A stretch of DNA of 64,000 nucleotides from contig SCUZ01000016.1 of NCBI GenBank assembly GCA_004322535.1, positions 1 to 64,000 on the forward strand. Direction: 5' to 3'. This document shows positions 1-64,000 of the stretch, in pieces (the first letter of the stretch is position 1; the number at the start of each line of letters is the position of its first letter). Position numbers and translations under genes: made by a program. The DNA is from Rugosibacter sp. GTDB taxonomy: Bacteria; Pseudomonadota; Gammaproteobacteria; Burkholderiales; Rhodocyclaceae. The notes below the pieces were generated by a model, which had not been told where the DNA came from, searched no databases, and saw nothing but the letters and a program-made list of their open reading frames with translations.

Positions 1-566
1 GCATCCGGCAGGATAGAGCGCCGCACTTTGTCCGACCAGTAATCGTAATGCGCGATGCGGCGCAGGCTGGCTTCGATGCTGCCTATGATCAGCGGTGCAT
101 CAGGAAAGGCTTCGCGCGCGCGTTGTGAATACACAATCACCGCGCGATCGGGGCGACGGTCGGCCGCAGCATGGGGCGTGTAGGCGTCATCCGAGCGTAT
201 CTTTTTATCCGAGGTGTAGCGATTCACCATCGAATCCATATTGCCGGCGGTGATGCCGAAAAACAGTTTGGGTTTGCCCAAGCGCTTGAAGTCATCCGCC
301 GAATGCCAGTCAGGCTGACTGATGATGCCGACGCGAAAGCCTTGCGCTTCGAGCAGCCGTCCGACCAGCGCCATGCCGAAGCTGGGATGGTCGATGTAGG
401 CATCGCCCGTGACAAGAATGATGTCACATTCATCCCAACCGAGCACATCCATTTCGGCGCGCGACATCGGCAGGAAGGGTGCGGTGCCGAAACGATGCGC
501 CCAGTATTTACGATAGGACGTCAGCGGCTTGGGCTGTGCGGATAGCGAGGAGAGCGTGGGTGGCAT
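1..566 (-). CDS. YgiQ family radical SAM protein (C-terminus beyond window edge)
   Basis: About 188 N-terminal residues are visible, reading leftwards off the window. The start at 566 gives a protein beginning [11 protein letters not shown], followed by [19 protein letters not shown], a stretch typical of the N-terminal UPF0313/YgiQ domain. Further in are [12 protein letters not shown] and [20 protein letters not shown], also hallmarks of the family. The radical SAM CxxxCxxC cluster would lie beyond position 1 and is not seen. The biochemical role of YgiQ proteins is not established. The gene is read in a frame with no internal stop over the visible part. Identification is by remembered motifs. 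Confidence 0.85.
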
Positions 567-655
567 GGTGGGTTGGGGGCAGGCACACAAAGCGTGCCCG
601 GGGAAGCATTATAAGGACGCATTGCACCAACACGTGAAATACATTGAATTCGTGC

Positions 656-691
656 GGTAACTACAGGGTAACTACAGGGTAACTACAGGGT
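656..691. repeat. 11-bp tandem repeat, three copies
   Basis: The unit GGTAACTACAG occurs three times head to tail (656-666, 667-677, 678-688), followed by a partial GGTG. It lies between the divergent ends of the YgiQ gene and the HNH gene. The period of 11 rather than 12 argues against a coding origin. It may be replication slippage; a regulatory iteron is possible but unsupported. Confidence 0.9.
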
Positions 692-744
692 GAATGCGTG
701 GCAACGAAGCAGGAAAAAAAGCCCTGCCAGATGGGTCTTGCACG

Positions 745-1326
745 CTAAGTCTGCCCGACGCGCAAGCGGCTTTGCGAGGGCACGTGGCGAGCCAGAAAAT
801 CCATTTGGTCGGCCAAAATGCGGCGGTTACTGAGAATCAGGTATTCCGCTTTGTTCGGCACGTAGGGCGCATAGGCAAGTTGCATGCGGGCTTGTTCGGG
901 CGTGCGCCCCCCCTTGGATTGGTTGCAGGTACGACAAGCGGTGACAACATTCATCCATGCATCACGGCCGCCTTGAGAAACGGGTAGAACGTGATCGCGC
1001 GTTAGCCGATGGGGAGGGAATTCCTTGACACAATAGGCGCAGATGCTGCGGTCACGATGAAACAGTTCGCGATTTGATAACGGGGGGATTGGACGCAGAG
1101 CGCGGCCAAACAAGGCTTTGCCGCGAATGGCAATGATGCTGCGGGTACATAAAGCGGAACGCTCCCCGGTGATGCGGTTTTGTCCGCCATAAAAAGTGAA
1201 TTCCGTATCGCCCGTATCCCACGCCACGAGGTCGCGCGCCACATAAACGCATGCATGCTGCCAGGTAACCCAGCGATGCGGTACGCCATATTGATCCAGA
1301 GTAAGAATCAGCGGATAGGAGGTCAT
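745..1326 (-). CDS. HNH endonuclease family protein
   Basis: A 193-residue protein with an HNH fold in its C-terminal half: a zinc-type pair CAYC near residue 96, the RDHVLPVSQGGRD segment carrying the Asp-His of the active site, and TACRTCNQSKGG with the second Cys pair. The N-terminal half (LTLDQYGVPHRWVTWQHAC) is typical of stand-alone bacterial HNH proteins of this length. Substrate and role are unknown; such genes are common in betaproteobacterial chromosomes outside restriction systems. It is divergent from the TonB-like gene at 1367, with a 40-bp gap that must hold both promoters. Confidence 0.85.
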   Translation of the reverse strand: MTSYPLILTLDQYGVPHRWVTWQHACVYVARDLVAWDTGDTEFTFYGGQNRITGERSALCTRSIIAIRGKALFGRALRPIPPLSNRELFHRDRSICAYCVKEFPPHRLTRDHVLPVSQGGRDAWMNVVTACRTCNQSKGGRTPEQARMQLAYAPYVPNKAEYLILSNRRILADQMDFLARHVPSQSRLRVGQT

Positions 1327-1366
1327 CTCGTAGAATCCTGTAATACAGCGAATTTAACAGAGTGCG

Positions 1367-2182
1367 ATGACTTTTGATAGCAGAGAACAACGTGGATTAA
1401 CCCGGCGACAGCTTTGGTTTGCGCTGCTTTGCTCTTTGTTTCTGCACGGTGTGTTGTTGTCATTGGGCGGGTTACGCCAGGTGCAGCAGGGATCAACATC
1501 CGGTTCGGCACCCGGGTTAATCGCGCGTTTGCGTTTGGCACCTGCGGCCATGGCGCCAGCCACTCCGGTTGTTACAGCAGGGCCGCCCCATGTGTCTACG
1601 CACCCACCTGTCCATAGGCGACTGATGCCCCCGGTGTTAACTTCCGTGTCGCCAGCACGCCAAGAACAGCAGAGCCTTAAAGTGCCCGTTGCACAGCTGC
1701 CGGATCGCACCTTGCCCATGATGACTGATGCTTTACCAGCGAAGCAAGCAGCCGGATCAACTGAGCCGGTGAGATCCGCTACAGTGCCCGGCATGTCGGT
1801 GGCGGCAACAAATGATCAGCAGGGTGATCAACGCAACGGACAGCGAAATGATTCGCAAAATCCGGCGTCTGCTGCGGGATTGTCTGCCGATGGCTTGCGG
1901 CGGTATCGGTTGGGGCTGGCAACGCAGTCGCGACGCTTTAAGCGTTACCCGGCACAGGCGCTCGCCGCAGGTTGGGCAGGCACGGTGGAGATTTTTCTTG
2001 CAGTGGATAGCGCAGGATTAGCAACGGTAATCCTGAATAAATCCAGCGGCCATGCAGCGCTTGATCGGGCGGCGCAAACCATGATTGAAGCTGGTGCGCA
2101 GCACACGCCTGTGCCAGATGTGCTGCGCGGCAAGGCTTTTTCGGTTGTCTTGCCGGTGGTGTTTGATATCAACGATGGGTGA
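1367..2182 (+). CDS. TonB-like energy transducer protein
   Basis: A 271-residue protein with a short cytoplasmic N-terminus, one membrane anchor at about residues 16-35 (LWFALLCSLFLHGVLLSLGG), a long Pro/Ala/Gln-rich periplasmic linker and a C-terminal TonB domain. The domain includes RYPAQALAAGWAGTVEIFL and the AALDRAAQTMIEAGA stretch. TonB proteins pass the ExbB/ExbD proton-motive energy to outer-membrane receptors. No exbBD or receptor gene is adjacent, so its partner is unknown. The LHG motif in the anchor contains the conserved membrane His. Confidence 0.8.
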   Translation: MTFDSREQRGLTRRQLWFALLCSLFLHGVLLSLGGLRQVQQGSTSGSAPGLIARLRLAPAAMAPATPVVTAGPPHVSTHPPVHRRLMPPVLTSVSPARQEQQSLKVPVAQLPDRTLPMMTDALPAKQAAGSTEPVRSATVPGMSVAATNDQQGDQRNGQRNDSQNPASAAGLSADGLRRYRLGLATQSRRFKRYPAQALAAGWAGTVEIFLAVDSAGLATVILNKSSGHAALDRAAQTMIEAGAQHTPVPDVLRGKAFSVVLPVVFDINDG

Positions 2183-2219
2183 GGCGCGGATTAAGTCCGC
2201 CGCTTAAAACCGGTTTGCT

Positions 2220-2789
2220 TTAGCGCGTGTCCTGCTGGGACGATAGCGGAGGCGAGATGGTTTCTTCGTGAAAACGAAAGTGCCCTGCGCGGCGGTCGGC
2301 AAAGTAATGGCGCAAGGTGAGGTGTATGGTGCGAAACGCGATGTCATTCCAGGGAATTTCCTCTTCGCTAAACAAGCGTAATTCGAGTGTTTCTTCGCCT
2401 GCAGAAAAATCCAGGTCGAGCAACTGTGCGCGATAGATCACATGCACTTGATCAATGTGCGGCACGCTGATGAGGCTGAACAGATTATCTAATGCAATGC
2501 GTGCGCAAGCTTCCTCCGAGGTTTCGCGAATGGCTGCATTGGCAACCGTTTCACCGTTTTCCATAAAACCTGCAGGTAGTGTCCATTTGCCATAGCCTGG
2601 TTCAATGGCACGCCGACACAACAAGATGCGATCACCCCATTCAGGCAAGCTGCCAACGACCAAGCGCGGGTTGCGGTAATGAATCGTGTCGCACGCCGTG
2701 CATACATGACGCAACAAAGAGTCGCCCGCCGGTACTCGCTGACTGACAGGTGCGCCACAAACGCTGCAGAATTTCAGAAGGGGATCCAT
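2220..2789 (-). CDS. Nudix hydrolase with N-terminal zinc ribbon
   Basis: A 189-residue protein. The N-terminus has a zinc-ribbon pair (FCSVCG at about residues 8-12 and CTACD at about 31-35) as in NudC-type and ADP-ribose Nudix enzymes. The Nudix box runs from GFMENGE to RETSEEAC at about residues 74-95. It has the catalytic Glu residues, but the usual final Gly is Cys/Ala (EEACA). Known members hydrolyse nucleoside diphosphates linked to a moiety X; the substrate here is not predictable. It is convergent with the TonB-like gene. Confidence 0.85.
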   Translation of the reverse strand: MDPLLKFCSVCGAPVSQRVPAGDSLLRHVCTACDTIHYRNPRLVVGSLPEWGDRILLCRRAIEPGYGKWTLPAGFMENGETVANAAIRETSEEACARIALDNLFSLISVPHIDQVHVIYRAQLLDLDFSAGEETLELRLFSEEEIPWNDIAFRTIHLTLRHYFADRRAGHFRFHEETISPPLSSQQDTR

Positions 2790-3062
2790 GGCGAGAGTTT
2801 AACGCGCCAAAATGTTTTGCGTTGATGCATAGGTATTTCATGGAATCCGCATGAGTTACTCTTTTCTCTAATGTGCAGATACGGCGAATATGTAAGCAAA
2901 AACCTTACAAATAGATGTATCCAATTCCGACAATAGAATGGTTTTTCTATTGCTATCTTCCTTGTCTCTGTCTGTGCAATCATGCAATTGCTGTAATTCC
3001 GGTTGGGAGTTGAGCAAGTGAGTACACCGTGAGTATTAATAATATCTACTGCGAGGGAGTGC

Positions 3063-3380
3063 ATGATGAAAACTGATGCCTACAACGATATAAAAGAAGT
3101 CAACCTTTCCTATTTGATGTTGGCGCAAAGCATGGTTCGCTCGGATCGTGAAGCGGCCATTTTTCGGTTGGGTATCAGCGAAGAAATTGCCGATGTTTTG
3201 ATGCGCCTCACGCCGGGTCAAGTGCTAAAAATGGCTAGCTCAGACATGTTGTTGTGCAACTTCCGTTTTGACGACACCTTGCTGCTTGATCTGCTGGCCA
3301 ATCACGAGCGTGACCGAGGCGCCGCGCATGTGCATGCGGCGATTCTCGCCGCCGGTCGTCCTGTTGCCACTATTGCTTGA
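3063..3380 (+). CDS. flhD: Flagellar master regulator subunit FlhD
   Basis: A 105-residue protein matching FlhD: EVNLSYLMLAQSMVRSDREA at the N-terminus, then the FRLGISEEIADVLMRLTPGQV helix block. FlhD pairs with FlhC as FlhD4C2 to activate class II flagellar promoters. Two start codons are adjacent (3063 and 3066) behind a GAGGGAG ribosome-binding site; 3066 has the better spacing. flhC follows 50 bp downstream. No other flagellar gene is in the window, so it is an isolated master-operon locus. Confidence 0.9.
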   Translation: MMKTDAYNDIKEVNLSYLMLAQSMVRSDREAAIFRLGISEEIADVLMRLTPGQVLKMASSDMLLCNFRFDDTLLLDLLANHERDRGAAHVHAAILAAGRPVATIA

Positions 3381-3430
3381 TATACGGTTTTTCCTGATTT
3401 TTTCGTATTTTTGCTGGTGCGGAGGCGTGA

Positions 3431-3979
3431 ATGAAGAATAAATCCGTTATTACGGAGGCGAATGAAATTCGTCTGGCGGTTGATCTGGTAAAGCTCGGTG
3501 CTCGTTTGCAACTGCTCGAAGCGGAGACCAATCTTTCTCGTGAACGCCTGCTTAAACTCTATAAAGAGGTCAAGGGAGAATCCCCCCCAAAAGGCATGCT
3601 GCCTTTTTCAACCGACTGGTTCATGACCTGGCAGCCGAATATTCATGCTTCCTTGTTCATGGCGTATTACCGTTTTTTTCAGAAACATACGCAATTAAAA
3701 GGGCTGGAGCTGATCATCAAGTCTTACCGCATGTATGTTGAGCAGATCGAGCGAGGCAGTATGGATGTCGTGCTTTCGCTCACGCGGGCGTGGACTATGG
3801 TGCGGTTTTTTGATGCAAAAATGTTGCAAATGGCCACCTGCCGCGAATGCGGTGGTGATTTTGTCACCCATGCGTTTGATCCTACCCGTGGATATGTGTG
3901 CGGGCTGTGCCATATGCCTGCACGTGCCGGAAAAACCCGCCGGGCAGCTGAGCTGGCGCTTGCCGCTGCGGAAGTCTAA
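3431..3979 (+). CDS. flhC: Flagellar master regulator subunit FlhC
   Basis: A 182-residue FlhC homologue. The C-terminal zinc site is visible as CRECGGDF and CGLCHMPARAG, four Cys that bind Zn in FlhC. The middle carries GMLPFSTDWFMTWQPNIHAS, a stretch typical of the family. The ATG at 3431 lies five bases after GGAGG. It forms the DNA-binding partner of FlhD encoded immediately upstream; the two are almost certainly co-transcribed. Confidence 0.92.
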   Translation: MKNKSVITEANEIRLAVDLVKLGARLQLLEAETNLSRERLLKLYKEVKGESPPKGMLPFSTDWFMTWQPNIHASLFMAYYRFFQKHTQLKGLELIIKSYRMYVEQIERGSMDVVLSLTRAWTMVRFFDAKMLQMATCRECGGDFVTHAFDPTRGYVCGLCHMPARAGKTRRAAELALAAAEV

Positions 3980-4003
3980 AGAGCGCTTAACCCTGTAGAG
4001 TAA

Positions 4004-4030
4004 TGACGAAGTGCCGGCCGCGCTTCGTCA
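4004..4030. terminator. Convergent hairpin between flhC and the FAD dehydrogenase
   Basis: An 11-bp stem, TGACGAAGTGC with GCGCTTCGTCA (one G-U pair), encloses a 5-nt loop. It sits between the converging flhC and FAD dehydrogenase genes and overlaps the stop codon of the latter. There is no clear T tract on either side, so it may be a weak bidirectional terminator or an RNA-stabilising hairpin. Confidence 0.5.
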
Positions 4031-5635
4031 CGTCTGTGTCAGGCTGAGTGCAACTGCTTCAGCGATTTTGATGCCGTCAATGGCGGCCGATAAAATCCCT
4101 CCGGCATAGCCTGCCCCTTCCCCGGCAGGAAACAGGCCGCGTGTATTCATGCTTTGGTAATGCTCGTTTCGTGTGATGCGCACCGGGGACGATGTGCGCG
4201 TTTCTACCCCCGTCATTAAAGCGTCTCCCATGGCGAAACCGCGAATTTGTTTGCCGAAAGCGGGCAATGCTTCGCGCAGTGTGGTGATAACAAATTCAGG
4301 CAGACACAAAGACAGATCGGTGAGATGAATCCCCGGGGTATATGACGGGTGCACCTCACCCAGCGCGGTGGATGGCCGTTGCGCAAGAAAATCGCCCACC
4401 CGTTGCGCGGGCGCATGGTAATTGCTGCCACCGGTGACAAAAGCAATTGACTCCCAATGCCGTTGATACTCGATTCCGGCAAGCGGACCCCCTGAATAAT
4501 CTGCCGGTGTAATGCCCACCACAATGGCACTGTTGGCGTTGCGCTCATTGCGTGAATACTGGCTCATGCCATTGGTGACCAGACGTCCGGGCTCAGAGGC
4601 CGCAGCAACCACCGTGCCGCCGGGACACATGCAAAAACTATAGGCTGAGCGTGCGTTTTTAGCGTGATGGACGAGTTTGTAATCCGCCGCACCCAGAATA
4701 GGGTGTCCGGCCGCTTTGCCGTAACGCACCTGATCAATGAGCGATTGTGGATGTTCAATCCGCACGCCAATCGAGAACGGTTTGGCTTCGAGAAAAACAC
4801 CGCGTGCGTGAAGCTGGTAGAAGGTATCGCGCGCGCTATGGCCCACCGCCAGAATCACATGATCGGCGACGACATGTTCTCCGTTGGCGAGCAGCAGGCC
4901 GCGCACTTGGCCTTGCTCGATTTGAATATCAGTAATGTGGCTTTGAAAGCGAATTTCACCGCCGAGCGCCTCAATGCTGGCGCGCATGTTTTCCACCACC
5001 GATACCAGGCGAAACGTACCGATGTGGGGTTTGGCCACATACAGTATTTCTTCTGGCGCACCAGCTTTGATAAATTCGGTCAATACTTTGCGGCTGCGAT
5101 ATTCTGGGTCCCGAATCTGGCTGTAGAGCTTGCCATCAGAAAAAGTGCCCGCGCCGCCTTCGCCAAATTGCACATTGGATTCCGGATTGAGTACGCCCTG
5201 GCGCCAGAACTTCCAAGTGTCCTGGGTGCGCTCTCGAACAGACTTCCCCCGTTCGAGAATCAGCGGGCGAAACCCCATCTGCGCTAAAAGCAAACCCGCA
5301 AACAAACCGCACGGCCCGGTGCCAATCACCACGGGGCGCGGATGTTTCTGCGCTGGTGTTGCCGGTGCTTGCGTGACGAAGTGATATTGCGTATCCGGCG
5401 TTTGCACGATATGCGGGGTACCTTGCAGGCGGCTTGCCACCGCCTGTTCGTTTTTCAGCGTGACATCCAGCGTATAGGTGAGAATGACGGCCGAAGACTT
5501 ACGTGCATCCACGCTGCGGCGATAAACTTGAAAGTCGAGCAGTTCATCAGGAGCGATGCCGAGGCGCTTGATAATCGCCGCCCGCAAGTGGTCTGGCGTG
5601 TGATCGAGGGGTAGCTTAAGTTCAGTAAGGCGCAT
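4028..5635 (-). CDS. Large FAD-dependent dehydrogenase (COG2509-like)
   Basis: A 535-residue flavoprotein. An N-terminal domain of about 95 residues precedes the dinucleotide-binding motif VIGTGPCGLFAGLLLAQMG near residue 103. Further motifs are ERGKSVRERTQDT, the NVQFGEGGAGTFSDGKLYS block and a C-terminal FAD segment FPAGEGAGYAGGILSAAIDG. This arrangement is typical of uncharacterised bacterial dehydrogenases of the COG2509 type. The physiological substrate is not known. It stands alone, convergent with flhC and about 80 bp from the small membrane protein gene upstream of it. Confidence 0.85.
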   Translation of the reverse strand: MRLTELKLPLDHTPDHLRAAIIKRLGIAPDELLDFQVYRRSVDARKSSAVILTYTLDVTLKNEQAVASRLQGTPHIVQTPDTQYHFVTQAPATPAQKHPRPVVIGTGPCGLFAGLLLAQMGFRPLILERGKSVRERTQDTWKFWRQGVLNPESNVQFGEGGAGTFSDGKLYSQIRDPEYRSRKVLTEFIKAGAPEEILYVAKPHIGTFRLVSVVENMRASIEALGGEIRFQSHITDIQIEQGQVRGLLLANGEHVVADHVILAVGHSARDTFYQLHARGVFLEAKPFSIGVRIEHPQSLIDQVRYGKAAGHPILGAADYKLVHHAKNARSAYSFCMCPGGTVVAAASEPGRLVTNGMSQYSRNERNANSAIVVGITPADYSGGPLAGIEYQRHWESIAFVTGGSNYHAPAQRVGDFLAQRPSTALGEVHPSYTPGIHLTDLSLCLPEFVITTLREALPAFGKQIRGFAMGDALMTGVETRTSSPVRITRNEHYQSMNTRGLFPAGEGAGYAGGILSAAIDGIKIAEAVALSLTQT

Positions 5636-5721
5636 GGCACGTTGGGATCAATGCGGTCGTAGCGGTTGCGCGCTGGTTTTTACACTGACCTGCAACGAGC
5701 CGTGGCTAATCGCACAAAGTG

Positions 5722-6141
5722 TCAAGAATTAGTGACAGCGCGACTATCCCGCAGGAAGTATTCCGTTTCACCAAAACAGGTGCCGGGTAAGCCTTTGTGT
5801 TGCTCATAAGTGACGGCAACGCGCTGCCCCATCTGGCTGTTGAGTTTTGCAGCAAGTGCATCGTCGCGTACAGTGAAGAAAAACTTTTCCGGCATTGAGC
5901 CGGGAACAGCGACCAGAGTCAATTCGCCTTCCCACGTTTTGCATAGCCAGCCCTTGCGCGAGAGCTTTTGCACAAAGCCCGCACGCTCGCCATCAGCGTA
6001 AGAATACTGAAATGCCAACCAGACATAGGCAGCAAACAACAACGGCGCAATCAGCAAGGGAATGATCAGAAATTTGAGCATCCCTGATTTTGCGGACTTG
6101 GCAGGCTGAGCGGGTTGAGCCGGAGTGGTTGTGTTTGTCAT
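5722..6141 (-). CDS. Conserved hypothetical protein with one membrane anchor
   Basis: A 139-residue protein. It begins with a Thr/Pro/Ala-rich segment, then a single hydrophobic helix at about residues 22-46 (MLKFLIIPLLIAPLLFAAYV). A soluble domain of about 90 residues with two Cys (WLCKTWEG and PGTCFGETEYF) follows. The positive-inside rule suggests the C-terminal domain is periplasmic. Similar small 6-oxopurine-independent hypothetical proteins occur in Betaproteobacteria, but I do not recognise a named family. It lies about 50 bp downstream of efp on the same strand and could be its transcriptional partner. Confidence 0.6.
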   Translation of the reverse strand: MTNTTTPAQPAQPAKSAKSGMLKFLIIPLLIAPLLFAAYVWLAFQYSYADGERAGFVQKLSRKGWLCKTWEGELTLVAVPGSMPEKFFFTVRDDALAAKLNSQMGQRVAVTYEQHKGLPGTCFGETEYFLRDSRAVTNS

Positions 6142-6193
6142 TGAGTTTACAGGCGGGGGAGTAAAAACTCAGACTAAAAAACTAGGCTGAACG

Positions 6194-6751
6194 TTATTTA
6201 ACCCGGTTGCGATATTCTGCTGTGCGGGTGTCAATTTCAATTTTGTCGCCAATCTCGACGAACAGGGGCACAGGTAACGTAAATCCGGTAGTGATTTTGG
6301 CGGGTTTCATGACTTTGCCAGAAGTGTCGCCTTTCACTGCGGGTTCGGTATAGACAACTTCGCGCACGACGCTGTTTGGCATTTCAATGGAAATCGCTTT
6401 GCCATCATAGAACACCACTTCAACCGGCATGCCATCCTCAATGTAATTGACGGCATCACCCATGTTTTCGGCTTCGACTTCATACTGGTTGTAATCGGTG
6501 TCCATGAAAACAAACATGGGCTCGGCGAAGTAGGAGTAAGTACATTCTTTGCGATCGGGCACGACTTGGTCAAATTTATCATCGGCCTTGTAGACGGCTT
6601 CAGACGCAGCGCCGGTAAGCAGGTTCTTGAATTTGAATTTGACAACTGCCGAGCTGCGGCCGGATTTGTTGTATTCGGCTTTTTGTACAACGAGGGGGTC
6701 ATTGCCGACCATGATGACATTACCGGCGCGGAGTTCTTGGGCGATTTTCAT
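6194..6751 (-). CDS. efp: Translation elongation factor P with Arg32 loop
   Basis: A 185-residue EF-P covering all three domains (N-terminal KOW-like, central OB, C-terminal OB). The tip of the first domain reads [11 protein letters not shown], placing Arg at residue 32. Arg32 is the residue glycosylated by EarP in the arginine-type EF-P branch, rather than the lysine modified by EpmA/B. EF-P rescues ribosomes stalled on polyproline stretches. earP lies immediately upstream in the same orientation, which agrees with the modification type. Confidence 0.96.
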
Positions 6752-6794
6752 GTGTTTGCTTCCAGCAGAATGGGACGAGAAGAAGGTTAATTGA

Positions 6795-7910
6795 TCATTT
6801 TAGCCGGTCAAGGCAGAACTGTACAAGATTGCTGGCAAGATTCGTTTGCCTGGCGAGCGTAGCAGACCAGTGCTGCGCTGCGGGAGTCAAGGCGGGCAGC
6901 GCAGCGGCAAAGGCGGGCCAGTTGAGTTCGCCTATGCCATTCCAGCCGTACCAGAAAGTGTTTAGAGCATCAATTGCCGTGTCATCAGCGCCGATTTTTC
7001 GTATGTAACGATGAAGAAAAGCGTCGAGCTTTACCCGATGCACATCGTCGGCCTGCGAATAAATCTGCCAGACAAAAGGTTTGCCCGCCCACTGGGCGCG
7101 TACGAAAGAATCCTCGCCCCGCACGAAATTCAGGTCACAAGACCAGAGCAGTTCATCAAAACGGGATTGCGGCAAAAAGGGCAGCGGGTGCGTGCTCAAT
7201 GCGCCATGCGTGGATGCGGCAGCGTTGCTGCCCGGCTGCAACAAGTGGATGGGACGATTTTCCTGCGCCAACGCCTGTATCAGTTGCGCGACGGGCGCGG
7301 CGGGATAGCTGAACAGGGAAATGGTCAGCTCGTTCGGCGCTTTTTCCGGCAGGCCGAATTCGGTGCGAAAAGCGGCGGCATCGAACGCTTGGCGGCGGTC
7401 GTCATAGTCGGCTTCACGCAACAAACCACCGCTGTGCTCATCAAATCCAGGAAAGAAAAAATGTTTGACCAGCGGCAGACGCGGGTGAGGTGAAGGCATG
7501 CGGTGCATCTTGCCGACCCATTCTTCGGCCGAGAGATAGTCGAGATTGAGCCACACAGGTTTTTTCTCGCGCCGCGCCATGGCCTCGGTGTACTCCTCGG
7601 GCAGCGTGCAGGCAAAGGCTTCGATGACTACGTCGGCCGGGTTGTTGTGTGGTGCATCCGGCGGCACGGGGGACGACACAGCGTGCGGCCAGGGCACAAC
7701 GGCGACCGGACTTTGGGCATGGTCGGGGGCGAGCCGATCGAGCGGTGCCGGATTGTCGATGTACAGCCGCACTTGCCAGCCGTATTCCTCGCCCAGCTGT
7801 CGGGCAAGACGCCAGCACACACCGGCGTCGCCATAGTTATCGACGACGACACAAAAAATGTCGCAGCGAATAGCGTGGGCAGCAGGGGTGGAAGATAGCG
7901 CGTTCAGCAT
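6795..7910 (-). CDS. earP: EF-P arginine rhamnosyltransferase EarP
   Basis: A 371-residue GT-B-fold enzyme. The N-terminus contains [20 protein letters not shown] with the catalytic Asp region conserved in EarP, and the C-terminus has the [21 protein letters not shown] nucleotide-sugar segment (split here as [14 protein letters not shown] and [10 protein letters not shown]). EarP transfers rhamnose from TDP-L-rhamnose to Arg32 of EF-P. It is followed after 43 bp by efp, which has the matching Arg32. The 5' end faces the UDG gene across a 21-bp divergent gap. Confidence 0.93.
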
Positions 7911-7931
7911 GAGAGGCGGTATCCTATCCGA

Positions 7932-8555
7932 ATGAATTCACTTTTACGCTGTACGGAATGCCCGCGCCTGGCAATTTTTCTTGCGGATGTGCGCGGCAAC
8001 TGTCCGGATTATCACGCGCGGCCGGTGTTGCCCTTTGGCGACCCGAAGGCGCGCCTGCTGATCGTGGGTCTTGCGCCCGGCATGCATGGTGCCAACCGCA
8101 GCGGCCGGCCATTCACGGGCGACTATGCAGGCATTTTGCTGTATGAAACCTTGCATGCATTCGGCTTTGCTTCGCGGCCGGTGTCTGTCGCGGCGGACGA
8201 TGGCTTGCAATTGATCGACTGCCGCATTACCAATGCCGTGAAATGTTTGCCGCCGCAAAACAAACCGGAAACGAGCGAGATAAAAACCTGCAATCGCTGG
8301 CTGGCAGACGAGTTGATCGCCGCGCCTGAAGTGCGCGTGATCCTCGCCTTGGGGCTGGTGGCGCACAAGGCCGTGCTGATGGCCGCCGGGCTCAAGCAGT
8401 CGGCCTTCGCTTTTGCACACGCCGCGCGTCATGTGCTGCCGGATGGCCGCGTACTCATCGACAGTTATCATTGCAGCCGTTACAACACGCAAACGCGCCG
8501 TCTCACCGGCGCCGACTTTTCGCATGTCTTCAGCCTCATCCGCAACGAACTTTGA
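7932..8555 (+). CDS. Uracil-DNA glycosylase, family 5 (UdgB-like)
   Basis: A 207-residue protein with four Cys for an Fe-S cluster (RCTECPRL near the start, DCRITNAVKCLPPQ in the middle) and the family motif GLAPGMHGANRSGRPFTGD. The C-terminal SYHCSRYNT resembles the second UDG motif (HPSxxN) with Ser replaced. Family 5 enzymes remove uracil and hypoxanthine from DNA. Its 3' end overlaps the start of uvrC by about 32 bp, suggesting a DNA-repair operon. Confidence 0.87.
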   Translation: MNSLLRCTECPRLAIFLADVRGNCPDYHARPVLPFGDPKARLLIVGLAPGMHGANRSGRPFTGDYAGILLYETLHAFGFASRPVSVAADDGLQLIDCRITNAVKCLPPQNKPETSEIKTCNRWLADELIAAPEVRVILALGLVAHKAVLMAAGLKQSAFAFAHAARHVLPDGRVLIDSYHCSRYNTQTRRLTGADFSHVFSLIRNEL

Positions 8556-10335
8556 CAGCCACGGCTTTCTCGCCATGCTGACGGATGCGCCGGGCGTGTA
8601 TCGCATGCTCGATGCCAGCGGTGGTGTGCTGTACGTGGGCAAGGCGAAAAACCTCAAGCGCCGCGTGGCGTCGTACTTTCAGAAGACCGGCCACAGTCCG
8701 CGCATCGCGCTGATGTTGCAGCAAGTCGCGCACATGGAAGTGACGGCCACGCGCTCGGAAGCCGAGGCGTTGATCCTGGAAAACACGCTGATCAAGAAGC
8801 TCGTCCCGAAATACAACATCCTGTTTCGTGACGACAAGTCATACCCCTACATCGGGTTGTCGGGCGGTACCTTTCCGCGGTTGTTTTATCATCGCGGCAG
8901 CTTTGATAAAAAGTCGCGTTACTTCGGCCCGTTTCCGAATGCGCTGGCGGTGCGCGAAAGCATCCAGCTGGTGCAGAAGGCCTTCTTGCTGCGCACCTGT
9001 GAAAACGCGGTGTTCGCGCATCGGTCGCGGCCGTGTTTGCTGCACCAGATTCAGCGCTGCAAAGCGCCCTGCGTTGGTTTGATCTCGGCCGAAAATTACG
9101 CAGCAGACGTGCGTCTGGCAGAACTTTTTTTGCGTGGCAAACATTCTGAAGTCATCAACAATCTCAGCGTGCGCATGAGCGAGGCAGCTGAGCAGCTCAA
9201 ATTTGAAGACGCGGCGATGTTGCGCGACCAGATCAAATCCTTGCAGGCCGTGCTGCATCGGCAATATGTCAGCTCCACGCGCGAAGCGGATGTCGATATC
9301 ATCGCGGCGGTGGTGGAACACGGCGAGCCGTGCGTTAATCTGGCGATGGTGCGCGGCGGCCTGCACATGGGCGATCGCGCCTACTTTCCGCAAGCCACCG
9401 GGGGCGTCGAGGCGAGCGAAGTCCTGGCGGCATTTGTGGAACAGCACTATGCCGATAAACCCATACCGGCGCGCATCATACTCAGCCCCTGGCCGCTGGA
9501 TGAGATGCCAGAGGGGCTGCCGGGTTTGCAAACGGGGCCGCCGAAAAACGAAATGGAGCGCGCCTGGCTGGCGATGGCAGAGAATAATGCGCGACTCGCG
9601 ATGACTTCCCGCAAGCAGGCCAAAACACGTTCCGGCAGCCGCCTTGTGGCATTGCAGGAGGCGCTGGATCTGCCTGATCCACCACGTCGCATCGAATGCT
9701 TCGATATCAGTCACACGATGGGCGAGGGTACCGTTGCCTCGTGCGTGGTGTGTGTGGATGGCGCGATGAAGAAAAGCGACTATCGCCGTTTCAATATCGG
9801 CGGCATCACCGGCGGCGACGACTATGCTGCCATGCGTCAGGCATTGATGCGGCGTTACCAGAAAGTCGGCGCCGGTGATGCGGCGCTGATGCCTGATTTG
9901 GTGCTCATTGATGGTGGCAAGGGCCAGCATGGTATCGCACGGGAAGTCTTTGCCGAACTGGGGCTGGATCATTTGCAAAGCGTTGGTGTGGCCAAAGGCG
10001 AAGGCAGAAAGCCTGGCCTGGAAATCCTGTTTGTGCATGGTCGCAGCCAGCCGCTACAATTAGCCATGGACAACGCGGGCTTTCATCTGCTGCAGGAAAT
10101 TCGTGACGAAGCGCACCGCTTTGCCATCGTTGGCCATCGCGCACGGCGCGCCAGGGCGCGTGGCCACTCAAAGCTGGAAGATATTGCCGGCATCGGCCCG
10201 GCACGGCGCAGAAATCTGCTGGCGCAATTTGGCGGGCTGGACGGTGTGCGTGCGGCTACAATCGAAGACTTGTGCCGTGTGGCTGGCATCTCGCGCCATT
10301 TGGCCGAGGCCATTTATACCCAATTACGCTCATGA
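8524..10335 (+). CDS. uvrC: UvrABC system protein C
   Basis: About 603 residues from the ATG at 8524. An upstream in-frame extension to 8413 runs inside the UDG gene and is not credible. The N-terminal GIY-YIG nuclease domain has GVYRMLD and GVLYVGKAKNLKRRV. The central UVR segment has EQLKFEDAAMLRDQI, the RNase H-like endonuclease domain has RIECFDISHTMGEG and LVLIDGGKGQ, and a C-terminal helix-hairpin-helix has IAGIGPARRRNLLAQFGG. It makes both incisions in nucleotide excision repair. It overlaps pgsA by ATGA at the stop. Confidence 0.97.
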   Translation: MSSASSATNFDSHGFLAMLTDAPGVYRMLDASGGVLYVGKAKNLKRRVASYFQKTGHSPRIALMLQQVAHMEVTATRSEAEALILENTLIKKLVPKYNILFRDDKSYPYIGLSGGTFPRLFYHRGSFDKKSRYFGPFPNALAVRESIQLVQKAFLLRTCENAVFAHRSRPCLLHQIQRCKAPCVGLISAENYAADVRLAELFLRGKHSEVINNLSVRMSEAAEQLKFEDAAMLRDQIKSLQAVLHRQYVSSTREADVDIIAAVVEHGEPCVNLAMVRGGLHMGDRAYFPQATGGVEASEVLAAFVEQHYADKPIPARIILSPWPLDEMPEGLPGLQTGPPKNEMERAWLAMAENNARLAMTSRKQAKTRSGSRLVALQEALDLPDPPRRIECFDISHTMGEGTVASCVVCVDGAMKKSDYRRFNIGGITGGDDYAAMRQALMRRYQKVGAGDAALMPDLVLIDGGKGQHGIAREVFAELGLDHLQSVGVAKGEGRKPGLEILFVHGRSQPLQLAMDNAGFHLLQEIRDEAHRFAIVGHRARRARARGHSKLEDIAGIGPARRRNLLAQFGGLDGVRAATIEDLCRVAGISRHLAEAIYTQLRS

Positions 10336-10895
10336 AATTGAATATTCCGAATGTGCTGACCTGGGGCAGAATTTCGCTCATTCCCGTCGTCGTTGGCGTT
10401 TTTTACCTACCACTGACTTCGTTTGAACAGAACTTGATTGCGACAGGTGCATTCGTTGTCGCAGCGATTACCGATTGGCTTGACGGATGGCTTGCACGCA
10501 AGCTGAATCAAACCTCTGCCTTTGGCGAGTTTCTTGATCCTGTAGCGGACAAGTTGATGGTGGCTGCCGCCCTGGTGATGCTAGTGCAGTTGGGGCGTGC
10601 GGATGCTTTGCTGGCATTTGTCATTATCGGACGCGAGATTGCCATTTCTGCCTTGCGCGAATGGATGGCGAGGATAGGTGCGGCGAAAAGCGTGGCCGTT
10701 TCTTTTGTCGGTAAATTTAAAACCGCAGCGCAAATGACTGCTATTCCGATGTTGTTATGGCATGCGCCGCTAGGCCCGATTGATGTGCAAGAGCTAGGCG
10801 CTTGGCTGCTTTGGGCGGCGGCTGTGCTGACGTTGTGGTCCATGGGCTATTATTTATTAAAGGCCTGGCGAGAGATATCTGCGTTGAAGCATTGA
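10332..10895 (+). CDS. pgsA: CDP-diacylglycerol-glycerol-3-phosphate 3-phosphatidyltransferase
   Basis: A 187-residue integral membrane enzyme of phosphatidylglycerol synthesis. The CDP-alcohol phosphatidyltransferase signature is visible as DWLDGWLARK, then GEFLDPVADKLM. Several hydrophobic segments follow. The ATG at 10332 overlaps the uvrC stop (ATGA), a pairing common in proteobacteria. A tRNA-Gly gene begins 37 bp downstream. Confidence 0.95.
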   Translation: MKLNIPNVLTWGRISLIPVVVGVFYLPLTSFEQNLIATGAFVVAAITDWLDGWLARKLNQTSAFGEFLDPVADKLMVAAALVMLVQLGRADALLAFVIIGREIAISALREWMARIGAAKSVAVSFVGKFKTAAQMTAIPMLLWHAPLGPIDVQELGAWLLWAAAVLTLWSMGYYLLKAWREISALKH

Positions 10896-10932
10896 CAGCC
10901 GAGACATGAACGTTATAATTCGGGCCTGTTTT

Positions 10933-11008
10933 GCGGGAGTAGCTCAGTTGGTAGAGCGCAACCTTGCCAAGGTTGAGGTCGAGAGTTCGAGACTCTTCTC
11001 CCGCTCCA
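10933..11008 (+). tRNA. tRNA-Gly(GCC)
   Basis: A 76-nt cloverleaf with encoded CCA. The acceptor stem GCGGGAG pairs with CTCCCGC, the anticodon loop TTGCCAA gives GCC, and the T-loop TTCGAGA is present. It starts 37 bp after pgsA and heads the tRNA cluster Gly-Cys-Leu. Confidence 0.97.
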
Positions 11009-11018
11009 GATTTCAAGG

Positions 11019-11048
11019 AAAGGGAAAACGTTTAAACGTTTTCCCTTT
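11019..11048 (+). terminator. Perfect 30-bp palindrome between tRNA-Gly and tRNA-Cys
   Basis: The sequence from 11019 to 11048 is a perfect dyad centred at GTTTAAAC, with outer arms AAAGGGAAAACG and CGTTTTCCCTTT and two further T residues. It could act as a Rho-independent terminator or an RNase processing signal for tRNA-Gly. Its placement 10 bp after the CCA end favours termination or 3' processing. Confidence 0.7.
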
Positions 11049-11093
11049 TTAGTTTGACCTTAGTCTTGGTTTCAGTCATGGACTTTCAATCAT

Positions 11094-11167
11094 GGCGCGA
11101 TGGCAGAGTGGTTATGCAGCGGCCTGCAAAGCCGTGTACCTCGGTTCGATTCCGGGTCGCGCCTCCA
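11094..11167 (+). tRNA. tRNA-Cys(GCA)
   Basis: A 74-nt tRNA with encoded CCA. The acceptor stem GGCGCGA pairs with TCGCGCC, and the anticodon loop CTGCAAA gives GCA. Its 3' portion from 11139 on is the start of a 117-bp block that recurs, inverted, at 41778-41895. Confidence 0.96.
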
Positions 11168-11255
11168 GTATCCCTGCGTGGTTTTCCCCCGCGAGATATT
11201 TCATAGGCACAGTTTGCATGCCCGGGTGGTGAAATTGGTAGACACAAGGGACTTA
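11139..11255 (+). repeat. 117-bp block duplicated in inverted orientation (copy 1)
   Basis: This block contains the last 29 nt of tRNA-Cys, the 52-bp spacer and the first 35 nt of a tRNA-Leu. The reverse complement occurs at 41778-41895, with one single-base length difference in a T/C homopolymer run and a few substitutions. Similarity stops abruptly at both ends. The left end stops inside tRNA-Cys and the right end one base past the position where tRNA-Leu(UAA) group I introns insert. Confidence 0.93.
11220..11254 (+). pseudogene. tRNA-Leu(UAA) 5' half, no 3' half
   Basis: The 35 nt starting at 11220 match the 5' exon of the intact tRNA-Leu at 11455 except GGG for GAG in the acceptor arm. 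The reading breaks at the CTT of the anticodon loop. The following bases (AAAATC) briefly resemble the 3' exon and then diverge. No D-, T- or acceptor-arm partner is found before the intact gene begins at 11455, so this is a broken copy. The same 5' half recurs at 41779-41813 on the opposite strand. Confidence 0.8.
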
Positions 11256-11454
11256 AAATCTCCTTTGTCAAGTCTTTTTCTCATCAGGGATGTAGGTGCA
11301 GAGCTTGAAATGGCGCGGGTTTCCCGGGCTTTAGTGCAAATGGCCCCAACAGCCCTCTGGCTGCTAGGTGTCATGTAGGGGCCAGTAGAGAGGTGCAGTT
11401 GAAACAAGCCTAGCGTAGCTAGGCGAAACATCGGTTCGGCAACGAGCCAAGTTA
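11255..11454 (+). other. Spacer with possible relic of a second group I intron
   Basis: These 200 bases lie between the broken and the intact tRNA-Leu. Near the end, GGCGAAAC (11422-11429) and GGCAACGAGCCAAG (11438-11451) strongly resemble the J3/4 and P6-J6/7 strands of Azoarcus-type group I introns. The latter abuts the intact tRNA-Leu. The rest does not fold into an obvious core by eye. It may be a decayed intron from the broken gene. Confidence 0.45.
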
Positions 11455-11773
11455 GCCCGAGTGGTGAAATTGGTAGACACAAGGGACTTGAAGCAATTTG
11501 AGCCCTCCAGGGGAAACCCCGGAGGTGAAGCCCGTCAAATTCGGCGAACGCCCTGGATGCTGCAAGCATCCGAGCCAACACCGAGCCAAGCCCCGGATCG
11601 AAAGATTCGAGGGAAGGTGTAGAGAGCAGACGGCGGGCACCTACGGCCGCAAGGCTATGGTGAAGGCGTGCTCCAGACCACGAACAGCGTTCGCGCTGGC
11701 GGCGAAAGCCGAAGTGGTAAGAAAATCCCTCGACCTCACGGTCGTGCCGGTTCGATTCCGGCCTCGGGCACCA
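11455..11773 (+). tRNA. tRNA-Leu(UAA), interrupted by a group I intron
   Basis: The exons are 11455-11489 and 11722-11773 and join to an 87-nt class II tRNA. The acceptor stem GCCCGAG pairs with CTCGGGC and discriminator A and CCA are encoded. The anticodon stem AGGGA pairs with TCCCT around the loop CTTAAAA, giving UAA. The variable arm and TTCGATT T-loop are present. The intron falls between U34 and A35, the classic position of tRNA-Leu(UAA) introns in cyanobacteria and chloroplasts. This must be a functional gene if no other tRNA-Leu(UAA) exists in the genome. Confidence 0.93.
11490..11721 (+). ncRNA. Group I self-splicing intron in tRNA-Leu(UAA)
   Basis: A 232-nt intron with no ORF. The 5' exon ends in U, pairing as a U-G wobble with GAGCCC in P1 (with a bulged A), and the intron ends in G. 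Core elements match the Azoarcus tRNA-Ile intron remembered from the literature: GTCAAATTCGGCGAA, CCGAGCCAAG, GGAAGGTGTAGAG and GCTATGGTGAAGGC. P7 is formed by GAGCA (11624-11628) with TGCTC (11669-11673), where Azoarcus has GACUA and UAGUC, a compensatory change. A GGAGG/CCTCC P2 hairpin and a GAAA tetraloop in P9 are also visible. Confidence 0.9.
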
Positions 11774-11781
11774 ATTTGGAG

Positions 11782-11813
11782 AGCCGTCCTTGTTCAACTA
11801 GGGGCGGCTTTTT
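11782..11813 (+). terminator. Rho-independent terminator of tRNA-Leu
   Basis: AGCCGTCC (11782-11789) pairs with GGGCGGCT (11802-11809), including one G-U, and is followed by a run of five T. It stands 8 bp after the tRNA CCA end. The last codons and stop of the DUF2274 gene on the other strand lie inside it. Confidence 0.85.
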
Positions 11814-12060
11814 CATTTCTCTGTGCAGCAATGGCACGCGGTAATACTGCCCGCTTAAACCCGCGATCCCGCGCCATGAACGCTTCGAGCATGTGCGGGA
11901 TCAGCGTCGCGGCATCAATCGGCTCGCCGTAGGTCTGAGCGTGCAGCGCGGCGTAGCGTTCCAAATCGGCCTTCAACGCGGTGGTGAGCGCGATGGTGAT
12001 TTTGACGGTTTCGGTTTTGGGCAGCGGCCCTAGCCGCAGCTTGCTGGTGGATATGCTCAT
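11794..12060 (-). CDS. DUF2274 protein at the end of the trb operon
   Basis: An 88-residue protein with the family pattern KLRLGPLPKTETVKITI, then LKADLERYAALHAQTYGE and LIPHMLEAFMARDRGF. DUF2274 proteins regularly follow trbI in Tn4371-type conjugation clusters; their role is unknown. The start overlaps the trbI stop (ATGA). Its last residues (NEKAAPS) are encoded by the tRNA-Leu terminator, which suggests the frame reads out of the mobile element into host DNA. Confidence 0.85.
   Translation of the reverse strand: MSISTSKLRLGPLPKTETVKITIALTTALKADLERYAALHAQTYGEPIDAATLIPHMLEAFMARDRGFKRAVLPRAIAAQRNEKAAPS
11809..11816. other. Candidate attachment-site core (TTTTTCAT) of a Tn4371-like element
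   Basis: The 8-mer TTTTTCAT spans the T tract of the tRNA-Leu terminator. From memory, this is the core reported at both ends of Tn4371-family integrative elements. It is immediately inside the 3' end of the trb cluster, where the right end of such elements lies. The 8-mer also occurs by chance elsewhere (for example at the trbJ start), so position rather than sequence carries the argument. Confidence 0.45.
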
Positions 12061-13325
12061 TGCGACGATCCTCTCTGGAAGAACAGCGGCTGGTACGGCC
12101 GCAGGATCAGATCCTTGTTCACCATGACCCGCATCGGGAAACCGGGCCGGATGGTGAGCGTCGGCTGGATGCTCACGTTGCGTTTCGTGATCTCCTGACC
12201 GGTCTGGTTAACGGTGTCCTGCGCGCTCTGTCGAACGGCGACGGTGACGCTACCGGTACTGCCGCTATTGTTGGGTGCTGCCAGCTCAGCACCCACGCCG
12301 ACCAGCGTGGACAACGCGGCACCAGCGAGAATGCGATCCCAATGCCAATCGACGCCATCTTCCAGTCCGGCATAACCTGCCGGATCGATGCCGGGCAGAC
12401 GGTCGAGCGAAATCGACGAGGTATCGGGCAGGATCAAGCGTGTCCACACCAGCAGTACCCGTCGCTGACCGAAGGCCACCTGGCTGTCGTAGCGGCCGAT
12501 CAGTCGCGACCCCTGCGGAATGAGGAGGAAGCGACCCGTGGCCGTGTCGTAGACCGCCTCGGTGACATTGGCGATGACCTGTCCCGGCAAGTCGGAGTTG
12601 ATGCCCGTCACCAGCGCCGCCGGAATGATGGTGCCCGCCATCACCTGATAGGGCGAGGCTGGCAGTTGCAAGCTGGACGGATTGCGGGTGGCGCTATCGT
12701 TGGTTGGGCCGCCAGTGGCGACAAACGCCTGCTTCTGATCCTGCCGGTTTTGCACCGCCGTCGGGTCGCTCGGTTGCGCCGATGCAGCCGCAGGCGCCAT
12801 CGGATTGAATGGCTGGTTGCCAGATACCGACTCGGGCATGGCGGAATTCGCAGTAGGCGACGGCGCTGCTTTCACCGCACCGCTGCGAAAGAAAACCCCC
12901 GAATGTGCCGCTTCGTCGGCATCACCTGGCTGTGCAATGCGCCCAGTCTGCGCGGGCGCTCCCGCATTGCGCTGCGCCACTATGGCCGGACCCAAGTCGC
13001 CCGGCAATGGCTCGCCCAAAACGGGCACTGGCTTGGCGGCCACCGGCACTTTGGAATAGTCCTTCGGCAATTGATCCAGGCTCTCGGCCCGTGAGACGCG
13101 ATCCACGTTGTACAGCTCGGTGGCCGGGTTGCGTTCGCGCTTGTGTGGCTGCAAGGACCAGAGCGTGGCACCCAGGATGACGATGCCGAGCGTCCCTGCA
13201 AGCACCGCCAGCATGCGCCGATTGAGCCGCGTGACTGGGCGCGGCGAAGCGCGCAGAGCCAAGGCGTCCGGGTCGGCCTTATCTGTCCCCGTCGGCGGCG
13301 TCTGCGGTGTGGCGGACGTGCTCAT
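12057..13325 (-). CDS. trbI: Conjugal transfer protein TrbI (VirB10-like)
   Basis: About 422 residues. The start is set by GGAGG nine bases before the ATG at 13325; a TTG two codons upstream is less likely. A single membrane helix at about residues 38-58 (MLAVLAGTLGIVILGATLWSL) is followed by a Pro/Ala-rich periplasmic region. The C-terminal VirB10 domain has the IPAALVTGINSDLPGQV and RFLLIPQGSRLIGRYDS stretches. It spans inner and outer membranes in the type IV secretion core complex. It overlaps the DUF2274 gene and nearly abuts trbG. Confidence 0.95.
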   Translation of the reverse strand: MSTSATPQTPPTGTDKADPDALALRASPRPVTRLNRRMLAVLAGTLGIVILGATLWSLQPHKRERNPATELYNVDRVSRAESLDQLPKDYSKVPVAAKPVPVLGEPLPGDLGPAIVAQRNAGAPAQTGRIAQPGDADEAAHSGVFFRSGAVKAAPSPTANSAMPESVSGNQPFNPMAPAAASAQPSDPTAVQNRQDQKQAFVATGGPTNDSATRNPSSLQLPASPYQVMAGTIIPAALVTGINSDLPGQVIANVTEAVYDTATGRFLLIPQGSRLIGRYDSQVAFGQRRVLLVWTRLILPDTSSISLDRLPGIDPAGYAGLEDGVDWHWDRILAGAALSTLVGVGAELAAPNNSGSTGSVTVAVRQSAQDTVNQTGQEITKRNVSIQPTLTIRPGFPMRVMVNKDLILRPYQPLFFQRGSSQ

Positions 13326-13327
13326 GC

Positions 13328-14341
13328 TCAATACCTCCGCGCCGTGCTAACTACGCCATCGGTGCGTTCGATGCGAACGACGGCGGCCTTGTCCGCACCT
13401 AGCCGCAACTCGGCTGCACCGAACAGCCGATCAACCACGTAGTAGGGCGAGCGGAAGCGGTAGTTTACGAGTTGGCCATCGCCCTGCTGCCCGATCACGA
13501 ATAGCGGCGGCAGCTCGCCCTGCGCGATGCCAGCAGGGAATTGGATGTAGACCCGCTCGCCGTCATCGAACGCGCGTAGCGGTTTCCATGGTGGGCTGTC
13601 GCCGGTGATGGCGTAGCGGAACTTGATCTGCTCCAGCGACAAGCCCGAGTCCACTGGCGCCGCCGCCTGAGCCTGCTGCGCCTGCTTCTGCAAGGCCAGC
13701 ATGCGGTCCTTCGGATAATCCCACGATGCCGATGCCATCCACGCCTGCGGCGTCGACGACATTTCGAGCAGGTAGGTGCGGCGGTTGGTGGTGATGACGA
13801 GATTCGTCTTCAGTCCGATGCGCGTCGGCTTCACGAGTATGTTCACACGCAGACTGGCACCCGAACCGCTGGCCGTGTCACCCACTATCCAGCGCACGGT
13901 GTCGCCGGCCGAGACCGTCACCAGTTCCTCACCCTGCTGCAAGGTGATAACAGTGACACGCCCCGGACTGGTGTAGAGCTGATACAGCGCGCCATCGCTG
14001 TAGGGCCAGACCTGGATCGCGTTTATATAGCCTTCGCGGCTGGGGGCCACGCGGGCTTCGGCATTGGCGCGCGCCACACGAACCTTCTCGTCGGGCGATT
14101 CGGCGACTGGCTTGTCCTCGGGCGTGCTCGCCAGCGGCTTCAATTGTTCCGGCAGCGGCAGTAGCTTCGGCACTTCGACTACCTCGATGGGTTTGGGCGG
14201 CTCCGGCAGCGCGTGCGCCGCGACGGGTTCGTCCAGCGTGATGTCCGGCGGCGGCTTGCCGTGTGTGGCGCAACCACTGACAGTCGTCAAGGCGGCGATC
14301 AGGATCAACAGCAAAACGTAAATACGGATTTGAGTTTTCAT
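13328..14341 (-). CDS. trbG: P-type conjugative transfer protein TrbG (VirB9-like)
   Basis: A 337-residue protein. An N-terminal signal with a lipobox-like TVSGCATHG suggests a lipoprotein. A Pro/Glu-rich linker precedes the VirB9 domain with INAIQVWPYSDGALYQLYTS and the C-terminal VYIQFPAGIAQGELPPLFVI. With TrbI and TrbF it builds the core channel. It overlaps trbF by 4 bp at its start. Confidence 0.95.
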   Translation of the reverse strand: MKTQIRIYVLLLILIAALTTVSGCATHGKPPPDITLDEPVAAHALPEPPKPIEVVEVPKLLPLPEQLKPLASTPEDKPVAESPDEKVRVARANAEARVAPSREGYINAIQVWPYSDGALYQLYTSPGRVTVITLQQGEELVTVSAGDTVRWIVGDTASGSGASLRVNILVKPTRIGLKTNLVITTNRRTYLLEMSSTPQAWMASASWDYPKDRMLALQKQAQQAQAAAPVDSGLSLEQIKFRYAITGDSPPWKPLRAFDDGERVYIQFPAGIAQGELPPLFVIGQQGDGQLVNYRFRSPYYVVDRLFGAAELRLGADKAAVVRIERTDGVVSTARRY

Positions 14342-15045
14342 GGTTTCTTGGCTCCTTCGATCGCGTCGAGTTCACGGCTCCAGGAAAGGCCGTTCACGTA
14401 AATTCCTAGGGGGTTCTTGCGCAGTCGCTCCTCGGTACGCGGCGGTTGCAGCACGATGGATAGCACAGCCGTCCAGCGCTCGACGCCAGAGGGCGAACCG
14501 TTCACATAGCTGCGCTCGACCCAGCGCACCTGGAACGAGGATTCGCTGGCGCGCACGACGCTGGAGATCTCGACGGCCGTCGAGGTCTGGCCGATGCGCG
14601 CAAACGGATCGTTGACGCGCGCGTAGTCGTTCAGCGTGGCCGCACCCTTGTCGGTGGTGTAGTCGTAGGCTTCGAGCCAGTTCTGCCGCACCACGATGGG
14701 ATCAATCGACAGCGAGCGCACGTCGGTGAGAAAGCGCGCCAGGTGGTAGGCGATCTGCGCGTCGTTTGGCTTGTACGGCGTGGCGGCCTCGCCCACCGCG
14801 CGTACCTGACCGCCGGTGGCGACCTCGACCACATAAGGCGTGACGATGGACTGTGCCGAGCGCCACACCAGTCCACCGGCCATCAGCAGCGCGAGCGATA
14901 GGCAGCCGAAGGCCATCAGCCGCCAGTTCTTCGCCTGCACGCGGGCGCTACCGATGCGCTGGTCCCAGTCCTGCGCGGCGGCCTGGTAGGGGGTGACGGG
15001 CTCGGGCGTTTCCGAGTACCGCACCTGGGGTCGTTTGAATCGCAT
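14338..15045 (-). CDS. trbF: Conjugal transfer protein TrbF (VirB8-like)
   Basis: 235 residues from the ATG at 15045. A longer open frame upstream is a shadow of trbL. One membrane helix lies at about residues 44-64 (LMAFGCLSLALLMAGGLVW). The periplasmic VirB8 domain contains VRQNWLEAYDYTTDKGAATLN and SSFQVRWVERSYVNG (separated here). VirB8 proteins nucleate assembly of the type IV channel. The stop overlaps the trbG start (ATGA), and trbL lies 23 bp upstream. Confidence 0.95.
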   Translation of the reverse strand: MRFKRPQVRYSETPEPVTPYQAAAQDWDQRIGSARVQAKNWRLMAFGCLSLALLMAGGLVWRSAQSIVTPYVVEVATGGQVRAVGEAATPYKPNDAQIAYHLARFLTDVRSLSIDPIVVRQNWLEAYDYTTDKGAATLNDYARVNDPFARIGQTSTAVEISSVVRASESSFQVRWVERSYVNGSPSGVERWTAVLSIVLQPPRTEERLRKNPLGIYVNGLSWSRELDAIEGAKKP

Positions 15046-15068
15046 GAACTGATCTCCGTTAAACTTCC

Positions 15069-16430
15069 TTAGTGGTTCGAATCGTCGCGCAGGCTCGGGC
15101 TGGCACCGCTGCCGCCGTGATCGCCCGAGCGCAGGGTGTGCGCCGCCGTGGTGGCCGCATGGCTCACCTGCTGTTTGCGGCGCATTTGTTTGGCCCAGGC
15201 GGGCTCTGCCGTTGAGGGCTTGGCTTCGGCTGCATCGGCCGATTCGGTGGAACTCGCTGCCGCCGCAGGCGTAGCCGCTTCCGCGACGAAATTGGCTACG
15301 CGATCCTTGACCGCTTTCGCACCGGCCGCGACACGCTGGCCAACTGCACCGGCACCGCTTTTTGCCACATTGGCGAGGCCAGCACCTGCAGCACGAACAC
15401 CACCGCCACCCGATGCGGCGGCGCCAGCCTGGTAGGCGGTCTTCGCACCGCTGGCCATAGCGCTGCTTGCACGCCCAGCCGATGCAGCGCCACCGATGGC
15501 CGCGCGCGCAGCGCCTGGCGCCATGCGCGCACCCGCCGCTACCGCTGCGCCACCTGTCGCGATAGCGGCACCACCGGCCACCGCCAAACCAGCAGCCCCC
15601 AGCGCTGTTCCGGCCGCCGCACCCGCGCCGAGCTGCGGTGCACCGGCTACCAGTCCGGTGGCAATTCCCGGCCCGAAGATCCCCAGTCCCAGCATCGCCA
15701 GCGAGGCCAGCATGATGGTCAACGCCAGGTCGATGGAGGGTTCGGTGTTGGGCGGCACCTGGAACTGCGCAAACAGTCCCGTACCGATGCCCACAATCAC
15801 CGCCAGCACCAGCACCTTGATGCCTGACGACACCACGTTGCCCAGCACCCTCTCGGCGAGGAATGCGGTTTTGTTCCATAACGCAAACGGCACCAGTACG
15901 AAACCCGCGAGCGTGGTCAGCTTGAATTCGATCAGCGTGACGAAGAGCTGCACCGCGAGCACGAAGAAGCTCACGATCACCACCAGCCAGGCGAGAAACA
16001 GCACCGAGATGACATCGAGGTTCGCGAACACCTCGGGGAAGCCGGTCAGGTCGCTGATCTGCGCCATGATTGGTTGCGCAGCATCGACGCCGACCTTGGC
16101 CAGATGGCCCGGCTGCAGAAACTGCGTTTCTGTCAGCGTGGAACCGGACGCCACCAGTCCGAGTCCGGCAAACGAGTGGAACAGGATGCCTGCCAGATTG
16201 TTGAAGTTGCCGATGATGAAAGCGAAGGCACCGACGTAGAGCGTCTTTTTGATCAGCCTGCCGATCACGTCCTCGCCGCCCATGGCCCAGAACAGCCCGG
16301 CCAGCGTCATGTCGATCACCACCAGCGTGGCGGTGAGAAACGCCACCTCGCCATGCAGCAGGCCGAAACCCGAGTCGATGTAGTGCGAGAAGACATCGAG
16401 GAAGTGGTCGATGACCGACAGGTCGTTCAT
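15069..16430 (-). CDS. trbL: Conjugal transfer membrane protein TrbL (VirB6-like)
   Basis: About 453 residues from the ATG at 16430, beginning MNDLSVIDHFLDVFSHYID. Six or so hydrophobic segments occupy the first 270 residues, as in VirB6/TrbL channel proteins. A long Ala/Gly-rich C-terminal half (AAGTALGAAGLAVAGGAA and similar runs) is typical of TrbL from this family. An upstream in-frame extension covers trbK and is rejected. Confidence 0.94.
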   Translation of the reverse strand: MNDLSVIDHFLDVFSHYIDSGFGLLHGEVAFLTATLVVIDMTLAGLFWAMGGEDVIGRLIKKTLYVGAFAFIIGNFNNLAGILFHSFAGLGLVASGSTLTETQFLQPGHLAKVGVDAAQPIMAQISDLTGFPEVFANLDVISVLFLAWLVVIVSFFVLAVQLFVTLIEFKLTTLAGFVLVPFALWNKTAFLAERVLGNVVSSGIKVLVLAVIVGIGTGLFAQFQVPPNTEPSIDLALTIMLASLAMLGLGIFGPGIATGLVAGAPQLGAGAAAGTALGAAGLAVAGGAAIATGGAAVAAGARMAPGAARAAIGGAASAGRASSAMASGAKTAYQAGAAASGGGGVRAAGAGLANVAKSGAGAVGQRVAAGAKAVKDRVANFVAEAATPAAAASSTESADAAEAKPSTAEPAWAKQMRRKQQVSHAATTAAHTLRSGDHGGSGASPSLRDDSNH

Positions 16431-16434
16431 GGGG

Positions 16435-16704
16435 TCACTCTTTCGGCGAGGAGGCGGGTGTCGCAGCGAACGGCGGGGTTGGCGTGTACGGCGTGCCGCT
16501 GCCCATGAAGCGCCGCCGCGTGGCTTCGGCGGCCCTGTTGCACAGGGCGTCACCCACTTTGTCATGGCCGGCCTTGCACTGCGCGCGGACTTCCTTCAGG
16601 CGATCAGGATTCGCCATCAGCGATTCGACGGACTCGGCTGGTTCCGGTTTGCCGCACGCGGCCAGCAGCACGGTGCAGGCGGCAGCGATGAGGAGGGTTT
16701 TCAT
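16435..16704 (-). CDS. TrbK-type entry-exclusion lipoprotein
   Basis: 89 residues from the ATG at 16704 (a GTG two codons upstream is possible). The N-terminus KTLLIAAACTVLLAACGKPE is a lipoprotein signal with the lipobox Cys at about residue 17. The mature part contains CKAGHDKVGDALCNRAAEA and ends GSGTPYTPTPP. It lies between trbJ and trbL, the normal position of trbK-like exclusion genes in Tn4371-type clusters. The tail shares GTGTPYTPY-like wording with TrbJ, possibly a local duplication. Exclusion function is inferred from position. Confidence 0.8.
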   Translation of the reverse strand: MKTLLIAAACTVLLAACGKPEPAESVESLMANPDRLKEVRAQCKAGHDKVGDALCNRAAEATRRRFMGSGTPYTPTPPFAATPASSPKE

Positions 16705-16716
16705 GATCACGTTTTC

Positions 16717-17445
16717 TCAATTGCCGTAGAAGTTGACGCTGTATGGCGTATACGGTGTGCCGGTGCCATGGAAGCGGTTGCGCACCTCGGCGGCACGCGC
16801 ATGCACCGCGACCTGCCGCGCCTGTTCGAGGGCGACGGCGCGGTCTTGCGTGATCTGAAGCTGCTGCGCCTGAATCGCCTGCCGGGCTTGCAAGGCGAGT
16901 AACTGGTTCGTCGCCTGCGTGGCTTGCAAAGCACCGACCGCCGACTGGCTGTTGTTTACGAGGTCGCTCAAGGTCTGTTCGTCAGAGGCGAAATTCTGCA
17001 CCGACTGCGACTGCACTTCGGTCGCGGTGCGCAGTGCCTCCAGTGAGTTCTGCCAACGCTGGCTGGCGTCGAGCGCCATCTGGTTTGCCGGGGTCGAGGA
17101 AGTGTAGGCAGCGGGATAGAGCTGCGCAAACTGGGTCTCCATCTGCGTCAGATTCAATGACAGCCCCTGTGCCTGCTGCAGCAGCTGGTTCGTCGCGGAC
17201 AGTGCAGATTGCAGTTGATTGAGCGCGCTGAAGGGGAGACTGGTCAGGTTCTTCGCCTGGTTGGTCAGCATCTGCGCTTCGTTCTGCAGTTGCTGGATCT
17301 GGTTGTTGATCTGCTGCAGAGTACGGGCAGCGGTCAGGATGTTCTGAATCAAGTTGGCCGGATCGATGACCACCACCGTCGCCTGTACCGAGGGCATTAC
17401 GGTCATGAGTACGGCAGCGGCGATGGCAAGCAAGGTCTTTTTCAT
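16717..17445 (-). CDS. trbJ: P-type conjugative transfer protein TrbJ (VirB5-like)
   Basis: 242 residues from the ATG at 17445 with a signal peptide (KKTLLAIAAAVLMTVMPSVQA). The mature protein is strongly helical and Gln/Asn-rich (INNQIQQLQNEAQMLTNQAK), typical of TrbJ. It ends RNRFHGTGTPYTPYSVNFYGN, a common TrbJ tail. VirB5-type proteins act at the pilus tip. Overlap with the trbE stop indicates translational coupling. Confidence 0.93.
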   Translation of the reverse strand: MKKTLLAIAAAVLMTVMPSVQATVVVIDPANLIQNILTAARTLQQINNQIQQLQNEAQMLTNQAKNLTSLPFSALNQLQSALSATNQLLQQAQGLSLNLTQMETQFAQLYPAAYTSSTPANQMALDASQRWQNSLEALRTATEVQSQSVQNFASDEQTLSDLVNNSQSAVGALQATQATNQLLALQARQAIQAQQLQITQDRAVALEQARQVAVHARAAEVRNRFHGTGTPYTPYSVNFYGN

Positions 17446-19871
17446 GGTTGCTTCTCCTGGGGAGTGAAGGGAAAGGACGGGATCAGATCCGCGGCCCAGT
17501 CGAGGCCGCGATGACGCAGCCAGGCGGCTGCGAAGTCCGCAGGTGGCACCGACGCGGAAACGGCGTCGATGGCGCGCTGGTCTTCGGGCTTGGCTGCGCC
17601 AGCAAACGCCAGCGTCACCGGCCCGAGTCCCAGATCGAAGACCCGATTGCCGAGCCGCGACTGGTAGTAGTAATCGCGCTTGGGGCTTGCGGTCGCCACG
17701 ATCTCGATCTGCCGCGCATTGAGGCCGAAGCCTTCGTAGATTGAGCGAATCTGCGGCTCGGTCGCCTGCGGATTGGGCAAGAAGATACGGTTCACGCAGC
17801 TCTCGATGATGGCTGGCGCAATACTGGAATCCTTGATGTCCGCCAGCGATTGCGTGGCGAAGATCACCGACACGTTCTTTTTGCGCAGCGTCTTGAGCCA
17901 CTGGCGAATGCGCGCGGCGAACACCGGGTCATCGAGGAACAGCCAGGCTTCATCGAGAATCAATAATGTTGGGGCACCATCAAGACGTTCCTCGAAGCGG
18001 GCGAACAGGTAGCGCAGCACGGCCAGCGCAGCCGCTTTGCTGTGCATCAGTTCTTCCATCTCGAAGCACTGCACGTCGGCGAAACCCAGCCGGTCGTGGT
18101 CGGCATCCAGCAGCTTGCCGTGTGCACCGCCCAGTACATAGGGTTGCAAGGCCTGCCGCAGCGCGTTGGATTGCAGCAGTACAGATAAGCCGGTCAGGGT
18201 GCGCTGGTCAAGCGGCGCGCTGGCGAGACTGTTCAGCGCGGACCACACAGCGTCCTTCACGTCTGGCCCAACGGCCACGCCTTCGTGAATCAAGCGGCCT
18301 TCGACCCACTCGGCCGCCCAGGCATGGTAGCTGTCCTGGTCGATGCGGGCCAGCGGCTGGAAGGCGATGGCACCGTCCGCGCCCAAGTCGTAGTGCTCGC
18401 CACCCAGCCCAAGCACGGTGGCGCGAATGGAGCGTCCCATGTCGAAAGCGAAGATGCGCGATCCGGCATAGCGGCGGAACTGCATGGCCAATGTGGCCAG
18501 CAGCACCGACTTGCCCATGCCGATGGGGCCGACTACAAGCGTGTTGCCCACGTCGCCGATGTGCGTGACCAGCCGGAACGGCGTCGCGCCATCAGTGCGG
18601 GTCACAATCAGCGGCGGGCCGTCAAGATGCGCATTGCGCTCTTGCCCTGCCCACACCGCCGACACCGGCAGCATGTGGGCCAGATTCAAGGTCGAGACAA
18701 TGGGCTGGCGCACGTTGGCATAGGCATGGCCGGGGATCGACGACAGCCAGGCATCGACCGCATTCAAGGTTTCGGCAATGGTGACGAAGCCCCGGCCCTG
18801 GATCGTCCGCTCCACCGCGCGCAGCTTTTCGTCGGCGGCCGTCGCATCGGTATCGAGTACCGTCACGGTGGCGGTGACGTAGCCGAATGACACCTGGTCA
18901 CTGCCCAGTTCCTGCAGTGCGGCATCGGCATCCGCTGCCTTGTTCGAGGCATCGGAATCCACCAGCGGGCTTTCCTGCTGAAAGATGGTCTCGCGCAGCA
19001 ACGCCACGATGTTCTTGCGCTTGGCGAACCACTGGCGGCGCAGCCGACCCAACTCGCGCTCGGATTCGGCTTTGTCCAGGCACAGAAAGCGTGTGCTCCA
19101 GCGGTAGGCAAAGCCCAGGCGGTTTAGGTCGTCGAGCAAGCCAGGCCAGGTCGAAGTCGGAAAGCCACGCACCGACATCACGCGCAGATTCTGGCTCCCG
19201 AGCATCGGTGCGAGGCCACCTGTCAATGGCTCGTCTGCCAGCAGCGCATCGAGGTACATAGGCACCTCGGGCACGGCCACTGGATGGCGTCGCGTGGACA
19301 CGCAGGCATGCAGATAGGTCAGTGTCTGGCCGTCATCGAGCCAGACGATTTCAGGCATCACGCCTTCGAGCAGGCCGAAGAAACGTTCGGTCTCCGACAC
19401 GAAGCCTTCCAGCCGTTCACGCCAGTCCACGCCTTCGACCTTGCTGTTCTCATAGAGCAGCTTGGCAGCGCGCGCCGTCGATTCCTCTGGCGGCAGGTAC
19501 AGCAGCGTCAGGTGGTACGCGCTTTCGAAGTGGCTATCGGCTTCCTCGAATGCGGCGCGGCGTTCTTCATCGACCAGCCAGGACAGCGGCTCGCGGAACG
19601 TAGAATTTGGATAGTTCGCCGCTTCGCGCCGTTCGGCCTCCACGAACAGCGCCCAGCCGGAACCAAGCCGACGTAGCGCGTTGTTCAACCGCGCAGATGT
19701 GGCGACCAGTTCGCCCTGCGTTGCGCTGTCCAGGTCTGGTCCGCGAAAGCGCGCGGTGCGCTGGAACGAGCCGTCCTTGTTTAACACAACGCCGGGCGCG
19801 ACCAGTCCGGCCCAGGGTAGCCAGTCGGCCAGCAGGGCGGGGCGTTTGCGGTATTCGGCAAGATGCATCAT
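17442..19871 (-). CDS. trbE: Conjugal transfer ATPase TrbE (VirB4-like)
   Basis: 809 residues from the ATG at 19871 (a second ATG follows at once). The N-terminal VirB4 domain starts MMHLAEYRKRPALLADWLPW. Walker A is GPIGMGKSVLL near residue 450 and Walker B is LLILDEAWLFL near residue 640, followed by the IFATQSLADI motif. This hexameric ATPase energises pilus assembly. The open frame extends further upstream through trbD, but that part is a shadow of trbD. Confidence 0.96.
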   Translation of the reverse strand: MMHLAEYRKRPALLADWLPWAGLVAPGVVLNKDGSFQRTARFRGPDLDSATQGELVATSARLNNALRRLGSGWALFVEAERREAANYPNSTFREPLSWLVDEERRAAFEEADSHFESAYHLTLLYLPPEESTARAAKLLYENSKVEGVDWRERLEGFVSETERFFGLLEGVMPEIVWLDDGQTLTYLHACVSTRRHPVAVPEVPMYLDALLADEPLTGGLAPMLGSQNLRVMSVRGFPTSTWPGLLDDLNRLGFAYRWSTRFLCLDKAESERELGRLRRQWFAKRKNIVALLRETIFQQESPLVDSDASNKAADADAALQELGSDQVSFGYVTATVTVLDTDATAADEKLRAVERTIQGRGFVTIAETLNAVDAWLSSIPGHAYANVRQPIVSTLNLAHMLPVSAVWAGQERNAHLDGPPLIVTRTDGATPFRLVTHIGDVGNTLVVGPIGMGKSVLLATLAMQFRRYAGSRIFAFDMGRSIRATVLGLGGEHYDLGADGAIAFQPLARIDQDSYHAWAAEWVEGRLIHEGVAVGPDVKDAVWSALNSLASAPLDQRTLTGLSVLLQSNALRQALQPYVLGGAHGKLLDADHDRLGFADVQCFEMEELMHSKAAALAVLRYLFARFEERLDGAPTLLILDEAWLFLDDPVFAARIRQWLKTLRKKNVSVIFATQSLADIKDSSIAPAIIESCVNRIFLPNPQATEPQIRSIYEGFGLNARQIEIVATASPKRDYYYQSRLGNRVFDLGLGPVTLAFAGAAKPEDQRAIDAVSASVPPADFAAAWLRHRGLDWAADLIPSFPFTPQEKQP

Positions 19872-19890
19872 GGCGTGTTCTCCGTGGGTC

Positions 19891-20163
19891 TCATACGTCC
19901 AACAACATGCGATGCTTGATGTGTCGCGCGAACACCGCCATGAACTGCGCGTCCAGCCGCGCGCCCCACACGGCCAACGAGTGCCCGACGATCCACAGCG
20001 CAAGACCGGGGAGCCAGAGTTGCAACCCGAGACCGACCGCAGCGGCCAGCGTGCCGTTGGCAATCGCAACCGTGCGCGGCGCGCCGCCCAGTAAAATGGG
20101 TTCGGTCAACGAACGGTGCAGCGGCACTTCAAAGCCGGGTGCATCAGCAGTCAGCGCGTTCAT
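19891..20163 (-). CDS. trbD: Conjugal transfer protein TrbD (VirB3-like)
   Basis: A 90-residue protein beginning MNALTADAPGFEVPLHRSLT, then EPILLGGAPRTVAIANGTL and a hydrophobic hairpin with LQLWLPGLALWIVGHSLAV. This matches the small inner-membrane VirB3/TrbD family, which works with TrbE in inner-membrane assembly. The start at 20163 overlaps the stop of trbC by 4 bp. Confidence 0.93.
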   Translation of the reverse strand: MNALTADAPGFEVPLHRSLTEPILLGGAPRTVAIANGTLAAAVGLGLQLWLPGLALWIVGHSLAVWGARLDAQFMAVFARHIKHRMLLDV

Positions 20164-20537
20164 GCGATCACCGCTCCACCGGCAAAGCTGAAGAAGGTCA
20201 GGAAGAACGAGGATGCGGCGAATGCGATCGACAGGCCGAAGACGATCTGCACCAACTTGCGAAAGCCACCGCTGGTGTCGCCGAACGCCAGCGTCAGGCC
20301 GGTGGTAATGATGATGATCACCGCGATGATGCGGGCCACCGGCCCCTGGATGGACTCCAGCACCGATTGCAGCGGTGCCTCCCACGGCATGTTCGAGCCC
20401 GCTGCGTGCGCAGGCAGCGCCACGCACAGCAACAGCGCCGCCATGATGATGATCTGCATACCGACCTGAAGGCGGGCGTTGTGCAGAAGCGGATTTACGG
20501 AAGTGTTTGAAGTGTTTGAAATGTGCAAAGGTGTCAT
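20160..20537 (-). CDS. trbC: Conjugal transfer pilin TrbC (VirB2-like)
   Basis: A 125-residue prepilin. An N-terminal segment of about 25 residues precedes the leader peptide (QIIIMAALLLCVALPAHA). The mature pilin is hydrophobic in two helices (VARIIAVIIIITTGLTLAFG and FGLSIAFAASSFFLTFF). It is the main pilus subunit of the mating apparatus. Stop-start overlaps with trbB and trbD show a compact operon. Confidence 0.93.
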   Translation of the reverse strand: MTPLHISNTSNTSVNPLLHNARLQVGMQIIIMAALLLCVALPAHAAGSNMPWEAPLQSVLESIQGPVARIIAVIIIITTGLTLAFGDTSGGFRKLVQIVFGLSIAFAASSFFLTFFSFAGGAVIA

Positions 20538-21550
20538 GACAGTTCTCCGGGTGTTGATGAAAGTGATGGGAAAGAAGGCATCAGCTCCGCGCTGAGTTGG
20601 TAGCCGTGGCTGTCGAAGCCGGTGACGCGGGCGATTTCCTGCACGCGGCGCGCATGGCCGCGACCGGCGATGTAGACGATGACGTTCACGGCCTCGGCGA
20701 TCAGGGCGCGTGGTGCGGTCACGGCGACTTCGAGAATCAGTTGTTCCAGCCGCAGCAACGCGCCCGCTGCGGAACCGGCGTGGACGGTGGCGATGCCACC
20801 CGGATGGCCGGTGCCCCAGGCCTTGAGCAGGTCAAGTGCTTCGGCGCCGCGCACCTCGCCTACGACGATGCGGTCCGGCCGCAGCCGCAGGGTCGAGCGC
20901 ACCAGCTCGGCCATGGTCACGACACCGGCACGGGTGCGCAGCGGGACGTGGTCGCGTGCCGTGCATTGCAGCTCAACCGTGTCTTCGAGCACGATCACGC
21001 GGTCGCCGGTGGCGGCGATTTCGTCGAGCAGGGCGTTCGCCAGCGTGGTCTTGCCGGTGCTGGTGCCACCCGCGATCAGGATGTTCTGGCGTTCGCGCAC
21101 GGCTGTTCGCAGGAACGTTGCCTGCGCCTCGGTCAAGATGCCGTCGGCCACATAGGTGTCGAGCCGGATCAGGTTGACTGCGCGTTTGCGAAGCGCGAAG
21201 ACCGGCCCCGGTGTCACGGGCGGTAGCGCGCCCTCGAAGCGTTCGCCCGTTTCGGGCAGTTCGGCGGACAACAGCGGCTTGCCTGCATGCACTTCAGTAC
21301 GCACATGGGCGGCGACCAGCCGGATGATCCGTTCGCCGTCGGCAGGCGTGAGGCTGACGCCCAGCGGTTCGCGCCCAGTGCTTAGTCGATCGATCCACAG
21401 CGAACCGTCGGGGTTGAGCATGACTTCCACTACGTCGGGGTCGTTCAAGGCCTTGGCGATGTCCGGCCCCATGGCCGTGCGCAGCATGCGCACGCGACGT
21501 TCCAGTGCCAGCGAGGCCGACAAGCCTTGATCGCGCGGCGGGCTGGTCAT
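20534..21550 (-). CDS. trbB: Conjugal transfer ATPase TrbB (VirB11-like)
   Basis: 338 residues from the ATG at 21550. The secretion-ATPase core has Walker A GGTSTGKTTLA near residue 150, the Asp box VIVLEDTVELQ and the His box STLRLRPDRIVVGEVRGAEA, followed by GGIATVHAGS. It is a hexameric ATPase for pilus biogenesis and substrate transfer. A longer upstream frame is a shadow of the CopG-like gene. Confidence 0.96.
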   Translation of the reverse strand: MTSPPRDQGLSASLALERRVRMLRTAMGPDIAKALNDPDVVEVMLNPDGSLWIDRLSTGREPLGVSLTPADGERIIRLVAAHVRTEVHAGKPLLSAELPETGERFEGALPPVTPGPVFALRKRAVNLIRLDTYVADGILTEAQATFLRTAVRERQNILIAGGTSTGKTTLANALLDEIAATGDRVIVLEDTVELQCTARDHVPLRTRAGVVTMAELVRSTLRLRPDRIVVGEVRGAEALDLLKAWGTGHPGGIATVHAGSAAGALLRLEQLILEVAVTAPRALIAEAVNVIVYIAGRGHARRVQEIARVTGFDSHGYQLSAELMPSFPSLSSTPGELS

Positions 21551-22032
21551 GATGGCGTTCCCTCGGATTCGTCGGCAGGCGCTGCGGCGCGAACGGTTTC
21601 CTGCGGGCCGAAGAACTGGTTGGGGTCGGGTTGCATTTCCTCGACGATGTCCTTGACCAGGCTGCGCCCGCGCAGCAAATGCCGACCGAGTTGTTCGATA
21701 AACTGCTCGAAGCGCGCGCGGCCTTGAGCGCGTGCCGCTTCCTGATGTGCTTCCGGCACCGGGGTGCTGACGGTGAGGAAATAGCGCACATAGAGGGCCA
21801 GCGTCTCGATCAGGATGTTCTGATCCCGCTCCAGCTTGTCGAGCTGGCGGGATAGTCGATCCAATCGCTTGGCGATGGCGGCTTCGCGCTGGTCGCCTGA
21901 GTCGGGCGACAGGAACGAGGCCAGCGCGGCGGCGATGATGGAGGACTTGGACAGGCCCTTCATGGTCGCCAGCTCGTCGAGCCGCCTGGCGTGCTCGGGT
22001 TCGATGAAAAGGTTCAGGCGTGTGCGGCTCAT
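21547..22032 (-). CDS. CopG-type ribbon-helix-helix protein of the tra/trb cluster
   Basis: 161 residues. The N-terminus MSRTRLNLFIEPEHARRLDE gives the beta strand and first helix of a ribbon-helix-helix DNA-binding domain, and KGLSKSSIIAAALASFL the second helix. The C-terminal two thirds is a predicted coiled coil (RLDRLSRQLDKLERDQNILIE). A copG-like gene between traG and trbB is a standard part of Tn4371-family elements; it probably regulates the transfer operon. Confidence 0.87.
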   Translation of the reverse strand: MSRTRLNLFIEPEHARRLDELATMKGLSKSSIIAAALASFLSPDSGDQREAAIAKRLDRLSRQLDKLERDQNILIETLALYVRYFLTVSTPVPEAHQEAARAQGRARFEQFIEQLGRHLLRGRSLVKDIVEEMQPDPNQFFGPQETVRAAAPADESEGTPS

Positions 22033-24020
22033 AGGGATATCCCGTCATCAGGGTCAAGTGCGGCTAGCCGCGCCGTGCGTAGCAGGCGTGGATCGAGCTG
22101 GGTGGGCAGCGACAGGTCGTCGTCATCGAACAGGCCCAAGTCGTCCATTGCGTGTTCTGGTTCCGGCGTGAATACGACTTCGGACAGTTCCGGCTGCTGC
22201 TGGTGGCCACCGTCGTCGATGGCCCCGCCGTGTGCGGGGATGGCCAAGCCGGGAATCGGTGCGGCGGGGCCGGGTATAGCCAGCCCGGTCCAATCGTCTG
22301 GCCGCAATGGCGGTGCGTCGGCGTAGTGCCCGAGTTGCAATGGCGGCGGCGCCTGCATGCGCGTCTTGAAATTCGCATCGAGGTAGTAGCGAATTTTTTG
22401 CGCCTTGATCGGTGGATGGCCGGACACCATCACCACCTCTTCGTCGGGCGGCAGTTGCATGATCTCGCCGGGCGTGAGTAGTGGTCGTGCCGTCTCTTGC
22501 CGCGAAACCATCAAATGGCCGAGCCACGGGGCCAGCCGGTGGCCGGCGTAGTTGCGCTGCGCGCGCAGTTCGGTTGCGGTGCCCAGTGCTTCCGAAATAC
22601 GTTTGGCCGTGCGTTCGTCGTTGGTGGCGAACGCGATGCGCACATGGCAGTTATCGAGGATGGAGTGGTTTTGCCCGTAGGCCTTGTCGATCTGGTTGAG
22701 CGACTGCGCAATGAGAAATGCGCGCAGTCCGTAGCCGGCCATGAAGGCCAGCGCACTCTCGAAGAAGTCGAGCCGCCCCAGTGCCGGGAACTCGTCGAGC
22801 ATCAGCAGTAGCTTGTGGCGGCGGGCGATGCCGTCCGAACCATCAAGCGACTCGGTCAGGCGTCGGCCGATCTGGTTGAGGATCAGCCGGATCAAGGGCT
22901 TGGTGCGGCTGATATCCGAAGGCGGCACCACCAAGTACAGTGATACGGGGTGATCGGCATCAATCAGGTCGGCGATGCGCCAGTCGCAGCGCGAGGTCAC
23001 TTCGGCTACCGTGGGATCGCGGTAGAGACCCAGGAAACTCATCGCGGTGGACAGCACACCGGATCGTTCGTTTTCGCTTTTGTTCAGAACTTCGCGTGCG
23101 GCAGAAGCGACCACCGGGTGCGGTGTTTCTCCCAGGTGTCGCGTCGTCATCATCCGGTGCAATGTGACTTCGAACGGGCTGGCAGGATCGGACAGGAAGT
23201 TGGCGACGCCGCGCAGCGTCTTGTCCTCGCTGGCGTAGAGCACATGCAGGATCGCACCGACCAGCAGGGCATGGGAAGTCTTTTCCCAATGATTGCGCCG
23301 CTCCAGCGCGCCTTCGGGATCGACCAGGATGTCGGCGATGTTCTGCACGTCGCGCACTTCGTGCATGCCGCGCCGCACTTCGAGCAGAGGGTTGTAGGCG
23401 GCCGATTTCGCATCGGTCGGGTTGAACAGCAGGCAATGCGAGAAGCGCGAGCGCCAACCGGCCGTCAAGTTCCAGTTCTCGCCCTTGATGTCGTGGATCA
23501 CGGCGGAGCCGGGCCACGAAAGCAGTGTAGGCACCACCAGGCCGACACCCTTGCCGGATCGCGTCGGCGCGAAGGCCATCACATGCTCGGGACCTTCGTG
23601 GCGCAGGTAGTTGCCGTCCTTGCGGCCGAGGAAAACCCCGGTGGGTCCGGTCAAGCCGGAATGGCGGATTTCAGCGGGGAGTGCCCAGCGCGCCGAGCCG
23701 TAGGTCGTGACCAGTTTGGACTGCCGCGCACGCCACACAGACATCGCAATTGCGACGAGGGCACCGGCGAAACCGCTGGATGCCGCGATGACACCGCCGC
23801 GCAGGAAAATGTCAGGCGCGTAGGCATCGAAGAAGTACCACCACTCGAACAGCCGCCACGGGTGATAGACCGGCATACCGAGCAGGTCGAACCATGGCGC
23901 GCCGAGGCGTATCTGGTATCCCAGTGCAGCCGCCGTCCACTGGGTGGCACTCCATAGCCCCAGCAATGCGGTGGTGAAAACCATCATGATCTGGCCAATC
24001 AGCACGCCGGTCGGCACCAT
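22029..24020 (-). CDS. traG: Type IV coupling protein TraG (VirD4-like)
   Basis: 663 residues from the ATG at 24020, behind AGGGG. The N-terminus has two membrane segments (VLIGQIMMVFTTALLGLW and GVIAASSGFAGALVAIAM). Walker A is FAPTRSGKGVGLVVPT near residue 130 and Walker B is LLLMLDEFPALGRLDF near residue 410. The coupling protein links the relaxosome to the secretion channel. No relaxase (rlxS) or traR/traF gene lies upstream, as would be normal in an intact element; the next 950 bp has no recognisable gene. Confidence 0.96.
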   Translation of the reverse strand: MVPTGVLIGQIMMVFTTALLGLWSATQWTAAALGYQIRLGAPWFDLLGMPVYHPWRLFEWWYFFDAYAPDIFLRGGVIAASSGFAGALVAIAMSVWRARQSKLVTTYGSARWALPAEIRHSGLTGPTGVFLGRKDGNYLRHEGPEHVMAFAPTRSGKGVGLVVPTLLSWPGSAVIHDIKGENWNLTAGWRSRFSHCLLFNPTDAKSAAYNPLLEVRRGMHEVRDVQNIADILVDPEGALERRNHWEKTSHALLVGAILHVLYASEDKTLRGVANFLSDPASPFEVTLHRMMTTRHLGETPHPVVASAAREVLNKSENERSGVLSTAMSFLGLYRDPTVAEVTSRCDWRIADLIDADHPVSLYLVVPPSDISRTKPLIRLILNQIGRRLTESLDGSDGIARRHKLLLMLDEFPALGRLDFFESALAFMAGYGLRAFLIAQSLNQIDKAYGQNHSILDNCHVRIAFATNDERTAKRISEALGTATELRAQRNYAGHRLAPWLGHLMVSRQETARPLLTPGEIMQLPPDEEVVMVSGHPPIKAQKIRYYLDANFKTRMQAPPPLQLGHYADAPPLRPDDWTGLAIPGPAAPIPGLAIPAHGGAIDDGGHQQQPELSEVVFTPEPEHAMDDLGLFDDDDLSLPTQLDPRLLRTARLAALDPDDGISL

Positions 24021-24973
24021 GCGCTACCCCTCTTGTGATTTCTCGATTCAGTCCCTCGATGGGCCGTCAGCGCGGTATGCGCGAATCAGGATTGGCCTAT
24101 CGTCAAGGTTCAAAGCGGCACCGATCCGGCACCGCTTTAGACATCGCAAGTTTGGGGTCGCCGCGAGTATGAGAAAACCTGCTCCGGCGAAAGTCAGCTA
24201 AGAGGGGAGTACAACGATGAATATTTCTGTCACGTTCAGTGCTGATCGTCCGTCGTCGGTTCGAGCAGCCTGCTTGCAACTAAACGCTTCCAAAAGCCCA
24301 TTGATCACGTAGTTGACAATTACCGTCCTGCGGCTTACCCGGGTGATGCTGACCGATGGGCAGTTTGATGTGCTGGTGTCGTTCACGTTCAATTTCCGGG
24401 TGGATGCACTGCAGAGGTCAACACTGCGACGGAAGGTGAACTGCGAAGAGACGCTGTAGTGCCGCATAAAATTCTCAGGTGGGCATGGGCGGCAGGACAG
24501 AAACTGCCAGGTTTGGTGGCGAGGCGGGAAGCCGAGGTTTCCTGGCATATCAGCATCTCGCTTTCGATTGGGATTTCAATAAATGGTGTGTATTGCGTGA
24601 CCCATTAGAAACTTGCGAACCTCAAATCTAAACCTACCGAACTACATTTCTGTGGGTGAAAAGCGCACACACTGGGCGTATTTAAAATAAGTCCAGCCTC
24701 CTCTAGAAACCTCGCCGCAAAAACCTTGCCCATGGCACTGCTGAGAATCAAGTGATTTTTGGCGAGCCATACTTGACCGCTACAAAAGGATCGTCGCCCC
24801 TAAGATTAAAGATGGCTGTTACGGCTTATCTCACACTCTTAGCGATAGAGATTCGAGCGGCTCGCAAACTGCTTTGGAATCAGTCAAGCGTGGGCCGCGC
24901 TAATGGTGCATTTGACCTGTCGTGTGTAGCGGCAATGGGAGGCTGGAGATCGAAAGAGGCAGCCGGCCGTTCG
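24021..24973. other. 950-bp stretch without a recognisable gene, between traG and pstB
   Basis: Several short open frames exist on both strands (for example 24198-24548 minus and 24752-25009 plus), but none shows a family motif, a convincing ribosome-binding site or codon use like its neighbours. Short peptides such as VVDNYRPAAYPGDADRWAV hint at decayed coding sequence. This is the expected position of the relaxase of an intact Tn4371-like element, so it is a candidate deletion or recombination scar. Confidence 0.7.
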
Positions 24974-25816
24974 TCATCCACTTACCCCTGCGACATACGC
25001 TGCAGTTAGTGGATTAATCGGCGTTTCAAACAGACATTGGCTACGGCCAAATTCAATCAACTTGCCCACACGTTCTTTCATCCAGAAAAAGGCGGCATAG
25101 TTGGCGATGCGCCTCGCCTGAGCTAGGTTATGCGTGACGATCACTACGGTATAGCGACCCCGCAAGCGCTGAATGAGTTCCTCCACGACTCCTGATGAGA
25201 TTGGGTCGAGGGCGCTGCAAGGTTCGTCCATGAGCAGAATTGTCGGCTCCAGAATCAGGGCGCGGGCAATACATAGCCGCTGCTGCTGACCGCCGGAGAG
25301 CGCAAGCGCTGGACTGTCGAGCCGGTTGCTCACCTCGTGCCACAATCCCACGTCACGTAACGCAGTTTCGATTTTGTGCGCCAATTGATCACGATGGTGT
25401 ACCCCGTGTTCGCGCAAAGGAAGTTCCAGATTGCGACGGATGGAAAGCGGAAATGGGTTTGGTTTCTGGAAGATCATCCCGATGCGTCGACGCAGTGCCA
25501 TGACGTCAACATCAGCGCCAAGCAAATTGGTGTCTTCAAATTGGATGCGGCCTTGAACCCGCGCCCCTGGAATCAAATCGGTCAGCCGGTTGAGGGCGGA
25601 CAGAAAACTGGTCTTGCCGCAGCCCGAAGGCCCGATTAGTGCAGTGATGCAGCCCTTGTTGATATCGAGCGATACATCATCCAGCACAGTGGTTGCGTCA
25701 TAGGCAACTGAGAGATTGGTCACGCGAAGGTGCGGCACCGGATCGCAGCATGGTGGCCCCGGTTCAACATCGCCTACCGTATAGGTAGTGACAGGTTCGT
25801 CGCTCAATAATTTCAT
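24974..25816 (-). CDS. pstB: Phosphate ABC transporter ATP-binding protein PstB
   Basis: About 280 residues from the ATG at 25816, which overlaps the pstA stop (ATGA). A longer frame to 25843 lacks a ribosome-binding site. Walker A GPSGCGKTSFLSALNR, signature LSGGQQQRLCIARAL and Walker B ILLMDEPCSALDP are present, with the PstB-like H-loop VTHNLAQARRIA. A leading segment with GPPCCDPVPHLRV replaces the usual short N-terminus. It drives high-affinity phosphate uptake with PstSCA. phoU is not next to it. Confidence 0.94.
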   Translation of the reverse strand: MKLLSDEPVTTYTVGDVEPGPPCCDPVPHLRVTNLSVAYDATTVLDDVSLDINKGCITALIGPSGCGKTSFLSALNRLTDLIPGARVQGRIQFEDTNLLGADVDVMALRRRIGMIFQKPNPFPLSIRRNLELPLREHGVHHRDQLAHKIETALRDVGLWHEVSNRLDSPALALSGGQQQRLCIARALILEPTILLMDEPCSALDPISSGVVEELIQRLRGRYTVVIVTHNLAQARRIANYAAFFWMKERVGKLIEFGRSQCLFETPINPLTAAYVAGVSG

Positions 25817-26646
25817 GATAGGGTGATTCTCCTGGTCATCCATCGATCGGAAAGCGCAAACGCACTGCTGTTGATGGCAACGATCAACAAGACCAATACC
25901 AAGGCGGAGGCATAGGCCGCCGCATCACCACCAGTGACGTTCATCGATAGATCGTAGATATGAACGGCGAGCGAACGACCGGAGTCGGACAGCGAGCCAG
26001 GCATGCGGTCCACGTAGCCGCTAGTGAAGATCAACGCCGCAGTCTCGGCCGTGGCGCGGCCCATGCCTAATATGAATCCTGCGACAATGCTTGGCGCAGC
26101 GGCTCGCAGCAGGATATGCCATAAGGCAGTCGCACGCGTCATACCCAGTGCAGCCGCGCTTTGACGCCAGTCTGCACCAATGGAAGAAAGTCCAGCTTCG
26201 CTGGTGCGAATGAAGATGGGCAGAATCATGCAGGCCAAGGTCAACCCGCCCGAGAGGATCGAGAACCCGAGCCCTAGAAACATGCTGAAGAAAGCATTGC
26301 CAAACAGCCCGAAAACGATGGATGGCACCCCGGCCAGCACATCGAGACTCAGACGGACGGCCCGTCCCAGCGCAACTTTGTGCTGGGCATACTCGGCCAA
26401 CCATACAGCAGCACCGAGACCCAATGGAATCGCTGCCGCCATCGCCACGGCGAGAATCAACAGCGTAGAGACCAGGATGGGTGCGATGCCGCCAGCGCGC
26501 CCTGCGTTCGACGGTGCCGATATAAAAAACTGCCATGACAGATGCGGCACACCACGCCAGATCAGGTCGCCCAGCAACCAGAAAAAAGTACACGCCACCA
26601 GTAGCGCGGCGCCCCAGATGGCATGGGTGAAGGCGCGATCAGACAT
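25813..26646 (-). CDS. pstA: Phosphate ABC transporter permease PstA
   Basis: A 277-residue integral membrane permease with about six helices. The binding-protein-dependent transport signature is visible as AALGMTRATALWHILLRAA. It overlaps pstC by 8 bp and pstB by 4 bp, so pstSCAB is translated as a compact operon. Confidence 0.93.
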   Translation of the reverse strand: MSDRAFTHAIWGAALLVACTFFWLLGDLIWRGVPHLSWQFFISAPSNAGRAGGIAPILVSTLLILAVAMAAAIPLGLGAAVWLAEYAQHKVALGRAVRLSLDVLAGVPSIVFGLFGNAFFSMFLGLGFSILSGGLTLACMILPIFIRTSEAGLSSIGADWRQSAAALGMTRATALWHILLRAAAPSIVAGFILGMGRATAETAALIFTSGYVDRMPGSLSDSGRSLAVHIYDLSMNVTGGDAAAYASALVLVLLIVAINSSAFALSDRWMTRRITLS

Positions 26647-27517
26647 GGCGCAGGTTATCCGTTACCCGTGCCGCCAGCCAGGCAAGCAGCAGCACCAGCG
26701 ATGTCAGAAGCAGACCGGAAGCAAACAGGCCGGCACGATGGGTGCCGGTGGCGTAGGCCATTTCAAGTGCGATATTGGCAGTCAGGACACGAACCGGTTC
26801 GAACAAGCTGGTGGGATTCTGGACGACATTACCTGCCACCATCAGCACTGCCATGGTCTCACCGAGGGCACGCACAGTGGCGAGCAAAATGCCACTGAGT
26901 ATGCCATTACGGGCAGCAGGCACGGTCACCCCGAGAATGGTGCCTTTCTGTGTTAGTCCTAGCGCGGCAGCGCCATTCAACAAGGATTTTGGCACTGCAC
27001 CCAGCGCTGTCGCACTGGTGAGCGTTACTGTGGGCAGAATCATTAACGCCAGAATCAGGATTGCGCTCAGCAGGCTGGTGCCTAGCGGCTGCCAATGGGC
27101 GACTAACGGCACCAGCACAGTCAATCCCCATAGGCCATACACTACCGATGGAATACCGGCAAGTAACGCTAGCACTGAACGATACAGCTTGGCGATAGCG
27201 GGCGGTGCATAGAAGCACTGGAATATCGCCCCTGCCAGACCAAGCGGCACGGCCAACAGTACCGCCCCGAACGCGGCAGCGAATGTAGCCCAGACCATGG
27301 ACAGCAAACCGAAACGACCTTCCAATGGATACCAGTTGTCATCGGCAAAAAAACGCTGCCAACCGCCTGCATTCAGCACCGGCCACGCTTCGTGTATCAA
27401 AAAGCCTACCACCAAAAGAAGTATCAGTGCTGCGCCTGCGGCTAGCAAGGCGAGCAGCGGTGCCAAACGCTGGTCAGCGTTCCACTGGGACAAAGAATTG
27501 CGCCTCGATGAGATCAT
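26639..27517 (-). CDS. pstC: Phosphate ABC transporter permease PstC
   Basis: A 292-residue permease with about six membrane helices and the EAA-loop stretch ALGLTQKGTILGVTVPAA. Its 5' end overlaps the 3' end of pstS by 44 bp. It pairs with PstA in the inner-membrane channel. Confidence 0.93.
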   Translation of the reverse strand: MISSRRNSLSQWNADQRLAPLLALLAAGAALILLLVVGFLIHEAWPVLNAGGWQRFFADDNWYPLEGRFGLLSMVWATFAAAFGAVLLAVPLGLAGAIFQCFYAPPAIAKLYRSVLALLAGIPSVVYGLWGLTVLVPLVAHWQPLGTSLLSAILILALMILPTVTLTSATALGAVPKSLLNGAAALGLTQKGTILGVTVPAARNGILSGILLATVRALGETMAVLMVAGNVVQNPTSLFEPVRVLTANIALEMAYATGTHRAGLFASGLLLTSLVLLLAWLAARVTDNLRHV

Positions 27518-28292
27518 TTACCCTCCTGGAGCGTGCAAAGTCGATAAATCGCTTGGCCAATGCGGGGGGCACGCCCTTGGTGACCAGATTGAGCGGTCGT
27601 GACAGTGGGAATCGTCCCGCGCGGACGTTTTCCACGGTAGCCGCGACGCCGTTCATGGGTAACAGTTTGATAGGTGTGCCTTGTTTTTCTTCAAACTCGG
27701 CACTACCGATGGAAACGTAACCAATGGCTCCTGGGTTGCCCGCCACGGTTTTAATACCCTGCTGATTTTCGCCAATCACAGCTTGGGCTTTTATCTGGCT
27801 GTTCTTGAGTTTGAAGTGCTGTAGAAAAAGCTCCAGCGTCGAGCGGCCTTCTGCCTTATTGACAACGGTGATACGCGCATCCTTTCCACCAACTTCTTTC
27901 CAGTTGGTGATGCGCCCGATATATATCGCCCTGATTTGGTCGTCGGACAAAGATTTCACGGGATTATTGCTGTGCAGGATGAGACCCACGCCATCCATCG
28001 CGATCGTGTGCGCAACCAGGTCATGCTCATCCGGATTGAGCGCGCGCGAGACTTCACCGATGTCAGCCAGACCTGAACGGGCATCTGCCACGCCACGTGA
28101 CGAACCGCCCGATTGCACATCGACCTGGACGCCGGGATTCTGTTGCTCGAAACGTTTGCCGATTTCGAGCGCAAGCGGCGCGATGGTGCTGGAGCCAGTC
28201 AGCATGAGCCGATCAGCCGCGTGTGCAACGACGACAAAACTAAGCACACCGAATACTGCAATCATCGGCTTGCACCACGCGCTTATCTTCAT
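27474..28292 (-). CDS. pstS: Phosphate-binding periplasmic protein PstS
   Basis: 272 residues from the ATG at 28292, behind AAGGGA; an upstream in-frame TTG at 28307 is less likely. A signal peptide (MIAVFGVLSFVVVAHA) is followed by LMLTGSSTIAPLALEIGKRF and the phosphate-binding GGSSRGVADARSGLADIG segment. This is the short type of PstS. No clear Pho box was found in the upstream region by eye. Confidence 0.9.
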   Translation of the reverse strand: MKISAWCKPMIAVFGVLSFVVVAHAADRLMLTGSSTIAPLALEIGKRFEQQNPGVQVDVQSGGSSRGVADARSGLADIGEVSRALNPDEHDLVAHTIAMDGVGLILHSNNPVKSLSDDQIRAIYIGRITNWKEVGGKDARITVVNKAEGRSTLELFLQHFKLKNSQIKAQAVIGENQQGIKTVAGNPGAIGYVSIGSAEFEEKQGTPIKLLPMNGVAATVENVRAGRFPLSRPLNLVTKGVPPALAKRFIDFARSRRVNDLIEAQFFVPVER

Positions 28293-28452
28293 CGGCATTC
28301 CCTTCAAAGTAAAAGTGTGTTTTTAGCAAAAGACAAAAGTTTTGAGCCCATCTGCATGCTGGCCGCCGTAGAAATCCTCAATGAGGTTGTGCATGCATGG
28401 CTAAAAACAACACGAATAGCTTGGGTGTTGGTCGTTACGGCCTACCTGTTTC

Positions 28453-29421
28453 TTACGATCCAGGAGACTTTTTATTTTTTGAGTTACTTCCTGTTTTCGC
28501 CGAATAAACTTCGGTATCTGGGTGGAATGCGTACCAAGCAAACCAATAAGTCAGCAGGCTGGTTACTTCTTTGCCGTGAGCGTCGTTGACAACAACGGTC
28601 TGGCTTTTGCGATCAAATTGAACATTCAGCGAATGTCCAGCGACAACATCGCGAATGGTCGACGCCCCTTGCTGTAATTCAACCAATGGATAGGCTTTGT
28701 AGTGGCCTGAAATTTCAATACCAATAACGACGTCCTTGTACTCATAACTCGTCGGCGCTATCGGATTGAACGGGAAATAGGTTACGGGCGATTCCGCATA
28801 ACCACCATAGGGATCTTTTTCATAGTCCCTCAGATACCCAGTATCTTCAGAGAGAACCAAGGTATCGGGGTGCTTTGCTCGCCACCACTTCCAAGTGGTA
28901 TTGCTGACCGGTATAGGTTCTAACTTCTCCCCCTTGAGGGTGCCGGTAACAGCTTGGTGACCTATCTGCGACCAGAGTGATTCGGTTTCACGGTCATAGA
29001 GCAGCACGTTACTGTTATAGAGAAGACCGGAAACTCCGAATGTCGCTGGTTTGCCTTTGACGGTCGCCCGGAATACGACGCCGCTACGGCACAAAGGGCA
29101 ATAGGTCACGACAATGTTCTCGGTATCAAACTTGTCATTGACAATCTCGTGCCAATTGAGAATCTGAACCGGATAAGCCTTGGCCATGCCGTTGTAAACA
29201 ACGCCCAGGACGCGGTCGTCTGCCTTGAGGTTGGCTTTCCCAGCCGGCAGGAATTTCGGCTGGTTAATGGAGGGAATACCATCCTTCGGCGGCCCGCCTT
29301 CCAGAGTTTCCTTATCCGGAATGCTCGCACCGTTTAGATCGAATCCGTTGACAACATCCGCCGATGCAAATTGGCTGATTGATAGGGTGGCGATGGCCGC
29401 CAGTAGAAAATGGTATTTCAT
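28453..29421 (-). CDS. DUF3179 domain protein, secreted
   Basis: A 322-residue protein with a signal peptide (KYHFLLAAIATLSISQFASA). The DUF3179 core is recognisable from VVYNGMAKAYPVQILNWHE, VTYCPLCRSGVVF with a CPLC motif, and SLWSQIGHQAVTG. The CPLC may bind metal or be redox active, but the family function is unknown. It is separated from pstS by 160 bp and reads the same way; independent transcription is likely. Confidence 0.88.
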   Translation of the reverse strand: MKYHFLLAAIATLSISQFASADVVNGFDLNGASIPDKETLEGGPPKDGIPSINQPKFLPAGKANLKADDRVLGVVYNGMAKAYPVQILNWHEIVNDKFDTENIVVTYCPLCRSGVVFRATVKGKPATFGVSGLLYNSNVLLYDRETESLWSQIGHQAVTGTLKGEKLEPIPVSNTTWKWWRAKHPDTLVLSEDTGYLRDYEKDPYGGYAESPVTYFPFNPIAPTSYEYKDVVIGIEISGHYKAYPLVELQQGASTIRDVVAGHSLNVQFDRKSQTVVVNDAHGKEVTSLLTYWFAWYAFHPDTEVYSAKTGSNSKNKKSPGS

Positions 29422-29682
29422 GACGATTCCTTCTTGTTGATCTTTGAGGATTCGTCGTCGAATCAGGCGTATTCCTTACAGGGGTGGGAAGTGCCAATCG
29501 CTAACTGGGTAGTAGCGCCAGTTTCGACAGCATTACTATCAACAATCGATTCTCGGAATGGGTGTAAGAAATAAACCCCAGGAAACGACTACCGACTACA
29601 GTGGTGACCACGGGCATTTACCCAGTATTCAGCGTCTGGTAGGGCTCAAGTCATTGATGTGTATTAATTTTTGATTCAATTC

Positions 29683-29696
29683 GCCTCGTATGAGGC
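29683..29696 (+). promoter_or_regulatory. Small leader hairpin before the KCGA-repeat gene
   Basis: GCCTC and GAGGC form a five-bp stem with loop GTAT, 20-33 bp before the ATG at 29716 and just ahead of the AGGAG ribosome-binding site. Comparable short hairpins precede the two DUF2282 genes at 61.0 and 61.6 kb. Function is inferred and weak. Confidence 0.35.
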
Positions 29697-29715
29697 ACCC
29701 CTTTAGGAGAAAGTC

Positions 29716-29988
29716 ATGATGTCCAAATTTTCAAAGCTGTCCATCGCCGCCCTGACCGCCGCAACCTTTGCGCTGCCAGCTGCTTCTGCAAATGCTGAGG
29801 CTGATATGGCAAAGTGCGGTGCAAAATGTCATCCAGCTAAAGTGATGAAACACAAAAAACACGCTAAACATCACAAGTGCAGCTCTAAGTGTGGTACGAA
29901 ATGCGCGGCCAAGTGTGGTGCGAAGTGCGGCGCCAAATGTGGTGCCAAGTGCGGAGCCAAATGTGGTGCCAAGTGCGGAGCACATTAA
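29716..29988 (+). CDS. Secreted KCGA-repeat Cys-rich peptide
   Basis: A 90-residue protein with an N-terminal signal peptide (KLSIAALTAATFALPAASANA, cleavage near residue 27). A Lys/His-rich segment with KCHPAKVMKHKKHAKHHKCSS follows. The C-terminal third is a regular KCGA/KCGT/KCAA repeat with a Cys at every fourth residue, nine such Cys in a row, ending GAH. The repeat is in a 12-bp DNA period, but the codons vary (AAG/AAA, TGT/TGC, GCC/GCG), so it is maintained as protein. High Cys plus His suggests metal binding. Low-complexity Cys peptides of this type are known or predicted substrates of DUF692 (MNIO) enzymes, but none lies beside this gene. Confidence 0.85.
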   Translation: MMSKFSKLSIAALTAATFALPAASANAEADMAKCGAKCHPAKVMKHKKHAKHHKCSSKCGTKCAAKCGAKCGAKCGAKCGAKCGAKCGAH

Positions 29989-30001
29989 TTAGCTAAAAAA
30001 A

Positions 30002-30040
30002 CCGCATACGGAGCACGATTCTGCTCTGTATGCGGGGTTT
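30002..30040 (+). terminator. Terminator-like hairpin after the KCGA-repeat gene
   Basis: CCGCATAC pairs with GTATGCGG, extended inside by GAGCA and TGCTC around one mismatch, and followed by GGTTT. It lies 14 bp after the stop at 29988 and separates the peptide gene from the conserved protein at 30069. A mono-cistronic message for the peptide is therefore likely. Confidence 0.65.
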
Positions 30041-30068
30041 ATTGACCACAATGAAAAGTTAACTCGTG

Positions 30069-30797
30069 ATGTCGGCAAAAAAAAACGCGAATAGCCTCCT
30101 GAATGCTGCCGACGAGGCAGCGATGCTCCAATCAGCAGAGCGCTTGTTTGCCTGCTATGAACGGCTGCAAAGCGAGCAGCAGCATTTGCTGACGCCATTG
30201 TTGAATGGGGCATCCCCCAAACAATGGATGCATTATCCGGAAGATGATGTGATCGACCATCAATCCGGCTACCAATATTTTTATCATTCTCATTCGCCAG
30301 AAGACCGCCCTGATTCGTCAGAGCATGGTCACTTTCATCTGTTTGCGCGTGTCGATGGCGGGGTTCTCCTTACTGATGCTAAGCGCGAATGGCAGTTTTT
30401 GAAGACCTTGAAATCTGCTTCTGCCAAGAAAAGCAAAACAGTCAGTCTTATGTGCATTTCTTTGGGTGCGAAGGGTGTTCCAACTTCGCTATTTACGGTA
30501 AACCGATGGGTTACCGGCGATCACTTGTTGAGCGCAGATGCAACGCTTACCCTGCTTAAAGACTTCCGCGTCGCCACGCCTGGTTTTGAGCTGATCAATG
30601 AATGGTTACGGGCAATGATCGGGCTCTTCTGGCCCCAGATCGTCGACCTGCTGCGGCAACGGGATCTTAAATTGAAGTCACTCATTACGAATGGCTATTC
30701 GGGTGCCAACCTTCTCGACAATAACGCGGTTGAATTGCTTTCTGAATTCGATGTGGATATAGATCGTCAGGTGGGATGGCTGATGCAAGGCCATTAG
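30069..30797 (+). CDS. Conserved protein with YHSH and EHGHFH motifs
   Basis: About 242 residues; start ATG at 30069 or the GTG just before it. The middle holds MHYPEDDVIDHQSGYQYFYH followed by SHSPEDRPDSSEHGHFHLF. A family of conserved bacterial proteins of unknown function (recalled as DUF6969-like, not certain) has this pattern. The clustered His residues could bind metal. The C-terminal region is helical. It is the gene after the KCGA-repeat peptide on the same strand, about 80 bp away, but a hairpin stands between. No function is assigned. Confidence 0.6.
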   Translation: MSAKKNANSLLNAADEAAMLQSAERLFACYERLQSEQQHLLTPLLNGASPKQWMHYPEDDVIDHQSGYQYFYHSHSPEDRPDSSEHGHFHLFARVDGGVLLTDAKREWQFLKTLKSASAKKSKTVSLMCISLGAKGVPTSLFTVNRWVTGDHLLSADATLTLLKDFRVATPGFELINEWLRAMIGLFWPQIVDLLRQRDLKLKSLITNGYSGANLLDNNAVELLSEFDVDIDRQVGWLMQGH

Positions 30798-30833
30798 AGA
30801 TGCAATAGGCGCAACAAAGATGCTGAAAATGTC

Positions 30834-32861
30834 ATGGACCAGTCCTTATGGCGGCACGTCTGGATCGAATTGTCAGTGCTGCTTGAGGTTAAGAGAAAAA
30901 TAAACCACGATGACTCTTCCTTATGGCTGCTTATGAAGACTGATAACGCACATCATCGTTGGAGCATCTATGGTCTTTTGGCGGTTATCGTTGCGATGAG
31001 CATCGGGTTGTCTGCAATCATTGCCCAAACAGGCCAGGAGATTCGTTCAGCAGCCACACCTTTGCTAAAGAAAAAACTACCCCTCCTTGACCAAATATCC
31101 CGGCTTGAAAGCGCACTGTTACAGAACCAGTTGACGCTCAACCAATATTTTGCCTACTCAATCCCGCGTGATCGGTTTCTCGAAGTACAGCAGTCATCCA
31201 GAGCCGAGATCGAAGCACACTTTGCCCAACTCGATACGGCATTTGGCACATCGCCAGAGCTTTCTGCCATGCGCGGCATCAATAACAATTTAATCAGCCT
31301 GGGACCGCATCTCGATGCGCTGATGACCGCCAAGACAATTGACTGGGATGAAGCGCGTGCCGTACTGGTTGCGCTGAATATCCTGACTGTCGAAATTCGC
31401 CAAGAACTCGATAAGCTCAAGACGATCACCGAGACAGAGGTCTACGCTGCCGGAGACCGCACCAGGAGTGGCATAGATCGGATCATCCAACTTGTCTACT
31501 TATATAGCTTGGCGACATTGATTACCGCAGTTTTCGTAATCCACCATATTCGCGCGAGATTACGTTCGGAGCATGAACTCGCGCACCAGGCGACTCATGA
31601 TTTACTGACTGGGTTGGAGAACCGTCGATCCTTCGAACGTCTTCTCACCTCTTTGCCAGAACATCCACATGCCATCATTCTGGCCTCGATAGACCGGTTC
31701 GAGCGTGTCATCGGCGGTCTGGGGCACGAAGCAGGCGATCAACTGATGCAGAAAATCGCGGCTCGTCTCAGTGAGGCTATGACAGGAACGGGCAGCCGTG
31801 TCTTTCGGCTGGATGGCTATAGTTTCGCTTTGTTATACAGCGTCGGATCTGATCGGCCACCGGTTCGCAGTGTGCTTATGGGGATGCAAGCCGCCATGGC
31901 CGAGCCGTTTGAGGTGGCCAACAATGAGGTATTTTCCCACCTGAGCATAGGAGCTGCGAACCATCCTGCCGATGGTAACGATGCCGGTAGCCTGATGCGA
32001 AATGCAGATGCTGCGCTACAGGCAGCACGCCAGGGCGGGGGTAATGAATTCGTTATCTATTCACACGAGCTTAATGCCCAGACACAGGAGCGCCTTGTGC
32101 TGGAAGCGCAGCTGAGCCATGCGCTCGAACGCGAAGAGTTGGTACTTCATTATCAGCCGCAACAAAATCTGTCACGCGGCACACTGATCGGATTTGAGTC
32201 ATTGGTGCGCTGGCAGCGCGGTAGCGAGATGATTTCACCGGCAGAGTTTATTCCGCTGGCCGAAGATTCTGGATTGATTATTCCTATCGGCAACTGGATC
32301 CTGGCCGAGGCTTGCCGGCAGGCGCGACTCTGGAATGAAGAGACAGGACTTGAGCTTGTCGTCGCAATCAATATATCTTCCCTGCAATTTCGGCATCCTG
32401 ATTTTCTGCAAACCGTCAAACAAACGCTTGCCGAAACAGGCGTTGATCCGTCCAGCATCGAGTTGGAAATCACCGAGAGCATTGCGATGCAGAATGCTGA
32501 TTACACCATTAAACTCCTGCAATCACTCCGCCACCTCGGGCTGGAGCTTGTCATCGATGATTTTGGCACCGGTTATTCCAGTCTGGCGTATCTAAAGCGT
32601 TTCCCGCTCAAGAAACTCAAGATCGATCAATCGTTCATTCGCCACCTTAGCCCCGCATCAAATGATGCTGCCATCGTTAAGGCCATTATTTCCCTTGGTC
32701 ATAGCTTGGGCTTTGCGGTCATTGCAGAAGGGGTTGAAACTTCTGAGCAACTCGAATGCCTTTCCCATTGGGGATGCGATGAGATCCAAGGTTTTTATTA
32801 CGGACGTCCATTACCTGCTGAGGTAGCAACTGCATTTATCGGCAAACCACCTACTGTGTAA
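30834..32861 (+). CDS. Membrane GGDEF-EAL protein with degenerate GGDEF
   Basis: About 675 residues; the ATG at 30834 has no clear ribosome-binding site and an in-frame ATG at 30933 is a serious alternative. Two membrane helices (YGLLAVIVAMSIGLSAIIA and LVYLYSLATLITAVFVIHH) bracket a periplasmic sensor of about 160 residues. A GGDEF domain follows in which the signature is RLDGYSF, so cyclase activity is unlikely. The EAL domain has GFESLVRW, ELEITES, DDFGTGYSSLAYLKRF and KIDQSF, all residues for c-di-GMP hydrolysis. Most likely a phosphodiesterase. Confidence 0.85.
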   Translation: MDQSLWRHVWIELSVLLEVKRKINHDDSSLWLLMKTDNAHHRWSIYGLLAVIVAMSIGLSAIIAQTGQEIRSAATPLLKKKLPLLDQISRLESALLQNQLTLNQYFAYSIPRDRFLEVQQSSRAEIEAHFAQLDTAFGTSPELSAMRGINNNLISLGPHLDALMTAKTIDWDEARAVLVALNILTVEIRQELDKLKTITETEVYAAGDRTRSGIDRIIQLVYLYSLATLITAVFVIHHIRARLRSEHELAHQATHDLLTGLENRRSFERLLTSLPEHPHAIILASIDRFERVIGGLGHEAGDQLMQKIAARLSEAMTGTGSRVFRLDGYSFALLYSVGSDRPPVRSVLMGMQAAMAEPFEVANNEVFSHLSIGAANHPADGNDAGSLMRNADAALQAARQGGGNEFVIYSHELNAQTQERLVLEAQLSHALEREELVLHYQPQQNLSRGTLIGFESLVRWQRGSEMISPAEFIPLAEDSGLIIPIGNWILAEACRQARLWNEETGLELVVAINISSLQFRHPDFLQTVKQTLAETGVDPSSIELEITESIAMQNADYTIKLLQSLRHLGLELVIDDFGTGYSSLAYLKRFPLKKLKIDQSFIRHLSPASNDAAIVKAIISLGHSLGFAVIAEGVETSEQLECLSHWGCDEIQGFYYGRPLPAEVATAFIGKPPTV

Positions 32862-32948
32862 GGATCCATGCGCTGTGAACGACTCATGGTGGTTGCACTG
32901 CGATCATGCTGTTACGACCCTCACCAACCTATCGAAAGAAAGAAAATC

Positions 32949-33365
32949 ATGAAAGTTGCAAACCTGAATAAATTTTTCAAGACTTTGCTGCTGTTGGCAG
33001 GATGGCTAATATCGTTCAGTGTATTTGCGCTAGAAAGCGAACCCTTCAGCGAGGCGCGGTTTAAGGAACTACAGGCCAAAGACCAGTTGATTTTGGTCGA
33101 TGTCAGCGCTACTTGGTGCCCAACATGCAAAAAACAGAAGGCTATTTTAAGTGACTATCAGCGCGAAAATCCTGGCAGCCGATTACATATCCTGAATGTT
33201 GATTTCGATAACCAAAAAGAGTGGGTCATTTTTTTTAAGGCACCACGGCAGTCTACCTTGGTACTTTATTCCGGCAATGAACAAGTCTGGTTCAGCGTTG
33301 CAGAAACCCGTGAAGAGGTGATCGTGGATGCCATTGAAGCAAATATTCGAAAACACGGGTCGTGA
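32949..33365 (+). CDS. Thioredoxin-fold protein with WCPTC motif, exported
   Basis: 138 residues from the ATG at 32949, preferred because it starts a signal sequence (KFFKTLLLLAGWLISFSVFA) after GAAAGAAAG. An open frame extends upstream to 32868. The active site is SATWCPTCKKQKAIL near residue 58 of the protein. The CcdA-type gene follows with a GTGA overlap, which suggests an electron-relay pair in which the CcdA protein reduces this periplasmic thioredoxin. Confidence 0.88.
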   Translation: MKVANLNKFFKTLLLLAGWLISFSVFALESEPFSEARFKELQAKDQLILVDVSATWCPTCKKQKAILSDYQRENPGSRLHILNVDFDNQKEWVIFFKAPRQSTLVLYSGNEQVWFSVAETREEVIVDAIEANIRKHGS

Positions 33366-34072
33366 ATATTGAACTGACCGCCATTCCGCTGGCGTTCTTT
33401 GCCGGCATGTTTGGTGTGCTATCGCCTTGTGTCTGGCCATTGGTACCTATCGTAATGGGTTCTGCCGCCAGTGGCGGCCGCTTCGGACCTTATGCCTTGG
33501 CGGTGGGGTTGAGCCTGTCATTCGCCATTGCCGGCACGCTGTTGAGCTGGCTGCTGTTGAGCGTAGGGCTGGATCCCGAACTGTTCCGTTATCTGGCCGC
33601 CGCCTTGCTGGTTGTAGTAGCGCTGACGCTGATCAACAAAGCAATCGGCGATTGGCTGACCTTGCGCTTGTCACGGCTGGCCAGCAGGTTCAATGTCGGT
33701 ACGAATTCGGAACTGGGCTGGACAGGCCAGTTTTTCGTGGGTCTGTTGTTAGGCCTGGTTTGGTTGCCCTGCGTTGGCCCAACCCTAGGTGCGGCCATCG
33801 CCTTGGCTTCGATGGGACAAAACCTTGTCACCGCTTTTATCGTCATGCTGGCCTTTGGTGTGGGCACGGCATCTGTGCTGCTGCTCGCTGGTCAGTTGTC
33901 GGGCAGCTTACTGTCCCGCCTGCGCCCCGGCTTGTTGCGTGGCGGTAGCGGCGGTAAAAAGCTGCTTGGCTGGGTGCTGCTGCTTTTGGGGGTTCTCGTC
34001 TTAACCGGTGGGGACAAGCTGCTGGAAGCCTGGGCTGTGTCCTGGTTGCCCGAATGGGCTAGCCAGATATGA
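33362..34072 (+). CDS. CcdA/DsbD-type membrane electron carrier
   Basis: 236 residues with a GTG start overlapping the thioredoxin stop. About six membrane helices. Two conserved Cys in membrane segments are visible: FGVLSPCVWPLVPI near residue 22 and GLVWLPCVGPTLGAAIAL near residue 132, the CcdA redox pair. Such proteins carry electrons from cytoplasmic thioredoxin to periplasmic substrates. Its natural partner is the upstream WCPTC protein. Possible uses include cytochrome c maturation or metal-peptide reduction. Confidence 0.9.
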   Translation: MNIELTAIPLAFFAGMFGVLSPCVWPLVPIVMGSAASGGRFGPYALAVGLSLSFAIAGTLLSWLLLSVGLDPELFRYLAAALLVVVALTLINKAIGDWLTLRLSRLASRFNVGTNSELGWTGQFFVGLLLGLVWLPCVGPTLGAAIALASMGQNLVTAFIVMLAFGVGTASVLLLAGQLSGSLLSRLRPGLLRGGSGGKKLLGWVLLLLGVLVLTGGDKLLEAWAVSWLPEWASQI

Positions 34073-34216
34073 CATCCCTTGTAACAACGCTTTCAGGCTT
34101 GATTCCAAGCCCTGCTCAAATCTTGTCAACTTCGCTGTAAGGAATAGAAAGGCTCATTCGACATTATGGGGGAGAGTAATGCCGCTCTCTCTTACATTTG
34201 GAAAGGAAACCTCATC

Positions 34217-34351
34217 ATGTCTTTAATGTGCACTATAGATAAGAAGTGTTCTGCGACAAAGGGGATGTGTATACACGAGAAAATGATGATGGGCGTCGTT
34301 GTTCTCGGTGTTCTGGCTGCGATTGCCCACTGGGGGTTGAATCTATTTTAA
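34217..34351 (+). CDS. Small membrane peptide with Cys-rich head (44 aa)
   Basis: Start ATG at 34217 behind AAAGGAAA. The peptide has three Cys in the head (LMCTIDKKCSATKGMCIHEK) and a single membrane helix, VVVLGVLAAIAHWGLNLF. An open frame 17 codons longer to 34166 exists but has no ribosome-binding site. Small proteins of this plan occur in other Betaproteobacteria. No function known. Confidence 0.7.
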   Translation: MSLMCTIDKKCSATKGMCIHEKMMMGVVVLGVLAAIAHWGLNLF

Positions 34352-34359
34352 CCATCAGC

Positions 34360-34393
34360 TTCTCGGCCCAATGTAATGTTATTGGGCCGAGAA
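34360..34393 (+). terminator. Perfect 13-bp stem-loop downstream of the small peptide
   Basis: TTCTCGGCCCAAT (34360-34372) pairs perfectly with ATTGGGCCGAGAA (34381-34393) around an 8-nt loop. There is no T tract after it, so it is an unusual terminator or a message-stabilising or protein-binding element. Confidence 0.6.
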
Positions 34394-34528
34394 TAGCGAA
34401 AACCTGAATTCGTGAATGCTCTTCATTTCAGGTTCACGAATAGTTTTGCCATGCCCTTCGTCTTACCAACGCCGACTTTTTGCGAGCAAGGCCTGTCGTA
34501 TGCCAAAACGAGTAACGGACAGGATGCG

Positions 34529-34735
34529 TCACTCACGACGGGTAAAGCGTGTGACCAGAATATTTTCGCAGGTCTTGAACAACAGGTAGAGCGCCAGACT
34601 GACATAGCTGTATCCGAGAAGCTCCAGCAGCTGCTGCAAGGCGCCTTCCCGCAGGATCAGGATGCCGTGGGTGAGAATGGCTTCGATATTGGCGCGAAGC
34701 AGATAAAGCAGGTTGAGCGAAATCACGCCGAACAA
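34529..34735 (-). pseudogene. Small membrane-protein gene split by IS66
   Basis: The fragment encodes the continuous hydrophobic peptide LFGVISLNLLYLLRANIEA and onward, ending FKTCENILVTRFTRRE (68 residues, TTG-initiated as it stands). If the IS66 element and one copy of its 8-bp target duplication are removed, the frame continues into an ATG at 37289-37291 to give 74 residues starting MGLSFLL. The IS insertion therefore displaced the first six codons. No function is recognised. Confidence 0.75.
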
Positions 34736-34742
34736 TAAGAAC
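34735..34742. repeat. IS66 target-site duplication, left copy
   Basis: ATAAGAAC, identical to 37273-37280. The duplication is 8 bp, as is usual for IS66-family insertion. Confidence 0.97.
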
Positions 34743-34789
34743 GTAAGCGTCCGACGCTACCACATCGACAGTAGCGATCCGCTTGTGTA

Positions 34790-36375
34790 TTACGCGGACG
34801 GCGCGAACGGCAGCAGCGAATCAATCTGACTGTTCAGGCAAGTCGGCAGCCGTTCCAGCGTATCTCGTAACCACGCCGCCGGATCAATACCATTGAGTGC
34901 CGCCGTCGCCAGCAAGCTCTGAATCGCCGCCGCCCGTTGTCCGGCGCGCTCCGATCCGGTGAAGAGCCAGTTCTTCTTCCCCAGACAAATCGGACGAATG
35001 GCGTTCTCCACCGGATTGTTATCGATGGGTCGATCACCCCTTTCCGCATTAGCGCCAAGGCCGGCCAGCGCTTCAAACTGTAATCGATCGCCCGTGCCGT
35101 CCCGCTCCCGTCGGCCACCGCCAGACGTATCGTTTTCAACCAGTCATGCATCTGTGCCAGCACCGGCTGAGCCTCCTCCTGGCGTAATTGGGCCCGTTCG
35201 GGTAGCGTCATCTCCTTGCCTCGTGCCTCAATCGCATAGAGTTGGGCAATACGGCGCAACGCCTCCTGCGCAATCGGATTCGCCTGTGCCACGTTCAAAT
35301 CAAAGAACTTGCGCCGTGCATGCGCCCAGCAACCCAGTTCGATGACCCCGGTCGCAAACAAGGCCTTGTAACCCGAGTAGTCATCCACCATGAGCTCACC
35401 CTGCCAGTCGGTCAGAAAGGCTCGGACATGGACCCCGGCGCGGCTGGTCTGATAGTCGAACACCACGATGGGCGGCCCCGTCTCCAGCGCATTGCTACGA
35501 TACGCCCACAGATACGCCCGCTTCGTCTTGCCGCTGCCTGGATCCAGCTGCTGCACCGGCGTTTCATCCGCATGCAGGATCAATCGCTGCCGTATCAGTT
35601 CGGTTAGCCGATCCGCCAGCGGCTCCAGCGCTACCCCGATGCGGCCCACCCAGTCCGCCAGGGTCGAGCGGGAGAGCGTCACCCCGTCCCGCGCGGCGAT
35701 ACGCTCCAGGCGGTACAACGGCAGGTGATCGAGGTACTTGCCGATAATGACCCAGGCCAGCAAGCCGACCGCGGCCATGCCGCCGTCAATGACCGCCGGG
35801 GGAATCGGGGCGGCGGTGACCGTCTCGCAACCCCGGCAGGCGTATTGCGGGCGGATGTGCCGATGTACGAAGAACTTGGCCGGCTCGACATCCAGTTGCT
35901 CGCTGACATCCTCGCCGATCAGGCTCATGAGTTTGCCGCAGTCGGCACAGGTGCACGACTCGGGCTCGTGGCGGTGCTCGATGCGGGTGAGGTGATCGGG
36001 CAAGGGCTGACGCCCGGCCCGGGCGCGTGGCGGCTTGGCGGGTGTCGCGCTCTGGCCAGCGGCAATCGCGTCGAGTTCGGCTTGTTGCTGGGCCAGGCGC
36101 GCTTCGACGGCGGCGATGTCGCTGGCTTGGGTTTCTTCGAACAGCTCCCGGGTTTCCGAGCCCAGGGCTTCGCTCTTGACGCCAAAGCGCATGCGCCGCA
36201 GGTGGGCGATTTCCAAGGCCATCGCTTGAATCTTGAGCGTGGCGGCGTGCAGGTCGGCGCTACGTCGCGCCAGTTCGCCGTCTTTCACCGCCAAGCGTTT
36301 GCACAGCAGTTGCGCGATCGTTTCCGCGAGGGCGGGATCGATGGGCAGGCGGGCAAGTTCGGCGGCGAATTCCAT
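34790..36375 (-). pseudogene. tnpC: IS66 transposase tnpC, frameshifted
   Basis: The main frame (34834-36375) begins MEFAAELARLPIDPALAETI and carries the IS66 zinc-finger region (CTCADCGKLMSLIGEDVSEQ) and the DDE core (ILHADETPVQQ, VDDYSGYKALF). About 35.0 kb the frame changes after RWPALA. The true C-terminus (VENAIRPICLGKKNWLF) continues in the frame ending at 34790. Reading across needs one extra base between roughly 35040 and 35060. Either a real disabling deletion or a sequencing/assembly error. Confidence 0.9.
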
Positions 36376-36480
36376 GACCGGAAGTATCGCGCAGCCCCTG
36401 GTTCAGCAAGGGGCGGAGCACACCGGACACCGGGTCGGTGCTCCTCGTTTACCCACGCCGACGATGTGCCTGCGTTCGCC

Positions 36481-36816
36481 TCAGACGCGCCAGTGCACGG
36501 GCGCGGGGGCGTCAAGACGGCGCCAATCGACGCCGGTGATGAGCCAGGCCCATTGGCGGTCGGTGAGGCCGACGGTGGTGCTGTCGGCGTCGGGCCAGGT
36601 GAAGTGGCCTTGGTGCAGGCGCCGCTGGCATAGCCAGACACCGGTGCCGTCCCAGACGAGAAGTTTGAGCCGGGTGGATCGGCGGTTTCGGAAGGCGTAG
36701 GCCTGTCCGTCACAGGGCGTGCGATCCAGGTTCTGGAGGCGCAGGCTCAGGCCATCAATGCCGGTGCGCATGTCGATCGGGTCGATGACGAACCAAACCT
36801 GTGTGGGCGCGATCAT
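36481..36816 (-). CDS. tnpB: IS66 accessory protein TnpB
   Basis: A 111-residue IS66 Orf2-type protein: MIAPTQVWFVIDPIDMRTGI, then DGLSLRLQNL and FRNRRSTRLKLLVWDGTG. TnpB is required for IS66 transposition. It overlaps tnpA by 4 bp and precedes tnpC by about 105 bp. Confidence 0.95.
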   Translation of the reverse strand: MIAPTQVWFVIDPIDMRTGIDGLSLRLQNLDRTPCDGQAYAFRNRRSTRLKLLVWDGTGVWLCQRRLHQGHFTWPDADSTTVGLTDRQWAWLITGVDWRRLDAPAPVHWRV

Positions 36817-37199
36817 GACAGGAGGTCCTTGAGCCAGGTACCGAGGTGGTCAGCGTGGGAAACCGGCCAGGCGATTTGTACGGCGATCTCTCCACGGCGC
36901 AGGTCGAGGCGAATGTCGCCGCCATTCGCTAACTCGTTTGTTTGCCGCGTGGCAGGGATGATGCCAGTGGTGATCGGTACGACGGCTGTGTTCTGGCGAC
37001 GGGGCACGCGGGTGGCCGATGGTTCACGATGGTCCTTGATCCAACGCCGCAGTAGATTGGCGTTCAGGCCATTGGCCAGCGCCACGGCGGCGATTGATAC
37101 GCCGGGGTGTTGGCCCGCCGCAATGACGCGGGCCTTGAATTCAGGGTCATGCCGACGACGGGTACACGTCGCGGCCAGTTTCACAGGGATAGTGCGCAT
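36813..37199 (-). CDS. tnpA: IS66 accessory protein TnpA
   Basis: A 128-residue protein with the helix-turn-helix head typical of IS66 TnpA: RRRHDPEFKARVIAAGQHPG and SIAAVALANGLNANLLRRWI. The C-terminus (AVQIAWPVSHADHLGTWLKD) is common in this family. First gene of the element. Confidence 0.94.
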   Translation of the reverse strand: MRTIPVKLAATCTRRRHDPEFKARVIAAGQHPGVSIAAVALANGLNANLLRRWIKDHREPSATRVPRRQNTAVVPITTGIIPATRQTNELANGGDIRLDLRRGEIAVQIAWPVSHADHLGTWLKDLLS

Positions 37200-37272
37200 G
37201 TGTCCACCTGAAAAGGCGTGGACACTATGCCGCTATCGGGGTGAGTTCAATGTGGTCGGGCTGAACGCTTAC

Positions 37273-37280
37273 ATAAGAAC
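37273..37280. repeat. IS66 target-site duplication, right copy
   Basis: ATAAGAAC, the same as 34735-34742, directly after the right inverted repeat. The displaced start of the interrupted membrane gene follows. Confidence 0.97.
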
Positions 37281-37550
37281 GACAACCCCATCAAAATAAA
37301 GGTGCAAAAGTAACATCGGTAAAGCAAACGCATGAAGCGACTTCGCATGATGATTCTCCGAACTGATTAAGGTAAAGGTCATTAATCTTTAGTGTTGGTA
37401 CCACGATGTTTTATTACATGCCAGGCGCGATAATCAAAAACTGGTGCTAGATCCATCACTACTACCAGTTAAACCGTCGCATAAGCTGGCTTAATCTAAA
37501 CAGGTCGAAAGCCCACCGAAATGAATGGAGCCCTGCAGGAGCCCCTGCAA

Positions 37551-37772
37551 ATGACCCCTACGCCTACTATTCAACTGCAATCGACGCTGACATGCCCTGC
37601 ATGTGGCTTCGTCAAGACCGAAACCATGCCGACCGATGCCTGCCAGTGGTTTTACGAATGTCAGGGTTGTCATGTGGTTCTCAAACCTAAGCCCGGTGAC
37701 TGCTGCGTGTTTTGTTTCTATGCAGACTTACCCTGCCCATCAATGCAGATAGCTCGGCTTGGTTGCTGCTGA
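37551..37772 (+). CDS. Small Cys-rich GDCCVFC-type protein
   Basis: 73 residues from the ATG at 37551 (AGGAG ten bases upstream); an in-frame ATG at 37521 is also possible. Cys pairs are LTCPACGFVKTE near the N-terminus, ECQGCHVVLKPK in the middle and GDCCVFCFYADLPCPSM near the end. Similar proteins with GDCCVFCSYG are often found near heavy-metal genes, from memory. A zinc- or copper-type site is plausible; no enzyme function is known. Confidence 0.75.
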   Translation: MTPTPTIQLQSTLTCPACGFVKTETMPTDACQWFYECQGCHVVLKPKPGDCCVFCFYADLPCPSMQIARLGCC

Positions 37773-37862
37773 TATGAGAAAAGGTCAACGACAATAGTGC
37801 GAGTCGTAAAAGTCGGCGCTGGTAAGACGACGGTTTGGCGTCATGTTCAACGCATATCGTCC

Positions 37863-38693
37863 TTATTTTTCCTGCCGTACCCATTCGGATGGACTCATGC
37901 CCAATTCCCGGATGAACGCCCGCGAAAACGCCGGCTGGCTACTGTAGCCGACAGCCTCAGCTACCAAGGCGATGGGGCGGCGTCGGCGTAGCAGACGCTG
38001 CGCCAGTGTGATGCGTACGCTGGTGAGAAAGTCGGTTGCGGTAGAACCAACGACGTTGCGGAATTCTGTGGCAAACGCATTGCGCGAGCGATTGGTGCGG
38101 GCAGCCATAGTGTCAAGCGTCCAGTTTTGGTCTGGATTTTCCAAAAGTTCGACCAACAGTTTGGACAGGCGTGGATGTGCTAGACCGGCGAGAATGCCCG
38201 AGGACACCATCTTCTGCTCAATAACGAAACGGACAATCTGAATCAATAGAATGTCGCACAGTCGGTCCAGCATAACCTGCTTGCCCAAATTGGATTCCTC
38301 CGCTTCGGCGAATAAGGTTGTCAGCGTCAGATCGATGCGCTTGAGCGCGTTGAAGGGAATAATGATGACTGACGGAAACGATTGAGTAATGGCGTTCTCC
38401 ACACCGATGTTATAACGCACGATGGCGCACAGTACATCAGCGACCGCCGAGTCCTTGATATCCAGACGATGATCGAGAGGGGCGGGATAGAACAACAACG
38501 TCGGTTCGCTGACAAAAATGTCTTGTTGCCCCTTTTGGATCACACGTGTTTCGCCAGAGCGAAAGACATGCAGATGACCCACGCCCTGATCCGCAGCAAA
38601 GTCATGCAAGCCGCATAGTGGACCGGCGTAGAAAGTGCTGGCACGCAAACCCACGTGTTCCAGAATGCGCGAAATACTGTCAGCTATCAGCAT
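37863..38693 (-). CDS. AraC family regulator with cupin-type N-terminus
   Basis: A 276-residue protein. The N-terminal AraC cupin region has HLHVFRSGETRVIQK and PTLLFYPAPLDHRLD. The C-terminal helix-turn-helix pair includes WTLDTMAARTNRSRNAF and IALVAEAVGYSSQPAFSRAF. It is divergent from the CMD genes starting at 38843 with a 149-bp gap. It is therefore the obvious candidate regulator of the AhpD-like cluster; the effector is unknown. Confidence 0.9.
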   Translation of the reverse strand: MLIADSISRILEHVGLRASTFYAGPLCGLHDFAADQGVGHLHVFRSGETRVIQKGQQDIFVSEPTLLFYPAPLDHRLDIKDSAVADVLCAIVRYNIGVENAITQSFPSVIIIPFNALKRIDLTLTTLFAEAEESNLGKQVMLDRLCDILLIQIVRFVIEQKMVSSGILAGLAHPRLSKLLVELLENPDQNWTLDTMAARTNRSRNAFATEFRNVVGSTATDFLTSVRITLAQRLLRRRRPIALVAEAVGYSSQPAFSRAFIRELGMSPSEWVRQEK

Positions 38694-38842
38694 GAAATGT
38701 GTGAATGGCTATAAGTTGTGTATGAATGATAACCATAAATAGTGGATCACTCGTTAATCTGTTCGCTTGTCGTGCCTAAAAGCGCGGCATGTTTGGCACA
38801 CAAGCCAGTAACAAATTTCAACTTATCTATTAGGAGAACATC

Positions 38843-39412
38843 ATGACACAGCACTTTGTTGCCAAGACGCTACGTGGCATCACGCTAGACACGGCGAACG
38901 CGATACAGAAGGAAGTCCTTGAAGCGGCAAAGAAACAAGTGGGCTTCATTCCCAATATGTACGCCAACATGGTGAACGTACCGGGCGTACTGACCACTTA
39001 CCTGCATGGTTATAACGCTTTTCGGCAGGATTCCGGGCTGACGCCGACCGAGCAGGAAATTGTTTTTCTGGCCATCAGCCAGCAGAATGGTTGCACCTAC
39101 TGCACAGCGGCGCATAGCATGATTGCCGATAAAGTCTCGGGCGTTCCAATACCTGTGCTCGCTGCTATTCGTGGTGGTCAGCCGATTCCGGATGCCAAGC
39201 TGCAAGCGCTTTATACATTCTCCCAGGAACTCGTCAAGACGGCCGGCAAGCCTGGTCAGGCAATAGCGGCTGCATTTCTGGCCGCAGGCTACAGCGAAGC
39301 GGTCGCGCTGCAAATCATTCTGGCTGCGGCGGTCAAAACGCTCTCGAATTACACCAACCACTTGTTTCAAACACAGGTTGATGATCAATTTTCTGCCTAC
39401 AAGGTAGGCTAA
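38843..39412 (+). CDS. Carboxymuconolactone decarboxylase/AhpD-like protein 1
   Basis: 189 residues with start at 38843 behind TAGGAG. The AhpD-type redox motif is complete: E in PTEQEIVF, then eleven residues to CTYCTAAHS, giving E-x11-C-x2-C-x3-H. In AhpD this Cys pair and His relay support peroxide or thiol chemistry. The first gene of a five-member paralog set, and the most divergent (N-terminus RGITLDTANAIQKEV). Probably an alkylhydroperoxidase or peroxidase-related enzyme. Confidence 0.88.
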   Translation: MTQHFVAKTLRGITLDTANAIQKEVLEAAKKQVGFIPNMYANMVNVPGVLTTYLHGYNAFRQDSGLTPTEQEIVFLAISQQNGCTYCTAAHSMIADKVSGVPIPVLAAIRGGQPIPDAKLQALYTFSQELVKTAGKPGQAIAAAFLAAGYSEAVALQIILAAAVKTLSNYTNHLFQTQVDDQFSAYKVG

Positions 39413-39475
39413 AAGTCGCATAGTTCATAGTTAATTAACTAGACAAATTCAAAACTATTAAAAGGAGTATTTACC

Positions 39476-40081
39476 ATGATGAAAAATAAACCTTCGGAAA
39501 TGACCTATTTACCATCAATTCCCAACGGAACGTTGTTTGACATTTTTCTGCAATACCCCGATTTTTCTGAACCATTGCACATTTTTTTGGAAAATCTCTT
39601 ACGTGGGCCATCGCCATTTTCAGAGGCTGAGCGAGAAATGATTGCCTCTTACGTTTCAGGTCTTAACGAATGTCGCTTTTGTTGTACTGCGCACACCGCC
39701 GTAGCAGAAGCGCTTGGTACGCCTGAAGGTCTCGTGCGTCAGCTGGTTGATAACGACGACTTGCCCGGCGTAGAAGAAAAGTTCTGGCCTGTGCTGCGTT
39801 ATGTACGCAAGCTAACTAAAAAACCTGCCAGCATTGAGCAGTCTGATATTGATGCCATTCTTGAGGCAGGCTGGACTGAAGAAGCGGTTGTTCATGCCAA
39901 TTTGATTTGTGGCGCATTTAATCTGTTTAATCGTTGGGTTGAAGGTTTAGGGGTAGATGCGAGCCCTAATTATGTGAAAGCATCCGTCAAGCAACTGCTG
40001 GCAGGCGGTTATTTGGGGGTGAATGAAATGATCAAGGGGATTCTTACCAACCAGCGCAAGCCAGAATACCGTTCGGCATAA
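39476..40081 (+). CDS. CMD/AhpD-like protein 2
   Basis: 201 residues behind AAAGGAG. The motif is AEREMIASYVSGLNECRFC then CTAHTAVAEALG, fitting E-x11-C-x2-C-x3-H. The N-terminal SLPSIPNGTLFDIFLQYPDF-like start (here YLPSIPNGTLFDIF) and the DFSEPLHIFLENLLRGPSPF block match the paralogs at 40204, 40868 and 45339. Redox role inferred from the motif. Confidence 0.86.
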   Translation: MMKNKPSEMTYLPSIPNGTLFDIFLQYPDFSEPLHIFLENLLRGPSPFSEAEREMIASYVSGLNECRFCCTAHTAVAEALGTPEGLVRQLVDNDDLPGVEEKFWPVLRYVRKLTKKPASIEQSDIDAILEAGWTEEAVVHANLICGAFNLFNRWVEGLGVDASPNYVKASVKQLLAGGYLGVNEMIKGILTNQRKPEYRSA

Positions 40082-40203
40082 ATAGTTTTAAAAAGCATCG
40101 GGACTGCATGCCGTGGCTGTTTTTTGACAGTCATGCGCATGAAAAAACGGCAGCCTATTTGGCAGAATTATTAATTTCTCAACCTATTCAAAAGGAATTT
40201 CAT

Positions 40204-40743
40204 ATGTCACGCTTTTCATCCTTACCATCTCATGCCACTGTCATGGATGTTTTCAAATTAAGTCCGGAACTCACTAATCCAATCCTTGATTACCATGAAG
40301 TCTTGTTACGGGGACCCTCTCCACTATCAATTGCAGAGCGAGAATTAATCGCTGCTTATGTATCCGGTGTAAATAATTGTGGCTTTTGCCATGGTGCGCA
40401 CACAGCGACAGCCGAAGCGTGTGGTATTGGTAAAGGTTTGGTTAAAGAATTTCTTGCGGATATTAATCACCCTGAATTAAGCGAAAAGATGCGGCCTATC
40501 TTAAGTTATGTACGCAAGCTAACCGAAGTACCTAGCAGCATCACAGTCGAGGATGTCGCCGCTGTATTCAATGCCGGATGGAATGAGCAGGCACTTCATC
40601 ATGCGATTCACGTTTGTGCTCTGTTTAATTTCATGAATCGTTTGGTCGAAGGTCACGGTATAGAGGCTTTGAGTCCTGTCATATCGGAACAGCTCGGACG
40701 GCAACTACGTGACCAGGGTTATGCCCAATTTAAAGCACCCTAA
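40204..40743 (+). CDS. CMD/AhpD-like protein 3
   Basis: 179 residues from the ATG at 40204 behind AAAGGA; an upstream frame to 40108 lacks such a site. The motif is AERELIAAYVSGVNNCGFCH then GAHTATAEACG. About three quarters identical by eye to the protein at 40868, so a recent tandem duplication. The catalytic E, both Cys and the His are present. Confidence 0.87.
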   Translation: MSRFSSLPSHATVMDVFKLSPELTNPILDYHEVLLRGPSPLSIAERELIAAYVSGVNNCGFCHGAHTATAEACGIGKGLVKEFLADINHPELSEKMRPILSYVRKLTEVPSSITVEDVAAVFNAGWNEQALHHAIHVCALFNFMNRLVEGHGIEALSPVISEQLGRQLRDQGYAQFKAP

Positions 40744-40867
40744 CTAAGTTATCTGAAAGAATCAGCCACCCACTGTTTTTTCCGATTGACAGGTGGCCAT
40801 ACGCCAAAAAGTCAGGCAACGTTTACGCGACGAAATACCCATTCGGTTCATCTGAAAGGAACTTTAT

Positions 40868-41407
40868 ATGCCATATTTCACATCATTAGCGCCTCATGAT
40901 ACGGTACGGGAAGTTTTCAAATTGAGTCCGGAGCTGGCCAATCCACTACTTGATTACACTGAAGTTCTGTTACGTGGCTCATCACCACTCTCGGTTGCAG
41001 AACGCGAATTAATCGCTGCTTATGTCTCTGGAATAAATAGTTGCCGATTTTGTCATACTGTACACACCGCAACGGCCGAAGCATGCGGGATTGATCAAGG
41101 TATAGTGAAAGAGTCTCTCGTCGATCTTAATCATCCTGGCTTAAGCGAAAAAATGCGTCCTATATTAAGTTATGCGCGCAAGCTAACCGAGGCACCCAGC
41201 AGCATTACTGATGCTGATGCCGTTGCTGTATTCAATGCCGGATGGAATGAGCAGGCGCTTCACCATGTTATCCACGTTTGTGCACTGTTCAATTTCATGA
41301 ATCGTCTTGTGGAGGGGCATGGCATAGAACCTTTAAGTCCTGCGCTATCCGAACAGCGCGGACGGCAACTGAGCGATCAAGGTTATGCTCAAATAAAGAC
41401 ACCTTGA
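40868..41407 (+). CDS. CMD/AhpD-like protein 4
   Basis: 179 residues, ribosome-binding site AAAGGAA before the ATG at 40868. The motif is AERELIAAYVSGINSCRFCH then TVHTATAEACG. Closest to the 40204 paralog throughout (for example NPLLDYTEVLLRGSSPLSV). The last of the contiguous array on this side of the truncated dehydrogenase. Confidence 0.87.
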   Translation: MPYFTSLAPHDTVREVFKLSPELANPLLDYTEVLLRGSSPLSVAERELIAAYVSGINSCRFCHTVHTATAEACGIDQGIVKESLVDLNHPGLSEKMRPILSYARKLTEAPSSITDADAVAVFNAGWNEQALHHVIHVCALFNFMNRLVEGHGIEPLSPALSEQRGRQLSDQGYAQIKTP

Positions 41408-41777
41408 AGAGTCAATTATTCGAAATAGCTGCAATAGTTATTGACTAACAATCGCTTGAATGTTATGCGAGTGGCTTATTCGGTAGGCCACTCACATTCA
41501 TTTGCAATGTGTTGCACCCAAGGATTGCAAATAGTAGCTGAGTGGAAGTCCATTTTGGCTGGACTATTCCATGCTTGTCGTTATTCAATATCGGCTTGGT
41601 GACATCATTACTCATTGAGCGATATGTTTCTTTCATCGCCGCTCTCGCGTTTTGTCATTTGCGAAGCCGCGATGACACGGAGTAGGAGTAGATGAGGTCA
41701 GTAGCATCTGTAAGAAATTCGCATGGATATCCGACGTAGAAGGCAGGGTCGTCGATATCGAACATCGCCGGTGAATA
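41408..41777. other. Gene-poor stretch before the inverted tRNA copy
   Basis: A weak stem (GAGTGGC 41469-41475 with GCCACTC 41487-41493) sits shortly after the CMD gene and may be its terminator. The rest to 41777 has no clear gene. On the minus strand the end contains an open frame reading into FDIDDPAFYVGYPCEFLTDA and ending SSRLRK, which I cannot assign. It may be the remnant of a gene cut by the inverted repeat. Confidence 0.55.
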
Positions 41778-41895
41778 TAAGTCCCTTGTGTCTACCAATT
41801 TCACCACCCGGGCATGCAAACTATGCCTATGAAATATCTCGCGGGGGGGGAACCACGCAGGGATACTGGAGGCGCGACCCGGAATCGAACCGAGG
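41778..41895 (-). repeat. Inverted copy of the tRNA-Cys/tRNA-Leu block (copy 2)
   Basis: The reverse complement of 11139-11255, with one indel in a C/T run and a few substitutions (for example CATAG for CACAG). It contains the 35-nt tRNA-Leu 5' half (41779-41813) and the tRNA-Cys 3' end (41867-41895) on the minus strand. To the right, the sequence changes without a break into a dehydrogenase gene. The two copies enclose 11.1-41.9 kb as inverted repeats. Confidence 0.93.
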
Positions 41896-42473
41896 CCATT
41901 GACGCGATGTTTCATGCAATCACGATGGAATTTGGCGGAGTCGACATTCTCGTCAACAACGCAGGTATTCAACATGTAGCTCCCATTGAAGAGTTTCCAG
42001 TCAGCAAATGGGATGCCATTATTGCCATCAATCTGACGGCAGCTTTTCATACCATCCGCCATGCGCTGCCGTCTATGAAGCAGAAAAAGTGGGGGCGCAT
42101 CATCCAGATTGCATCGGCGCATGCACTGATCGCCTCACCTTACAAATCCGCGTATGTGGCAGCCAAGCACGGCATCGCCGGGCTGACCAAGACCGTGGCG
42201 CTGGAAGTGGCGGAGCAAGGAATTACGGTGAATGCCATCTGTCCCGGTTACGTGTGGACACCGTTGGTCGAAAAGCAAGTGCCCGAAACGGCTAAAGCGC
42301 GTGGCATTAGTGAAACGGAAGTGATTCAGAACGTCTTGCTGGCGGCGCAGCCGACCAAGCAGTTCGTCACCATTGGTCAAGTCGCTGGATTTGCCAGCTT
42401 CCTGGCCAGCGATGCCGCAGCATCAATCACCGGTGCGATCATCCCGATCGATGGCGGCTGGACAGCTCATTGA
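41896..42473 (+). pseudogene. 3-hydroxybutyrate dehydrogenase-like SDR, N-terminus missing
   Basis: Homology starts at about AIDAMFHAITMEFGGVDILV and runs to IPIDGGWTAH. The NNAG motif, the catalytic Ser region and Tyr-x3-Lys (IASPYKSAYVAAKHG) are intact. The whole Rossmann start (TGSTSGIGLGIA in typical BdhA) is missing; tRNA-derived sequence is fused in front. An open frame beginning at 41814 would encode tRNA-derived residues before the homology. NAD binding should be lost, so it is probably non-functional, or a mis-joined contig. Confidence 0.85.
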
Positions 42474-42577
42474 AGTATCAACCATGAAGGTTCAGAAAAT
42501 TCTAGATTCTTCATGACTGCATCCGGTATCGCATCCCAATGTGCCGGTGATTCGGCGACTTTCTTAGGAGCATGAGC

Positions 42578-43726
42578 ATGGCTAATCCTCGTACAAAATC
42601 CGCGTCACGAACTTCATTAGGGGCACCCGCTATCAGCGATTCGCCGTTACCCGGCCAAGTAATTCTGGTCATGCAGGGTGGCGGTGCGCTAGGTGCTTTT
42701 CAGGCTGGTGTTTACGAAGCGATGCACGAAGCAGGCATCGAACCGGACTGGGTGGTTGGTACCTCGATCGGTGCGGTCAACGGTGCCATCATTACAGGCA
42801 ATTCACCGCAAAACCGCCTGCCACGCCTCAAGGAATTTTGGAACCTGGTCGCCAGTGGTAGTGCATCCTCCTTGCCATGGAACCTGCTTGGCTCGGGTAA
42901 TGTGTTACATAACTTGAGCACAGTTACGCAGGGTATTCCGGGTTTCTTTACGCCCAATCCGCGTTCATGGTTCGGTCTCCACTCACCGTTGGGGATCAGT
43001 GATGCCTCGTACTACAGCACGGCTCCGCTGCGGCAAACGCTGGGTGATCTGGTTGATTTCAATCGCATCAACAAAGAAGAAGGCACACGGCTGACGCTGG
43101 GTGCCGTGAATGTGAATTCTGGTCGCATGCGTTATTTTGACAGTCGCGACCATGCGGTAGGCGTTGATCATGTCATGGCATCAGGCGCACTCCCGCCAGC
43201 CTTCCCTGCAGTAATGATTGATGGCGAACCCTACTGGGATGGCGGCATCTGCTCAAATACACCCATCGAAGTGGTCATGGATGATAACCCGCGTCACGAC
43301 TCAGTGATCTTCGCTGCCCAGTTATGGCAGTCCACATCGGATACGCCGCAATCGATTCAGCAGGTGATGGGCCGGATGAAGGACATTCAGTATGCCAGTC
43401 GAACAGCAGACCACACCGTCTTGCAACAGCAACTCCATCACTTGCGCCATGTCGTACGCGAGTTAGGTCGCCGACTACCTGAAAGCGATCGCGCCAAGGC
43501 AGAAGTCAAAGACCTGATTGACTGGGGCTGCCGCACCGTCATGCATGTACTATCGCTTCAGGCGCCAGCGTTGAAAGATGAGGATCAAACCAAGGATATT
43601 GATTTCACACCCGATGGCATCTCGGCACGTTGGCAGGCAGGGTACAAGTCTGCGCAACAGAAGATCGCGGAAGCGCCATGGCAGGCTGCGGTCGCTCCGG
43701 AGGATGGCATCGTGGTGCACAATTAA
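42578..43726 (+). CDS. Patatin-like phospholipase
   Basis: About 382 residues from the ATG at 42578, seven bases after AGGAG (an ATG six bases earlier is too close to it). The oxyanion hole GGGALGAFQAGVYEA, the nucleophile elbow GTSIGAVNGA and the catalytic-dyad Asp in YWDGGICSNTPI are all present. The C-terminal region is a long extension with DIDFTPDGISARWQAG. Lipase or acyl-ester hydrolase activity is likely. It is followed 17 bp later by a glutathione reductase-like gene. Confidence 0.92.
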   Translation: MANPRTKSASRTSLGAPAISDSPLPGQVILVMQGGGALGAFQAGVYEAMHEAGIEPDWVVGTSIGAVNGAIITGNSPQNRLPRLKEFWNLVASGSASSLPWNLLGSGNVLHNLSTVTQGIPGFFTPNPRSWFGLHSPLGISDASYYSTAPLRQTLGDLVDFNRINKEEGTRLTLGAVNVNSGRMRYFDSRDHAVGVDHVMASGALPPAFPAVMIDGEPYWDGGICSNTPIEVVMDDNPRHDSVIFAAQLWQSTSDTPQSIQQVMGRMKDIQYASRTADHTVLQQQLHHLRHVVRELGRRLPESDRAKAEVKDLIDWGCRTVMHVLSLQAPALKDEDQTKDIDFTPDGISARWQAGYKSAQQKIAEAPWQAAVAPEDGIVVHN

Positions 43727-43743
43727 TCGCTCGAAAAGGAAGC

Positions 43744-45123
43744 ATGGTGACAACATTTGATTATCAACTTTTTGTCATTGGCGGCGGTTCTGGTGGTGTA
43801 AGGGCTGCACGGGTAGCGGCCGGTTTGGGTGCGCGTGTGGCGATTGCGGAAAGTTACCGCTATGGCGGCACGTGTGTCATCCGTGGCTGCGTGCCGAAAA
43901 AACTGCTGGTTCACGCGGCGCATTTTTTGGATGACTTTGCTGACGCGGCAGGTTTTGGCTGGCATGTTCCCCCGGCCACTTTTTCGTGGCAAAAGCTGAT
44001 TGATGGCAAAAATCAGGAAATCGCGCGACTCAGTGCGATATATCAAGAGAACCTGGCTCAGTCTGGCGTTACGGTGTTGCATGGCACGGCGCGTTTGGTC
44101 GACGCCCACACGGTTGAAATCAATGACCAGCAGGTTTGTGCCGAATACATCCTCATTGCGACCGGTGGCAAGCCCTTTCTGCCGAACATTCCCGGCATCG
44201 AATACGCCATTACCTCGAACGAGGCTTTTAATTTGACCAGCCTTCCCACGCGGGTTCTTGTCGTCGGCGGCGGTTATATCGCCGTCGAGTTTGCCGGTAT
44301 TTTCAATGGGCTGGGCGCACGCGTCACTTTATCCTATCGCGGAGAACAAATTCTGCGCGGATTCGATGATGACTTGCGCCAGCATCTGCATGACGCGATG
44401 GGCAAGAAAGGCATCAATATACGGTTAAGGGATGAAATATCTTCAATCGAGCAGCGCAGCGATGGCGCACTGGATGTCGTGTTTTCAGGATCGCGGAATG
44501 AAACCCAGACTTTCGATGCCGTGATGTACGCTACCGGCCGCGTGCCGAATATTGACGGCTTGGGTTTGGCCAGGGCAGGCGTTGAATTGGAAAATGATGG
44601 TGGTGTGCGCGTCGATCAATATGGTCGCACCAGTGTCGCCAGCATTTATGCAGTCGGTGACGTAACGAACCGCATTGCCCTCACACCGGTGGCTATCCGT
44701 GAGGGTGCGGCGGTTGCACAGACGCTGTTCGGCAACGCTTCTGTCACCGTTGATTTGCCCGTCGTGCCCTCTGCTGTATTTAGTCAGCCACCGATTGGTA
44801 CCGTCGGCTTGACCGAGGCCGAAGCGTTGGAACGCTATGCCGAAATCGATATCTATCGTGCAAATTTTCGTTCCTTGCGGCACGCTTTAACAGAGCGCAA
44901 CGAGCGCGTACTAATCAAGCTGGTTGTGGATGCCGCGACTCAGCGGGTGCTGGGTGCTCACATGGTTGGCAGCGATGCGCCAGAAATCATTCAGGGACTG
45001 GCGATTGCCATTCGCCTGGGGGCGACCAAAGCGGACTTTGATGCAACGCTGGCGATCCACCCCACATCGGCCGAGGAGTTTGTTACCTTAAAGGAAAAGA
45101 CGACACGCCGACAGCATAGCTGA
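43744..45123 (+). CDS. gor: Glutathione reductase-type NADPH oxidoreductase
   Basis: 459 residues from the ATG at 43744 behind AAAAGGA; a longer frame to 43630 overlaps the patatin gene. FAD motif FVIGGGSGGVRAARVAAG, redox disulphide GGTCVIRGCVPKKL, NADPH motif VVGGGYIAVEFAGIF and the C-terminal His-Pro-Thr (AIHPTSAEEF) are present. Best guess is glutathione reductase; a related flavodisulphide reductase is possible. It fits the thiol-stress setting of the CMD/AhpD cluster. Confidence 0.9.
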   Translation: MVTTFDYQLFVIGGGSGGVRAARVAAGLGARVAIAESYRYGGTCVIRGCVPKKLLVHAAHFLDDFADAAGFGWHVPPATFSWQKLIDGKNQEIARLSAIYQENLAQSGVTVLHGTARLVDAHTVEINDQQVCAEYILIATGGKPFLPNIPGIEYAITSNEAFNLTSLPTRVLVVGGGYIAVEFAGIFNGLGARVTLSYRGEQILRGFDDDLRQHLHDAMGKKGINIRLRDEISSIEQRSDGALDVVFSGSRNETQTFDAVMYATGRVPNIDGLGLARAGVELENDGGVRVDQYGRTSVASIYAVGDVTNRIALTPVAIREGAAVAQTLFGNASVTVDLPVVPSAVFSQPPIGTVGLTEAEALERYAEIDIYRANFRSLRHALTERNERVLIKLVVDAATQRVLGAHMVGSDAPEIIQGLAIAIRLGATKADFDATLAIHPTSAEEFVTLKEKTTRRQHS

Positions 45124-45269
45124 ATCAGTGATATCAAATCATAGAAGATTGTCGCCGACATTGGCATAGCAGCAGAGATTCAATGCACACGGAGCGCGAA
45201 ATCATGGCACGCAGATGACTGTGGGTTGGTATTGCAAAAAGTCGGTGCTGGTCACGTTTTCTTCGCCTG

Positions 45270-45326
45270 GCTGCGCTGGTTCTGGTTGCACACAGATTCT
45301 CTTATGTCCTTCCCTTGTTCTACTAA
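45270..45326 (+). pseudogene. merT 3' remnant carrying merP ribosome-binding site
   Basis: Nineteen codons read AALVLVAHRFSYVLPLFY plus stop, matching the C-terminus of MerT encoded at 49094-49150 (AALVLVALGFPYVLPLFY). The following bases CTGGAGATCACC ATG equal the merT-merP junction at 49151-49165. Here the ATG belongs to a CMD gene at 45339 rather than to merP. A piece of mer operon was thus fused ahead of that gene. Confidence 0.8.
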
Positions 45327-45338
45327 CTGGAGATCACC

Positions 45339-45878
45339 ATGGCACATCTGAAAAACCTTCCTGAGCAATCTACGCTCCTTGATGTTTTACAAGCCTATCC
45401 ACGCATGGCACAACTCACCACCGCGCTGGCGCAAGAGATTATGCGGGGGCCGGGCGAACTGACTCCCACGCAACGTGAGTTGCTTTTCGCGTTCGGTTCG
45501 GGCGTGAATGCCTGTCATTTTTGCCACGGGTCACATACTGCGGTGGCAGAGCGGATGGGGGTAGCGCCAGGCCTGATCGATGCGGCGCTGATCGGGATAG
45601 ACACTGCCCCCGTTGATGATCGCTTCAAGCCTTTGTTGCGCTACGTCAAAAAGCTTACCGAAACACCCAGTCGCATCACGGATGCCGACGCCGATGCCGT
45701 CCGGGCTATGGGATGGAGCGATGCCGCATTGCATGAGGCCATTTTGGTGTGCGCGCTGCACAACTTCTTCAACCGCTGGGTAAACGGTACCGGGGTGGAT
45801 GCCGATGAGGCTTTCTTCGCCCAGGTTGCAAAACACATGGCGACCGATGGCTATCAGGTACTGCCGGTTTCAGGGTGA
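45339..45878 (+). CDS. CMD/AhpD-like protein 5, behind a merT stub
   Basis: 179 residues. The motif is TQRELLFAFGSGVNACHFCH then GSHTAVAERMG, which fits E-x11-C-x2-C-x3-H. The body resembles the other paralogs, most in VLRYVKKLTETPS-like segments (here LLRYVKKLTETPSRIT). Its ribosome-binding site and start context come from the merT-merP junction. The IS4-type element begins 117 bp downstream. Confidence 0.85.
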   Translation: MAHLKNLPEQSTLLDVLQAYPRMAQLTTALAQEIMRGPGELTPTQRELLFAFGSGVNACHFCHGSHTAVAERMGVAPGLIDAALIGIDTAPVDDRFKPLLRYVKKLTETPSRITDADADAVRAMGWSDAALHEAILVCALHNFFNRWVNGTGVDADEAFFAQVAKHMATDGYQVLPVSG

Positions 45879-45994
45879 GGGCAACCGGGGCCACTGACGA
45901 GCCGACTTGTTATCTGCGTTGAATTCTTCCTCGGAATGGAACTGCGCTTTGGCGTTTTTTTAAATGAGCTGTCGGCCCTGCTGGCCGAGCCATA

Positions 45995-47646
45995 ATCCTA
46001 AAAATCTCAGTTGCCTGCATGCCAAGCCGTGCGAAGGCCGGCAAACTGTGGGATTGCGACGAATATAAGGAGTCACCCGATGGGTGAGTCGAAATTGAAG
46101 CTGGCGAAGCGCGATGAAATGCTGTTGTCGTGCGCTGGCGTGCAGACGATGACGGGCCGGGTACAGATGCGCTGGGAGTCTGAGAGCGCAGCAACGCCGA
46201 TGGGGCAACTGGCCTACTTCATTGAGTTTCTCAACCTGACAGGGCTGTGGTCGCGCTGGCTGGAGACGTGTCCGCTGTCGTACAGCAGCGGTAATGCGCC
46301 GAGCAAGGCGGAAGTATTGGGTACATGGATGCTCTCGGTGCTGTCGGGCCACCGACGCTACGCCCACGTCACGGGAATTCGCTGCGACGGCGTCAATCCA
46401 GGTTTGTTGGGCATGGGCAAGGTTGTCTCCGAGGACGCTCTGCGCAATGCCTTGAAGCGCATCCCGGAATCCGCCGGCACAGCCTGGCTGGACGGGCATC
46501 TGTCCGCGAGCGTTGCGCCACTTCTTGACGCACCCTGGATTCTCGACACCGCTACCACGGTCAAACCGCTCTATGGCCATCAGGAAGGCGCGGTGGTTTC
46601 CTACAACCCGAGGAAGCCGGGTCGCCCCTCGCACAGTTACCACACCTACCGCATGGCTGGCCTGCGCCAGGTGCTCGGCGTTGAAGTTCATGCGGGCAAC
46701 GAGCATGCCGCCAAGCACACCCAGCCTGGGTTGCTGAAGATCCTCGATGATCTGCCGGTCGGGAAGAAGCCTCATCTGGTGCGCGGCGACAACGCCTTCG
46801 GCAACGACTCGATGATGACGGCGCTGGAGGAACGTGGGCAGCCCTACCTGTTCAAGCTCAAGCTGTCGAAGAACGTCAAACGACACATCGGCAGCCTGTT
46901 TCGCCAATCGGACTGGGCCGACGCTGGTCAAGGCTGGGAGGGCAAGGATGGCGAACTGGCGCTTACCGGCTGGGCAGCGAAACGCCATGTCGTCGTGCTG
47001 CGTCGCCCGCTCAAGGGCGAGATCATGGTTGCCGGGGAGGATGACGGCCAGCAACTGCTGGGGTTCGTCGAGGCGGACCGGAAAACAGGCAAGCAGATCA
47101 CCGGCTACGAGTATGCAGTGCTGGTCACCAACACGGGCTACGATATCTTGGCTCTGGGCCAGCTTTACCGTGACCGAGCGGATGCCGAGAACGCCTTCGA
47201 CGCGTTGAAAAACCAGTGGGGCTGGGGTGGCTTCACCACGCACGACCTCGCTCGCTGCCAGCTGGCCGCCCGGGCGGTGGCGTTGGTCTACAACTGGTGG
47301 AGTCTCTTCGTGCGCTTGGCCAACCCCGAGGCCCGGCGCGAGGCGATCACCAGCAGGCCGTGGTTGATGTCCTCGGTGGGGCACCGGACGGAGCATGCGG
47401 GTCAGACTACGATCACGCTGACCGGATTGCATGCCTATTTCGAGAAGGCACGGACAGCCCTGAAACACGTCTCCGCCATGCTTCAGGGCTGGGTAGTTCG
47501 CGCTGCGGAGCAGTTGAACCCGGTGACCGTATGGAATCTCGTCTGCGATCATCTCAAACGTGTCCTCGCCGGGGTCGGACCGCCACCCACGCATAGATTT
47601 CTCGAAAATCATGCGAACGGAATCGGGTAACTGAGGTTTTTAGGAT
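45995..47646 (+). mobile_element. IS4-type insertion sequence
   Basis: Terminal inverted repeats of about 20 bp: ATCCTAAAAATCTCAGTT on the left and, inward from the right, ATCCTAAAAACCTCAGTT. They enclose a transposase gene from 46080 to 47630. No target-site duplication is apparent at the ends by eye. Confidence 0.88.
46080..47630 (+). CDS. IS4-superfamily DDE transposase
   Basis: About 516 residues from the ATG at 46080; an upstream frame to 46011 runs outside a credible start. DDE residues are suggested by WILDTATTVKPLYG (first D) and RGDNAFGNDS (second D). The YREK signature Y-x2-R-x3-E-x6-K appears as YRDRADAENAFDALK. This places it in the IS4 superfamily; the exact IS family is not named. 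It looks intact. Confidence 0.9.
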   Translation: MGESKLKLAKRDEMLLSCAGVQTMTGRVQMRWESESAATPMGQLAYFIEFLNLTGLWSRWLETCPLSYSSGNAPSKAEVLGTWMLSVLSGHRRYAHVTGIRCDGVNPGLLGMGKVVSEDALRNALKRIPESAGTAWLDGHLSASVAPLLDAPWILDTATTVKPLYGHQEGAVVSYNPRKPGRPSHSYHTYRMAGLRQVLGVEVHAGNEHAAKHTQPGLLKILDDLPVGKKPHLVRGDNAFGNDSMMTALEERGQPYLFKLKLSKNVKRHIGSLFRQSDWADAGQGWEGKDGELALTGWAAKRHVVVLRRPLKGEIMVAGEDDGQQLLGFVEADRKTGKQITGYEYAVLVTNTGYDILALGQLYRDRADAENAFDALKNQWGWGGFTTHDLARCQLAARAVALVYNWWSLFVRLANPEARREAITSRPWLMSSVGHRTEHAGQTTITLTGLHAYFEKARTALKHVSAMLQGWVVRAAEQLNPVTVWNLVCDHLKRVLAGVGPPPTHRFLENHANGIG

Positions 47647-47673
47647 AATTCAACCAACTAGGAGAACCTGTCC

Positions 47674-48132
47674 ATGACCGTACGCAGCAAACCGCTCACG
47701 CTGACTTTAAGCGCACAGTGTCCCACCCATGCGCGCACCCATGTACGTATCCGCGATCACGAACTGATCTGCGACGAACCGGCCTCGCGGGGCGGCACCG
47801 ACCAGGGTGCCACGCCGGTGGAGGTGCTCATCGCCGCACTGGTCGGCTGCACCAACGTCATCCTCAGCCGGGTGGCGGAAATGCAAGGCGCGCGCATCGA
47901 AGGGCTGACTATTGAGGCACGCGCCGAGCTCGACACCCGCGGCATCCGCGAAGGCCTGGATCTGGCGCTGCCGATCCCGCGCGTGGAACTCACGCTGGAA
48001 CTGGCTACCGATGCCTGGGGTGAGGCGCTGGAAGCCCTCAAGACCGAGCTGCACAAACGCTGCCCGGTGTCGCGCCTGCTGCGCGAGGCGGGCGTAGACA
48101 TTGTTGAGGACTGGCACGTGCGGGCGTTGTAG
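47674..48132 (+). CDS. OsmC family protein
   Basis: 152 residues with start at 47674 behind TAGGAGAA. The two peroxidatic-type Cys of the OsmC fold are in ALVGCTNVIL and LHKRCPVSRLL. OsmC proteins reduce organic hydroperoxides. It lies between the IS element and merR, near the CMD and glutathione reductase genes, which suits thiol-peroxide stress. Confidence 0.88.
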   Translation: MTVRSKPLTLTLSAQCPTHARTHVRIRDHELICDEPASRGGTDQGATPVEVLIAALVGCTNVILSRVAEMQGARIEGLTIEARAELDTRGIREGLDLALPIPRVELTLELATDAWGEALEALKTELHKRCPVSRLLREAGVDIVEDWHVRAL

Positions 48133-48235
48133 CCAGCCGATACTCGGCCGAGGTGCCGGACGTTCGAAGCGCCGACGAAGAGCCGGTAAGCCGGTGTCCG
48201 ACTCTCAGAGCACTCGATGCGCGGGCACGAGCGCA

Positions 48236-48305
48236 ATGGCGTACGTCGATCTGATCTACGACCTGGACTGTCCTAAGGTGCGGTCGTTGCCTGACAGCTC
48301 GGCTT
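48236..48305 (+). pseudogene. Possible thioredoxin-like N-terminal fragment
   Basis: MAYVDLIYDLDCPKVR is read from 48236 and resembles, from memory, the start of small thioredoxin-like proteins (xVDLIYDxDCPNV). The frame then runs into the antisense of merR with no plausible continuation. I treat it as a decayed N-terminus. Confidence 0.35.
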
Positions 48306-48728
48306 TCATCCTGCAGGCGTATGTTCTCCTTGCAATGATGCAATCAATGGACAGGAAACATTCCCCTGTCGTGCATGGCAGGCGCACACCAGCTCGGATA
48401 GCACGGTTTCCATGCGTGCCAGGTCGGCCATCTTTTCACGCACGTCCTGGAGCTTGTGCTCGGCCAAGTGGCGGGCCTCATCGCAGTGAGTGCCATCGTC
48501 CAATTTGAGCAGTTCGGCAATTTCGTCCAGGCTGAAGCCCAGCCGCTGGGCCGATTTCACGAAACGCACCCGCGTCACATCTGCCTCGCCATACCGGCGA
48601 ATGCTGCCATAGGGCTTGTCCGGCTCGGGCAACAAGCCCTTGCGCTGATAGAACCGGATGGTCTCCACATTGACCCCGGCCGCCTTGGCAAAAGCGCCAA
48701 TGGTCAGATTCTCAAAAATAGTTTGCAT
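48306..48728 (-). CDS. merR: Mercury-responsive regulator MerR
   Basis: A 140-residue MerR with the winged helix ([20 protein letters not shown]) and a long dimerisation helix. The three Hg(II)-binding Cys lie in THCDEARHL and [11 protein letters not shown] plus NVSCPLI (about residues 82, 117 and 126). It represses and, with Hg(II), activates the divergent merTPFA promoter. Confidence 0.95.
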
Positions 48729-48733
48729 ATCGC

Positions 48734-48764
48734 TTGACTCCGTACATGACTACGGAAGTAAGGT
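48734..48764 (+). promoter_or_regulatory. mer operator/promoter
   Basis: A -35 TTGACT (48734-48739) and -10 TAAGGT (48759-48764) are separated by 19 bp, the long spacer that MerR remodels. Between them is the dyad CCGTAC-atga-CTACGG. This is the classic divergent merR/merT control region. Confidence 0.92.
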
Positions 48765-48799
48765 TACGCTATCCCTTCTATTTTCGATAGGACAAACAC

Positions 48800-49150
48800 A
48801 TGTCTGAACCACAAAACGGGCGCGGCGTGCTCTTCGCCGGCGGGCTGGCCGCCATCCTCGCCTCGACCTGCTGCCTGGGGCCGCTGGTTCTGATCGCCCT
48901 GGGGTTCAGCGGTGCGTGGATCGGTAACCTGACGGTGCTGGAACCGTATCGGCCGCTCTTCATCGGTGCGGCACTGGGGGCGTTGTTCTTCGCCTGGCGA
49001 CGCATTTTCCGACCAGCACAAGCCTGCAAGCCGGGCGAGGTGTGCGCGATTCCGCAGGTGCGCAGCACCTACAAGCTCATTTTTTGGGTCGTGGCCGCGC
49101 TGGTATTGGTTGCGCTCGGATTCCCCTACGTTCTTCCCTTGTTTTACTAA
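48800..49150 (+). CDS. merT: Mercuric ion transport protein MerT
   Basis: 116 residues, three membrane helices. The first helix contains the Cys pair AILASTCCLGPLVL, and a second pair is in the loop FRPAQACKPGEVCAIPQ. MerT moves Hg(II) from MerP to the cytoplasm. Its 3' end is the source of the stub at 45270-45326 or shares its ancestry. Confidence 0.96.
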   Translation: MSEPQNGRGVLFAGGLAAILASTCCLGPLVLIALGFSGAWIGNLTVLEPYRPLFIGAALGALFFAWRRIFRPAQACKPGEVCAIPQVRSTYKLIFWVVAALVLVALGFPYVLPLFY

Positions 49151-49162
49151 CTGGAGATCACC

Positions 49163-49462
49163 ATGAAAACGCTAGTTTCGGCGCAAGCCAAAAAACTGTT
49201 TGCCTCTCTCGCTCTCGTCGCCGTCGTTACCCCCGTGTGGGCCGCCACCCAAACCGTCACGCTGGCGGTGCCGGGCATGACCTGCGCCGCCTGTCCGATC
49301 ACGGTCAAGAAAGCACTCTCCAAAGTCGAGGGCGTGAGCAAGACCGACGTGAACTTCGGCAAGCGCGAAGCCGTCGTCACCTTCGACGATGCCAAGACCA
49401 GCGTGCAGAAGCTGACCAAAGCGACCGAGGACGCGGGCTATCCGTCCAGCGTCAAAAGGTGA
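49163..49462 (+). CDS. merP: Periplasmic mercury-binding protein MerP
   Basis: 99 residues with a signal peptide (LFASLALVAVVTPVWAATQ) and an HMA fold with GMTCAACPITVKKAL, the Hg-binding CxxC. Start behind CTGGAGATCACC. It passes Hg(II) to MerT or MerF. Confidence 0.96.
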   Translation: MKTLVSAQAKKLFASLALVAVVTPVWAATQTVTLAVPGMTCAACPITVKKALSKVEGVSKTDVNFGKREAVVTFDDAKTSVQKLTKATEDAGYPSSVKR

Positions 49463-49465
49463 CCC

Positions 49466-51324
<1,859 letters not shown>

Positions 51325-51383
51325 AAGCTCCAGGGCTTAGCTTTCCATACCCATTCACTGATGGCAAATGACAGGAGACTACT

Positions 51384-51731
51384 GTGAGTTTCAGAACATT
51401 CCCCCCACGTATGGCGATCGCACTCGGCATCGTCCTGATCCTGGTCGCGACCAATGTATTGGCTGCCCCGGCCACCTACCAACTATATGTGGACGGCCTG
51501 TCGTGTCCGTTCTGCGCCTACGGCATCGAGAAGAAGCTGGGTGCGGTCAATGGCGTCCAGGGCGTTGAAACAAACATTAAGGACGGTACCGTGATTTTCA
51601 TCATGAAGGACGGCGTGACGCTCGATGAAGCAGCGGCTAAACAGGCGGTGAAAGAAGCCGGATTCAGTCTGCGCAAGTTCGAACAGGTGCGTTCTGCCTC
51701 GCCAGGCACACCAGAGGGACGGGCGAAATGA
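51384..51731 (+). CDS. Exported heavy-metal-associated (HMA) domain protein
   Basis: 115 residues with a GTG start at 51384, six bases after AGGAG (an ATG at 51411 is an alternative). A signal peptide is followed by YQLYVDGLSCPFCAYGIEKK, a MerP-like metal motif CPFC. It is downstream of merA on the same strand and coupled to the next gene by ATGA. It is a candidate extra periplasmic mercury chaperone; specificity is unknown. Confidence 0.85.
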   Translation: MSFRTFPPRMAIALGIVLILVATNVLAAPATYQLYVDGLSCPFCAYGIEKKLGAVNGVQGVETNIKDGTVIFIMKDGVTLDEAAAKQAVKEAGFSLRKFEQVRSASPGTPEGRAK

Positions 51732-52621
51732 AGACAGTGGTGAAGACCGGGTTAGCCGCCTGGGGTCTAGCGGCCGGAACCGCTTGGAGCGCCCCGATCA
51801 CCTTCAACACGGCGCTTCCGGTGTATGAAAGCGGCTACGTGTTGCGCGAGCAGTTCGTCTTCATGAAGAATGCCGATGATCCCACATCGGCCAAGCGTGA
51901 CATGGAAGTGACCGGCCTGGTGTCTGTGCTGGGCTATGGCGTAACCCGAGACTTCGCGCTATTCGGCATGCTGCCCTACTTCGACAAGCGCCTAGATATG
52001 ACCATGGGCGGACAGGGTCTCACCCGTCGTCGATTGGGCGTTGGCGATCTCACCTTGCTGGGCCGCTATACCGTGTACGAATACAACGCACTCGGACGAA
52101 CCTTTCGCATTGCGCCGTTCCTGGGCGTGAAGGCGCCAACCGGCGATGATAATACCCGTGATGGTTTAAGACGTCTGCCCCCACCTGTCCAGCCCGGTTC
52201 CGGCTCATGGGATGCGCTTGCTGGCACTGTGTTCACCTACCAGACTCTCGATTTCGAAATTGACAGCCAGTTGAGCTACAAAGCCAACCGGGAAGCCAAC
52301 GGCTTGCAGGCCGGCAACGTTGCCGAATTTGACGCCTCGCTCCAGTACCGCCTGTGGCCGCGCAGCCTGGGAAACGGCGTTCCCGCCTTTGTCTACGGCG
52401 TGCTCGAAGCCAATCTCGTTTACTCGGCCAAGGATCGGGTCGGCGGAGCAGACGATCCGAATTCAGGAGGCACTACGCTGTTCATCACGCCCGGACTGCA
52501 ATACGTCACCAAGAAATGGATCGTCGAGGCCGGTGTGCAGGTTCCTGCTATCCAGCATCTCAACGGCACCACACTCAAGAACAATTACGTTTTGAGTACT
52601 GGCGTCCGCATTAACTTCTGA
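51728..52621 (+). CDS. Outer-membrane transporter-like beta-barrel protein
   Basis: 297 residues with a signal peptide (GLAAWGLAAGTAWSAPITF). Alternating hydrophobic strands with GYVLREQFVFMKNADD and a terminal aromatic-ended strand (NYVLSTGVRINF) suggest an outer-membrane barrel related to the phenol-degradation/MetA-like family. The start overlaps the HMA gene stop. Role in metal export or uptake is inferred from position. Confidence 0.7.
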   Translation: MKTVVKTGLAAWGLAAGTAWSAPITFNTALPVYESGYVLREQFVFMKNADDPTSAKRDMEVTGLVSVLGYGVTRDFALFGMLPYFDKRLDMTMGGQGLTRRRLGVGDLTLLGRYTVYEYNALGRTFRIAPFLGVKAPTGDDNTRDGLRRLPPPVQPGSGSWDALAGTVFTYQTLDFEIDSQLSYKANREANGLQAGNVAEFDASLQYRLWPRSLGNGVPAFVYGVLEANLVYSAKDRVGGADDPNSGGTTLFITPGLQYVTKKWIVEAGVQVPAIQHLNGTTLKNNYVLSTGVRINF

Positions 52622-52634
52622 AGGTGAATGGGCC

Positions 52635-53618
52635 ATGAGACTTCAAACGGCGTTCAAGCTGGGACGTAATATTTTTTTCGTATTGGCGATTCTCATCGCC
52701 GTCGGCTGGCTGGTATTCGTGCCTTCGGCCAAGGAGCCGCCCTATACGTTCGTGACCGCGTGGGGCGAAAAAGGCAACGCTCCAGGACAATTCAACGATC
52801 CAACCGGAATCGCCATTGCCAACGACGAGGTGTTTGTCTCGGATTCCCGCAATGGCCGCATCCAGGTCTTCGACCTTGACGGCCATTTCAAACGCCAGTT
52901 CGGGGCGCCCGGCAAGGGTGAAGGCCAACTCGGCCGCCCGATGAATCTCACAATTCATAAGGATGAGCTTTACGTGGCCGAGTACTTCAACGATCGGATT
53001 CAGGTCTTCAGCCTCGACGGCCAATCAAGGCACCTGATCGGAAAATCGGGTAGCGGTCCCGGGGAGTTTAATGCGCCGGGTGGAGTAACGGTGGCGCCTA
53101 ACGGCGACCTGTTAGTCCCGGACTTCTACAATCACCGCGTTCAGCGGCTTAAGGCGGATGGTACTTTTGTGCGTCAATGGGGTGTGACCGGTGAAAAGGG
53201 ACACACTGCCGGTGTGTTTATCTATCCGACCGATGTCGCGCTCGACCGCAATGGCATGCTCTACGTCTCTGACAGCTATGCTAACCGCATCCAGGTCTTC
53301 GACATTGCGGGAAAGCCAGTTAACAAGTGGGGTGGTCCTTTCGCCATTGGCATCCCCGGTCCGTTCAGTGGCTGGTTCAGAGTGGTCACCGGCATCGCTG
53401 TCGGGACGCAGGGAGATATTTTCGCTGCCGATTTCTATAATCATCGCGTCCAGAAGTTCAGGGGCGACGGAACGTTCCTGACGAGCTTTGGCGGCAAAGG
53501 CAGCGGGCCGGGACAGTTCGATCACGTCATCGCTATTGCCGTAGCGGGCGACGGAACGATATTCGCGGTTGATTTCGCCAATGATCGGATCGAAAAGTGG
53601 CGACCAACCAGGTCCTGA
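52635..53618 (+). CDS. NHL-repeat beta-propeller protein, membrane-anchored
   Basis: 327 residues. One N-terminal helix (NIFFVLAILIAVGWLVFV) precedes at least five NHL-type blades, for example GQFNDPTGIAIANDEVFVSD and GRIQVFDLDGHFKRQFG. NHL propellers mediate protein or ligand binding. The partner is unknown; it lies in the same run as the mer genes. Confidence 0.85.
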   Translation: MRLQTAFKLGRNIFFVLAILIAVGWLVFVPSAKEPPYTFVTAWGEKGNAPGQFNDPTGIAIANDEVFVSDSRNGRIQVFDLDGHFKRQFGAPGKGEGQLGRPMNLTIHKDELYVAEYFNDRIQVFSLDGQSRHLIGKSGSGPGEFNAPGGVTVAPNGDLLVPDFYNHRVQRLKADGTFVRQWGVTGEKGHTAGVFIYPTDVALDRNGMLYVSDSYANRIQVFDIAGKPVNKWGGPFAIGIPGPFSGWFRVVTGIAVGTQGDIFAADFYNHRVQKFRGDGTFLTSFGGKGSGPGQFDHVIAIAVAGDGTIFAVDFANDRIEKWRPTRS

Positions 53619-53660
53619 TCCATTTCTTCAACATTTCCGCGTTAGCGGCGTGAGGCCATC

Positions 53661-54125
53661 ATGCACTGGTACGTTTGTCCTGAATCCTGGTCGTTTGTTC
53701 TGCGCAGGTACTTGCCGCGACTGACCCTCTGTAGCCTGGTATGGGAGGTCGCACAGTTGCCGCTTTACACGCTGTGGGCTTCGCCCCCGGAGCGGATCCT
53801 TTTTGCCGTTGCGCACTGCACTCTGGGCGACGTTATGATCGGAACGGTGGCGCTGCTCATTGCCCTGATGCTGAACCGAGCCGGCAGACACGCCAACTGG
53901 CCGAAAGCGAGGATAGTTGTGTTGATGATATTCCTTGCCGTTACCTACACTTTGCTGAGCGAGCGAAGCAATTTGACCCAGGGGAATTGGGCGTACTCCG
54001 TATGGATGCCAGTATTGCCATGGGTCGAGGTGGGACTGGCACCAGTGGCGCAATGGATCATTGTGCCACTGGTTACTTGGTGGTGGGCAAATCGGCGATC
54101 CCACTCAGTAGGGCAACTCAAGTAA
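53661..54125 (+). CDS. Conserved multi-helix membrane protein
   Basis: 154 residues with about four predicted helices (WSFVLRRYLPRLTLCSLVWE, HCTLGDVMIGTVALLIALML, ARIVVLMIFLAVTYTLL and WIIVPLVTWWWA). No family is recognised. It starts 43 bp after the NHL gene and appears to end the mer-linked run before the convergent phosphorylase gene. Confidence 0.6.
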   Translation: MHWYVCPESWSFVLRRYLPRLTLCSLVWEVAQLPLYTLWASPPERILFAVAHCTLGDVMIGTVALLIALMLNRAGRHANWPKARIVVLMIFLAVTYTLLSERSNLTQGNWAYSVWMPVLPWVEVGLAPVAQWIIVPLVTWWWANRRSHSVGQLK

Positions 54126-54249
54126 GTCGGTGTGAGTGCGACATCGGTCACCTAAGCACGGCACTGCGAAGTGCTACCCAACTCACATTGCCATGACTTA
54201 GCACTGATGACGTTGGAATTTGTAGCGTCTCAATTTGGTTTTTGGGGCA

Positions 54250-55125
54250 TCAAGTGGCTTTATCTAAGAGCACCGCAAGCCGTTGCTGGGTTTTTGGCGA
54301 CATGGCATCCCAAGGGGTAATCAGAGCACTTGCTAATGCGTTGTGCGCGATGGACGACGGACGTTCCAATCCAAGAATCCGGATAGCGGCAGCAGCAATT
54401 TTTTGTGCCTGCTCAGCGTTTTTCATTAGATTGGCCATCGCCATGTCTGCTGTCACGTCATCTTCTCGTGGATGCCAGCAGTCGTAGTCAGTCACCATGG
54501 CCAGCGTGGCGTAGGCGATCTGGGCTTCTCTGGCCAGTTTGGCTTCCGGCATATTGGTCATGCCGATAACGCTGGCGCGCATGCTGCGGTACCACTGAGA
54601 TTCAGCCAAGGTTGAAAATTGTGGGCCTTCAATGCAAACGTAACTGCCGCCCCGGTACAAATTGATCTGCTCGTCCTGCCTGGTTTTGCCCATAGCGCGT
54701 CCCAGAACGTCGGCCAGGTTCAGGCAGATGGGTTGTGCCATGGAAACATGAGCGACCGCACCATCGCCAAAGAAACTGCTGTCGCGCCGATGGGTCAAGT
54801 CAATGAACTGGGTGGGCAACACCATGTCGAGCGGTTTAATGTCTTCCCGCAACGAGCCAACGGCGGACATGGAAATGAGATAGCGCACACCCATTTGTTT
54901 CATGGCGTGGATATTGGCACGGTAAGGTACCTCCGATGGAATCAACCGATGTCCACGTCCATGGCGAGCCAGAAAGGCCACCGGAACATCATGGACAAGT
55001 CCCCTGACGATGGCGTCGGAAGGTTTTCCGTAGGGAGTATCCAATAGGTGTTCCGTCGGCTGCCGGAGTGCCTCCATTTGATAGAGGCCACTACCGCCGA
55101 TAATGCCAATAAGCGCTTTTTGCAT
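54250..55125 (-). CDS. 5'-methylthioadenosine/methylthioinosine phosphorylase-type protein
   Basis: 291 residues. The purine nucleoside phosphorylase family-2 motifs are IGIIGGSGLYQMEAL and VAFLARHGRGHRLIPSEVPY, with RYLISMSAVGSLREDIKPLD and CIEGPQFSTLAESQWYRS. It cleaves MTA or MTI in methionine salvage; the exact base cannot be read by eye. It converges with the mer-linked run. Confidence 0.88.
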   Translation of the reverse strand: MQKALIGIIGGSGLYQMEALRQPTEHLLDTPYGKPSDAIVRGLVHDVPVAFLARHGRGHRLIPSEVPYRANIHAMKQMGVRYLISMSAVGSLREDIKPLDMVLPTQFIDLTHRRDSSFFGDGAVAHVSMAQPICLNLADVLGRAMGKTRQDEQINLYRGGSYVCIEGPQFSTLAESQWYRSMRASVIGMTNMPEAKLAREAQIAYATLAMVTDYDCWHPREDDVTADMAMANLMKNAEQAQKIAAAAIRILGLERPSSIAHNALASALITPWDAMSPKTQQRLAVLLDKAT

Positions 55126-55373
55126 GGATGCACTTCCATGAATTGATATTTCCTATGGTCGCATCAACTGGCTGACTTCTTACAGCGCATTGGTTGTTCA
55201 AAGTGTAATAACACACCTTGTTGCTGCGACTGAGCTTTAGTGATAACCCTACAGAAAAGACGCCCCAATGACACTTGAAAAGTCAGAAACCTTTCTTATT
55301 ATCAGCAAAGACGATTGCCGAAATGCGAGGCGCCGCGAGCGCTTCGCAGCATTTTTTCTGGATAGATGAACCA

Positions 55374-56486
55374 ATGAAACGCTTGGTTTTGGTTGGCGGT
55401 GGGCATGCCCATCTTTCAGTACTCAGTGCCTTGGCGCGTGAAAAACCAACCGATATGGAGGTGGTATTAGTAACCCCTTCAAGCCATCAAATTTATTCCG
55501 GCATGCTGCCGGGGTGGATTGCGGGGCATTACACGCGTGAGCAATGTCAGATTGATTTACGTCCCTTGGTGCAGGCAGCGAATGTTCGCATGGTGCTGAA
55601 TCATATTGTGGGCATGGATGCTGATCGATGCTGTGTGGCGTTATCGGATGGCCGCCATATTGAATATGACACCTTGTCTCTTGATGTGGGCAGCGAGATT
55701 GATATTTCCTGGCTTGAGATGACGGGCGAAAAACTCTTGCCGGCTAAACCGCTAGACCATTTTTTCAATGCCTGGCCAAAAATTCTGGCGGCGGCCAAAT
55801 CACACTACGGCTATCGGCTGGCTGTGGTTGGGGGTGGTGCTGCCGGAGTAGAAATTGCTTTGGCAGTGCGCTATGCCTTCACTCAAGCAGGGGTTGCTGG
55901 GCATGTGGATCTGGTGACTTCGGCGTCAGGGCTATTGCCCGGGCATGATTCAGGGGTAAAACACCGCGTCGCAGGCGCTTTGGCCAAGGCGCTGATTGCT
56001 GTGCATGGTCTTCGCGGAACCGGCGTGCCAGAAGGGGTGATGCTCTCGGATGCCTCCCTAATCCCAGCAGATTGCGTCATCGCAGCTACGGGTGCCCGTG
56101 CCCCTAGATGGTTGATGCTCTCCCATCTTATGCTGGATGAATATGGTTACATCGCTGTTGATAAGCGCCACCTTAGCCATTCCCATCCAAATGTTTTTGC
56201 TGCGGGTGATGTCTGCTCGCGACAAGATATTGCCATGGCGCGCTCAGGTGTCCATGCGGTACATGTCGGCCCTATGCTGGCGTCAAACTTGTTGGCGGTA
56301 GAGGCTGGGGAGCCGTTGAAGACTTACCAGCCGCGGCGCAGGTCACTATATCTGCTGGCCTGTGGGCCAAAGTATGCCATCGCATCCTGGGGTGGTTTCA
56401 GTGCTGGAGGCAGATGGGTGTGGCACTGGAAAAATTGGATCGACCGACGCTTTGTTGACCGATTTTCGAATCCCCAGCGGCTATAG
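55374..56486 (+). CDS. NDH-2-like FAD/NAD(P) oxidoreductase
   Basis: About 370 residues from the ATG at 55374 (a longer frame to 55275 starts with TTG and is less likely). The first FAD motif is LVLVGGGHAHLSVLSALARE and the second dinucleotide motif is LAVVGGGAAGVEIALAVRY, with FAAGDVCSRQD near the end. It resembles the oxidoreductase half of some SelD-linked proteins and type II NADH dehydrogenases. Its electron acceptor is not known. Confidence 0.8.
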   Translation: MKRLVLVGGGHAHLSVLSALAREKPTDMEVVLVTPSSHQIYSGMLPGWIAGHYTREQCQIDLRPLVQAANVRMVLNHIVGMDADRCCVALSDGRHIEYDTLSLDVGSEIDISWLEMTGEKLLPAKPLDHFFNAWPKILAAAKSHYGYRLAVVGGGAAGVEIALAVRYAFTQAGVAGHVDLVTSASGLLPGHDSGVKHRVAGALAKALIAVHGLRGTGVPEGVMLSDASLIPADCVIAATGARAPRWLMLSHLMLDEYGYIAVDKRHLSHSHPNVFAAGDVCSRQDIAMARSGVHAVHVGPMLASNLLAVEAGEPLKTYQPRRRSLYLLACGPKYAIASWGGFSAGGRWVWHWKNWIDRRFVDRFSNPQRL

Positions 56487-56520
56487 TGTAAAGATTCGTA
56501 TCGCCATCAAAAAATAGGAA

Positions 56521-56754
56521 ATGGGTTCATTTTTTCAGTTGCTACAACTTGCCTGTTCACCTCGTATCGCACTAAGCGCGCTACGTGTCTCGATAGTCGT
56601 CGGTACTGCGTTGAATCTGATCAACCAAGGCGACGTGATCTGGACTGAGAACCCTATCGACTGGTTTCGCCTGTGTCTTAATTATTTAACCCCATACTGT
56701 GTTGCCAGTTACAGTGCTGCGAAGAATGAAATCACCAGGAGAAACAATGAATAA
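56521..56754 (+). CDS. nrtS: NrtS-type small nitrate/nitrite transporter
   Basis: A 77-residue membrane protein with SPRIALSALRVSIVVGTALN and LINQGDVIWTENPIDWFRLCLNYLTPYCVASYSAAK. The pattern is that of the NrtS family proposed to support nitrate/nitrite transport in some bacteria. Its 3' end overlaps the start of the sigma factor gene by 8 bp, so they are probably co-transcribed. Confidence 0.7.
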   Translation: MGSFFQLLQLACSPRIALSALRVSIVVGTALNLINQGDVIWTENPIDWFRLCLNYLTPYCVASYSAAKNEITRRNNE

Positions 56755-57382
56755 AAAACTGTTGTCCAGCGTTCATGGGGAAGCAGCACCAGACAAGCAT
56801 CCCATACTTACAGACCCTGTATTTTTGACGGATTTAAGAAAGCAAATGCTCAAATTTGCCACTTTGCAATTATCAGACGGCCATTTGGCTGAAGACGCTG
56901 TGCAAGAAGCATTGATTGGTGCACTCAAGAATGCCAATTCTTTCGGCGGAAGAGCGGCGTTAAAAACTTGGGTTTTTGCTATTTTGAAAAATAAAATCGC
57001 TGATGTTTTGCGACAAAAACAGCGCATGGTAAATGTCGGTAGCCTGTTACGTGAAGATGCAGAGGATGAAGACTTTTCCGCACTGTTTGATCAAAAGCAA
57101 TTCTGGCATGCCGATGAGCGGCCTTCGGCATGGGCTAACCCTGAAGCGGCTTTGCATGAAGGGCAATTTTGGCATGTGTTTGAAGCTTGTTTAGACAATC
57201 TGCCTGAAAAACAAGGACGTGTATTCATGATGCGCGAATTTATCGAGCTTGATTCAAGCGAGATTTGCGTGGCGGTGGGGATTACCGTCAGCAACCTCAA
57301 TGTGATGTTGCATCGTGCACGCATACGCTTGCGCGAGTGCCTTGAAAATAAGTGGTTTTTGAATGAGGAGAGAGCATCGTGA
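56747..57382 (+). CDS. ECF-type RNA polymerase sigma factor
   Basis: 211 residues from the ATG at 56747 behind AGGAG. Region 2 has FATLQLSDGHLAEDAVQEAL and WVFAILKNKIADVLRQKQR; region 4 has LPEKQGRVFMMREFIELDSSEI and SNLNVMLHRARIRLRE. The zinc anti-sigma gene follows at 57379 with a GTGA overlap. Such pairs head bufferin-type clusters in other bacteria; control of the DUF2282 genes is inferred. Confidence 0.9.
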   Translation: MNKKLLSSVHGEAAPDKHPILTDPVFLTDLRKQMLKFATLQLSDGHLAEDAVQEALIGALKNANSFGGRAALKTWVFAILKNKIADVLRQKQRMVNVGSLLREDAEDEDFSALFDQKQFWHADERPSAWANPEAALHEGQFWHVFEACLDNLPEKQGRVFMMREFIELDSSEICVAVGITVSNLNVMLHRARIRLRECLENKWFLNEERAS

Positions 57383-57570
57383 ATTGCCGTGAAGCAACCC
57401 GCCTGATGTCAGAGCAACAAGAGCGAGAGCTTGTGCTGCGAGAGCGCCTGCCACTCAAGCTACATGTGATGATGTGCACCGGATGCCGTAATTTTGGCCA
57501 GCAAATGCATACGATCCGTCAGATCGCGCGCACCTATGCCAAGAATGAAGACAAGGACGGTTCGGCATAG
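57379..57570 (+). CDS. zf-HC2-type anti-sigma factor
   Basis: A 63-residue protein with a GTG start overlapping the sigma stop. It has the HxxxCxxC zinc motif HVMMCTGCRNFG and an N-terminal C residue in MNCREATRLMSE. It lacks a membrane segment, so is a short cytoplasmic anti-sigma of the sort paired with ECF factors in metal or redox response. Confidence 0.85.
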   Translation: MNCREATRLMSEQQERELVLRERLPLKLHVMMCTGCRNFGQQMHTIRQIARTYAKNEDKDGSA

Positions 57571-57705
57571 GAAGCATCAAGGAGGCCTCAACGATAAATG
57601 TCGGCGCTGGTGATACGGCGATGAAATGCAAAAAACGAATGTGCTGCTGATCATTTATTGCGGCTCAAAATAAATTTAGGCCTGAGATTAAAAAATCAAG
57701 GCGAA

Positions 57706-58470
57706 TCATGGTCGATCATGCCAGCGCAATGCGGTGTAATCAAAGTTTTCCGCAAGCGTAGGCTTGATGATCTGAAAGTACGGCGAAACATCGAAATCTC
57801 GTGGGGCGAACAGACTGTGATGGCGAACCCGTAAAATTTCTTCGATGCAATCAGGGCAATCAGCGCGGTTGGCGTTGCGGCTGTCAACAACGATAGGCAA
57901 AATAGGATAGCGAATCGACTGAAAGGCTTGAGCAATCAGCGTGGAGCAGATGGCACGCGTGGGATCGCCACTCCCCAGTGCGATCATGCGGCGTCGAAAC
58001 CTTACGGGTACAGGGGGTGTAGGTAGCAGATAACGTGCAAGATCGACTACGTTCCGAAGATCATATTGGTTTCCCAGGCGGGCGATGGCGAATGCGGTGA
58101 CCTTCTGGCAGTCTGCCTGACTCAGGTTAACTGGGTGGCAAATGCGGGTATGCAAATGAGCATATTCCTCAAGCCCCGCGCTGCGCACGCCGGCTACCAT
58201 GTCAACTTCAATGAAACAATGCCCTGCATTGCCATCTGTCTGTGGCAGGTGATTGCCCACAAACAACGCAGCATGCGACCAGGTTGATTGGGTCAGGTAT
58301 TTGATGGCGGTGCTGACACGGGTGTTGCCTTCAATCAATAGTACATCTCCCGGTTGCAGGCAGGTACGCAATCGATCGGAGTCGGTTGGTACGCCGGTGC
58401 TATTAATTTCGATTGTTTTGGTCAGGTAGCTTGCGAGTCGATTACCTAACCAGCCGAGCAGGGATGCCAT
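57706..58470 (-). CDS. YiiX/NlpC-P60-like permuted papain-fold hydrolase
   Basis: 254 residues. LQPGDVLLIEGNTRVSTAIK and QSTWSHAALFVG carry the catalytic His, and RAICSTLIAQAFQSI carries the Cys. The fold belongs to the YiiX/DUF830 group of NlpC/P60-like proteins. Activity might be amidase or lipid hydrolysis. It lies beside the bufferin-type genes in the same direction, but separated by a gap of 27 bp to the DoxX gene. Confidence 0.78.
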   Translation of the reverse strand: MASLLGWLGNRLASYLTKTIEINSTGVPTDSDRLRTCLQPGDVLLIEGNTRVSTAIKYLTQSTWSHAALFVGNHLPQTDGNAGHCFIEVDMVAGVRSAGLEEYAHLHTRICHPVNLSQADCQKVTAFAIARLGNQYDLRNVVDLARYLLPTPPVPVRFRRRMIALGSGDPTRAICSTLIAQAFQSIRYPILPIVVDSRNANRADCPDCIEEILRVRHHSLFAPRDFDVSPYFQIIKPTLAENFDYTALRWHDRP

Positions 58471-58497
58471 CGAGAATGCCTGCGCTATCTCACGTCA

Positions 58498-59004
58498 CTA
58501 CGATTGATAGCGACGGTTAATCCAGTGATCCAGTGATATTTGGCCAGGCCCCTTGGCGATCAACACCAACAACACAGTTGCCCAGACGCCGTGTGTCGGA
58601 TAAGCATCGGGATACACGAATAGCTGGATGGTCGTGGTCATGATGAGCAGTGCCAGCGCAGAAAAACGGGTTGCGAATCCCACGAGCAGCAGAATGGGGA
58701 AAAGATGTTCGGCGAAAGCGGCCATCGGCGCGGCAAGTTCTGGCGGGATGAGTGGCAATTTGTACTCGCTTGCAAATAACTCGACGGCTGAGTCCGATAA
58801 ATGTGGCCAGCCAAGTTGGAATTCGCCATTAATCAGGTCAATGGCTAATCCCTCAATTTTGGTTTGTCCTGACTTCCAGAATACGGCCGCAATTGAAAAT
58901 CGCCCCAAAAACAGGATGAGGGAATCCGGAATGTGACTAAGTATCACAATGAGTCGCCGTACTAGCGTGGCTACCGGTGACATGCTGCTGGTCGTGGTAT
59001 TCAT
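58498..59004 (-). CDS. DoxX family membrane protein
   Basis: 168 residues with four helices. DSLILFLGRFSIAAVFWKSG at the start and the PLIPPELAAPMAAFAEHLFP and ILLLVGFATRFSALALLIM segments are typical of DoxX. DoxX proteins accompany DUF692/DUF2282 genes in bufferin-type clusters. The 22-bp gap to the DUF2063 gene suggests one transcript. Confidence 0.9.
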   Translation of the reverse strand: MNTTTSSMSPVATLVRRLIVILSHIPDSLILFLGRFSIAAVFWKSGQTKIEGLAIDLINGEFQLGWPHLSDSAVELFASEYKLPLIPPELAAPMAAFAEHLFPILLLVGFATRFSALALLIMTTTIQLFVYPDAYPTHGVWATVLLVLIAKGPGQISLDHWINRRYQS

Positions 59005-59025
59005 GGTTACTTCCTCCGTTGTTTA

Positions 59026-59778
59026 TCAGTGTATTTTCATGGATGAAATGGCTTGCGTTTGGATCAGCAAGCCCAAAATGTCGGTAAGGTCGAAGTCAGC
59101 CGCAAGACTGGCTGCTTCATGTGCTGCCCCAAGACTTTTCCCCTGTAGCAGGAGGGCAATAAAGCTGCTGGCGCCATTCGTCAGGCGTATTACCTCGATA
59201 TCCAGCTGGGGGCGCAGGATTAATGCATTTTCGGGAACGTCAGGATCAACCGTTGAAATATCGGTGATGCCTTGATGCGCTGCCCAAAGCGATACCACGG
59301 CATAAGGCGAACATAAGATGCCCACCGAGGGTTGGAACTTAATCCGTAGTTCTGGTAGTTCATCAATCCGTGCTATTGATTGTGCTATTACATCGGCAGG
59401 TAACTCGATAGCATCCGCTGCGTGGTAGGCCTGCACCCGCAGCATTTCCAGCCGGGCGATATCGGCCAGGTAAGGCACCGATGCCGCTGGTGGAAATGTC
59501 TCGATAAAGGCTGGAAACGATTCGCCATAGAAAGCGAGTACCCGTGAGCGGGGAGGCTCTTGCCGCACAAATAGCCGCGCCATCGCGCGGAAGAACTCCT
59601 CTCCAACAAGTGCTTGTGTCACTGGATAAGTGTCTGCCAGCGCGTCGATCAGCGAGACGATGACATTGTTGCGATATACCGCAAAACGCGCCGCTGGATC
59701 GGAGCTATTCCAGGTAGTGAGTCCTGCGGGGGGTAGCAGCCCGGGGTCCAACAGCGCCTCGAAAAATTGTGCGTTCAT
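59026..59778 (-). CDS. DUF2063 protein (BufC-type)
   Basis: 250 residues starting [20 protein letters not shown]. The pattern [39 protein letters not shown] and [14 protein letters not shown] marks the DUF2063 N-terminal domain. This family is the partner of DUF692 enzymes and is thought to help deliver the substrate peptide. Its start overlaps the DUF692 stop by 4 bp. Confidence 0.92.
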
Positions 59779-60698
59779 GCGGCGGTTTCCTGTGCGATTG
59801 GCACGGCCGAATCGGAGGTGCGTAACAGGTGCTCAGCCTGCTGAATTTCAGCTAACAGGACGTCGAAGGGTGGAATGTTGTTATCGCGTTCAATCAATGT
59901 CGCGACTGAGCCAACACAATCCAGCGCGTATTGGTAAAGTTGCCAGACCGCCTGCGCGACAGGCGAGCCGTGGCTGTCGATTAAAAGCGGATCGCCTGCG
60001 GCGTCGATATCTTCGGCAAACCCGGCTAGATGTATCTCGCCCACAGCGGCATGGGGTAATGCCCTTAAATAGGCGTAGGGGTCGCGATGGTGATTGATGC
60101 AGGAAACATAGATATTGTTGACGTCGAGCAGCAATCCGCAACCCGTGCGGCGTATCACCTCGCTGATGAAGTCGGTTTCTGCCATTGTGGAAGTGGCGAA
60201 CTCAACATAGGTTGCCGGGTTTTCCAGCAGCATCTGCCGTTTTAGGTGTGTCTGTACTTGGTCGATATGTTCGCAGACACGTTGCAAGGTGGGCTGGTCG
60301 TAGGATATGGGCAATAAGTCGTTTGCAAACACATGCCCATGACTAGACCAAGCTAAATGCTCCGAAAAAGATGCGGGTGCATAGCGATCAAGTAGCTTGT
60401 CCAACCGGTTGATGTGTGCAAGATCAAGCGGCGCTTCACCGCCGATGGATAGGCCCACACCATGAATCGAGAGTGGATAATGTTCGCGTATGCGGGTTAG
60501 ATAGTAGTGGAATGGGCCACCATCCACCATGTAATTTTCAGCATGAATCTCAAAAAAGCCCAGATCGGGCAAAGTTGAGAGGATTTCCTGGAAGTGTTCT
60601 GGTTTCAGCCCTAAACCTGCGCGCGAGGGCAGTTGGATTTTTAATGTAGGGGCGGAGGCGCCACGAAGTTGCGGCACAAGGGGGAGGGGTGTCGGCAT
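59775..60698 (-). CDS. DUF692 multinuclear iron oxidase (BufB-type)
   Basis: 307 residues. Metal-site stretches are [64 protein letters not shown] and [14 protein letters not shown], the His/Asp/Glu/Asn pattern of MNIO enzymes. Members install thiooxazole or related groups on Cys of small secreted peptides. The adjacent DUF2282 genes are the natural substrates. Confidence 0.92.
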
Positions 60699-60727
60699 CG
60701 TGGGCGCTCCGCTTGAAACGCTAGCGA

Positions 60728-61027
60728 TTAAGCCTGCTTTTCTTTGAACGCTTTGAGTTGGCCGTAACCAGTTGCAGAAGTCTTGGATTCAGTTTTCTCA
60801 CAAGTACCGGCAGGAACCATTGACCAAGCGTTACCTTGATAATCTACTTTCGATGTGCCTGCGCAAGTGGTGCCGGCGCCTGCTTTGCAATCATTCTTGC
60901 CTTTGAGGGCGACGCCATAGCATTTTTCCTTGCCGCCCATTTCAGCAGCGGCAGCTGTAGTTGATACGGTGGCGAAAGCCGCGCCCAATGCCATGGCGAG
61001 TGCAGCAGCGGTGATTTTTTTGTTCAT
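60728..61027 (-). CDS. DUF2282 peptide, bufferin-type precursor 1
   Basis: A 99-residue secreted protein. The signal peptide is [22 protein letters not shown]. The mature core holds four Cys: [30 protein letters not shown] and [13 protein letters not shown]. Bufferins are described as copper-binding ribosomal peptides modified by a DUF692 enzyme. The DUF692 gene lies 29 bp downstream. A short hairpin (ACCC-ttct-GGGT) lies between it and the start of the message. Confidence 0.92.
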
Positions 61028-61257
61028 GGTGAATCTCCTTTGCAGTTTGAGAACGGGATTACCCAGAAGGGTATTTTTATCTTAGCATCAGCCACAAAAG
61101 CCTCGATTTTGAGTGTTTTGACTATCCGCTGATACATAGACGCTGGATGATGCCGGTTTATTACATCGAGAGAGTAGTAAAGCGGCTATTTAGGAATAAC
61201 TCATTGTGTGGTAAGTAAAAATTGACATCCTAAAAACAAGTAAATTAATGCGGTCGG

Positions 61258-61560
61258 TCAGGATTTTTTTGTTTTAAATGCTTTAAGGCGGCCATAGCCG
61301 GTTGAAGATGTCTTGGATACAGTCTTTATACAAGTACCTTTGGGGACCAACGACCAAGCATTACTCTGATAATCACTTTTCGAGGTACCGGCACAAGTGG
61401 TGCCTGCACCCGCTTGACAGTCATTTTTACCTTTGAGAGCGACGCCGTAGCATTTCTCCTGGCTGCTATTGCTAGCAGCAATAGCAGCCGTTGGTGTAGC
61501 GGCAATAGTAAAAGCTGCACCTAATGCAAGCGCGAGTGAGGCGGCGGTATTTTTATGCAT
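61258..61560 (-). CDS. DUF2282 peptide, bufferin-type precursor 2
   Basis: A 100-residue paralog of the upstream gene with a similar signal peptide ([20 protein letters not shown]) and the same four Cys in identical spacing ([39 protein letters not shown]). The mature parts are about 80 per cent identical by eye. It sits 230 bp upstream of the first precursor. A GGAGCA-TGCTCC hairpin lies about 21 bp before the start. Confidence 0.92.
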
Positions 61561-61886
61561 GAAAATCTCCTCTATAGATTGGAGCAGGCTTGCTCCGATA
61601 GGTTCTTTCTGTTCTCTTACTCTTATAGCGACTGCAAAGCGAGCTAATCTCTTTGTTTTGACTGGTTGCTAATTACGTAGTCGCCAGAGCGGGTAGCCTT
61701 GTTACATCTGATAGGCTAAAAAATGAAGCCACCCCACAGCACGATTCAGTATGAATTTTGGTAAAGATTTGCCGCTGATTGTAATAACTGAAGGCTAGCT
61801 GCGACTTGTAGTTACAAGATGTCTCTTTGCAATTCGGCTTGTATTGAGAGGCTGCGATTTTATTATTGTAATTGTCGAGGACTATC
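61561..61886. other. 326-bp divergent control region of the precursor and arsS
   Basis: No gene is seen. On the minus strand it holds AGAGGAG before the precursor start and the inverted repeat GGAGCA-ggct-TGCTCC (61581-61596). On the plus strand it leads to the arsS start with GAGGAC upstream. The promoter or promoters lie here; no sigma-specific box was identified with confidence. Confidence 0.6.
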
Positions 61887-62882
61887 ATGCACGCCACGCT
61901 CCCCTTGCTTCAGACAACTGAATTTCCGGCCTTGCGCCGTCACCAACTGACGACGCTGCAAGTCAATCTGGGTTATCGCTGTAATCAGTCCTGCGTGCAT
62001 TGCCACGTTAATGCGGGTCCTAATCGTACTGAGATGATGGATGGCGAGACCTTGGCGCTGATTTCCGCGGTTCTCAAAGCGCAGGGCATCAGCGTGCTGG
62101 ATCTGACGGGAGGGGCACCAGAATTACACGAAGGATTCAGGTCACTGGTGCGTGAGGCAAGGTCTCTCGGGGTCAAGGTGATAGACCGCTGCAACCTGAC
62201 TATCCTGTTCGAGCCGGGTCAGGAGAAGCTGGCAGAATTTTTAGCAGGGCAGCAGGTCGAGATTGTTGCCTCACTGCCATGCTATTCGCTGGAAAACGTG
62301 GACAAGCAGCGCGGTAAAGGCGTGTTCGACAAGAGCATCACTGCGTTGCAAAAGCTTAATTCATTGGGCTATGGGCAGCAGGGCTCCGGGCTAACGCTCA
62401 ACCTCGTCTACAACCCTCAGGGTGCATCGTTGCCACCCAATCAGGCGGTACTGCAGGCCGACTACAAGCGTGAGTTGTTTGAGCACTTCGGTGTTGTGTT
62501 CAATGAGTTGTTCGCGCTGGCCAATATGCCTATTCAGCGGTTTGGCTCCACGTTGATTTCCAAGGGGCAGTTCAACGGTTACATGCGCTTGTTGAAAGAG
62601 AATTTTGCCGCCGCCAATCTCGCCAAAGTGATGTGCCGCAGCTTGGTCAGTGTGGATTGGCAAGGCTATCTCTATGACTGCGACTTCAATCAGCAGTTAG
62701 GATTAGCGTTACCTAATACGCGCATGGCAAAGGGCATGGGCATGGGGCGGCCTCATCTTCGCGGGTTGCTGACCACAGACTTAGCCGACTTGCCCATTCG
62801 TGTCGCTGATCATTGTTACGGGTGTACGGCAGGACAAGGCAGTAGTTGTGGTGGCTCGCTGGGTGAAGGCGCCTCAGCATGA
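61887..62882 (+). CDS. arsS: Arsenosugar-biosynthesis-type radical SAM protein ArsS
   Basis: 331 residues from the ATG at 61887 (an earlier ATG at 61872 is possible). The radical SAM motif is CNQSCVHCHVNAGP near residue 35. The C-terminal Cys set is HCYGCTAGQGSSCGG, typical of ArsS/DUF3641 enzymes, thought to work with methylated arsenic. No arsM or arsR is in the window. The stop overlaps the following gene (ATGA). Confidence 0.85.
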   Translation: MHATLPLLQTTEFPALRRHQLTTLQVNLGYRCNQSCVHCHVNAGPNRTEMMDGETLALISAVLKAQGISVLDLTGGAPELHEGFRSLVREARSLGVKVIDRCNLTILFEPGQEKLAEFLAGQQVEIVASLPCYSLENVDKQRGKGVFDKSITALQKLNSLGYGQQGSGLTLNLVYNPQGASLPPNQAVLQADYKRELFEHFGVVFNELFALANMPIQRFGSTLISKGQFNGYMRLLKENFAAANLAKVMCRSLVSVDWQGYLYDCDFNQQLGLALPNTRMAKGMGMGRPHLRGLLTTDLADLPIRVADHCYGCTAGQGSSCGGSLGEGASA

Positions 62883-64000
62883 AAAAATCTGCGATTGTTG
62901 TCGCGGCTACGTGTTTGGTACTGGCTTTTTTTGCGCTGGATCTGAATCACTATTTATCGCTTGCTGGCCTTAAGGCCAGCTTGGGGCAATTCGAAACATG
63001 GCGAGCGGCCTCGCCGGTTTTTGTTAGTCTCAGCTTCTTTGCGCTGTATGTTCTGGCTGCAGCACTTTCCTTGCCTGGAGCCATAGTGATGACGCTCGCG
63101 GCGGGTGCCTTGTTTGGCCTGTGGTGGGGCGTACTCATCGTGTCGTTTGCCTCCAGTGTTGGCGCTACTTTGGCCTTTATCACTTCACGTTATTTGTTAC
63201 GGGATGCCATTCAGCAACGCTTCGGCAATCGCCTGCAGGCTATTAATGAAGGCATGGCCAAGGATGGCGCATTTTATTTATTCACACTGCGCCTGGTGCC
63301 GCTATTTCCATTTTTTATCGTCAACCTGCTGATGGGACTAACGACTATTCCGACCCGCACGTTTTACTGGGTCAGCCAGGTTGGCATGTTCGCTGGCACC
63401 ATTGTTTATGTGAATGCCGGCACGCAATTGGCCAAACTATCCGGCTTGTCCGGCATCGTTTCACCGGGTCTTTTGATTTCGTTTGCTCTACTGGGAATAT
63501 TTCCGATGTTAGCCAAGCGAATTTTGGGTTTCGTGCAACGCCGTCGCGTGTACGCCAAATGGCAGAAGCCTAAACAGTTTGACCGGAATCTGGTGGTGAT
63601 AGGTGCTGGCGCTGCGGGTTTGGTGACGGCTTACATTGCCGCTGCGGTGAAAGCCAAAGTCACGCTGGTCGAGGCCCACAAGATGGGCGGAGATTGCTTG
63701 AACTATGGCTGCGTCCCAAGCAAGGCGCTAATCAAGTCGGCACGTCTGGCGCATAACATGCGCCACGCAGACCATTATGGCCTTGCGGCTAACGAACCTG
63801 CATTCAGTTTCCGCCAGGTGATGGCCAGAGTGCATGAGGTTATCCGCGCCGTTGAACCGCATGACAGCATTGAACGCTATACCAGCCTGGGTGTGGAAGT
63901 GCTTGAGGGTGTTGCCCGGATTCTTGACCCCTGGACGGTAGAGGTCACGCTGGGTAACGGTGGCACTCAGCGGCTGACTACGCGCAGCATTGTGATCGCT
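62879..64000 (+). CDS. TVP38/VTT membrane domain fused to a flavoprotein reductase (C-terminus beyond window)
   Basis: About 374 residues are visible. The N-terminal TVP38/VTT-type membrane domain (about 220 residues) has GAIVMTLAAGALFGLWWGVL and FPFFIVNLLMGL. At about residue 239 a pyridine nucleotide-disulphide domain begins with FDRNLVVIGAGAAGLVTAY, the disulphide GGDCLNYGCVPSKALI and so on to the edge. The layout matches MerA/Lpd-like reductases fused to TVP38 proteins. It overlaps arsS by ATGA and is cut by the window end. Confidence 0.85.
   Translation, partial: MKKSAIVVAATCLVLAFFALDLNHYLSLAGLKASLGQFETWRAASPVFVSLSFFALYVLAAALSLPGAIVMTLAAGALFGLWWGVLIVSFASSVGATLAFITSRYLLRDAIQQRFGNRLQAINEGMAKDGAFYLFTLRLVPLFPFFIVNLLMGLTTIPTRTFYWVSQVGMFAGTIVYVNAGTQLAKLSGLSGIVSPGLLISFALLGIFPMLAKRILGFVQRRRVYAKWQKPKQFDRNLVVIGAGAAGLVTAYIAAAVKAKVTLVEAHKMGGDCLNYGCVPSKALIKSARLAHNMRHADHYGLAANEPAFSFRQVMARVHEVIRAVEPHDSIERYTSLGVEVLEGVARILDPWTVEVTLGNGGTQRLTTRSIVIA

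Follow-up and report, generated by a model that had tools for sequence, protein, structure and literature searches.

Bufferin systems comprise the precursor BufA together with the MNIO BufB and the DUF2063 protein BufC (PMC12452194). The two-gene module described here resembles them in layout. A gene for a small Sec-exported Cys-containing precursor, the KCxx peptide, is followed by the gene of a cytoplasmic partner, and sigma/anti-sigma factors and DoxX are found in its company, sometimes in one cluster with bufferin genes. However, the partner is a DUF6969 protein, which has no profile relation to MNIO or DUF2063, the peptide lies outside the bufferin models, and the module is found in MNIO-free genomes. 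As these tested defining features fail, the module is not a member of the bufferin system.

Other described systems are similar in single aspects. Like the Buf_EGKCG/oxazolin precursor HvfA, of which a true operon is present on contig C84 of the source genome, the KCxx peptide is secreted and has Lys-Cys-Gly-rich repeats. However, its repeats have a period of four instead of the 17 residues with EGKCG in HvfA, and it has neither an NCBIfam match nor a linked HvfB. Bacterial metallothioneins are also small, Cys- and His-rich, and of low complexity, but the KCxx peptide is exported and strictly periodic, does not match any Pfam model, and is encoded with a dedicated partner. In systems of SoxY with SoxV/SoxW and in ScsBCD-type systems, thioredoxin and CcdA supply reductant to periplasmic Cys. 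Thioredoxin and CcdA are also encoded beside the KCxx module, which differs from these systems in the many Cys per protein and in the cytoplasmic DUF6969 partner. There is no sox or scs operon at this locus of the window, i.e. of the whole 64,000-nucleotide stretch of Rugosibacter sp. DNA that was analysed.

The KCxx peptide and its family

The locus contains the following features:

29705..29709, + strand: Shine-Dalgarno-like sequence AGGAG, 6 nt 5' of the peptide ATG
29716..29988, + strand: secreted KCxx-repeat peptide, 90 aa (ATG 29716, TAA 29986-29988)
29716-29796, + strand: signal peptide of the KCxx peptide, cleavage site placed by eye
30002..30035, + strand: RNA hairpin of 14 bp with GGTTTATT after it, located between the peptide gene and DUF6969 (-29.2 kcal/mol, z -7.5)
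30069..30797, + strand: DUF6969 protein, 242 aa from ATG (PF22308, 2.2e-56), with GTG at 30066 as alternative start
32868..33365, + strand: periplasmic thioredoxin-like protein (CPTC), a recurrent neighbour of the module
33362..34072, + strand: CcdA/DsbD-type membrane electron carrier, a recurrent neighbour of the module

The open reading frame of the peptide is as given in a first-pass annotation of this DNA, and a ribosome-binding site precedes it. The signal part MMSKFSKLSIAALTAATFALPAASANA, called by hydropathy and n-region and not by a dedicated predictor, is followed by the mature part EADMAKCGAKCHPAKVMKHKKHAKHHKCSSKCGTKCAAKCGAKCGAKCGAKCGAKCGAKCGAH. A KCGAKCHP segment and a Lys/His hinge precede nine KCxx units, which are KCSS, KCGT, KCAA and six times KCGA, and the last residue is His. 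The annotation had described nine consecutive KCGx units; nine KCxx units do stand in a row, but just seven of them are KCGx. The 63 mature residues include 16 Lys, 13 Ala, 11 Cys, 8 Gly, and 6 His, in line with the earlier description of a secreted, Cys-rich peptide, and a Sec signal peptide with several Cys is also a trait of bufferins. The codon usage varies from one unit to the next, and the last units contain a near-duplicate of 24 bp.

Pfam (at E<=1), PADLOC, and PHROGs contain no match to the peptide, and the NCBIfam search gave nothing meaningful. When 60 related genomes were searched at the protein level, the peptide retrieved itself alone, an outcome to be expected with a query of low complexity. 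Relatives were found by a DNA pattern of three KC[GA]x codon units and subsequent translation, and the many matches in spurious frames were dropped as they did not encode a signal peptide. The resulting family, mostly from Burkholderiales with a few members from Alphaproteobacteria and other groups, is well beyond chance: it recurs with a strongly conserved signal peptide (alignment consensus LAALTAATLALPAAA) and a conserved Cys pattern. In its members the N-terminal part contains Cys, a hinge rich in Lys and His comes next, and consecutive KC[AG][PA] units then lead up to a terminal N, H, S or K. Seven close pairs of related peptides have pS values of 0.10-0.68 and pN values of 0.00-0.10. Therefore, the peptide is under purifying selection as a protein, as had already been claimed from the codon variation.

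Linkage of the peptide to DUF6969

The main finding is the adjoining partner gene, which the first-pass annotation had overlooked. The search for homologs and their gene neighbourhoods, which it had proposed, yielded both the peptide family and the DUF6969 genes beside it. DUF6969 is encoded directly downstream on the same strand in 33 of 34 loci of secreted KCxx peptides (tblastn of the window neighbours), and these loci had been selected by signal peptide and repeat alone before their neighbours were examined. The 34th locus (L083) stops at a contig end before the position of DUF6969, but L133, of which it is a near-copy, contains the gene. For the reverse direction, PF22308 searches in Pseudomonadota gave 73 loci with DNA, not all of them independent since some share one genus, and in 29 of these 73 the DUF6969 gene is immediately preceded on its strand by an ORF for a secreted Cys-repeat protein, compared to 10 of 864 length-matched control pieces (~1%). 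Twenty further DUF6969 loci without such a directly upstream ORF were fetched at ~16 kb. Fourteen of them, not counting the spurious frame in L233, have a Cys-repeat ORF within 8 kb, often divergent, while 7 of 66 unrelated control loci match within 8 kb, nearly all in a wrong frame with 4-5 repeats. The Cys-repeat ORF of L241 is 32 bp away from DUF6969 and falls narrowly below the signal-peptide threshold. Five loci (L222, L225, L236, L237, and L239) have no Cys-repeat protein within 8 kb of DUF6969. The KCxx peptide and DUF6969 thus form a two-gene module in which the peptide gene comes first, and the suggestion of a stand-alone metallothionein does not hold, because DUF6969 is linked in essentially all relatives.

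The same gene pair is found on a Burkholderia glumae plasmid (WP_012732788.1 / WP_012732787.1) and on Ciceribacter and Sinorhizobium megaplasmids. The Cys motifs of the DUF6969-linked ORFs are very diverse (KCAP, NPCAAK, NPCNPC, NPCNPCAAK, APCAA, SPCGL, AACA, AACAAAC, CCGCC, GCCGCC). Many of the more distant Cys-repeat ORFs carry a fused domain, either a cytochrome P460 or a SoxA/TsdA-type cytochrome c, and the number of NPC units reaches 34. In Alphaproteobacteria the strand opposite to the nearby DUF6969 encodes large secreted proteins in which NPC is repeated 7-34 times (L232:9657-10811, L228:9948-11237, L227:8905-9780), and at least one of them has a C-terminal cytochrome P460 domain. At L110:2-547 a KCGAKC repeat protein is fused in frame to a cytochrome c-like domain (SCATCHT motif), and a divergent DUF6969 member follows.

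In many loci the stop and start codons of the two genes overlap, or nearly so. A hairpin 3' of the peptide gene is found in the window and in three other loci (L056, L098, L104). The window hairpin probably represents a partial terminator, an attenuator or a stabiliser of the mRNA end, and it could lead to more peptide than partner being made. The module is absent from eight genomes of the same genus. The region 25500-36000 has, with the exception of a GGDEF/EAL gene, no DNA counterpart in these eight genomes and is therefore an accessory region.

The DUF6969 protein and its proposed role

The window protein covers the PF22308 domain in full (positions 2-201 of 201) and scores 191.1 bits against a gathering cut-off of 27. 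It does not have a signal peptide, and it is therefore likely to act before export. In an alignment of 49 members (window numbering) H73, H75, H88, H90, P57, F142, N145, V148, and R198 are invariant, and H55, D60, D63, E85, H126, and D199 are nearly so. The resulting pattern is HYPxxDxxD...YxHxH...EHGHxHxF. The two HxH motifs fall on a pair of adjacent predicted strands (68-74, 87-94) and suggest a metal site, so that DUF6969 is a probable metal-site protein. AlphaFold models of the window protein and of the short L156 protein are confident, with a pLDDT of 92 each. Neither has a convincing match in the PDB, as the best values are E 2.3 and 0.27 with Foldseek and Z 2.8 and 3.7 with VIA-align. 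The sequence profile of the family gave nothing below E 0.5 against PDB chains, and the profile relations to the MNIO superfamily and to DUF2063/BufC are nil (hhalign probability 0.1 in each case). Fusions of DUF6969 to other domains were not found. Neither DUF6969 nor the Cys motifs are mentioned in the open-access literature searched, a coverage that excludes most subscription journals.

We propose, with a probability of about 50%, that the two genes form a bufferin-like module in which the peptide buffers soft metals in the periplasm and DUF6969 is dedicated to its maturation, probably as an enzyme. The peptide would be made in the cytoplasm with its Sec signal peptide, and DUF6969, as a soluble cytoplasmic metalloprotein, would act on it prior to export. 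Most likely it would modify the repeated Cys, and possibly it protects them or loads them with metal. The multi-thiol chain in the periplasm may then buffer Cu(I) or another soft metal or, with lower probability, carry sulfur, and the thioredoxin/CcdA pair would supply reducing power to the thiols. The metal buffer suggested in the first-pass annotation thus appears plausible, as a buffer of metal or thiols. This reading is favoured because the Cys motifs vary widely while the DUF6969 residues stay invariant, and because of the near-obligatory linkage, the recurrence of thioredoxin/CcdA, and the company of bufferin-type regulators and operons. It is weakened by the DUF6969 loci without any Cys-repeat protein within 8 kb, by the genomes of the same genus that do not have the module, and by neighbours of other kinds, namely YeeE/YedE, rhodanese, SoxA/TsdA-type cytochromes, cytochrome P460, and FGE-sulfatase proteins.

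DUF6969 could also be a chaperone instead of an enzyme. According to this main rival the peptide is an unmodified periplasmic buffer similar to metallothioneins, and DUF6969 binds metal as a chaperone or loading factor that keeps the peptide reduced and unaggregated until export. The peptide would be well suited, as 11 of its 63 mature residues are Cys and 6 are His, thioredoxin and CcdA as neighbours argue for the importance of free thiols in the periplasm, and a metal carrier would be consistent with the invariant His motifs. However, a catalytic-looking set of His, Asp, Glu, Asn, and Arg residues has been kept in DUF6969 while the partner motifs vary, and the peptide did not match any metallothionein model. 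We regard this explanation as rather unlikely.

Thioredoxin, CcdA and sulfur-related neighbours

Of 30 KCxx loci, 18 encode a periplasmic thioredoxin and/or CcdA a few kb away at most, in several orientations and at least three different arrangements, compared to 0 of 88 control loci. In the window the pair (32868-34072) comes after the GGDEF/EAL gene. This recurrence suggests a need to reduce the peptide thiols, or to maintain them in the reduced state, outside the cytoplasm. DUF3179, a candidate for a conserved upstream neighbour, was rejected because it is not conserved across the loci. A sigma/zf-HC2 pair adjoins the module in the B. glumae plasmid bglu_2p, and NrsF was found once among the neighbours. 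In the wide loci, which are mostly alphaproteobacterial, the neighbours include five cytochromes P460, several cytochromes c, and two rhodaneses (80 scanned). The commonest neighbours of DUF6969 in these wide loci are secreted proteins with an FGE-sulfatase domain (EgtB/SenA-like; e.g. L150:285-1181), which make up 10 of the 80.

YeeE/YedE recurs near DUF6969 in Sinorhizobium and Ciceribacter and, as seen by eye, in L161 and L163. Together with the FGE-sulfatase proteins, cytochromes, and rhodaneses it would be compatible with a sulfur-related role. The Cys-repeat proteins might carry or store sulfane sulfur as persulfide for sulfur metabolism in the periplasm, comparable to SoxY and its partners SoxV/SoxW (CcdA/thioredoxin), and DUF6969 would take part in the sulfur loading. 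Such a role would agree with YeeE/YedE, with the sulfurtransferase or rhodanese genes nearby, with the fusion of Cys repeats to SoxA/TsdA-type cytochromes c, and with the presence of thioredoxin and CcdA. However, sox genes were not seen beside the KCxx loci, and several of the operon partners and regulators are bufferin-like. Sulfur carriage ranks third and is improbable.

MNIOs and the bufferin cluster

The source genome encodes two MNIOs, BufB at 59.8 kb of the window and HvfB on contig C84. The BufB gene adjoins two DUF2282 precursors, DUF2063, and DoxX. On contig C84 (L002:1096-3586) a precursor of the HvfA/EGKCG type is encoded with HvfB, HvfC, and DoxX after a sigma factor. The first-pass annotation had considered that the peptide might be processed in trans by the DUF692 enzyme at 59.8 kb. 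The two MNIOs, the KCG motifs that also occur in the HvfA of C84, and the clusters shared with bufBC in a few relatives would agree with processing by one of the two enzymes. The nearest MNIO is, however, ~30 kb away from the peptide, whose directly next gene is DUF6969, and both MNIOs have adjoining precursors of their own. The peptide does not match the Pfam and NCBIfam models of DUF2282, BufA/BufA2, HvfA, and KCGExKCG. Against the last of these (NF050137) the control peptide of C84 scores 48.1 bits at a cut-off of 19.5. In addition, 12 of the 31 genomes with DUF6969 and a Cys-repeat peptide do not encode any MNIO, and all twelve are 95-100% complete. An MNIO is therefore not required by the DUF6969-type module, and processing in trans is very improbable. 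The module is located directly after bufBC-doxX in L059 and L133 and after bufC-doxX in L164, and in genome G1091 DUF6969 and an MNIO are 0.6 kb apart. These shared clusters suggest a related physiology and not a common enzyme.

The bufferin cluster of the window (54250-62882) stands beside MTA phosphorylase, a TIGR03169 oxidoreductase, an ECF-type sigma factor with zf-HC2, and the arsenosugar radical SAM protein ArsS. In bglu_2p, MTA phosphorylase, arsenosugar glycosyltransferases, and sigma/zf-HC2 are accompanied by the DUF6969 module in place of the bufferin cluster. ECF-like motifs (TGTAAC/TGTAAT...CG) are present upstream of both bufA genes and arsS (61560-61870, 61027-61257) and suggest that these genes form one regulon. 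The TGTAAY motif was not seen upstream of the KCxx peptide.

That the peptide is a functionless low-complexity expansion with DUF6969 as a chance neighbour can practically be dismissed: repeats expand easily, as the near-duplicate in the last units illustrates, but the purifying selection, the linkage far above the control, and the conserved signal peptide contradict it.

Implications

Many orphan secreted Cys-repeat proteins are tied by these results to one uncharacterised family with a metal-site signature. Going further than the maturation of the KCxx peptide, DUF6969 may represent a new class of peptide-modifying metalloenzymes, unrelated to MNIO and without a matching fold in the PDB, that acts on the Cys of many exported Cys-repeat proteins, from short peptides to fusions with cytochrome c and P460. 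The module would then belong to a large undescribed RiPP-like system across Proteobacteria. This extension is tentative, and we place it slightly below even odds. Should DUF6969 turn out to be such an enzyme, the system would be categorically new. Possible outcomes are a new post-translational chemistry or a metal or sulfur buffer parallel to the bufferins, and the module may thus constitute an undescribed route to a metal- or sulfur-handling peptide.
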